30,301 nucleotides of DNA. Origin: a virus. Both the position numbers and the translations under genes were made by a program. Each line of letters starts with the position of its first letter. Position 1 is the first letter of the stretch. Shown piece after piece: positions 1 through 30,301 of this stretch. The notes beneath the pieces were generated by a model. It worked only from the letters and a program-made list of their open reading frames with translations, was not told the DNA's origin and did no database searches. The stretch covers positions 1-30,301 of the IMG/VR virus record IMGVR_UViG_3300028840_004318, one strand, 5' to 3'.

Positions 1-239
1 TCCATTTCCGCGTAATCGTAGGGCGGCCCGTTCTGCTCTGGATCTAAGTTGAATGGCCAGAGCCACCAGGGCTGCCATCCACTGCTGCTGCTGCTACTGC
101 TGCCACAAAGAAAGTGAGGAGACCAATAGATCCGAAAATTCACCCGCCCCTCGCACCCGTACTGTCCGCCACAACAGCAGATGGCCGGGAAGGTTTTGCC
201 GCCGGGCGAAATGCTGGCATGGCTGATCGTCCGGATCAC
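1..239 (-). CDS. Ser-run, Cys/Trp-rich virion-like protein, N-terminal part (cut by window edge)
   Basis: From a GTG at 239 the minus strand is open for 79 codons to the window edge. The GTG overlaps the stop of the preceding gene (GTGA), and a GAGG-like ribosome site lies about 8 nt upstream. The peptide begins VIRTISHASISPGGKTFPAI, then has a CCCGG cluster, a CGSSSSSSGW run and a Trp-rich stretch (WQPWWLWPF). The six-Ser run flanked by Cys matches the style of the 711-aa protein just upstream, so the two probably belong to the same structural family or virion substructure. The run is encoded by AGC/AGT codons, which look like a CTG repeat on the plus strand at about 90-112. No enzyme motif is visible. 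Function is unknown; a tail-fibre or surface role is inferred only from position and composition. Confidence 0.6.
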   Translation of the reverse strand, partial: MIRTISHASISPGGKTFPAICCCGGQYGCEGRVNFRIYWSPHFLCGSSSSSSSGWQPWWLWPFNLDPEQNGPPYDYAEM

Positions 240-2371
240 GACGAACCCTCCGAGCCAGATGAAGAAGTCGCCGGGCACACCTCGGGCCCCACCTCGATCA
301 AGTGTCCGCGGCAGTCGAAGGTGAGGTTGCGGACGCAGACGATGATCTCGCTCCCGTCGGGCGAGCAGTAGACGTCCGAGACGACCTGCACCTCGGTGTT
401 GCAGTTGGTGCAGTATTCCCACTGGTTCTCGAACTGGAACCAGTAATCGACGCCCTCTTCAGCGGCGCCGCTCGACGAGCTGGAGCTGCTCGCGCCGGGG
501 CACGCATTGGGGTCGTCGCTGTCGTCGGCGTACATCCGCACGATCGCCCCGCGGCAGCTCTGGTCGTCGATCGAGCTGCACGACACGTCGCAGGAGCCGG
601 ACTCCACGCCGGCGGGCAGCAGCCTGCACTCACACTCGCACTGGGCCTCTTCCGCCTCGCTGGCGGCGGAACCGCTCGAGCTCGACGACGGGTCGCACTC
701 AGGGATCGGCTTCACCCGCTCGTCGACGTCGATCCCGTTGCCCTGCATGCCGGCGGCCGAGTTGTGGGCCTCGACCGTGTTCAAGGCGAACCCGCGGCGC
801 CCGCCGGCCACGTTCCTCCACTCCCGCTTGCAGCAGTACTCGGCCGGGCCGTCGGCGGAGCTCGAGTCGGAGCAGTCGACCAGGACCGGCTCGACCTCGC
901 AGAACTTGTATCGCCAGCGGTTCGGGGCGCACTCCTCCCACGACACGAGGCGGGCCCAAAACCCCTCGCCGTCGCAGCTCTCGGCCGTGTGGCCGATGAT
1001 GCCGTGCAAGAGCTCGGAGATGCCAAAGTTGGCGGGCAGGCTCGTCACCCGGGTGTAGGCCGCGTAGGGTGCTCCCCCCTCGGGTCCGAAGTTGGGGCCG
1101 CTCGGGTCCTTTGAGTCGCGAGCCTGCAGGGCGCCCCAGTGCCACCAGATGGCGTCGTCGAAGCCGGTGGGCTCCCACTCCTTGAGCCCCGCCCAGCTCA
1201 TGTCGTAGGTCTCGGGCGCGAGCCAGGCGTAGTAGTCCTGGGCGATCTGCGTGGCGAGCGTGGTGAGCTGGCCGGCGTTGGTCGGCTCGCCCGTGCAGTT
1301 GGCCGAGACGGCCCGCGCGGTGTCGAAGAGGGTCTTGGTCGTCCCGTCCGAGACGTCCTCGGCGTTGCCCGTGAGGACCTCGCCGGCCAGGATCGTCTTG
1401 GCCCAGACGTCGTCGCAGCAGGGCCCGCGGCGGAACACGACGCGGACCGCGGCGGGCCGGCGGAGGTGCTCGCGGATCTGCGCGGCCGGCTCGGCGGGGT
1501 ACTCGTTCGACAACCCCCCGGCCCAGATCGTGCCGGCCAGGGTGTTGGTCTTCATCGGGTCGCGGTCGGATGGGACCACGGGCGTGATCAGCTGCCCGCC
1601 CACCAGGCCGCCGCCCTGGGTGTTTTGCGCCAGCGTGCCTTTCGACGTCGAGGCCTTTTGGGCCACGACCGTGCCGTCGAGCTGGCGGATGATCCGCTGC
1701 CCCACGCACCAGGCGGCCGCGTCCAGGAGCACGGCAGCGTTCTCGTAGGGCCTGGTCCACTCCTCCGGATCGGGCCGCTCGTAGGCGGACGGGATCGGGT
1801 CGGTGCCCACCTGCTGGCCGATCCGCTGGCCGAGGTGGATGAACAGCGCGTCCCAGGTGGCCACGCAGTGGTCCAAGTCGCCGGCGTCCTTGAACTGCCA
1901 GTGGTAGCGATCGTCGACCAGGGGCAGGATCCAGAGCTTCTCGACGTCCTCGTCGAAGACCGTGGCCGCCGGGCGAGGCGGCAACATGAACATGTCCGTC
2001 GAGATCTCGCGCCCGCCCTCCTCGGTCTCGCTGAGCGCCAGGGTCGCGGAGCCGGTCGAGCTGAGCGCCGAGCGGATCTCGGTCAAGGAGGCGTCACCGA
2101 CCAGGAAGAGCCCGAGGGCGAAGCGTGAGGCCCCTGTCGGCCACCAGAGCGTGTTGAGCTTGAGCCGGCTGGGGAGGTGGCTCCAGTTGGCCGTGGGCAG
2201 CCCGACGGCCGTGCTCGAGTCAGTCCGCGGGCCGGTGCGCCCTTCGGTCAGGGCCACCGGCTGGTCGCCAAAGAGCCGCAGATCCGCCAGCGGGAGCGCG
2301 CGCTCGAGCCAGGTCGCGAAGTGGCGCTCCGCGTCCTCCAAGAGCAACTTCTCGCCGGCGTAGGTGATCAT
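236..2371 (-). CDS. Large Ser-run, Cys-rich phage structural protein (tail/adhesin-like)
   Basis: A 711-aa protein starting MITYAGEKLLLED; its ATG overlaps the upstream stop (ATGA), so translation is coupled. The reading frame continues upstream of this ATG to 2782, but that stretch overlaps the preceding gene out of frame and is not coding. The N-terminal two thirds have mixed globular composition rich in Trp and Asp. The C-terminal third is Cys-rich (CECEC, CDVSC, CPG) with runs of five to seven serines (SSSSSG, SSSSSSSG). Such Ser linkers between Cys-rich modules suggest an extended, disulfide-stabilised fibre. No catalytic motif was seen. It follows a tail-terminator-like gene and a sugar-modification cassette, so a host-contact structural role is likely but unproven. 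Confidence 0.75.
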   Translation of the reverse strand: MITYAGEKLLLEDAERHFATWLERALPLADLRLFGDQPVALTEGRTGPRTDSSTAVGLPTANWSHLPSRLKLNTLWWPTGASRFALGLFLVGDASLTEIRSALSSTGSATLALSETEEGGREISTDMFMLPPRPAATVFDEDVEKLWILPLVDDRYHWQFKDAGDLDHCVATWDALFIHLGQRIGQQVGTDPIPSAYERPDPEEWTRPYENAAVLLDAAAWCVGQRIIRQLDGTVVAQKASTSKGTLAQNTQGGGLVGGQLITPVVPSDRDPMKTNTLAGTIWAGGLSNEYPAEPAAQIREHLRRPAAVRVVFRRGPCCDDVWAKTILAGEVLTGNAEDVSDGTTKTLFDTARAVSANCTGEPTNAGQLTTLATQIAQDYYAWLAPETYDMSWAGLKEWEPTGFDDAIWWHWGALQARDSKDPSGPNFGPEGGAPYAAYTRVTSLPANFGISELLHGIIGHTAESCDGEGFWARLVSWEECAPNRWRYKFCEVEPVLVDCSDSSSADGPAEYCCKREWRNVAGGRRGFALNTVEAHNSAAGMQGNGIDVDERVKPIPECDPSSSSSGSAASEAEEAQCECECRLLPAGVESGSCDVSCSSIDDQSCRGAIVRMYADDSDDPNACPGASSSSSSSGAAEEGVDYWFQFENQWEYCTNCNTEVQVVSDVYCSPDGSEIIVCVRNLTFDCRGHLIEVGPEVCPATSSSGSEGSS

Positions 2372-2868
2372 GAGAGATCCCAATCGAAATCCACACCAAA
2401 CCCGACCGCGATCCTCGCGATCTTGGTGTCGAGGTTGTACTGCGGCCGCCACGCTTGCATCGCGTAGATCAACTGCCTGAGCAGGTAGTTCCCGTCCTCG
2501 TCCTCGAGGTCGTGGCCCACCAGGGCCTTGAGGATCCTGAGCTTGATCGGGGCCATGCCCCGGTTCACCTCGTGGATGATCTTGGTCGCGCGGTCGCCCG
2601 GGTCCAGGGCGATCTTGGCGTAGGCGGTCACCGTCACCGACCCCATCTCCATCAGCTGGTTGGCCCCGGCCGCGTCCTGCATGTCCACATCGAATCGGCT
2701 GTCGCCAGGCGAGACGGTGATCAGGTAATCGCCCCCCTTGGGCACGAGCGGGTCGGTCATCGGCTCCAGCGTCTCGAAGCATCTGTGATCGGGCAGATCG
2801 AGCTGGTCCCGCAGCCTCGCGACGATGCGGGTCAGCACCACGTCCTGGGTCGTGTCGATGCGGGTCAT
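2368..2868 (-). CDS. Tail-terminator-like structural protein (tentative)
   Basis: A 166-aa protein starting MTRIDTTQDVVLTRIVARL, with ATGA overlaps at both ends, so it is coupled to both neighbours. The pattern is an N-terminal helix, a central beta-rich part (DYLITVSPGD, SVTVTAYAKI), a middle helical stretch and a final strand (VGFGVDFDWDLS). This resembles small phage tail-completion/terminator proteins, and no other gene in the window fills that role. Against this, it sits far from the tube and connector genes, after the sugar-modification cassette. The assignment is an inference from overall pattern, not a motif hit; it could equally be a minor tail or baseplate component. Confidence 0.65.
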   Translation of the reverse strand: MTRIDTTQDVVLTRIVARLRDQLDLPDHRCFETLEPMTDPLVPKGGDYLITVSPGDSRFDVDMQDAAGANQLMEMGSVTVTAYAKIALDPGDRATKIIHEVNRGMAPIKLRILKALVGHDLEDEDGNYLLRQLIYAMQAWRPQYNLDTKIARIAVGFGVDFDWDLS

Positions 2869-3920
2869 GCCAGGTCTCGGTTCTGGTAGTACTCCTGGAG
2901 CCGGTCCGCGCCGCCGGCCGCCAGGTAGGCGGTGAAATCCTGCATCCAGCGGGTCACGGTCCCGCCAGGTCCGCGGCGGAACCGGTCGATCGCCTGCCCG
3001 GGGCTCTCGTCGCCGCAGCCGTCGGGCTGGAGAATCTTGTCCCACAGGTCCCACAAGACCAGCGCTGTCCCGGCCCACTCCTCTTCGTGCCGCTTGAACC
3101 AGGCCCGCATCGACGGGGTGTAACTACCCCACGCGCGGTCGTGGAGGACGTGGCACGCCTCGTGGACGTCGCGGGGGAGGCGATAGCAGGGCGGCGCCAG
3201 GCCGTGCGTCTCGAGCTGCAACAGCCCGGGGTACATCAGGTCGTAGACGTCCTGGAATGGCAGGCGCCCGCCGTGCTGGAAGAACTTGAGCGTCTCGAAC
3301 CACTCCTTCTCGGCGAAGAACACGTCCTCCAAGAACTCGGTCTGATCGACCGACGGCTCGGGCTGCCAGTAGATCCACGGCACCTGGGGGAAGAGGTCCC
3401 AGTGGTCCTGGAGGAACGCCCAGTAGCAGTCGTCGATCAGCGTGGAGAAGGTCGTGTTGAGCGGGTCCTTGACGTCGCGGATCCGCTTCTTCCAGTCGTA
3501 GGTGTGGGCGACGATCCGCCGCAGGTTGCCCATCGCGACGTGCGGCCGGTTCGTGCGGAGCCAGTCGCAGGTCTTGGCCAGCCGGCCGGGGCCGTGGATG
3601 TACTCGACGTGGTTGAAGCTGACGTACTTGCCGCAGACGAGCGGCCAGACCTCGCGGACGCCCTGGCACACGTCCCAGATCGGGTAGTCGTTGGAGTCGC
3701 GCGGGTGGTCGACGTCGTGGACCTCGACGCGGAACGGCTGCTTCGCGGCGATCCGGCGGATCGAGTCGCTCGACTTCCGCTGGCTGACCACGACCACGTT
3801 GATCCGGTCCCAGACGGACGGGTTCAGCTCGCGGACCGCGCCGAACCAGCGGTGGTCCCAGGTGATGGGTTTCTCCGCGTCCACGAACAGCAGGATGGTC
3901 AGGTCGATTTCAGCAGCCAT
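2865..3920 (-). CDS. Glycosyltransferase-like protein (putative GT-A fold)
   Basis: A 351-aa protein starting MAAEIDLTILLFVDAEKP, with GAGGA shortly before the ATG. The beginning looks like a GT-A nucleotide-binding half: a beta strand (LTILLFVD), a second strand (INVVVVSQRK) and, about 100 residues in, GKYVSFNHVEYIHGPGRL, where family members usually place a metal-binding D-x-D after a similar strand. Here the acidic pair is replaced by HVEY, so metal use is doubtful. The C-terminal half is aromatic-rich and unrecognised. It lies between the sulfotransferase and a structural gene, in line with 2-epimerase and methyltransferase genes, which supports a role in decorating a glycan or a virion protein. 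It could be a GT-like fold without transferase activity. Confidence 0.6.
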   Translation of the reverse strand: MAAEIDLTILLFVDAEKPITWDHRWFGAVRELNPSVWDRINVVVVSQRKSSDSIRRIAAKQPFRVEVHDVDHPRDSNDYPIWDVCQGVREVWPLVCGKYVSFNHVEYIHGPGRLAKTCDWLRTNRPHVAMGNLRRIVAHTYDWKKRIRDVKDPLNTTFSTLIDDCYWAFLQDHWDLFPQVPWIYWQPEPSVDQTEFLEDVFFAEKEWFETLKFFQHGGRLPFQDVYDLMYPGLLQLETHGLAPPCYRLPRDVHEACHVLHDRAWGSYTPSMRAWFKRHEEEWAGTALVLWDLWDKILQPDGCGDESPGQAIDRFRRGPGGTVTRWMQDFTAYLAAGGADRLQEYYQNRDLA

Positions 3921-3928
3921 GGTCGTCC

Positions 3929-4531
3929 TCACTCGTACTGGAAGGCGTGGTAGTCGTCCGCAAAATAGTCCCGCACCTGCTCGCGGAGCTCCGGCGTGTA
4001 GGCCTCGCGATAGTCCACCGGCGGGCCGCTGGTATGGATATGGGGTAAAGGCACCTGGTCGAGATCGGCCCACTCGCAGAAGCGGGCCCAGTCGTCGTCG
4101 ATCGACTCGTACTTTCCCAGGAAGTCGATCTGGGTCAGGTCGCCCAGCAGGTGGGCCTGGCTCAGGCCGGCGTGCCAGAGGGTGCCGAGGTGCAGGTCCT
4201 TGTTCTCGAGCACGAGGGCGGCGAACTCGGGGAAGTCGAGGTGGCCCTCGGGGATCGACGGGCACTTGACGTGGATGTAGCGCCACGCCGAGTGGAGCCG
4301 GTCCTCGGGATGGCGCGTGAACGAGGCCTTCCGGTAGTCGTCGAGCCCAGGCATGGCCTCGATCATCCGGTCGACGAAGCTGCGCCGCCGGAGCTTGGCC
4401 TCGCCCCAGAGTTTCGGGTTGGCGGCCGGGTGCTGCCGGAATCCCTGGTGGAAAAGGGCCCCGGAGATCGAGTAGCTGCACACCTTGGGCATGCGGAAGA
4501 TCGCCAGCTTGTGGACCTCGGAAATCAGCAT
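3929..4531 (-). CDS. Sulfotransferase-family protein (PAPS-dependent, putative)
   Basis: A 200-aa protein starting MLISEVHKLAIFRMPKVCSY. Its ATG overlaps the methyltransferase stop (TGATG). Residues 11-23 (IFRMPKVCSYSIS) align with the 5'-phosphosulfate-binding loop of the carbohydrate sulfotransferase family (usually hPKxxxTS). Residues 71-84 (FTRHPEDRLHSAWR) match the 3'-phosphate-binding motif (RNPYDRxxSxYR), with R73 and S81 in the expected places. Length and order of motifs fit Sulfotransfer_2-type enzymes. The predicted reaction moves sulfate from PAPS to a sugar hydroxyl. Neighbouring epimerase, methyltransferase and GT-like genes suggest a shared glycan target. The loop has CSY where GTS is usual, so activity should not be assumed. 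Confidence 0.75.
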   Translation of the reverse strand: MLISEVHKLAIFRMPKVCSYSISGALFHQGFRQHPAANPKLWGEAKLRRRSFVDRMIEAMPGLDDYRKASFTRHPEDRLHSAWRYIHVKCPSIPEGHLDFPEFAALVLENKDLHLGTLWHAGLSQAHLLGDLTQIDFLGKYESIDDDWARFCEWADLDQVPLPHIHTSGPPVDYREAYTPELREQVRDYFADDYHAFQYE

Positions 4532-5061
4532 CAGTCGCCTCCCAGGTCGTAGAGGCAGACGAGTCGGGAGTAGGCCGGCGCGGTCGTGCTGGGGACCTCG
4601 ACGGAGTCGACGGGCTGCCGGCCGAACCACTCGGCCAGGGTCTCGCTCGTGATGCCGACGTGATCCGTGCGCCGGACCGTGTCGGGCCACTCGTAGGGGA
4701 CGGAGACGATCGCCCAGCGGGCCACGCGGACCACCTCCTGCCACGCGGCGTGCTGGCGGCCCGCGAGGTGCTCGAAGACCTGCAGGGCCACCACGAGCTT
4801 GTACTGGCCCGTCCGGATCGGCCAGGGCGTATGCGTGGCGTCGTGGGCGTAGGTCCGCTGGAGGCGGTGGTCGCGGTTGTCCATGGTGTGGCAGCCCGGG
4901 ACCAGCGGGAGCTTGTACGGGCCGATCTCCAGGACGTCGCTCGGGTGGAGCTCGGTGGGGATCGACTTGGCCAGGTGGATCGCCTCGCGGAAGTAGCCCC
5001 ACCGGTCCCGGTAGCGCGGGTCGCCGAGGGCGGTCATGTCCTGCTGGCTCACAAACCGCAT
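4531..5061 (-). CDS. SAM-dependent class I methyltransferase
   Basis: A 176-aa protein. I choose MRFVSQQDMTALGD at 5061 as start because GGAGG lies 4 nt upstream and it overlaps the epimerase stop by 13 nt; the open frame extends further up but only as a shadow of the epimerase gene. Motif I is DVLEIGPYKLPLV (residues 42-54). An acidic/His pair VALQVFEHL (91-99) corresponds to the post-II region typical of Methyltransf_11-type enzymes, and WAIVSVPYEW (116-125) to the following strand. It is compact and has no extra domain. The substrate is unknown; position between a sugar epimerase and a sulfotransferase suggests methylation of a sugar, though a protein or nucleic acid target is possible. 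Confidence 0.8.
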   Translation of the reverse strand: MRFVSQQDMTALGDPRYRDRWGYFREAIHLAKSIPTELHPSDVLEIGPYKLPLVPGCHTMDNRDHRLQRTYAHDATHTPWPIRTGQYKLVVALQVFEHLAGRQHAAWQEVVRVARWAIVSVPYEWPDTVRRTDHVGITSETLAEWFGRQPVDSVEVPSTTAPAYSRLVCLYDLGGD

Positions 5062-6164
5062 AGGACCTCCGGCCGGAACTCGGCGATCTCGGTCTTTCCG
5101 AAGACCAGGTAGTCGGCGATCCGCGCGCCGGCCAGGCCGTCGCCGAAGCAGGGGACGGCTCGCGACATCGCGTCGAGCTCGATCGGGTCGCTGAGCAGCT
5201 CGTCGGCCGTGCGGAGGAAGTCGGCGCCGACCAGGCGGGCCACGCCGGCCTCGACCGACTCGGGCCGCTCCGTCGTTTCGCGGACGATCAGTGCCGGCAC
5301 GCCGAGGGTGGCGGCCTCTTCCTGGACGCCCCCGGAGTCGGTGATCACCATCGACGACTCGGCGAGCCGCTGGGTGAACGTGGCGTAGTCCAGGGCCGGC
5401 AGGATCTCGACGTTCGCGCTGCGGGCCACGGCCAGGACGATCGGCCGCGAGACCCGAGGGTTGGGGTGCACCGGCCAGGTGAACGAGACCTCGGGGTGGC
5501 GGAGCGCCAGGCGGCAGACGGCCGCGGCGAGCCAGCCCATCCGGGGCCAGTTCTCTCGGCGGTGGAGCGTGATGAGGACCTCGGGGTGCTCGGGGTCCGG
5601 TCTCGACCGGCTCACCTCGCGGTGCCGCAAGGAGTCGACGATCGTGTTGCCCACCATGTGGGTCCGCTCGTCGGTCTGCAGCTCCTCGAGGAGCAGGTTG
5701 TCCATCGCTTCGGTGGTCGGCGCGAAGTGCCAGTGGCTGCACGCGTCGATCTGACGCCGAATCTGCTCCTCGGGCCAGGGCTCATGGCGGTGGGTCCGGA
5801 GCCCGGCCTCGACGTGGGCCACCGGGACCTTGGCCAGGCTGGCGCCCAGGGCCCCTGCCAGTCCGCTGAGCGTGTCTCCCACGACGATCGCCCCGTCGTA
5901 GGGCTTCTGCCCCAGGAACGTGGAAACGCCCACGAGCATGTGCCCCAGGGCGTCAGGGAGGCCGCTCGACTCGGCCGGCTGGAACCGGTGGATCGAGCAG
6001 GTGGCGTCGAGGCCCAGGTCGCCCAGGACCACGTCGAGCATGTCGCCGTGCTGGCCGGTGAGGCAGACGTCGACGGCCGCGCCCCGATCGAACAGGGCGC
6101 GGACTACCGGGGCCAGCTTCACCGCACTCGGCCGGGCCCCGAAAATCACTGCGAAGCGTTTCAT
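5049..6164 (-). CDS. wecB: UDP-N-acetylglucosamine 2-epimerase (non-hydrolysing)
   Basis: A 371-aa protein interconverting UDP-GlcNAc and UDP-ManNAc in the cytoplasm. I choose the second ATG (MKRFAVIFGARPSAVK) because GGAG lies 9 nt upstream; the ATG five codons earlier has no ribosome site. Family landmarks are present: GARPSAVKLAP with R11 and K16, LTGQHGDML (35-43), GDT with D97, HVEAGLRT with E119, E132/E133, HRREN with H201, TDSGGVQEEA (275-284) and RETTERPE (295-302). The length is normal for WecB/MnaA. One difference is Ser13 where the family usually has Glu (RPEAIK). The gene is the first enzyme of a cassette with methyltransferase, sulfotransferase and GT-like genes inside a phage structural operon. 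The symbol is by family; orthology is not shown. Confidence 0.9.
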   Translation of the reverse strand: MKRFAVIFGARPSAVKLAPVVRALFDRGAAVDVCLTGQHGDMLDVVLGDLGLDATCSIHRFQPAESSGLPDALGHMLVGVSTFLGQKPYDGAIVVGDTLSGLAGALGASLAKVPVAHVEAGLRTHRHEPWPEEQIRRQIDACSHWHFAPTTEAMDNLLLEELQTDERTHMVGNTIVDSLRHREVSRSRPDPEHPEVLITLHRRENWPRMGWLAAAVCRLALRHPEVSFTWPVHPNPRVSRPIVLAVARSANVEILPALDYATFTQRLAESSMVITDSGGVQEEAATLGVPALIVRETTERPESVEAGVARLVGADFLRTADELLSDPIELDAMSRAVPCFGDGLAGARIADYLVFGKTEIAEFRPEVLCGL

Positions 6165-6206
6165 GGTGGTCGTCTCCATGAAAGTTCACGAACGACCCGG
6201 CGGCGC

Positions 6207-6374
6207 CTACGAGGCGTCAGTGCCGTCGGAGTACCGCCAGATGCCGTTGGTCTCGTCGTACCAGATCGGCTTGTTCAGCGTCGTGTCGTAGTAACAGAAG
6301 CCCATCGGGGCGTTCGCCGGCCGGTTGGCCGTCGTGCCCGACTGCGCGATCCCATGCTGGACAGTCTCGGCCAT
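6207..6374 (-). CDS. 55-aa phage fibre-motif protein
   Basis: A short gene starting MAETVQHGIAQSGTTANRPA with an AAGGAG ribosome site 8 nt before the ATG. It contains GTTANRP then MGFCYYDTTLNKPIWYDETN, the 'RP...G..YYDTTLNKPIWYD' signature that recurs in phage tail fibre, head fibre and stalk proteins, usually as a small domain near their ends. Here it is a free-standing protein. It is the first gene after the TGCTACAAT promoter at 6434-6476 and precedes the epimerase by about 42 nt. A role in fibre attachment or trimerisation is inferred from the motif. A hairpin between CTCCT and the AGGAG of the ribosome site (about 6382-6396) could weakly mask translation initiation. Confidence 0.8.
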   Translation of the reverse strand: MAETVQHGIAQSGTTANRPANAPMGFCYYDTTLNKPIWYDETNGIWRYSDGTDAS

Positions 6375-6433
6375 GGATCACACTCCTTGTGCAGGAGGAA
6401 AGGAAAAACCAGCTAGCGTGAAGGTGAGCGCGA

Positions 6434-6476
6434 ATTGTAGCAGACCTGAACGGATGCCCAGGTGCGTGATGGCCCA
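6434..6476 (-). promoter_or_regulatory. Promoter-like element P4: TGGGCCATCAC, 26 bp, TGCTACAAT
   Basis: Read on the minus strand, TGGGCCATCAC (6476-6466) is followed after 26 bp by TACAAT (6439-6434), preceded by TGC to form an extended -10 (TGCTACAAT). No credible -35 hexamer is seen. It lies just beyond the stop of the 545-aa tail protein and upstream of the 55-aa gene and the sugar cassette. The same arrangement recurs exactly at 26885-26927. Confidence 0.6.
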
Positions 6477-6487
6477 CCCAGGCCGGG

Positions 6488-8125
6488 CTACGTCCAGTTC
6501 TTCGGGATCAGGTTGCCGCCGGTGATGGGCAACAGCAGGCCCTTGGCGTCCATCTGGAAGATGCGGTTGTACCACTCCTGGATGCTGCCGCTGCGGTTGT
6601 TGGAGACGGCCAGGGTCCAGGTGTTGTTGGGGTGGGGCAGGGTCGCGCCGGCGAAGACCGCGACGTAGGGACCGCCCGGGTAGAGCGATCGCCCCTGGAC
6701 GATGGCCACCTCGTCGAACACGATCGACGCCGTGTTCGAGACGGCCACCGAGATCCGGATCCGCAGGTAGACGGGCATGCTCGTCCCGGGCGGCACCCGG
6801 AAGCTGAACCAGACGCTGTCGTGGGCGGCGGCGCTGATCGCCGAGGCGGTCAGGGTTTTTCGGGCGGCGTTGCCCTCGCCGTCGGTGATCACGGTCCCGT
6901 CGATCTCGTCGACCAGCTCGATCCGGATCTCGCCGGCGGCCGCGGCGCCCACGCGCTTGACCCGCAAGTGGCAGAAGTAGACCGTCTCGACCGACACGGT
7001 GAGCGGGTGGTAGAGAGCGGTGAGCTCCGAGCCGTTGGAGTCGAACTCCAGGCACTGGCCGCGGTAGGCCCCGGTGTGGGCGGGCGTGCCCGTGGCGTGG
7101 GCGATCGCCGGCGCGCCGCCGGTCAGGTCCGAGACGCTGGTGAGCTGGTTGGGGTCGCCGGTGACGCCGGTGAACGTGATCGTGTGCGTGTAGTCGGGCG
7201 AGATGCCCGAGCTCGACACGGTGACCTTCCCCAGGCCGGGGATCTGCCGAAGCCCGGCCTGGACCGTGGACGCCGTGGCGTTGTAGGCCAAGGTCGGCGT
7301 GGACCGGACGATGCCGTCGGCGTTCTCCCACTGGATCAAGTAGCTGCCGCCGGTGGGCGTGCCCGAGATCGTGACCGTCTGAACCTCGACGGCCGGCACT
7401 TTGAGCGTGGTGCCCGGGGTGCCGACGTGGCAGATCCAGTTGTCGGGCACGTCGTCGATCGTCTCGTCCTCGAAGTCGCCGTTGCTCAAGAGCGAGCTGG
7501 CCGGATCGGTGGCCGTCAGCGAGAGGTCCACGCCGCTGCCCTTGGGCCAGTCGTGGGCCAGGAGGTCGCTCTGCCCGAGAGGCGAGCGGAGCCGGATCTG
7601 CTGGCTGGCCGCGTTGGCCACGGTGACCGCCAGCGTCTCGGCCAGGCAGTTTTCCTGGATGCGGCCGTCGCCGCGGAGCTCGCTGTAGCAGATGGCCAGG
7701 TCGCCCGTGTTGGAGCCGCCGGGCGTGAGCACCAGGCCCACGGTGTTGGCCGCGACGTAGTCGCCGTCGGTCTCCATCTGGGAGATCAAGTACTCGAGCG
7801 CGAACTTGATCGTGTCCTCCGGCTGGGAGGCGTCGTTGGCGACCAGCTCGCGCAACATGAGCTCGAGGTTCATGCGGACCTGGCCCGAGAGTGTGCCCGT
7901 GGCGCTCTGCCAGGAGCTCACAGCGGCCGGCAGCCGCTCCATGGTCTCGGCCACGTCGAGGTCGTCCGAGTCGCTGCGGAGCTGGAACTGCGCGAGGAAG
8001 GCCTCGACCTTGGTGGGCACCGTGGTGAGCGCCGCGGTCAGCAAGGCCTCCATGGCCTCGAAGGCCTTGCCCTGCACGTCGAAGAGGCCGTCGCCGTCAA
8101 CAGCGTCATGAAGCTCAATGGTCAT
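6488..8125 (-). CDS. Tail protein with carbohydrate-binding-like fold interrupted by an inserted domain
   Basis: A 545-aa protein starting MTIELHDAVDGDGLFDVQGK; its ATG overlaps the upstream stop (ATGA). The N-terminal ~200 residues are helical then beta-rich and unrecognised. From about 211 a CBM-like jelly roll begins (LLSNGDFEDETIDDVPDNW). It breaks at about 247, where a domain VQTVTISGTPTGG...ITFTGVTGDPNQLT (247-340) of the kind repeated in phage and bacterial surface proteins is inserted. The jelly roll resumes near 348 (HTGAYRGQCLEF) and ends near 477 (SIVFDEVAIVQG). The fold suggests glycan binding. It sits downstream of tape measure and another tail protein, consistent with a baseplate or tail-tip adhesin. 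The receptor is unknown. Confidence 0.8.
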   Translation of the reverse strand: MTIELHDAVDGDGLFDVQGKAFEAMEALLTAALTTVPTKVEAFLAQFQLRSDSDDLDVAETMERLPAAVSSWQSATGTLSGQVRMNLELMLRELVANDASQPEDTIKFALEYLISQMETDGDYVAANTVGLVLTPGGSNTGDLAICYSELRGDGRIQENCLAETLAVTVANAASQQIRLRSPLGQSDLLAHDWPKGSGVDLSLTATDPASSLLSNGDFEDETIDDVPDNWICHVGTPGTTLKVPAVEVQTVTISGTPTGGSYLIQWENADGIVRSTPTLAYNATASTVQAGLRQIPGLGKVTVSSSGISPDYTHTITFTGVTGDPNQLTSVSDLTGGAPAIAHATGTPAHTGAYRGQCLEFDSNGSELTALYHPLTVSVETVYFCHLRVKRVGAAAAGEIRIELVDEIDGTVITDGEGNAARKTLTASAISAAAHDSVWFSFRVPPGTSMPVYLRIRISVAVSNTASIVFDEVAIVQGRSLYPGGPYVAVFAGATLPHPNNTWTLAVSNNRSGSIQEWYNRIFQMDAKGLLLPITGGNLIPKNWT

Positions 8126-10020
8126 GGTCCGAGGTCCTTATTGGTGAAGACGAGGGCCGTGTCGAAGACCACCTCGTCGTCGGTCTTCTTGAATTTGGTC
8201 TGGGGCTGCACGCCGATCTGATACCGCTCGGTCATGGTCGGCGGCCGGTTCATGGCGTAGACGTGGTGGGCCGTCACGCGGTAGATCCGGGTCACGCCGT
8301 CAGGCGAGAGCGTGGGCGGGTAGCTCTCGACCGAGGACCGGAGCAGCCGGCCCTTGAGCGGGTTGCCCGGGTGGCTGACGTTGTCGGTGTACGTCTTCTC
8401 GGGACGGACCACTTCGGGCCACGCGCCGGCCCGCTCGAGGTCGACGTCGATGGTGCGATGGCACTGGCCGAGGGCCAGCTGGAAGACCTGGCTCGTGTCC
8501 TGGGGCGCCTCGTCGTCGCCGGCACTGGGGTCGCCGGCCACGGGCAGCTGGACGTTGCACTCGTTCGACGCGTAATCGCTGCACTGCCGGACCATCGTGT
8601 AGACGTTCTCTCGCGCGCCGATCGACCAGTCGTCGTGCGGCGTGTAGACCAAGACGCCGTTGGGCGCCTCGGTCACGTCGGGGACGTAGCGCATGGTGTG
8701 CTCGTCGTCGTCGGGGTCGCCGAGGCTGCCGCCGGTGAACTGCGCGATCCCGTGGAAGTCGAAGCAGGGCTGCTGCAGGTAGCACTGAAGAAGCAACGTC
8801 ACCGCCGGCTTGCGCTCGCCGCCGAGGCGGTCGTTGGTCGGCGGCGTGTACCCGTAGAGCGCCAGGATCCGGCTCTTGCCCGGGTCGTAGGGCGAGGGCT
8901 CGCCCGGCATGGCCGGCAGCGTCTGCATCCGCCGGCCCATGTTGTCGCGGAGGTTGGCGTAGAACTCGTGCGGCCTGGCCATGGCGCCGCCGGCGACCTC
9001 GGGGACCGGGACCTCGCGGAACCGGACCGAGGCCTCGACGCGGTTCTGCTCACCGATGTGATCGGTGATCATCACCTTCTCTGGGAAGTACTGCTTGCCG
9101 TAGCCCAGCTCGATCTGCGAGAAGTTGAGCTTCTGATCGATCACCTGCATCGCGCGGCAGATCATCTGTCGCTTGTCCGCATCGGGCGGGCCCTCGAGGA
9201 CGACGTGGACCTCGCTAGACATCGAGAGGCCGTCGCCGGTCGACTGGACGTGCCTCGCCTGCATCTTCGTGGCCGGCCAGGGCGCGGAGGTGTGGACCTG
9301 GCGGTCGACCACGCGGTAGTCGGACTGCAGGCCGGTCTTGTCGGTGGAGAACTGGATCGCGTTGCGGCGGAAGCCGCACTCCAGCCCCGGGACCACCAGC
9401 CACTTGGCGTCGATCCCGCTGGTGGCCACGGCGGCGCTCAGGCGGAGCTGGCCGGCGATCGTGCGGGTCAGGAACCCGTTTTCGTCCATGTCCTCGTCGA
9501 CGCTCCAGCGGTTGTTCAGCGCGATCGGCACCTTTTGGAGCCCGACGTCGCTGCCGCAGACCAGCTTGGCGCACTCGATCTCAAAGGACACGCGGAGGCT
9601 CTTCGCGCCGATGACCTGGAGGATGCGGAACGCCTTGGGCCTCGGCCCGTTGTCCACGTCGCGGTTCGGGTCGGTCAGGTCCACGGCGAAGGCCCCGGCC
9701 GCGTCGCCGCCGCAGGGGTGGCAGCGGAAGACTTCGTTGGCCTGGCCGTCGGTGTCCGAGACCCAGATGATCAGCTTGCCGCGGGTCTGCAGGATCAGGC
9801 TGCGGACGTCCATGTACTCGCCCGGCATGTTGCCGGTGGCGCCCGAGGTGACCCAGGTGGTGTCGACGTTGAGGTCGCCGTGCAGGAGCCCCTCGAAGCG
9901 CATCCTGAAGACGTGGTACATCGCGTCGGTGTTCGAGGGGTCGTAGCGGACCTCCTGGGACCACTCGCGCGTGACCACGTTGTAGAGATGGACGCCGTTG
10001 TAGTTGAGCTCGGTCGCCAT
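8122..10020 (-). CDS. Large tail protein, likely distal tail or baseplate component
   Basis: A 632-aa protein starting MATELNYNGVHLYNVVTREW. The ATG at 10020 is preferred over an upstream GTG because GAGGAG lies 5 nt before it. It starts 3 nt after the tape-measure stop and its own stop overlaps the next gene (ATGA). It is beta-rich, with many Asp and Arg and scattered Cys (RCHPCGGD, SDYASNECNVQ). I recognise no family domain. Position directly after the tape measure is where siphophages place the distal tail protein and baseplate hub genes, so such a role is inferred from order only. Confidence 0.75.
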   Translation of the reverse strand: MATELNYNGVHLYNVVTREWSQEVRYDPSNTDAMYHVFRMRFEGLLHGDLNVDTTWVTSGATGNMPGEYMDVRSLILQTRGKLIIWVSDTDGQANEVFRCHPCGGDAAGAFAVDLTDPNRDVDNGPRPKAFRILQVIGAKSLRVSFEIECAKLVCGSDVGLQKVPIALNNRWSVDEDMDENGFLTRTIAGQLRLSAAVATSGIDAKWLVVPGLECGFRRNAIQFSTDKTGLQSDYRVVDRQVHTSAPWPATKMQARHVQSTGDGLSMSSEVHVVLEGPPDADKRQMICRAMQVIDQKLNFSQIELGYGKQYFPEKVMITDHIGEQNRVEASVRFREVPVPEVAGGAMARPHEFYANLRDNMGRRMQTLPAMPGEPSPYDPGKSRILALYGYTPPTNDRLGGERKPAVTLLLQCYLQQPCFDFHGIAQFTGGSLGDPDDDEHTMRYVPDVTEAPNGVLVYTPHDDWSIGARENVYTMVRQCSDYASNECNVQLPVAGDPSAGDDEAPQDTSQVFQLALGQCHRTIDVDLERAGAWPEVVRPEKTYTDNVSHPGNPLKGRLLRSSVESYPPTLSPDGVTRIYRVTAHHVYAMNRPPTMTERYQIGVQPQTKFKKTDDEVVFDTALVFTNKDLGP

Positions 10021-10022
10021 GA

Positions 10023-11438
10023 TCACTCCTCGGGCCGGTTGTTGCGGCGGGGGCCGTCAGGCGGCCGGTTCCGCGGCTGATTCGGGTCGGCCCAGTCCTG
10101 GAGGAAGCCCATCAGCGGCGGCCTGGTCTGGCCCTCGGAGAGGCTGTCGTTGAGCCGGTCCGCGCTCTCCTGGAGGGCTCGCAAGAGCGGGTTGGCGGCC
10201 ATGACCGTGGCGACGAGGCGGAACGCCCAGGCCGCGGCTCCGGTGCCGAGGTTTTTGGCGTTGGCCCACAGCTCGCGCAGCCATTGCGTGTCTTCGCGGA
10301 GGCCCATCGTCTGCTTGCCGGCCCAGGCGGCCGTGCCGCTGGTGGCCTGGGCCGTCTGTGACTCCAGGATCCGCTTCTGGTAGTCCATGCCGGCGTAGAG
10401 GGCCATCAGCTCGGCGGAGTAGATCTGCAAATGCCTCTGGGCGTCGAGCAGCCGCTCGGCGAACCGGGCCGTGGCCGACGGGAGTTTCATCAGGGCCACG
10501 CTTGCCCCGATGGCCGCCACGCCCACGGCCACCATGGGATGACGTGCCGCAGCGATCAGCCGGCTCGCTGCGCCGCTGGCCGCTCCACCGGCAGCCCCAC
10601 CCGCTGCGCCGCCGGCAGCTCCACCGGCAGCCCGGGGGCCGAACCGCCTGGCGATCCTCTGAGCCGTGGCCAGCTTGTCCAAGAGCTCGGTCCGCTGGCG
10701 CTGCTCGCGTCGCTCCGACTCTTGGACCATGTCCCGCGGGCCGACCCTGTCCTTGAGCGTGGCCGCCTTGACGTCCTCCTCGCTCATCAGCTTGCCCGAG
10801 GACTTGAGGCGATCGAAGCGCTCGCCCCAGGTGAGTCCGGCCACGTCCTGGGCCACCGTGGTCTTGGGGGCGACCACATGGTGGCCCCCTGCCAGCGCGT
10901 GGGCCAGCCGGCGGACCGCCTCGGTGTTGTCCTTGAGGGCCTCCTGGTGCTTGCTCTCGGACTCCGAGGGCGCTGCCGGGCCCCCGGATTGCCCGGCGCC
11001 GGACGTCTCGCCCGGCCCCTGGCTCGCCCCGGTGAGCCCATAGATCTTGGGCGACTGGGGAGCACCGGCCAGGCCCAGGGCCTCGGCCGCGGTCCGCAAG
11101 AGCTTCTCACGATCGCGCGACCGCTCCGCGCCCCGGGCGTTGCCCTTCACGCCGGCCAGGTTGTTGATCATCCCGCGGAGCTCTTTGTCGCTGAGCTGCT
11201 CGAGGTGGGCCGGGACCTGCTCGATCGAGACGCTCTCGCCCGTGGGTCTGGCCGGGGTGATCGACGGGTAGCCCTTCGAGGCCGGAGGCTGCTTCTGGGC
11301 CTCCTTGCCGGCGAGGATCGCCGTGTAGGCCCTGGCGTTCTCCGGGCCCACGTCGGTCATCACCGGGCCCTGCTGGGAGCCCTGGCCCTCTCGCTTCATC
11401 GCCTCGAGGGCGCGGAGGATGTCGCGGTAGTCGGCCAC
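10023..11438 (-). CDS. Putative tape measure protein (short)
   Basis: A 471-aa protein starting at a GTG with a strong AAGGAGG site 8 nt upstream. It follows the frameshifted tail-chaperone pair, the conserved siphophage position of the tape measure. Composition fits: long helical stretches, a Gly-Ala repeat (AAGGAAGGAAGGAAGG, residues 270-287), a hydrophobic segment (302-318, MVAVGVAAIGASVALMK) and a charged, Pro-rich tail. If the whole protein scales at about 0.15 nm per residue, it predicts a tail near 70 nm. This is short for the class, so the protein could instead be one part of a divided system, though no second candidate is seen. Confidence 0.7.
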   Translation of the reverse strand: MADYRDILRALEAMKREGQGSQQGPVMTDVGPENARAYTAILAGKEAQKQPPASKGYPSITPARPTGESVSIEQVPAHLEQLSDKELRGMINNLAGVKGNARGAERSRDREKLLRTAAEALGLAGAPQSPKIYGLTGASQGPGETSGAGQSGGPAAPSESESKHQEALKDNTEAVRRLAHALAGGHHVVAPKTTVAQDVAGLTWGERFDRLKSSGKLMSEEDVKAATLKDRVGPRDMVQESERREQRQRTELLDKLATAQRIARRFGPRAAGGAAGGAAGGAAGGAASGAASRLIAAARHPMVAVGVAAIGASVALMKLPSATARFAERLLDAQRHLQIYSAELMALYAGMDYQKRILESQTAQATSGTAAWAGKQTMGLREDTQWLRELWANAKNLGTGAAAWAFRLVATVMAANPLLRALQESADRLNDSLSEGQTRPPLMGFLQDWADPNQPRNRPPDGPRRNNRPEE

Positions 11439-11442
11439 GTCG

Positions 11443-12083
11443 TCAGCCTCCTTCGCTCACGGGAGCGGCGCGCTGCGAGCGGTTCCACGCCGCGCGGTTC
11501 TGGCTGAGGTTGAACAGCGCCTGGGCCTCCTCGGGAGAATCCGCAAAGGCGTCGAAGTACTGCTTCGGCACCTCACCCGAGGTGGCGCTCAGGATGGCGT
11601 CGCTGACGGCTCGGACGAGGGCGAAGCCTCGACGGTCGGTGACGCGTCGTTCGAGGAAGAGGAGCCCGCAGAGGAGCTCGTAGGTCCGCTTGGGGGCTCC
11701 GGGGCAGTCGAGGATCCGTAGACCGAAAGCAGATACGGCATCTGCGACGGGTCGGTACTTTTTTTTAGCTCGTCGAGGTACTCGTCGAACTGACGAATCA
11801 GGTCGAGCGTCTCCCAGTCGGTCAGGCCCGTCAGGGTGCGGTTGTCCCAGGCGCTCACCTCGAAGACCTCGCGGATCGCCTTGAGGACGATCGAAACCTC
11901 GGGCTCGTGCCCCTGATCGGCCAGGGGCATGTGGTCCTCGAAGTTCATCTCCGCGTGGTTGATGAGCGCTCGCCACACCCGGGCCGGGTCCGCGCGACGC
12001 TCCTGGGTGCCGTCGTAGAAGACGAACAGGGCACGCTGTCGTTCTCGGCGCCGATCGGCCCATCGTTTGAATAATCCCCACAT
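11443..12083 (-). CDS. Tail assembly chaperone fusion (G-T type) made by -1 frameshift
   Basis: The product shares 108 residues with the shorter chaperone, then shifts -1 on a run of eight A at 11766-11759 (CTA AAA AAA AGT read as AAA AAA AAG TAC) and continues for 105 residues (KYRPVADAVSAFGLRILDCP...) to a stop at 11443, giving about 213 aa. The extension has globular coding character (RTYELLCGLLFLERR, PKQYFDAFADSPEEAQALF) and no good start of its own; the -1 frame upstream of the slip is arginine/proline-rich shadow. A -1 shift just before the tape measure gene is the known lambda G/GT arrangement. GT chaperones bind the tape measure and recruit tube subunits. The slip itself is inferred from sequence, not measured. 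Confidence 0.8.
11589..12083 (-). CDS. Tail assembly chaperone, unshifted form (G type)
   Basis: A 164-aa protein starting MWGLFKRWADRRRERQRAL; GAGGA lies 6-7 nt before the ATG, whereas the frame's earlier start is only a TTG. The first 108 residues form an acidic, helical domain (NHAEMNFEDH, IRQFDEYLDELKK). After the slip site the unshifted frame encodes a 56-residue Ser/Pro-rich low-complexity tail ending EPSATPS. Lambda-type G proteins usually end soon after the slip, so this overlap of about 170 nt is long. The low complexity may partly reflect the constraint of the overlapping shifted frame. It lies between tail tube and tape measure genes. Confidence 0.8.
   Translation of the reverse strand: MWGLFKRWADRRRERQRALFVFYDGTQERRADPARVWRALINHAEMNFEDHMPLADQGHEPEVSIVLKAIREVFEVSAWDNRTLTGLTDWETLDLIRQFDEYLDELKKSTDPSQMPYLLSVYGSSTAPEPPSGPTSSSAGSSSSNDASPTVEASPSSEPSATPS
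11759..11766 (-). promoter_or_regulatory. Slippery A8 site for -1 programmed frameshift
   Basis: Eight consecutive A on the minus strand, read CTA AAA AAA AGT in frame 0. A -1 slip pairs both tRNAs perfectly with AAA AAA and joins the chaperone N-domain to the 105-codon extension. I did not identify a clear downstream pseudoknot by eye. Confidence 0.8.
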
Positions 12084-12132
12084 TGGTGGTCCTCGCAAAA
12101 GTGGTCGTCGTGGTCGTCAGTCGGTCGCAAGA

Positions 12133-12615
12133 TCAGGTGGAGACCGCGTTGTAGAGCACCCCGTTGGCGTCCTTGTGGGCCTCATACTCAAGCACAAGCG
12201 TCGAGTACTTGGTCCCCTTGTTCATTTCCCACACGTCGCGGAGAAACGCCCGCGGGAAGTTCCAGGGCCCCGTCGTCGGGTTGATCAGAAGGCGACTGCA
12301 CTTGCTGCCGCCGAACATGAGCGTGCCGGGGGTGCCTGGTTGGCCCTCGGTGTCGCCGGCCAGCCGGGCCCGAAGGTTAGTGGCTACGGTCTCGTCCCAC
12401 TTGGTCAGCTCGAGCCGGATCCTGGCGATCTCGCCAAGGTACTGGACGTCGATGGGCGGGCCCTGGTCGCCGCCGTACTGGTCGCCGGGCACGTCGATCC
12501 AAAAGGCCTGGTCGCGGATCTCGGCCCCCTGGCGTGTATACCCCAGGGCTGTGAGCCCGCTGCCCACGTCGACCGAGATCGCCGCAGGCCCAAATACGTT
12601 GACGGCAGCAGGCAT
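12133..12615 (-). CDS. Major tail tube protein (putative)
   Basis: A 160-aa protein starting MPAAVNVFGPAAISVDVGSG. It is beta-rich, with an internal helix near the end (RAFLRDVWEMNKG) and a final strand (YSTLVLEYEAHKD), as expected of siphophage tube subunits. Size, composition and position (after the head-tail connector and just before the frameshifted chaperones) all fit the major tail tube. No signature motif was found, so the assignment rests on order and overall pattern. It is followed by a 49-nt gap with no structure I can identify. Confidence 0.7.
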   Translation of the reverse strand: MPAAVNVFGPAAISVDVGSGLTALGYTRQGAEIRDQAFWIDVPGDQYGGDQGPPIDVQYLGEIARIRLELTKWDETVATNLRARLAGDTEGQPGTPGTLMFGGSKCSRLLINPTTGPWNFPRAFLRDVWEMNKGTKYSTLVLEYEAHKDANGVLYNAVST

Positions 12616-12627
12616 GGCAGTCCTCCG

Positions 12628-13131
12628 TTATCCCCGGCCGACCGGCAGTCGGCTCGACCGGGCGGGGTAGAAGTGTTGCGTCCGATCCGGAATCATATTC
12701 AGCCGCTCGTACTGCGCGACCGTGGGCCCGTCGACCTCAGCCACGCCGGCGTCCCGGTTCTCGGTGGCCCCGCCGAAGACCCGCTCGCCCTTGCGGAGCC
12801 GGTCGAGGTACTCCTCGTACTCCTTGGTGGTCTCGCGGATCTCGTCGTACTTGCCGGGCCGGCGGCGCAGGAGGGCGGCCATCGTGAGGCCGCAGATGAT
12901 CTCCTGCAGCAGGGCGAGGCTGTTGCCCGTCAAGGCGGCCAGGGACGTCGGCGTGTAGATCGCCGCCACGGTGCAAGCGCTCTCCAGGCGCCCCTCGGCC
13001 GCGCTCAAGAGCGTGAGCAGCTTGGGGTTGTCGGAGAGGGTCGGGTCCTGCTCGCCGCCGTCCGAGACGAGGTCCGCAACGATCGACTCGTCGTAAAAGC
13101 TCGTCATGATGGCAGGCGTGGCGAGTGGCAT
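12628..13131 (-). CDS. Mu gp36-like (DUF1320) head-tail connector
   Basis: A 167-aa protein with the pattern of the DUF1320 / Mu gp36 family: a short start region (SFYDESIVADL), an acidic stretch, then a helical bundle (AAEGRLESACTVAAIY..., ALLQEIICGLTMAALLRRRP) and a final KEYEEYLDRLRKGERVFGG. Members of this family sit between capsid and tail genes and are thought to act at the head-tail junction. The upstream ATG at 13131 is used here, but MTSFYDESIVADL at 13107 is an equally possible start; neither has a clear ribosome site. The gene follows a structured 117-nt intergenic region after the capsid gene, which may affect its expression. Confidence 0.75.
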   Translation of the reverse strand: MPLATPAIMTSFYDESIVADLVSDGGEQDPTLSDNPKLLTLLSAAEGRLESACTVAAIYTPTSLAALTGNSLALLQEIICGLTMAALLRRRPGKYDEIRETTKEYEEYLDRLRKGERVFGGATENRDAGVAEVDGPTVAQYERLNMIPDRTQHFYPARSSRLPVGRG

Positions 13132-13148
13132 GGCACGAACAGCACAAA

Positions 13149-13192
13149 GGTGTATTTACACCCCCGTGCGGGGAAGGTGGACCGCACGGGGG
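13149..13192 (-). repeat. Paired inverted repeats after the capsid gene
   Basis: A perfect 11-bp inverted repeat (CCCCCGTGCGG / CCGCACGGGGG at 13161-13171 and 13182-13192, 10-nt loop) overlaps a smaller palindrome GGTGTATTTACACC (13149-13162). On the minus strand the hairpin is followed by mixed bases and not by a U-tract, so it is not a classical terminator. It could stabilise the capsid message or lower read-through to downstream genes. Confidence 0.6.
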
Positions 13193-13222
13193 GCCGCCTT
13201 TGCCCGGGCGGATCGGGGACGA

Positions 13223-13238
13223 CCACCGGCGCCGGTGG
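13223..13238. repeat. 16-bp perfect palindrome next to the capsid stop
   Basis: CCACCGGCGCCGGTGG is perfectly self-complementary and lies 11 bp downstream of the capsid stop on the minus strand. The rest of the 117-nt capsid-connector gap holds the hairpins at 13149-13192 and no gene. Confidence 0.5.
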
Positions 13239-13248
13239 CGGTGGACTA

Positions 13249-14289
13249 CTACTGGCAGGCGGTGAACAAAATGCCCGAGGCCGGGGCCACGAGCTTGGCT
13301 TCGACGTTCTCGACCACGCGCCCGATCACGCGACGGTGGTCGGAGTCGATCTTGCTCTCGACCGTCATTTCTTCGTAAGCGAAGATCACGACCGTGGAGA
13401 ACGACGGGGCACCGGCCACGCCCTCGAGCTCGCCCACGCGGCTGCACAAGACGGCGTTCGTGGTGGGCATGATCGAGGAGACGGCCCGCGTGGCGCCCTT
13501 CTTCGAGGTGACCTTACGGGTGGCCTCGACGAAGCAGTCGATGCCGTACAGCTTGTCGGGCAAGCCGTAGCGGGTGTTGCGGCCCTCGAGCTCGCCGCGG
13601 ACCTGGGCCAGGGCGTGGGGCGATCCCTTGACGTGGTCGACGATCTCCTGCGACATCGACATCGCACCGGCCAGGCTCGAGCTGATCACCAGCCGGAAGT
13701 CCTGGGGCTGGACCGCATCGAGCGTGGCGTCGGAGATCTGCTCGCACCCGGTGATGAGGGACCGCTTGATGTCCTGGCGGGCCGTGGTGCTGGCGGCCCA
13801 GTTGCCGGTGCAGCCGGAGATGGCCGTCACGTCCTTGACGTGCGCGGCCGCGTAGTTGGCCTGCGTGGTCAAGGCCGTGATCGCCAGCTGGGTGCGGGCG
13901 GTCATGGCCTGGCGGGCCTTGATGTTCGAGTGCTGGGCGATGATGTCCCAGCTCGCGTTCTCGACGGTCAAGTTACCCATCTTGAAGGGGAAGGCGCGTC
14001 GGACGGTGGCGAACGGCTTCCACTCAAACGACTCGGTGCCCTCCGCACCTTCGGGCGCGGGCTCGCCGTCGTACCAGACGAAGTTGTCGAGGTTCGCGTT
14101 CAGGATGCGGCCGGCCTCCTCGACGGTCATCTCGAGGTAGTAGCCGCCCACTTTGTCGACGGGCACCACCTGGGCGTAGTTATTGACCGGGAAATCGGCG
14201 AGGTTTCGCGCGAAGTCCACGACCATTTTGTTCGACGCGTTGTGGTCCCGAATGAACACATTACTCGGGCCGGGAAAAGTCGCTGCCAT
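13249..14289 (-). CDS. Major capsid protein (HK97-fold, putative)
   Basis: A 346-aa protein starting MAATFPGPSNVFIRDHNASN, with AGAGGA 9 nt before the ATG. Size, position (after protease-scaffold and decoration genes) and sequence style fit an HK97-type major capsid of the Mu gpT-like type: an N-arm followed by an acidic linker (EPAPEGAEGTESFEWKPF), a long helix region (NIKARQAMTARTQLAITALT), and a beta-rich C-terminus (TVVIFAYEEMTVESKIDSD). It ends ...GILFTACQ. No protease cleavage site can be fixed by eye. Structural genes on either side share the transcription unit starting at 16259. Confidence 0.85.
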   Translation of the reverse strand: MAATFPGPSNVFIRDHNASNKMVVDFARNLADFPVNNYAQVVPVDKVGGYYLEMTVEEAGRILNANLDNFVWYDGEPAPEGAEGTESFEWKPFATVRRAFPFKMGNLTVENASWDIIAQHSNIKARQAMTARTQLAITALTTQANYAAAHVKDVTAISGCTGNWAASTTARQDIKRSLITGCEQISDATLDAVQPQDFRLVISSSLAGAMSMSQEIVDHVKGSPHALAQVRGELEGRNTRYGLPDKLYGIDCFVEATRKVTSKKGATRAVSSIMPTTNAVLCSRVGELEGVAGAPSFSTVVIFAYEEMTVESKIDSDHRRVIGRVVENVEAKLVAPASGILFTACQ

Positions 14290-14360
14290 GGTTTGGGTTC
14301 CTCTTTTGCGGGAGGGCCGAGTCGGTTCTCATGAAGGACCGCGGCGCCGTGGGGGGTTGC

Positions 14361-14780
14361 TTACGTCGAGGGTCGCTCGGAGCCGAGCAGGACGTAGACC
14401 CGGATCTTGTCTCCGGACACGCCGCTCTCGAGTGCGATCGCCCCATACTGCTGGAGCGTGGTGCCGGTGGTGGCCACGGCCACGCCCTTGCCGTCGGCGT
14501 CGGCCTTGATGCGGCCGCCCCGGGTGACGGTGCCGCCGAGCTCGAGCAAGCACTGCTCGCCGTCGCCGTAGAGGCCGACCGAGTCGCCGGCCACGGCGTG
14601 GTAGTTGGTGGTGACCAGGTCCGAGAGCGGGGAGTACTTGCCCTCGGGGTAGCTGATGCCAATCAGCTGCGCGTTGGCGTCGGCCTGGAGGCAGCGATCG
14701 TCGGCAACCGTCGACATCTTCAGAAATCGGGCGGGGTATACGTTCCCACCGGCGACCAGTCTTGGGGGAGTAGCGGGCAT
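14361..14780 (-). CDS. Capsid decoration/cement protein (putative)
   Basis: A 139-aa protein starting MPATPPRLVAGGNVYPARFL, with GAGGT 7-8 nt before the ATG. It is Gly- and Ala-rich and beta-type (GDSVGLYGDGEQCLLELGGTVTRG, KGVAVATTGTT), as in small capsid-stabilising proteins (DUF2190-like) that are often coded between scaffold/protease and capsid. The position here is exactly that. The assignment is from length, composition and order. Confidence 0.7.
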   Translation of the reverse strand: MPATPPRLVAGGNVYPARFLKMSTVADDRCLQADANAQLIGISYPEGKYSPLSDLVTTNYHAVAGDSVGLYGDGEQCLLELGGTVTRGGRIKADADGKGVAVATTGTTLQQYGAIALESGVSGDKIRVYVLLGSERPST

Positions 14781-14843
14781 GGGTTTGACCTCGTGTTAAT
14801 GGCTGACTTCGGGAAAGAATCGCCGGGGGTGAGGGTGGGGTGA

Positions 14844-15539
14844 TTACTCCTCGCCGGAGACGACCTGCTCGAGGACCTCCTCGTAGCTGACCCTCTCGCC
14901 GGCCTTGAGCTTGGCCTTGCAGATCCGCATGGCTTTGTCGGAGGCCTCCTTCGAGTACCGCTCGCGGTTGGCGGCGGCGCCGGGACGGGCCCGGCTCATG
15001 GCCGCGGCGTCGTCGAATGTGGGAACTATCATGTCGAGCGGGATCTCGCGGTAATTCGCGTCGATCACCTCCAGGTGTGCCGCGAACTGCTCGTCGGACA
15101 CGCGCCCGTACTTGACGCGCTCGAACTCCGCGTCCAGATCGAACAGGTGAGTCCGCCGGCGTTCGGCCAGGGCGGCGTACCGCTCGGTGTTGATGCGCTT
15201 GCCCTGCTCGACGTGGAGCTGGCCGCGGACCGTCTTGAGCTCGTTCCGGAGCTCGGCGACCTGGCCGTGCAGTCGCGAGTACTTCACCGGCAGCACCTCC
15301 TCGTCCTCGGGCACGGGCGGCGCCGGGGTGTCGGGCACGGCCGGCTCGTCGACCGGGGGCGCGGCCGGCTCGTCGAGCGGGCCATCCACGGGCGGCTCGT
15401 CGACCGGGGGCTCTTCGACCGGCTCGTCGGGGACGTCGGGCTCATCGGAGGCTGCCATCTGCTCCTGGGCCCAGATCGCCCACGGCTGCTGGCTGATGGC
15501 CTCGGTGATTTGCTGCAGTTCCTCAGGGGACAGTGCCAT
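14844..15539 (-). CDS. Scaffold protein from internal start (Mu Z-like)
   Basis: Within the protease gene, codon 241 is ATG (MALSPEELQQITEAISQQPW) with GAGAGG 6 nt upstream, a better ribosome site than that of the full-length start. Initiation here gives 231 aa comprising only the linker, coiled coil and C-terminal scaffold parts. In phage Mu, scaffold Z arises the same way inside gene I. This is an inference from the internal site and domain boundary. Confidence 0.65.
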   Translation of the reverse strand: MALSPEELQQITEAISQQPWAIWAQEQMAASDEPDVPDEPVEEPPVDEPPVDGPLDEPAAPPVDEPAVPDTPAPPVPEDEEVLPVKYSRLHGQVAELRNELKTVRGQLHVEQGKRINTERYAALAERRRTHLFDLDAEFERVKYGRVSDEQFAAHLEVIDANYREIPLDMIVPTFDDAAAMSRARPGAAANRERYSKEASDKAMRICKAKLKAGERVSYEEVLEQVVSGEE

Positions 15540-16259
15540 GGCTGGCCTCTCGTTCTCAGGGTTGGGGTTGTCAGGCGGGTCGGCAGCGGCCGACTCGGCG
15601 GAATAGTCCTCGCGGTCGTCGCCGTCGCTCGGCACGAACACGCTGGTGGCGGATGGGGCGCATACGGAGTACTTCTCCACCTCCACGCCGTCGCGGCGGC
15701 GGGCCGAGTAGAGAAGCCCCATGTCGAGCCGCGGGGCCTCGGCGCCGAGCAAGGCGATCGGATCGAGGTACATGTCCTCGTACTCTTCTTCCACCCAGAG
15801 CTCGGCGCTGCGGCGGGGGAAGTCGCGGATCACGTCGGCCTTGTCGCGGTGGAGGTGGAAATCGGCCAGGACCGCCCACCTGGGTTTCTGGCCCGGCTGG
15901 CTGATCAGCCCGACCCGAAAGGGCCCGGCGAGGCCGACCAGGGGCATGGGAGAGTTGTGGTGGCCCTGGCCGGGGTCCGGGGTGTGGCCGACGATCACGC
16001 CGGCGTAGTCGCCCGTCTCGGAGATCCTGCGGTTGCAGTTGGCGGCCAGGAGCTTCAGGCGCTGGACGTCGAACTTGAGCTCGCGGCCCTTCGTGGTCTC
16101 CGTCTCGTGCTCGGCGAAGACCGGCACGTCGGCGATCGTGAGCCAGTCGTCCTCGGGGAAGTCGCGCCGAGCCGGCAGGATGTTCGCCCGGGGAATCGAC
16201 GCGTCCGATCGGATCGGCTGTTCGACGACGGGCGTGGTGTCGAGTTCGGCAGTAGCCAT
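14844..16259 (-). CDS. Mu I-like head maturation protease fused to scaffold
   Basis: A 471-aa protein starting MATAELDTTPVVEQPIRSDA. Residues about 55-215 match phage head protease I: the helix LKFDVQRLKLLAANCNRR, VIVGHTPD with H92, LADFHLHRDKADVIRDFPRRSAELW with S151 as likely nucleophile, and LDPIALLGAEAPRLDMGL. A Pro/Asp/Glu linker (272-322) leads to a coiled coil (328-365) and a charged C-terminus, as in scaffold domains. The protein would assemble inside the procapsid and cleave itself and other head proteins. It is the first gene of the transcription unit behind promoter P3, and its ATG has no visible ribosome site, which fits regulation by the leader. Confidence 0.85.
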   Translation of the reverse strand: MATAELDTTPVVEQPIRSDASIPRANILPARRDFPEDDWLTIADVPVFAEHETETTKGRELKFDVQRLKLLAANCNRRISETGDYAGVIVGHTPDPGQGHHNSPMPLVGLAGPFRVGLISQPGQKPRWAVLADFHLHRDKADVIRDFPRRSAELWVEEEYEDMYLDPIALLGAEAPRLDMGLLYSARRRDGVEVEKYSVCAPSATSVFVPSDGDDREDYSAESAAADPPDNPNPENERPAMALSPEELQQITEAISQQPWAIWAQEQMAASDEPDVPDEPVEEPPVDEPPVDGPLDEPAAPPVDEPAVPDTPAPPVPEDEEVLPVKYSRLHGQVAELRNELKTVRGQLHVEQGKRINTERYAALAERRRTHLFDLDAEFERVKYGRVSDEQFAAHLEVIDANYREIPLDMIVPTFDDAAAMSRARPGAAANRERYSKEASDKAMRICKAKLKAGERVSYEEVLEQVVSGEE

Positions 16260-16274
16260 GGCAAACCAAGAAAC

Positions 16275-16318
16275 AAAAAAAGGCCCGCCAGACTCCCGGT
16301 TGGGAATCTGACGGGCCT
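16275..16318 (-). terminator. Intrinsic terminator in the leader of the protease-capsid operon
   Basis: On the minus strand a 17-bp stem (16318-16302 with 16297-16281, two G-U wobbles, four-base loop) is followed by seven U. It lies after promoter P3 and only about 15 nt before the protease ATG, so it would stop transcripts from P3 unless bypassed. A 20-nt box at 16314-16333 is shared with the terminator leader at 18768-18830. Confidence 0.8.
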
Positions 16319-16376
16319 CGTGTGTCGAGTTACCCGGAAATATGCTGCGGCACTAATGGGGCCGCGTTGTTGTGAC

Positions 16377-16421
16377 AATGTACGCCACGACGCGATTTCT
16401 TGTCAAATGGGTGATGGCCCA
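16377..16421 (-). promoter_or_regulatory. Promoter-like element P3: TGGGCCATCAC, TTGACA, 18 bp, TACATT
   Basis: On the minus strand TGGGCCATCAC (16421-16411) is followed after 4 bp by TTGACA (16406-16401) and, 18 bp later, TACATT (16382-16377). The 11-mer lies in the last codons of the 70-aa gene, whose TGA stop is part of TTGACA. It would drive the protease-to-tail unit through a terminator-bearing leader. Confidence 0.6.
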
Positions 16422-16615
16422 CGCAGCCGCCGCTTGGTCGGCTGGGCCAGGACCCTGTCCTGCAAACACCTCACGCAGCGGCTCATCTCCTCGCGGTCGG
16501 CCGGCTCGAGGTCGGCGTCGGCCGAGTTGAGGTGCAGGTACACCCGGGCCAGGGCCTCGAGGCACTCGCGCTCAGCCTCGGACAATCCGGTCGTAGGGTG
16601 ATCACCTCCAGACAC
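16403..16615 (-). CDS. 70-aa small helical protein, unknown
   Basis: Starts at GTG (VSGGDHPTTGLSEAERECLE) with GGAG about 8 nt upstream and 12 nt after the previous stop. Mostly helical, with LEALARVYLHLNSADADLEPADREEM and a CVRC pair near the end (SRCVRC). It ends TKRRLRGPSPI; the last codons overlap promoter element P3. It is soluble, unlike the other four genes of this block. No family is recognised. It may be a small regulator or partner of the preceding membrane proteins, but nothing in the sequence decides. Confidence 0.65.
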   Translation of the reverse strand: MSGGDHPTTGLSEAERECLEALARVYLHLNSADADLEPADREEMSRCVRCLQDRVLAQPTKRRLRGPSPI

Positions 16616-16627
16616 TGGTCGGCTCCG

Positions 16628-16918
16628 TCAGAGTCCGTGGGTCCGGCGCTCGATCTCATCGATCCGGGCCTCGTTTCGGCCGCAGTGGAGCTGGCCGATC
16701 CGCCGGAATACCTCCTTGACGTCGTGCTTGATCTCGGTGACGGTCGTGGAGATCCCATTGGCCAGTCGCACCTCGAGGGCGGTCAATCGCTCGCCCATCT
16801 CCCGGTCATCGCGGTCACGCTCGCGGCGGGCCTGCCACCACGTCAGCGCGGTCGTGCCGAGGCCCGTGAGGACGATTGAGACGATGGCCACGACGATCTG
16901 CACAGTTGCGTCACTCAT
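16628..16918 (-). CDS. Small one-TM protein with coiled coil (holin/spanin-like candidate)
   Basis: A 96-aa protein. I choose MSDATVQIVVAIVSIVLTGL at 16918 because AGGGG lies about 5 nt upstream. It has one membrane segment (residues 5-27), then a charged region (RRERDRDDREMGER) and a heptad-like coiled coil (LTALEVRL...VTEIKHDVKEVFRRIGQL). This topology recalls XhlA-like lysis accessory proteins or inner-membrane spanins, although XhlA carries its segment at the C-terminus. In this block of exported proteins a lysis or envelope role is the best guess. Family identity is not established. Confidence 0.7.
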   Translation of the reverse strand: MSDATVQIVVAIVSIVLTGLGTTALTWWQARRERDRDDREMGERLTALEVRLANGISTTVTEIKHDVKEVFRRIGQLHCGRNEARIDEIERRTHGL

Positions 16919-16972
16919 GCTGCCCCTGCCTCCGGTCCTCTCGCGGTTACTGCTCACACGGCTTGCCGCGCG

Positions 16973-17440
16973 CTAGGCGGGCGCCTTGGCCGGAGTGGCC
17001 TGGACGGCCGGGGTGGGGATTTCCGGATCGCGGGCCACCTCGGCGAACTCGCGCTGTTTGCGTGCAGCGGCCGAGGCCTTGGCGTCGTCCACGACCTTGA
17101 CGATCTTGACGCGCTGCTCCTCGTCCTGGAGCCGGAGCGTCAGCTGGTGCCAGAAAGCGGGCTCCATCGCTTTCAGGCGCTCGGCATCACTCCCCTCGGT
17201 GAGCAGGTCCACCAGGGAGCGGATGGCTCGGGCCGCCCCGGAGCCGTCCCCGACGGCAAAGCGGTTGAAGATCTCCGAGAGCCTGGGCAGCTTCATTTCC
17301 TTGCACCAGTCGGCCACCTCGGCCAGCTTCAGCCGGCGATCCTCCTCTTGCTCGTCCTTCTTGAAGACGTACTTCGCCAGGGCAATGGCCGCGACCACGG
17401 CCAGGGCGAAGATCAGGGCTTGTTCGAGTGTAATCGACAT
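16973..17440 (-). CDS. 155-aa N-terminal single-TM protein, unknown
   Basis: Starts MSITLEQALIFALAVVAAIA, with GAGGTG about 8 nt before the ATG. One N-terminal membrane segment (residues 7-25) is followed by a charged, helical cytoplasmic or periplasmic region (KKDEQEEDRRLKLAEVADWCKEM; LTLRLQDEEQRVKIVKVVDDAKAS) and a Pro/Ala-rich tail ending AVQATPAKAPA. The layout resembles an i-spanin-like or accessory lysis protein, but no motif confirms it. It lies between the thioredoxin-like protein and the coiled-coil one-TM protein. Confidence 0.7.
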   Translation of the reverse strand: MSITLEQALIFALAVVAAIALAKYVFKKDEQEEDRRLKLAEVADWCKEMKLPRLSEIFNRFAVGDGSGAARAIRSLVDLLTEGSDAERLKAMEPAFWHQLTLRLQDEEQRVKIVKVVDDAKASAAARKQREFAEVARDPEIPTPAVQATPAKAPA

Positions 17441-17475
17441 TTGTGGTCACCTCGCGTGGAATGGTGGTGGATGGG

Positions 17476-18156
17476 CTAGGCGGAGGCGTTGGCGTCGCGC
17501 TTGAACTCGAGGGCCAGCGTCACGACGAAGGCCACGATCACCGCGGCCGCCAACAAGATCCAGAACAGCATGTCGGAATCGGGCTCGGCCGGCGGGGTGT
17601 CGATCACGGGATGGACGTCGACGTCGATGATCGGCCGATCATCAGGAACTGGGACGAGGTTCGGGCTCGGGTCCGGGTCCGGCCGCGGGCAGCGGTCGAA
17701 GAATCTAGACTGCCGGCGGAACAGGAAGCCGACCTGGTCTCCCAGCGTCTTGGCATCCTTGAGCTCATGGGCGTGCTCGGCAAGCACGACGGTGCCGTTG
17801 GCTTTTTGGACGAAGACTGCAGGCAGCACGGCGTGGCCGGCGAACCGCTCCCGGTGGGTCGGATTACTCTCCGGGTAGACGTGCCAGTGGGTCTGGGCCT
17901 TGAGCGAGGCCAGGCGCGGGTCGGCGTCGAACCAGGCGACCAGCTCGCGGTCCTGCGCACGGCTCCGCCAGTCGTCGTGGACCAACAGCGTTGTGTGGTA
18001 GGCTCCGCCGTCCTCGGGCAGCTCGACCACGCGCTGGTTGACCTCGTCGGTGGCGACGGGCGGCGCCGGCGTCATCTCGGGCATGTGGTCGCGGGCGACA
18101 AACAGTCCTAGGCCGACAACAGCGGCCACCAGGATCGCAGTACTCAAGGGCTTCAT
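17476..18156 (-). CDS. Bitopic thioredoxin-like protein without CxxC
   Basis: A 226-aa protein starting MKPLSTAILVAAVVGLGLFV, with AAGGAG 8 nt before the ATG. It has an N-terminal membrane segment (5-21), a periplasmic-looking domain (about 40-150), a Pro/Asp linker (PDPDPSPN, 159-168) and a C-terminal membrane segment (197-217). The central domain shows thioredoxin-fold spacing: strand YHTTLLVHDDW, helix-like DPRLASLKAQTHW, then LPAVFVQ with a Pro at 112 where thioredoxins have the cis-proline. The active CxxC is missing, so it is more likely a binding or scaffolding version. Its function in a phage is not known; it sits after the cysteine-peptidase lipoprotein. Confidence 0.7.
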   Translation of the reverse strand: MKPLSTAILVAAVVGLGLFVARDHMPEMTPAPPVATDEVNQRVVELPEDGGAYHTTLLVHDDWRSRAQDRELVAWFDADPRLASLKAQTHWHVYPESNPTHRERFAGHAVLPAVFVQKANGTVVLAEHAHELKDAKTLGDQVGFLFRRQSRFFDRCPRPDPDPSPNLVPVPDDRPIIDVDVHPVIDTPPAEPDSDMLFWILLAAAVIVAFVVTLALEFKRDANASA

Positions 18157-18168
18157 GACACAAACTCC

Positions 18169-18756
18169 TTACCTGTGAGGGCGCGGTGGGGACGGGCTGT
18201 AGACGGGCGTGAAGGCGTAGCCGCCGTAGCCCCGCCACTTCGCAAGGAACTCGGCTTTGGGAACGTACACGAACCGCTCGACGCGGTTGTTGTCGATCAA
18301 TGCCGCCCGGCCGTCGGGGGTGAACCCGGCGAACGTCACCGCATGCCCGCGAAAATAGTGGATCGCGGCGCCGCGTCTAGTTCGAGAGCACCACTCGAGA
18401 AAAGCGGTGTCGCCCGATCGGGTGTAAGCGTAGCGGAGCTCGGGCCAGCGGGACTCGGCGATCTGCGCGAGGCCCGGGACGCTGCAGGCGCCGGACTGGT
18501 TGTCGCGCCACCAGTCGGCCATGGTGTGAAGCCCCTGCCACCGGAAGCAGGTGATCAGGCTCGCGTGCATGCAGGATCCGCTGCCGTAGTTCGGCTCCCG
18601 CTGATCGACCTCGAGATCCAGCGGGGGCAGGTTCGCGGCGGTCACGACCGCCACGGGGCAACCGTCACAGGGGTCGCAGGGATCGCTGGAGCGGATCTCG
18701 CAACCGAGGCAGGCGAGACACGCCAGGCACGCCAGGATCGCTGGGAGACGCATCAT
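18169..18756 (-). CDS. Lipoprotein with C39/papain-like cysteine peptidase domain
   Basis: A 195-aa protein from MMRLPAILACLACLACLGC, with a lipobox-like end (LGC, Cys19) after a Cys-rich hydrophobic stretch. The frame extends upstream to 18879, but that part runs back through the terminator hairpin and promoter region. The domain carries Q52, SGSCMHAS with C62, GHAVTFAGF with H138 and LIDNN with D155/N156, the order Gln-Cys-His-Asn/Asp of papain/C39-like peptidases. Exported and lipid-anchored, it could cut peptidoglycan cross-links or envelope proteins. It is the first gene behind promoter P2 and the leader terminator, and starts the small membrane-protein block. Confidence 0.75.
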   Translation of the reverse strand: MMRLPAILACLACLACLGCEIRSSDPCDPCDGCPVAVVTAANLPPLDLEVDQREPNYGSGSCMHASLITCFRWQGLHTMADWWRDNQSGACSVPGLAQIAESRWPELRYAYTRSGDTAFLEWCSRTRRGAAIHYFRGHAVTFAGFTPDGRAALIDNNRVERFVYVPKAEFLAKWRGYGGYAFTPVYSPSPPRPHR

Positions 18757-18767
18757 GCAGCTCTCAC

Positions 18768-18814
18768 AAAAAAAGGCCGGCAGCCGCGCCCTGGTTGAGA
18801 GGCGGCTGCCGGCC
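18768..18814 (-). terminator. Intrinsic terminator in the leader of the membrane-protein block
   Basis: On the minus strand a perfect 13-bp stem (18814-18802 with 18787-18775, 14-nt loop) is followed by seven U (18774-18768). It lies downstream of promoter P2 and about 11 nt before the lipoprotein ATG, so it would also end transcripts of the preceding portal operon. A 20-nt box at 18811-18830 is shared with the leader at 16314-16333 (16 of 20 identical). Confidence 0.85.
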
Positions 18815-18849
18815 TGGGGTGTCCAGTGACCGGGGTCGCAGCAGCTGGG

Positions 18850-18894
18850 AGTATAAGCCCAACTCGCAAAGTCAGTCAAACGGGTGATGGCCCA
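18850..18894 (-). promoter_or_regulatory. Promoter-like element P2: TGGGCCATCAC, TTGACT, 18 bp, TATACT
   Basis: On the minus strand TGGGCCATCAC (18894-18884) is followed after 4 bp by TTGACT (18879-18874) and, 18 bp later, TATACT (18855-18850). Spacing is identical to P3. It lies just after the stop of the 68-aa gene and before the terminator-bearing leader of the lipoprotein gene. Confidence 0.65.
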
Positions 18895-18899
18895 CCTGG

Positions 18900-19106
18900 T
18901 CAGTCCGGCGGCCGGCCGAACCGCTTGACCTCGAAGATGGGGGAGCCGATACAGCCGGCTTTCGACGGGATCGTCAAGGTGATGTTGCCGGTGAAGTCGG
19001 GGTCGGTCTGGTGCTGGGCCATCGCGCGGCCGAGGTCCTCGAGGATCGACTGCATCCTCGAGCGGTTCTCGTCGGCGCGCGTGGGTGGTCGTCGGTGCCG
19101 GGTCAT
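18900..19106 (-). CDS. 68-aa protein, unknown
   Basis: Starts MTRHRRPPTRADENRSRMQS; the ATG overlaps the portal stop (ATGA), so translation is coupled. It has a basic N-terminus, a helix (MQSILEDLGRAMAQHQTD) and a strand region (NITLTIPSKAGCIGSPIFEVKRFG). No known family. It ends the portal transcription unit; promoter element P2 begins 5 bp after its stop. Confidence 0.7.
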   Translation of the reverse strand: MTRHRRPPTRADENRSRMQSILEDLGRAMAQHQTDPDFTGNITLTIPSKAGCIGSPIFEVKRFGRPPD

Positions 19107-22012
19107 TCAGTGCCCTTCAGTTGCTGCTGGATGACGGCTGCCGTCTCCGGGCTGGCGTGGGTCCAGCCGGCCTCCTCGTGACCCTCGAGCTGGAAGAACC
19201 AGGCGCCCTTGTCGTGCTTCACGCGGTACTCCCGATCGCGAATCCGCACGCGCTTGACCGAGGGGGTGGGCTGTGGGTTGGGGGGCTGTTGAAGTTGCTG
19301 TTGGATCACGGTCGTCGTCTCCGGGCTGGCGTGGGTCCAGCCGGCTTCAGGATGCCCCTTGAGCCGGAAGAACCAGGTATTACCGTCCTCTTTCACGTCG
19401 TAGTCGCGGCCACCAAGGGTCACCGTCTCCACGGCCGGGGCTCGGCGTTGACCTGCACTGCGGTGCTTGGCCAGCCACTGCTCGCGGGTGAGTGTGAGTG
19501 GATCCACCTTCCAGACGAGCATCTCGTCGACGTACTGTTGGTAGAGCTTCTCCTCCTCGGGCGTCCAGGCGTCGGCCTTGGCCGCCTCGCTTCCGGGCGC
19601 GTCGATCCACCTTTCGCCCGCGTTGTACTTGTCGGCCAGCTCCTGCTTGGCCTCGATCTCCTCGGGGCTGTACCCCTGGCGCTCGAGGGCCTGACGGATG
19701 AGCTTGCCGGACTTGTAGTCGAAGTAGGGGTTCAGCTCGTGGAAGATCGAGAGCTTGCCCTCGGGCGGATGGGCCCGCTTGCCGGGCTCGACGTAGACGC
19801 CTTGCCCAGGCTTGGCCGGGGTCGCTTCGCCCTGGGCGCCGGCCTTGGGTGCGAACTTCCCGTGGTCCCGCGGGTGCTCTTCCTCCTTCCAGGGCTTGGC
19901 GTAGTGCTCGACCTGCACACCGATCTCCTTGCCCCCGAGGCCCACGCGGATCTCGCCCTGCTCATCCACACTGACGGGCACTTCAGCGAGCGCAGGGAGC
20001 TGCTGGAGCCCCTCGGCGAGCCCTGGGGCCTGTGGCTGCCCCTGAGGGCCTTCCTGGTCGCCCTGCTGCTTCTGAGCGTCGGGATCCTCGCGGGCCTTGG
20101 CGGCCGCCTGCTGGGCTCCTGGGCCCAGCATGGCCAGCTCGGCCGGCGAGGCCTGGGCCAGGGCCGAGTTGGGGATCCATTCGCCCGGCGGGTAGAACTT
20201 GCCGCCCAGGCTGATCCCCGACGGCTTGGGGCTCCGCGGGTGCTGCGAGTCGTCGTACACTCCGCCGCCGGGCATGGCGTAGCGCTCACGGCCTGCAGGC
20301 GATCGCCAGTAGTGCTCTGCGGACACGTCCTCCTGGGGCTGCTGCTGGGCCCGCGCCTGCCTGATCAGCTCTCGCACCCTCTCGATCGCCTCGGACCGTC
20401 CCAGGCCCTGCTGCTGGTACTGGTCGGCCGCCTGGCCGAGCTGGCCGAGGGTCTGCGGCGGGCCCGACTGGGGCGTCCACCCCTGGACCTGGGCGGTCTG
20501 CTGCTGCTGGGCCTGGGCCATCTGCTGCTGCTGCATGTCCGCCTGCATGTGCTGCGGGTTGGTCAGCTTGTCCTCGCCCTCTTGCGGCACGGTCGCGCCG
20601 ATCAGGTCGTAGACGTCCTGGCTCTTGAGCTGGAGGCCCATCTCGTAGGCCTGCTTCCAGCCGGAGAGCTTCCCCTCGACGTCGGGAGCCTCGGTCTCGA
20701 TCACGAACTTGATCGGCAGATCTTTGTAGTGGGGCCAGTTGTAGTCGATCAGCGGCTGCACCAGGTCGGTGGTGATCGTCTCGGCCAGGTTGATCGAGTC
20801 GTAGCGGATGATCTGCAGGTAGGTGTCCAGGTGGATGCTCGCCACGCCGGAGCCGAGCCCCGTGCTGGCCGCCTCGCTTGTGAGGATCTGGCCGAGGATG
20901 TACCGCTTGATTTGATGCCCGAAGTACTCGCGGATGATTCGATCGAGGACGTCGGCGCCGGCCATCCCGGGCTCGATCCGCTTGACGTCGCTGGAGAGGA
21001 TGTCGCTGTCAGGGTGCCGCGGCACGAGCACGATGTTCCGCCCGAGCCCGATCCGCTCCTCGGCCGCCGTGCGCGTCGCCTCGTAGGCCGTCGGGTTGCC
21101 GGCCGGGTAGCTCCAGATCTCCATGCCGAAGGCGGAGCGCTCGAGGTACTCCATCAACCAGGCCAAGGTCTCTTGCTTCTGGAACCAGCTCCAGTACAGC
21201 CGAGACCTGATGCCCACGCCGTGGATCGCTCCGGCCCGCTCGGGCGCCTCCCACTCCGCGTCTTCGATCATGTGCTTGTGGATCGCGAGCAGTGGCCGCT
21301 CCCAGTGCTCAAGGAAGTAGGCCAGGCCGTGATCGGTGGCCGCGACCTTGTTGACCCGCTCCACGGCCCAGCGTCGCGCGACGGTGCCGCCCTGGGTGTA
21401 GCCGGCCCCCACGCGGATCCCGACCTGGTCCTCCTGGAACGTCTGCTGGCCCGACCCGTCGTCGTAGCGGAAGACGAGCTTGTCGCCGTTGACGGGCATC
21501 CACCTGTCGATGATCACGCGGTTCTGCCCGTTGACGCGCGCGTTGCGGAACCGGTGCGAGACCCCGTACTTGCCGTACCAGAGCGCGTGCAAGAGGCACT
21601 CGCGGTACTTCAGGAAATTGGGGATCCTGTAGAGGATCTCGGTCAGCTTGTCGACGACGAACTTCTGGTGCTTGTCCTTGTTGTCGTCGGCCTCGAGGTG
21701 CCAGTCCAACAGCGCGGTCGACCGCTGGCGCTGCTCCAGGCACTCCATGATGCCCGGGTCATTTCTCATGAACCGCGCATTGTCCCACGAGTGCCGCATC
21801 GCCTCGTCCGAGACGTAGTAGGTCCGCGCGACGTTGCGCATGAGCCCCTGGAACGTCACGACGTGGGGCAGGACCTGCTCGCCGGCGTTGGGCGGCATGC
21901 CGTCGATCTTCAGGAACGGATCCTCGTCGCCCGGGTCGCCGCTGCGGCGGAGGCTGGCATCGTCCGGCGGCATGAGGCCGCGCGCGGGGAGCTGGTCGGT
22001 CTTCGTGATCAT
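19103..22012 (-). CDS. Mu gp29-like (DUF935) portal with long repeat-bearing C-terminus
   Basis: A 969-aa protein starting MITKTDQLPARGLMPPDDAS. Residues about 60-480 resemble the Mu gp29/DUF935 portal: a helical stretch, a central region (PNFLKYRECLLHALWYGKYG) and the family segment FGHQIKRYILGQILTSEAAS (365-384), followed by DSINLAETITTDLVQPLID. Then come a Gln-rich zone (488-562), a low-complexity Pro/Gly/Gln zone, EEHPRDHGKFAPKAG (711-725; similar short motifs occur in phage head and toxin-domain proteins) and two tandem copies of a ~49-residue module (861-909, 919-967), each with W-FF-L-GH-EAGWTHASPET. Usual DUF935 portals are about 500 aa, so nearly half is extra. No separate MuF-type gene was found; the C-terminus may supply that function (inference). 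Confidence 0.85.
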   Translation of the reverse strand: MITKTDQLPARGLMPPDDASLRRSGDPGDEDPFLKIDGMPPNAGEQVLPHVVTFQGLMRNVARTYYVSDEAMRHSWDNARFMRNDPGIMECLEQRQRSTALLDWHLEADDNKDKHQKFVVDKLTEILYRIPNFLKYRECLLHALWYGKYGVSHRFRNARVNGQNRVIIDRWMPVNGDKLVFRYDDGSGQQTFQEDQVGIRVGAGYTQGGTVARRWAVERVNKVAATDHGLAYFLEHWERPLLAIHKHMIEDAEWEAPERAGAIHGVGIRSRLYWSWFQKQETLAWLMEYLERSAFGMEIWSYPAGNPTAYEATRTAAEERIGLGRNIVLVPRHPDSDILSSDVKRIEPGMAGADVLDRIIREYFGHQIKRYILGQILTSEAASTGLGSGVASIHLDTYLQIIRYDSINLAETITTDLVQPLIDYNWPHYKDLPIKFVIETEAPDVEGKLSGWKQAYEMGLQLKSQDVYDLIGATVPQEGEDKLTNPQHMQADMQQQQMAQAQQQQTAQVQGWTPQSGPPQTLGQLGQAADQYQQQGLGRSEAIERVRELIRQARAQQQPQEDVSAEHYWRSPAGRERYAMPGGGVYDDSQHPRSPKPSGISLGGKFYPPGEWIPNSALAQASPAELAMLGPGAQQAAAKAREDPDAQKQQGDQEGPQGQPQAPGLAEGLQQLPALAEVPVSVDEQGEIRVGLGGKEIGVQVEHYAKPWKEEEHPRDHGKFAPKAGAQGEATPAKPGQGVYVEPGKRAHPPEGKLSIFHELNPYFDYKSGKLIRQALERQGYSPEEIEAKQELADKYNAGERWIDAPGSEAAKADAWTPEEEKLYQQYVDEMLVWKVDPLTLTREQWLAKHRSAGQRRAPAVETVTLGGRDYDVKEDGNTWFFRLKGHPEAGWTHASPETTTVIQQQLQQPPNPQPTPSVKRVRIRDREYRVKHDKGAWFFQLEGHEEAGWTHASPETAAVIQQQLKGTE
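19142..19345. repeat. Tandem repeat in the portal 3' end
   Basis: A 30-bp identical segment occurs at 19142-19171 and again at 19316-19345, 174 bp (58 codons) apart. It is the conserved core (AGWTHASPET) of the two C-terminal portal modules, which diverge elsewhere. Perfect identity of the core against diverged flanks suggests recent duplication or strong selection. Confidence 0.75.
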
Positions 22013-22034
22013 GGCTCTTGGCCTTGTGGGGTGA

Positions 22035-22373
22035 TTACACGTCGTCGGTGATGATGATCACCAGGTCGCCGTTTTTGACCGGGAACGTGTCGCGATTGCT
22101 GCTGCCGTCGATCACAACAAAGTACGCGTGGTAGACGCCGGCCGTGTCCACGTCCGCGGCCTGGGGGTTGTACTGCACTTGGCCCGAGGCCTCGTCGGTG
22201 ACCGTCACGTTGGAGGCCGTCTCGGCCACCTTGGTGGTGCCGTCGACGGCGACCATGCGGAACTTGACCGTCAACCCGGTGAGGTTGACGGCCGTCCCAT
22301 CGGGGCGCTGTAGCGTCGCGGCGATCGCCACTTCGGTGTCGCCGACGTGTCGCACCTGGCGTTGAGGGGGCAC
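22035..22373 (-). CDS. 112-aa Ig-like / BppU-N-like structural protein
   Basis: Starts at GTG (VPPQRQVRHVGDTEVAIAATL) with GAGGAG 9 nt upstream. It is beta-rich, with the pattern VNLTGLTVKFRMVAVDGTTKVAE, then SGQVQYNPQAADVDTAGVYHAYFVV and a closing strand DLVIIITDDV. This matches Ig-like domains found at the N-terminus of phage baseplate proteins (BppU-like). Free-standing small versions are common between portal and other structural genes. A virion role is likely; exact location is unknown. Confidence 0.7.
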   Translation of the reverse strand: MPPQRQVRHVGDTEVAIAATLQRPDGTAVNLTGLTVKFRMVAVDGTTKVAETASNVTVTDEASGQVQYNPQAADVDTAGVYHAYFVVIDGSSNRDTFPVKNGDLVIIITDDV

Positions 22374-22379
22374 GGTGGG

Positions 22380-22664
22380 CTACTCCTCGTCCTTGGTTTC
22401 CTCGACCTCTTTCAGGAGCCCCAGCTTGTTGAGCTTGGCGAGCTCCGACGGCAGCAGGGTGTCTGGGGCCTTTGCCCCCTTGCAAAGGCGGCGGCGGATC
22501 TGGGCCCGCACCACCGGGCTCTTCTTGTCGGCCGGGTCGGCGTAGCCGACTTGCAGGACCTCGATGCCCGCGGCCGGCGAGAGCTTGGCCAGGGCCTGGA
22601 GCTCGTCGGGGGCGGTGACGATGGTCGAGAGCTCGATCGTGTCGAGTAGCTTGAAGGTTGCCAT
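22380..22664 (-). CDS. 94-aa protein, unknown
   Basis: I choose MATFKLLDTIELSTIVTAPD at 22664: AGAGGA lies 9 nt upstream, and the frame's upstream part is arginine/proline-rich shadow of the neighbouring gene. Contains a strand-helix start (TAPDELQALAKLSP), a middle part (EVLQVGYADPADKKSPVVRA) and a basic helix (QIRRRLCKG), ending acidic (KEVEETKDEE). No family recognised. It lies within the structural operon upstream of the portal. Confidence 0.7.
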   Translation of the reverse strand: MATFKLLDTIELSTIVTAPDELQALAKLSPAAGIEVLQVGYADPADKKSPVVRAQIRRRLCKGAKAPDTLLPSELAKLNKLGLLKEVEETKDEE

Positions 22665-22710
22665 GGATTCCAGTCCTCTGGTTTGGTGGCGTTTGCGTGG
22701 TGATGACGAC

Positions 22711-23280
22711 CTAGACGCCGTCGTCGGCCGTTGTAAACGTGGCGGTGACCGAGAGCGTGTCGCCCGAGTCGGCGGACTTGTCGCCGCCGGCGAAGGCGCC
22801 CGCCGAGTAGATCTTGGCAGCGCCGCCCTCAACGGCCTTGGTGTTGGCGCTGGCGAGGTAGGCGCCGCCAATCGTCTGCGAGTCGGCGTTGATGGAGAAC
22901 TGCGCCTTGCTTGAGGAGTTGGTGACCGACTGCCCCGAGGCTGCCCCGTTGGGCGTCCAGGTTTGGAGCGTGGCCTCGGTGTAGGCGACGAAGTCTGCGC
23001 CGCCGACTTCCGTCTTGGTCCAGCCGGCCGCCGGCGAGGGTGACGACGCCAGGAGGCCAACGTACCAGGTGGTCGTGTCCCCCTGGCCGGCCAGCGTGGC
23101 GTTGAGTAGCTCGTCGAGCCCCTCGTTGACCACCAGGTTGTCGATCCTCTCGCGCCACTTGAGTCGGCCGTCCGGCCCGCGGCATTCGATCTCCCACACG
23201 CCTTTGACGCGGGCGCCCTCGTGGACCGGGTCGCGCCGTCGCCAGCGCGGAAGCATGCTGCGTAAAGTGTCGAGCATCAT
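22711..23280 (-). CDS. 189-aa beta-rich virion protein, unknown
   Basis: Starts MMLDTLRSMLPRWRRRDPVH; the first ATG overlaps the preceding stop (ATGA). After a basic N-terminus it shows VWEIECRGPDGRLKWRERIDNLVVNEGLDELLNATL and TWYVGLLASSPSP, the pattern of small phage structural proteins with a beta fold (strand, NxVxNEGL helix, then WYxGL). The rest is Ser/Ala/Gly-rich beta. A virion-surface or head-fibre role is an inference from pattern and location between the LamG adhesin and the portal. Confidence 0.7.
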   Translation of the reverse strand: MMLDTLRSMLPRWRRRDPVHEGARVKGVWEIECRGPDGRLKWRERIDNLVVNEGLDELLNATLAGQGDTTTWYVGLLASSPSPAAGWTKTEVGGADFVAYTEATLQTWTPNGAASGQSVTNSSSKAQFSINADSQTIGGAYLASANTKAVEGGAAKIYSAGAFAGGDKSADSGDTLSVTATFTTADDGV

Positions 23281-24800
23281 CGGGATCCTCTCAGTGTGAG
23301 GTTGCTGGAGTCAGTGCCCACCAGGCCCAGGCGCGTGGCGCTGGTGCCCCAGAGGGCCAAGCGGGACGTGTCCGTGCCGGTGAGCGCCAGGCGCGCCACG
23401 GCCGTGGCCAGGCCGGCAACGACTGCGGTGTAGGTATCGCCGGCCAAGACCCCTTCGGTCAGGGTCGCGCGGGCCGACAGGATGGCCGTGGCCGTGTCGC
23501 CGGCCAGGATGCGTTCGCTGTAGAGGGCCAGCGCGGTGAGGTTGTTCGCGAACGTGTCGCCGGCGTCGGTGCCTTCGGAGATCGCCGCGGCGATCAGGCC
23601 CGAGACGATCGTGGCCGAGTAGGCGTCGCCGGCCAGCGCGCCTTCGGTCGCTGCAGCCAGGAAGGACCCGATCACTGAGAGCGCATCGCCGGCCTTCGCA
23701 CCCTCGCTCACAGCTGCCAGGAGTGTGGCCAGGGCGCTGACCTGGTCGCCCGCCTCAGCGCCCTCGGAGACGACTGCCAGGGCCCCGACGATCGCCGTGA
23801 GCTCGTCGCCGGCAAGACTGCCCTCGCTGATGCTCGCCAGGGCCGAGAGGACGCCCGCCAGAGCATCCCCGGCCTTCGCCCCGTCGGTCACCGCCGACAA
23901 ACCCGATAGGGCAACCGCCCACGCGTCGCCGGCGTCCGCACCTTCGGTCACCGCGGCAAGCAGGTCGGCCTCGACCTGGACCGTGTCGCCGGCCTTGGCG
24001 CCTTCGGACAATGCCCCGCTGACCGCGCCTGCCCCAGCGCTGGTCGCCGCAACCCAGAGCGGCAACCGCACGGGCGGACGATAGATCGCCCAAGGGTCGG
24101 CGTAGTCGGCGGCCACCTCGGCGGCAGACAATGCCCTATTGTGGACCAGTACGTTCGCAATCCGGCCAACAAAAAACTGCGATGCCGCAGGCGTTCCGCC
24201 GACCCGAAACGCTTGCATCACAGACGCCGCATCAACAGCACCGCTGCCAGAAATGTAGCCCCCGGCAGCGGCCACGCCGTTGTGGTACAGCGTGTTTGTA
24301 TTCGCAACCGCGTTGTGGACAACCCCGATCTGCTGCCATGTATTGATCGAGACGACCGACGCCGTACTGTCGTAGGTCATTTGTGTCGAGGCGCCGTCGC
24401 CAATCTGGAGCCGCAGCTTGGCACCGTTGAGAGCCAGCCGGTACGCCTCGAACAACGCTACGTCCGAGCCGTATTTGGAGAGCACACCACGGACGCCGGT
24501 AACGCTAGTTGGGCGAATCCAGCACGACATGGAAAAGCTCGCGGTCAAATCAATCGACTTGCTGTAACTGACCGTGACGCGATCATTCGAGCCATCGAAG
24601 TCGAGTGCGAATCCCTGGTCCCAAGCGACAAAATCGCCTGCATCCATATTAGTGAGTGTGCCGTGGTTGCCGTTGGCCGAATAGTCCGACGCTGTCGTCC
24701 CGTCCCCTTCCCACATAGGCAGCGCGAGCGCCAGCCCTTGCGCCAACGGATGGCCCAGGTTGATGCCAGGCGCCCAGATTGGAGGTGCGAGGTGGGGCAT
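23277..24800 (-). CDS. LamG-like adhesin with ten 20-aa repeats
   Basis: A 507-aa protein. Residues about 25-240 form a concanavalin/LamG-like domain (DYSANGNHGTLTNMD, ALDFDGSNDRVTV, FSMSCWIRP, NTWQQIGVVHN, FFVGRIANVLVHNRALSAAEV), a fold that binds glycans. Then follow ten ~20-residue repeats (264-466), consensus V-S-E-G-A-x-A-G-D then hydrophobic helix-like LSALAA, and four shorter copies of R-L-A-L-x-G-T-x-x-x (469-505). The repeats resemble stalk or trimeric-fibre sequences. The LamG coding region (about 24120-24700) is clearly lower in G+C (about 52-62% per line counted) than its surroundings, hinting at separate acquisition. Likely a receptor-binding fibre, placed between terminase and portal. 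Confidence 0.85.
   Translation of the reverse strand: MPHLAPPIWAPGINLGHPLAQGLALALPMWEGDGTTASDYSANGNHGTLTNMDAGDFVAWDQGFALDFDGSNDRVTVSYSKSIDLTASFSMSCWIRPTSVTGVRGVLSKYGSDVALFEAYRLALNGAKLRLQIGDGASTQMTYDSTASVVSINTWQQIGVVHNAVANTNTLYHNGVAAAGGYISGSGAVDAASVMQAFRVGGTPAASQFFVGRIANVLVHNRALSAAEVAADYADPWAIYRPPVRLPLWVAATSAGAGAVSGALSEGAKAGDTVQVEADLLAAVTEGADAGDAWAVALSGLSAVTDGAKAGDALAGVLSALASISEGSLAGDELTAIVGALAVVSEGAEAGDQVSALATLLAAVSEGAKAGDALSVIGSFLAAATEGALAGDAYSATIVSGLIAAAISEGTDAGDTFANNLTALALYSERILAGDTATAILSARATLTEGVLAGDTYTAVVAGLATAVARLALTGTDTSRLALWGTSATRLGLVGTDSSNLTLRGSR
23403..24011. repeat. 60-bp coding repeats of the LamG adhesin stalk
   Basis: Ten consecutive ~60-bp units, each coding for x-S-E-G-A-x-A-G-D plus a hydrophobic stretch. 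Units vary at many third positions, so they are old protein repeats and not a fresh DNA expansion. Two units carry a one- or two-codon insertion. Confidence 0.8.
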
Positions 24801-24810
24801 GGTCTAGTTT

Positions 24811-25242
24811 CTAGCTGGCCAGCGGCACGTCGGCGGTGCGATATTCGACGGTGACGGCGAGCTCTTGGCCGCCGTCGTTGAACACGGCGACCTTGCACTT
24901 GCCGTAGTGGCCCGGGTCCACACTGAACCGCTTTTTGACCGTGTCGTTCTGGACCGGTGTGACGGTGAACGACCATGGGCTGCCTACCGTGGTTTCCTCC
25001 CACTCCTCCGACCCGCCGCCGTCGTCGCCCGTTGCACCGAGGACGTAGATCGTCGCCACGCCGTCGATCGCGCCCGTGTTGTCCTCGACGAGCTTGACGC
25101 CGATCTCGCAGGCGGACTTGCCGTCCAGGTCGATCGCGTCGGACGTTTCGGTCGCGGCATCGGCCAGGGCGTCGTCGTTCCAGTCGCTCGACGACTTTTG
25201 GACGTAGCCCCAGGCGCCCCAGTCGTGTCCGGTGTTGGCCAT
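24811..25242 (-). CDS. 143-aa structural protein, unknown
   Basis: Starts MANTGHDWGAWGYVQKSSSD; the ATG overlaps the previous stop (TAATG). It is acidic and beta-rich (SACEIGVKLVEDNTG, GVATIYVLGATGD, KCKVAVFNDGGQELAVTVEYRTA). No family recognised. It lies directly upstream of the LamG adhesin gene. It may be a virion protein or chaperone partner of that adhesin; this is positional inference. Confidence 0.7.
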   Translation of the reverse strand: MANTGHDWGAWGYVQKSSSDWNDDALADAATETSDAIDLDGKSACEIGVKLVEDNTGAIDGVATIYVLGATGDDGGGSEEWEETTVGSPWSFTVTPVQNDTVKKRFSVDPGHYGKCKVAVFNDGGQELAVTVEYRTADVPLAS

Positions 25243-25676
25243 TAGAGGGTCTCCAAAATGGCTCGGATCTCGCGCAGCCTCGGCACGTCGAGCCCGAGCA
25301 CGTCGAGCCGGCTCCGCTGGTTGTCGGCCAGGGCCTTGATCGCAGCCGCGTCGTCGGTGGTGAGGTCGAGGTCGGGCGAGGCGGCCATCTCGTCGAGCGC
25401 CGCGCGGGTCTCGGGGTGGCCCACGTCGATCCCGGTCGCGGATCGCACGACGGCCAGCATCTCGACCATCAGGGGGTCGACGGCGGCCGCGGCTTGCATG
25501 GACGACGCCAGGCGTCGGGCCACCGCCCGGCCGAGCTCGGCCGCGACGGTCAACACGGTCACGCGGGCCTCGCCCGGATAGCGGAGCACGCGGAGGTCCG
25601 CGAGCACGTCCTCGGCGCCGTCGTCGGCGTAGCCGCGGCCCTCGGGATCGGTCGTCAGTTCGTCTGCTAGTGTCAC
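25242..25676 (-). CDS. About 144-aa soluble phage protein, unknown
   Basis: I use the GTG at 25676 (VTLADELTTDPEGRGYADDG) because GAGGA lies 8 nt upstream; a TTG two codons earlier overlaps the KTSC gene stop and is also possible. It is acidic and mostly helical: DDGAEDVLADLRVLRYPGEA, LGRAVARRLASSMQAAAAVD, and a closing LDVPRLREIRAIL. No recognised motif. It is coupled to the next gene by TAATG. Confidence 0.7.
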   Translation of the reverse strand: MTLADELTTDPEGRGYADDGAEDVLADLRVLRYPGEARVTVLTVAAELGRAVARRLASSMQAAAAVDPLMVEMLAVVRSATGIDVGHPETRAALDEMAASPDLDLTTDDAAAIKALADNQRSRLDVLGLDVPRLREIRAILETL

Positions 25677-25678
25677 GG

Positions 25679-26848
25679 TCAAAATCCTCGATCTGGTTCG
25701 CCGCGGTCCGGCGTGCCGCGGTCCGGTCTGCCTCGATCGATCTCGCCCCAGGGCAGCTCGCCGGCCGCCTCGCTGGGCATGATGCTCGTCATCCAGTCGC
25801 CGCCCACGGTCCGCACGCGGCGCTGGATGAAGTACTCCTGGAGCCGACCCGACTGCGGGTCTTGCCGCACGGTGGCTTTGCGTGGGACGTAGTCGCCCAT
25901 CACGCCCACGAGCTCGTAGTCCTTCTGATGGCCGGACCAGGTCCCCCGGATCCGGAGGTGGTCCCAGATCCAGTCGCCCTTGGAGTTGGCGGCCAGGATC
26001 GACAGGAACTCTTCCGGCGTGACGTTCCTGTACCGGTAGAGCGATCCAGGCCCCCCTCGAGCAGCTCGCCCGTCGAGCCCCTTCTGGCCCTTGATGTAGC
26101 CCAAGAAGCGAACGTAGAGGTACGTCGACTCGATGTCGTAGCCGAAGCTGTGGACGTTCGAGCTCGTGGCCCTGACCATCTCGCCGGTGACGATCGGGTG
26201 ATCGCGCCCGAACCGCTGAGCCGGCCCGTCGGCCATGGGCAAGGGCACCTGCTGGCGGAACTGGCCCTCGTCGTTGAAGGGCGAGATGTCGAAGGGCAGG
26301 CGCCGGCCCCCGCGGGGATCCGCCTTCTGCCCCGGCTCGCCCTCCCAGCTGACCTTGGCCCCCATCTCCTCGAGGAGCTCCTGGGCGGCTGCCCTGCCGC
26401 GCTCGGTCACGGCCTCGCCCTTGCGCCGGGCGTGCTTCGGGGGCAGCACCTCGTAGCCGAAGGCCTGGAGGATACCGATCAGCTGGTCGACCTCGCCCCG
26501 GCCCTGGTTGCCGACCAGGGCCTTGATCATCCGGCCTGCCGGGCCCAGCTCGGCGAGGAAGCGATTCAACAGCTGCTTCATCTCGCCGCTCTCGCGGCTA
26601 TACCGCTCGATCTCCCTCGCGAAGGTGCTGAACTCGGTGCCCCCGAGCTCGCGGATCGCGTCGCGGACGCCGAACCGGCCGAACCGCCTCAGCGCCCTGC
26701 CCATGCCGCCGGACCTGGTGCTTTGCCCCCGCAGCGCGAAGTCGACCTCGCCGAAGAGCTTGCCCGTCGTGGTGTGCGCGAACTCTCGGCGGGCAGCGTC
26801 GAGCACTGCCGCGCCTGCGGTGCGGAATAGGGGGGAATACCAGGGCAT
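25679..26848 (-). CDS. KTSC-domain phage protein with RPDRG repeats
   Basis: A 389-aa protein starting MPWYSPLFRTAGAAVLDAAR. Residues 229-304 match the KTSC domain: SSNVHSFGYDIESTYLYVRF, then YRYRNVTPEEFLSIL, and the end AANSKGDWIWDHLRIRG. KTSC domains occur alone or joined to phage and enzyme domains and are thought to bind nucleic acid or partner proteins. Here a basic N-terminus and a C-terminus with four DRG-containing repeats (DRGRPDRGTPDRGEPDRG, residues 371-388) surround it. It is the first gene behind promoter P1. The ATG has no strong ribosome site. Function unknown. Confidence 0.8.
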   Translation of the reverse strand: MPWYSPLFRTAGAAVLDAARREFAHTTTGKLFGEVDFALRGQSTRSGGMGRALRRFGRFGVRDAIRELGGTEFSTFAREIERYSRESGEMKQLLNRFLAELGPAGRMIKALVGNQGRGEVDQLIGILQAFGYEVLPPKHARRKGEAVTERGRAAAQELLEEMGAKVSWEGEPGQKADPRGGRRLPFDISPFNDEGQFRQQVPLPMADGPAQRFGRDHPIVTGEMVRATSSNVHSFGYDIESTYLYVRFLGYIKGQKGLDGRAARGGPGSLYRYRNVTPEEFLSILAANSKGDWIWDHLRIRGTWSGHQKDYELVGVMGDYVPRKATVRQDPQSGRLQEYFIQRRVRTVGGDWMTSIMPSEAAGELPWGEIDRGRPDRGTPDRGEPDRGF

Positions 26849-26884
26849 GGGGCGACCGTGGACGGGCGTTCAGGTTCGAGCCGG

Positions 26885-26927
26885 ATTGTAGCACGGTCGT
26901 CGTCGGGGCCCGGGTTGTGATGGCCCA
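26885..26927 (-). promoter_or_regulatory. Promoter-like element P1: TGGGCCATCAC, 26 bp, TGCTACAAT
   Basis: On the minus strand TGGGCCATCAC (26927-26917) is followed after 26 bp by TACAAT (26890-26885) with a preceding TGC (extended -10). No credible -35 is seen. It follows the stop of the 62-aa gene by two bases and precedes the KTSC gene by 36 bp. It is the same class as P4. Confidence 0.6.
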
Positions 26928-26929
26928 CC

Positions 26930-27118
26930 TCAGGCTGAGCGCTTGCGTGCGCAGTCACGCAAGTCGCGCCAGTGAACGCCCCATTCGTCGCCGTTGAACT
27001 CAAACTCCACGTCTGTCTCGTGCTCGGCACACAACCGGACCGCTTCGCTCTGAGCCACATCTAGTGGAGTGCCGGGCTGCACCACTGCCACGATCTTGCT
27101 GATGCTCATGATGCTCAT
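26930..27118 (-). CDS. 62-aa small protein, unknown
   Basis: I choose MSIMSISKIVAVVQPGTPLD at 27118: its ATG overlaps the previous stop (ATGA). It has a strand-helix start, an acidic middle (AEHETDVEFEFNGDEWGVHW) and a basic end (RDCARKRSA). No recognised family. Its frame extends upstream, but that part is a shadow of the zinc-ribbon gene. It ends the packaging group. Confidence 0.7.
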   Translation of the reverse strand: MSIMSISKIVAVVQPGTPLDVAQSEAVRLCAEHETDVEFEFNGDEWGVHWRDLRDCARKRSA

Positions 27119-27435
27119 GCCACCTTGTCCCTCTGCAGGATCCCTCCGGCGGCCCTGGCGTCGCACGCGGGGCAGGGGGCCAAGGTGACCCACACCGCGC
27201 GGTCGGCCGCCCGTGAGCACCCTCGGCACTGGTACTGGTCGACCTCGACCGGACCGCCCTCGTCCTCGGGATCCTCCGGCTCGGGCGGCAGCGGCCGCTT
27301 TACCTCACGATCGCGGACCCTGGCCGCGGTCTTTCGATGGCAGATCCCCTGCCTGGCGATCTCCCTGAGCGGCACACCCTGGGCCAACAGGGCCTTGATC
27401 TGCTCCTCGACGTCGATTGGGATGGGGACTCCCAT
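27115..27435 (-). CDS. HTH plus zinc-ribbon protein
   Basis: A 106-aa protein starting MGVPIPIDVEEQIKALLAQG, with AAAGGAGG 10 nt before the ATG. Residues about 8-42 form a helix-turn-helix (EEQIKALLAQGVPLREIARQ...RKTAARVRDRE) of the type seen in transposase/resolvase and phage regulator N-termini. An acidic linker (PEPEDPEDEGG) leads to a zinc ribbon C70-x2-C73 and C88-x2-C91. It sits directly downstream of the terminase large subunit, so it may be a regulator or a packaging-site binding protein; nothing in the sequence decides. Confidence 0.75.
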   Translation of the reverse strand: MGVPIPIDVEEQIKALLAQGVPLREIARQGICHRKTAARVRDREVKRPLPPEPEDPEDEGGPVEVDQYQCRGCSRAADRAVWVTLAPCPACDARAAGGILQRDKVA

Positions 27436-27462
27436 ACAGCCTGTGCCTCCTTTCGTGGGTCG

Positions 27463-29157
27463 TCACTTCGCGGGGCGCTGCCAGCCGCCGCGACCGCGGT
27501 CGAGCTGGATGCCCTGCCGGTCCTTGCCGATCTGCGCCCGGTGGTCGACCGACTTGGGTGATTCGCCCCGCTGCCGGGTCGGCGAGTAGACGAGGTAGCG
27601 GAGCGCGTCGACCGTGTCGTCGGCTCGCTTCAGTGGCTCCGGTCGTGCCACCTGCGGGTTGAGGACGCCGCCGTCGTGCGGCTCGCGGCCTTTCTTCCAC
27701 CGGTACTTGCGGAACTCCTCGATCAGGTGAACGCACCTGGGATGGATGTAGATCCGCGGCCTGCCCGTGTAGGGGTGGATCTTCAAGAGGCTGCGGACCG
27801 TGTTGATGCCGTCGTAGACGTCGTTCGACGCCGGGGCCATCTGGATCCCGTAGCGTGTGAAGCTCTGCATCTCCCCCGGCCTCGACGGGTCGCCGAAGGT
27901 GTAGCCGAAGGTATCCTCCGGCCGCAGCGTGTGGTTGCTGCCTGGCTCACGCAAGTAGCGGTCGAGCCACTCGACTCGTCCGAGGGTCGTGTTGTCAAGC
28001 TCCGTGAGCCTCTCTCGCACGAGCTCGCAGAACCGGCGGAGGATCGGGTCATCGGATTGCCAGACGTGCAGGGGCGGCGGCCAGCCCCACAGGAGCGACC
28101 GGGCCATGATCTCGACGGCGTGGTCGATCGTGATCCGGGTCTGGTCCGCCGACCAGTACTCGTCGTAGATGTGCCACTCGCCGATCGCGTCGGTGTAGCC
28201 CCAGACGCACGTCTGCGGGTGCTCCTCCGATGCCCCCCAGTCGATCGCCCGCATGTGCTCGACGCCCGGCGGGAACGTGATCGGCTCCGCGTCGACGTGG
28301 ACGGCCTGGTTGAACGAGGGGTAGATGCACCCCGCGAACGTGGCCAAAGCCCCGGTCATGCGGGTCTGGAGCAGCTCGTCGGGCACCGTGGCGAAGAACT
28401 GCTCGTACCAGCCGTCGGCCAGGTTGGCCTTGTTGCACGCCGTGTTGGCGCGGTAGAACCGCCACCCCTCCGGCGGATCGTCCATGACCTTCTCGATCCA
28501 GATGCAGAGCTCCGGGTCGATCGGCGTGAACTCGGAAAACTGTCCGCCGTGGAACATCGTGTCGCGGCAGCCCCGGAGCACTTCGAGGAAGATCGAGAGG
28601 GGGAACTGCTCACTGAACCAGAAGCCGCCGATCGAGCGGGCCTGCATGCTGCGGCGGCCCTGCTTGTATGACTTGAAGTGCAGTGACCAGTTCTTGCCGG
28701 GCCGGCCTGGCCATGGCTTCAAGGGCACGACGAACGGAAAGCCCTGCTTCGAGTCGTACCAGCGGATCCCGTCCCAGTCGATCTCGCACTCGGGGATGTG
28801 CCGGTGGCCCCAGAGCTTCTCGGACCAACAGGTCCCCATCACCTGGTCGTAGGTGTCCGAGATGACCCAGAAGGGCGTGTTCTCGCGGGGCGGCGGCTGC
28901 CGGCGGAGCACGAAATCCGCCGTCTTGTATGCGGCGGCCTCGGTGGTCCCTGAGGCGTTTCCCCCAATGAGGAAGGAGACGGGGTCTTGGCCGTAGCAGA
29001 AGCCGGCCTGCTCGTCGAAATCCTCGGGCCGGTCCTCTCGGGGCACGAAGGTGGCCCAGCAGCTCTCCCTGGCCTCGAGCCACGCGGCCAGCGTGGGATC
29101 GGTCGCCAGGACCGCCGCGGCCTCCTCGTGCAGGTCAGGAGGGATCGTCGCACTCAT
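27463..29157 (-). CDS. Terminase large subunit with altered ATPase motifs
   Basis: A 564-aa protein from MSATIPPDLHEEAAAVLATD; GAGG lies 6 nt upstream of this ATG, while the earlier start would be a TTG. The packaging ATPase/nuclease layout is clear. The P-loop is GGNASGTTE (65-73), with Thr71 where Lys is expected. Walker B is GGFWFSEQF (177-185), with Ser182 where Asp is usual; the catalytic Glu (E183) is kept. A coupling-like FTPID (210-214) follows. The nuclease has RAIDWG with D306, SDDP (369-371) and RADDTVDALRY (511-521). It should cut and pump DNA into procapsids, but the ATPase motifs are non-canonical. It follows the small subunit gene after an 84-nt structured gap. Confidence 0.9.
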   Translation of the reverse strand: MSATIPPDLHEEAAAVLATDPTLAAWLEARESCWATFVPREDRPEDFDEQAGFCYGQDPVSFLIGGNASGTTEAAAYKTADFVLRRQPPPRENTPFWVISDTYDQVMGTCWSEKLWGHRHIPECEIDWDGIRWYDSKQGFPFVVPLKPWPGRPGKNWSLHFKSYKQGRRSMQARSIGGFWFSEQFPLSIFLEVLRGCRDTMFHGGQFSEFTPIDPELCIWIEKVMDDPPEGWRFYRANTACNKANLADGWYEQFFATVPDELLQTRMTGALATFAGCIYPSFNQAVHVDAEPITFPPGVEHMRAIDWGASEEHPQTCVWGYTDAIGEWHIYDEYWSADQTRITIDHAVEIMARSLLWGWPPPLHVWQSDDPILRRFCELVRERLTELDNTTLGRVEWLDRYLREPGSNHTLRPEDTFGYTFGDPSRPGEMQSFTRYGIQMAPASNDVYDGINTVRSLLKIHPYTGRPRIYIHPRCVHLIEEFRKYRWKKGREPHDGGVLNPQVARPEPLKRADDTVDALRYLVYSPTRQRGESPKSVDHRAQIGKDRQGIQLDRGRGGWQRPAK

Positions 29158-29161
29158 TCGT

Positions 29162-29248
29162 CGCCTCAAACCCTCGCCCGCAGTCTGTAAAACCCCAAGT
29201 CGCTTCAGGCCCCTGGTTTAGAGGCGAGTTTTACGGACGGTTTTACAG
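29162..29248. repeat. Nested inverted repeats between terminase genes
   Basis: A perfect 10-bp pair CTGTAAAACC (29185-29194) / GGTTTTACAG (29239-29248), and an imperfect pair CGCCTCAAACC (29162-29172) / GGTTTAGAGGCG (29215-29226), interleave with it. A further GTTTTAC copy lies at 29228-29234. The region is more A/T-rich than its surroundings. It could be a regulatory or packaging-recognition site; there is no direct evidence for either. Confidence 0.5.
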
Positions 29249-29253
29249 CAGGC

Positions 29254-29868
29254 TCAGTTCAGCCCCCGGCCTCGCTTGAGCGCCTCGCTCTGCTTCTGCC
29301 TCTCGACCACCTGGGCCATCAGCCGCTCGACCATCATCGCGTCGACCTCGCTCGGGCTCCGGCCGGCGACCCTGAGCTCGCTCTCGGTCTGCAGGTAGTG
29401 CCGACTCGGCGCGTAGAGCCCGTGGATCCGCAGACGCTGCTCGACGCACCACTGGACGATCTGCAGCCAGGCCGCGGCCCCGGTCCTGGTCACCTTGGCC
29501 ACGGCCTCCTTGACGATGCGAGGCCTGCTGCCGCCCTCCAAGAGACCCTTCTCGATCACCTCTCTGACCTCGCCAGGCTCGGCCGCTTCGAACCGCTCCC
29601 AGGCGGTCCGCTCGACCAAACTGATCTTGGCCAGCTCGATCGACTTGTTCGCCGACATCTGCTCGAGCCACTGGGGCCGGATCGTGTTGTTCAGGTGGTG
29701 CTGGATCGTCGAGTGGTGGACGCCGAACCGCTCAGCGATCCGCGTGATCGGCCACCCCTTGAGCCAGAGCTCGCTCACCTCCAGGAGCGCCTCGGGCGGC
29801 AGGGGCCGCTCAGAGGGCCTCTGACCGCCTGGCTTGCGCTTGGCCGGCTTCTTCGGTTTCTTCGCCAT
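29254..29868 (-). CDS. Terminase small subunit
   Basis: A 204-aa protein starting MAKKPKKPAKRKPGGQRPSE. A very basic N-terminus leads to a helix-turn-helix (residues about 28-61, LLEVSELWLKGWPITRIAERFGVHHSTIQHHL), then a long helical region and a C-terminal helix bearing SEVDAMMVERLMAQVVERQ. This fits phage small terminases, which recognise the packaging site and oligomerise. It stands directly before the large subunit gene, as usual. A plain transcriptional regulator is possible, but the order and length favour terminase. Confidence 0.85.
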   Translation of the reverse strand: MAKKPKKPAKRKPGGQRPSERPLPPEALLEVSELWLKGWPITRIAERFGVHHSTIQHHLNNTIRPQWLEQMSANKSIELAKISLVERTAWERFEAAEPGEVREVIEKGLLEGGSRPRIVKEAVAKVTRTGAAAWLQIVQWCVEQRLRIHGLYAPSRHYLQTESELRVAGRSPSEVDAMMVERLMAQVVERQKQSEALKRGRGLN

Positions 29869-29886
29869 CTGCGGATCCCCTGCGGA

Positions 29887-30078
29887 TCACTCCTCGTCTT
29901 CCATCTCCGCTTCCACCGAGCCAACCCCCCCGCCGGGGGTGCGCATCTCCTTGCTCACATGGGTGATTCGCCCCTGCTCGACGATCACATGCAGCCTGAT
30001 CTCGCAGTTCGGCTCCCTCTTGGCCCACTCGCGGACCTTCTCGATCGCCTTGTCCAGCCGCTTCTGGTCGTCTTCCAC
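29887..30078 (-). CDS. 63-aa small protein, unknown
   Basis: I choose the GTG at 30078 (VEDDQKRLDKAIEKVREWAK) because AAAGGGAG lies a few bases upstream; the frame extends further but that part has no good start. It has an amphipathic helix (DDQKRLDKAIEKVREWAKRE), then strands (CEIRLHVIVEQGRITHVSKE), then an acidic tail (SVEAEMEDEE). No recognised family. It is 18 nt before the small terminase gene and may belong to the same packaging operon. Confidence 0.65.
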   Translation of the reverse strand: MEDDQKRLDKAIEKVREWAKREPNCEIRLHVIVEQGRITHVSKEMRTPGGGVGSVEAEMEDEE

Positions 30079-30174
30079 TGGTCTCCCTTTCGTCTGAAAT
30101 GCTGGGGGGCGGCCGTGCTCGCCCCCGCCCGTTCGTTCAACGCCCCCGGTTCCGGCTTGTAGCTGCATTTGCCT

Positions 30175-30301
30175 TCAACGCACGGCTTGAGGTTGGCGTG
30201 GGCCAGCTACGCTCCCACCCACACCGGCAAACCCATCGGCACTCTCGGGGACTCGCTGGATGAGCTCAGCCCACCCGGCTCGGTCACATCGGGTATAGGG
30301 T
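30175..30301 (-). CDS. Possible C-terminal end of an upstream gene (cut by window edge)
   Basis: From the window edge the minus strand is open for about 41 codons in one frame (ending DGFAGVGGSVAGPRQPQAVR) before TGA at 30177-30175. A second frame is also open across most of this stretch (ending MGLPVWVGA), so the choice is unsure. No domain is recognisable. The remaining 96 bp (30079-30174) carry no clear gene or promoter; a G/C-rich partial inverted repeat (GTGGG...AGC TAC GCT...CCCAC, about 30197-30217) is the only structure seen. Confidence 0.3.
   Translation of the reverse strand, partial: PYTRCDRAGWAELIQRVPESADGFAGVGGSVAGPRQPQAVR

Follow-up and report, generated by a model that had tools for sequence, protein, structure and literature searches.

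A hairpin that overlaps an intrinsic terminator probably gates structural operons in uncultured phages

Each of the two leaders studied here is probably a cis-acting transcription attenuator, in which a short RNA hairpin, likely held in place by a factor, gates the phage structural operons that lie behind it. The leaders belong to a phage structural module on the minus strand of a 30,301-nt record of an uncultured virus, and we refer to this whole stretch of DNA as the window. One leader lies between the portal gene and a block of small secreted or membrane proteins, and the other lies between that block and a putative protease gene. The features that matter for the argument are listed below.

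29169-27463, minus strand: terminase.
22012-19103, minus strand: Mu-like portal.
18882..18895, minus strand: element GTGGGCCATCACCC just 5′ of the P2 -35, a possible activator site.
18850..18879, minus strand: predicted promoter P2 (leader 1), TTGACT-18-TATACT.
18809..18833, minus strand: antiterminator hairpin of leader 1, CCGGU-CA-CUGG-ACACC-CCAG-GCCGG, which folds as predicted.
18768..18815, minus strand: intrinsic terminator of leader 1, with its stem at 18815-18774 and U7 at 18774-18768, 11 nt before the ATG at 18756.
18169..18756, minus strand: first gene behind leader 1 (195 aa, lipoprotein-like signal).
16403..18156, minus strand: rest of the small membrane/secreted protein block (ORFs 18156-17476, 17440-16973, 16921-16628 and 16615-16403).
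16409..16422, minus strand: element GTGGGCCATCACCC just 5′ of the P3 -35.
16377..16406, minus strand: predicted promoter P3 (leader 2), TTGACA-18-TACATT.
16312..16336, minus strand: antiterminator hairpin of leader 2, CGGGU-AA-CUCG-ACACA-CGAG-GCCCG, which folds as predicted.
16275..16319, minus strand: intrinsic terminator of leader 2, with its stem at 16319-16280 and U7 at 16281-16275, 15 nt before the ATG at 16259.
14844..16259, minus strand: first gene behind leader 2, a putative protease/scaffold gene.

Including its first gene, the small secreted/membrane protein block spans 18756-16403. The 195-aa product of that first gene has no Pfam or PHROG match, and by eye it shows a Cys-His-Asn pattern as in papain-like enzymes. 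The protease/scaffold assignment of the gene behind leader 2 is based on position and conservation; no Pfam family scored above cut-off, and the AlphaFold model is of low confidence and too poor for a fold search. Cement-like and capsid-like genes follow this gene, which, as had been remarked before, has no visible ribosome site. The phage GenBank collection contained no homologue of the terminase or the capsid protein and gave only weak matches to the Mu-like portal, so there is no named phage with which the window can be compared.

The original prediction described two promoters, each followed by a 20-nt box and a hairpin with U7 that ends 11 or 15 nt before a gene, and we find this arrangement at those coordinates, with the boxes within one base of the positions it gave. 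P2 and P3 are, as read from their letters, near-consensus promoters of the form TTGACW-18-TAnAnT, and the pattern TTGAC-N19-TAnAnT occurs twice in the window, precisely at P2 and P3, with 0.01 occurrences expected. The 21-mer GTGGGCCATCACCCRTTTGAC, which the original prediction missed, is common to both promoters; it precedes each of them with 20 of 21 letters identical, and about 0.07 such pairs are expected by chance. The fold z-scores of the terminators are -4.8 in leader 1 and -6.8 in leader 2, no shuffled sequence is equally stable, and in a stricter scan of the window they are the only two strong U-run terminators.

The two boxes (GGTCACTGGACACCCCAGGC and GGTAACTCGACACACGAGGC) are identical at 16 of 20 positions, as had been reported, and they do belong to a real, conserved unit, but the unit is not linear: the 20-nt box is the larger part of a previously overlooked 22-25-nt hairpin, which shares sequence with the terminator. 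In both leaders, this antiterminator hairpin consists of an outer stem, a 2-nt bulge on the 5′ side, an inner stem, and a 5-nt loop, and the differences between the boxes compensate each other (CUGG-ACACC-CCAG in leader 1 versus CUCG-ACACA-CGAG in leader 2). Model R2 scores the leader 1 hairpin at 20.4 bits (18810-18832) and the leader 2 hairpin at 25.4 bits. The 3′ arm of the outer stem doubles as the base of the 5′ arm of the terminator, and because this arm is common to both structures, the antiterminator and the complete terminator are mutually exclusive. A linear conserved box was rejected, since the stem letters vary while the pairing stays, and the box is better described as a hairpin of conserved shape with an A-rich loop that is often AACAA.

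Relatives of the window were found stepwise by protein searches, from a near-identical sister contig (3300017963_000921) to a 56-kb relative (locus L019, record G001) and then, with a protease profile, to more than 40 further loci. The sister contig is uninformative because its leaders are identical to those of the window. The 56-kb relative, whose capsid protein is 76% identical, contains both leaders, one before a membrane/lysis-type block and one before the protease, with a functionally similar block between them. Its promoter-like sites have the same 18-nt spacing as P2 and P3, and GGTGGCCA lies upstream of both sites at the same place in both leaders; an element of the GTGGGCCA type upstream of the -35 is conserved in the window and in G001. 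Locus L022 has no membrane block and contains a single unit between a small ORF and the protease, and the layout of the window therefore resembles a pair of units with a block placed between them.

The unit also precedes the protease gene in distant phages with protein identities of 24-61%, where a terminator lies just upstream of the protease and a hairpin of the same shape (for example CGGU-GA-CUG-AACAA-CAG-A-ACCG) runs into that terminator. Several phages have 2-4 copies per genome, each before another structural operon, and the operons behind the units include the lysis-type block, protease, cement, capsid, and tail genes, with gene functions across these phages partly inferred from position. 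These relatives are metagenomic contigs. In G019, a 27-nt antiterminator is repeated verbatim in two leaders with different terminator tops, and in the window and G011 the copies vary in their stem letters while keeping the shape, which suggests one reader per phage that recognizes shape plus loop. Among the protease homologues, L023-L028, L030, L031, L034, and L037-L040 have no unit, and in L021, L032, and L033 the inner stem is missing, which leaves a simpler variant. One copy in G009 is a long hairpin without a U-run. L006 was set aside as a different phage type.

The original prediction also raised the alternative that the short RNAs are themselves regulators. Under such a reading, the 70-100-nt terminated RNAs would be the main products and would act in trans as phage small RNAs, and a promoter plus a terminator would indeed yield discrete RNAs, predicted here at ~75 and ~95 nt. 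However, leaders 1 and 2 show no conservation in the stretch from promoter to hairpin, many copies do not have a promoter of their own, conservation is limited to the structure that competes with the terminator, and the position is always just before a gene. We thus consider trans-acting small RNAs hardly probable, and this alternative is not needed. Several phages have no clear promoter just upstream of the unit, and the unit is therefore sometimes intercistronic.

The pairing of the hairpin was examined across copies. MAFFT misaligned such short hairpins, so the first alignment was made by hand, gapless and with N padding; model R1, built from it, was insensitive, and R2 took its place. In three sets (14 hand-aligned, 18 model-aligned, and 24 distinct copies), all aligned to fit the structure, 93.5-95.1% of the cells are paired. 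In the 24 distinct copies, 95.1% of the cells are paired and double changes occur in 7 of the 8 pairs; there are 37 double-change cells versus 10.1±2.4 in shuffled alignments, none of 500 shuffles reaches 37, and when the partner is shifted by 1-3 columns no more than 6 remain. Because the covariation alignments were structure-fitted, less biased tests were added. With the terminator 5′ arm held fixed and the upstream 36 nt shuffled, p was ≤0.03 at 12 of 21 loci, where ~0.6 would be expected. A blind sequence-only pattern run against the viral collection returned the known loci and two new phages (L160 and L162), both of which have the whole unit, with the hairpin running into an overlapping terminator and an ORF following; the other matches had no terminator and were about as many as estimated for chance. 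An earlier pattern search gave, apart from the sister contig, matches that look like unrelated terminators. Outside its training set, R2 detected a copy in G013 with a terminator and a copy in G009 without a U-run. The original prediction had proposed a search of related phages for the unit and for covariation, and the box did prove conserved in them.

These data bear on whether the hairpins are mere terminators of the preceding operons, with the box and the alternative pairing functionless and the downstream genes transcribed in some other way. The unit does directly follow an upstream ORF in several phages, and plain terminators exist in some records. In the window, however, the promoters follow the upstream gene and precede the terminator, ORFs begin 2-40 nt behind the units, and the upstream arm covaries with the terminator base even though terminator pairing needs no such arm, all of which makes this explanation very unlikely. 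Strong U-run terminators are scarce in whole-record scans, at 0-5 per record, and every one of those in the window, G001, G011, G003, and G019 carries the antiterminator hairpin.

In all 27 copies compared, the outer 3′ arm also pairs with the 3′ arm of the terminator. The outer 5′ arm is similar in sequence to that terminator arm (86 of 108 letters), which is what two competitors for one strand would show. Folding of 26 copies gives the outer pairs a median probability of 0.91 in an RNA that ends about halfway through the terminator and of 0.00 in the full-length RNA; 4 of the 26 end at a T-run inside the hairpin and are uninformative on the complete state. The median energies are about -7 kcal/mol for the antiterminator and about -25 kcal/mol for the terminator. 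As in an attenuator, then, the computed antiterminator stem-loop and the intrinsic terminator are mutually exclusive, and both folds are kept, the antiterminator by covariation and the terminator by its pairing in every copy. The switch originally proposed before the membrane block and the capsid-tail unit is therefore supported by conservation, exclusive folds, and compensatory changes.

Hairpins located 8-30 nt before start codons might instead be post-transcriptional elements, such as an RNase site, a 5′ stabilizer, or a translational control near the start codon in which the U-tract aids ribosome binding. Some of the genes have no visible ribosome site and one G009 hairpin has no U-run, as such a role would allow. 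Yet a U-run follows the hairpin in all curated copies but one, and processing does not require competing folds, so we judge a post-transcriptional role to be highly improbable.

The anatomy of the unit, the exclusivity of its folds, its covariation, its recurrence, and its gene context were all computed directly; from them we infer termination in vivo, the direction of control, and the existence and identity of a factor. In the attenuator that we propose, RNA polymerase starting at P2 or P3, or reading through from upstream, would first make the 22-25-nt hairpin, with an outer stem of 4-5 bp, a 5′-side bulge of 1-3 nt, an inner stem of 3-4 bp, and a loop rich in A that is often AACAA. A hairpin that persists would block the lower terminator stem beside the U-tract and let the polymerase enter the gene block; if it does not persist, the more stable terminator would displace it and transcription would stop. 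A phage RNA-binding protein probably stabilizes the antiterminator late in infection and would turn the operons on together. Because the same hairpin shape fronts several structural operons of one phage, one factor most likely reads it, and the energies of the two folds together with the gene content suggest a default that is off and is switched on late.

Phage late-gene control is known mainly from a few model phages. In lambda, the late promoter pR′ is followed by the terminator tR′ before the late genes, and antitermination by Q switches the structural operons on. The window likewise has a terminator between a putative late promoter and late genes, but the site of action of Q is a DNA element close to the promoter, in a single leader, whereas the phage unit would act as an RNA hairpin in competition with the terminator and occurs in several leaders of one genome. 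Among RNA-based systems, the RAT read by the CAT-domain antiterminators BglG, LicT, and SacY is a hairpin interrupted by two asymmetric internal loops (PMC3369936). It resembles the phage unit in size, in having an asymmetric loop, and in overlapping the proximal terminator stem as an antiterminator hairpin; when bound, either hairpin would leave a shorter terminator that is detached from the U-tract (PMC3369936). Unlike RAT, the phage hairpin has only one bulge or internal loop, and it fronts structural genes rather than sugar operons under PTS control. ANTAR leaders (eut, nasF, amiE) form tandem hairpins P1 and P2 with loop residues A1 and G4, and, as here, several leaders of one cluster have a terminator-overlapping antiterminator read by one protein (PMC3369936). 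The phage unit, in contrast, is a single hairpin, with loops (AACAA, ACACA, ACACC, AUUCA) that do not have G at position 4.

The original prediction also offered a put-like label, which finds no support here. HK022 put is ~70 nt long, forms two stem-loops, binds the zinc-binding domain of RNA polymerase, and acts on distant terminators (PMC9378689), whereas the phage unit is one 22-25-nt hairpin with a predicted local effect through overlap with one terminator. What they have in common is a phage leader RNA preventing termination, with two copies near promoters. A related explanation is that control is put-like or purely RNA-driven, so that a protein-free hairpin acts on the polymerase, or the speed of transcription or ribosomes finishing the upstream ORF set the fold. 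HK022 put is a phage RNA that antiterminates alone (PMC9378689), the factor here is a candidate only, and many copies have a stop codon 20-50 nt upstream of the terminator stem. The hairpin, however, is single, is far smaller than put, and overlaps one particular terminator. In the window, the leader starts from a promoter downstream of the preceding ORF and would therefore carry no ribosome. A purely RNA-driven switch is thus unlikely. No Rfam covariance model matched the window, any of eight relatives, or any of 19 leaders, and no such phage motif appears in the passages covered of a 2010 survey of structured RNAs, the literature covered being open-licence papers. The best reading is a phage-specific, multi-copy antiterminator/terminator attenuator that is RAT- and ANTAR-like in logic and a member of neither.

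A candidate for the trans-acting factor is a small Cys4 protein (CxxC...CxxCW..IP..R.W), which is a lead, not a result. At E<1e-4 it is encoded by 9 of the 17 unit-carrying records that reach 30 kb or more, one of which, G414, came to light through the RNA element alone; none of 10 records with no recognized copy of the unit has it (Fisher p about 0.005, with relatedness ignored). No clear Pfam or PHROG family could be assigned to it, and no copy turned up in the window. One of the ten non-carriers, G021, has a weak Cys4 look-alike.

In the genome collection, 7 of the 8 loci with the protease family are labelled Planctomycetota or planctomycete lineages, and one MAG is labelled Saprospiraceae. 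A model search of 149 Planctomycetota genomes gave no convincing copy; none of its 15 matches has a hairpin with a T-run behind it, and they were rejected for this reason. A protease-profile search of 392 Planctomycetota genomes reached three genomes and no new leader. A broader reading, which we hold tentatively, is that the unit is a new RNA family, a phage-borne multi-copy antiterminator of a late-operon regulon in uncultured, probably mostly Planctomycetota phages. Its reader would be a new class of small RNA-binding protein, with the Cys4 zinc-ribbon-like protein as candidate, and its stems would diverge so that each phage disarms mainly its own terminators.

The unit looks like a previously undescribed on/off control of phage structural genes. 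In several genomes, the majority of strong terminators seem to gate the genes behind them rather than to end operons, and the unit may serve as an annotation marker for operon starts in metagenomic phages and as a source of small orthogonal antiterminator hairpins. If this is true, many diverse environmental phages would time virion production in a way that is new and can be tested directly.

An element, GTGGGCCA/GGTGGCCA, lies 5′ of the −35 hexamer in both leaders of the window, at the following positions:

18882-18895, GTGGGCCA/GGTGGCCA element
16409-16422, GTGGGCCA/GGTGGCCA element

It is kept in these two leaders and in both leaders of the relative L019 (record G001), and may be an activator site or an extended promoter site. 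At the protease locus L025, a promoter-like TTGACG-18-TATCTT without a terminator stands directly 5′ of position 5962, and its predicted start is the ATG of the protease gene, whose mRNA may be leaderless. L021, L032 and L033 carry a variant leader, CCGG(T/C)...AAAAGGCCGG, 5′ of the protease gene, where upstream pairing is possible for the terminator base and the inner stem is absent. In G009 (35698, plus strand), a hairpin resembling the antiterminator runs on into an inverted repeat, which is long but lacks a U-run.

The sister contig 3300017963_000921 and the window are nearly identical from ~12.5 kb onward and diverge sharply at 11.1-12.5 kb; window ~11145-12500 is a recombination boundary between them. 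The window also holds an 85-nt direct repeat (85%; 19119-19203 and 19293-19377) at the end of the portal-like ORF, and within ORF 24800-23277 (at 23483-24029) repeats are spaced by multiples of 60 nt, in most cases by 60-180 nt. The terminase ORF of G011 (31825-34185, minus strand) is apparently split by an intein, called by eye (CVAKGTIITTIRGGIPIEKVRAGD ... VHN-C).

A Cys4 zinc-ribbon-like protein of ~100 aa is found together with the antiterminator RNA element:

G017, 3096-3386, plus strand, small Cys4 protein
G018, 18161-18523, plus strand, small Cys4 protein
G003, 50262-50609, minus strand, small Cys4 protein
G019, 767-1054, plus strand, small Cys4 protein
G007, G008, G010, G011 and G414, small Cys4 protein

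In G021 (33231, minus strand), counted among records without a recognised copy of the element, a terminator stands a few nt 5′ of a gene for a small Cys4 protein, possibly a self-regulated look-alike of the candidate factor. The small Cys4 protein itself is a possible regulator.
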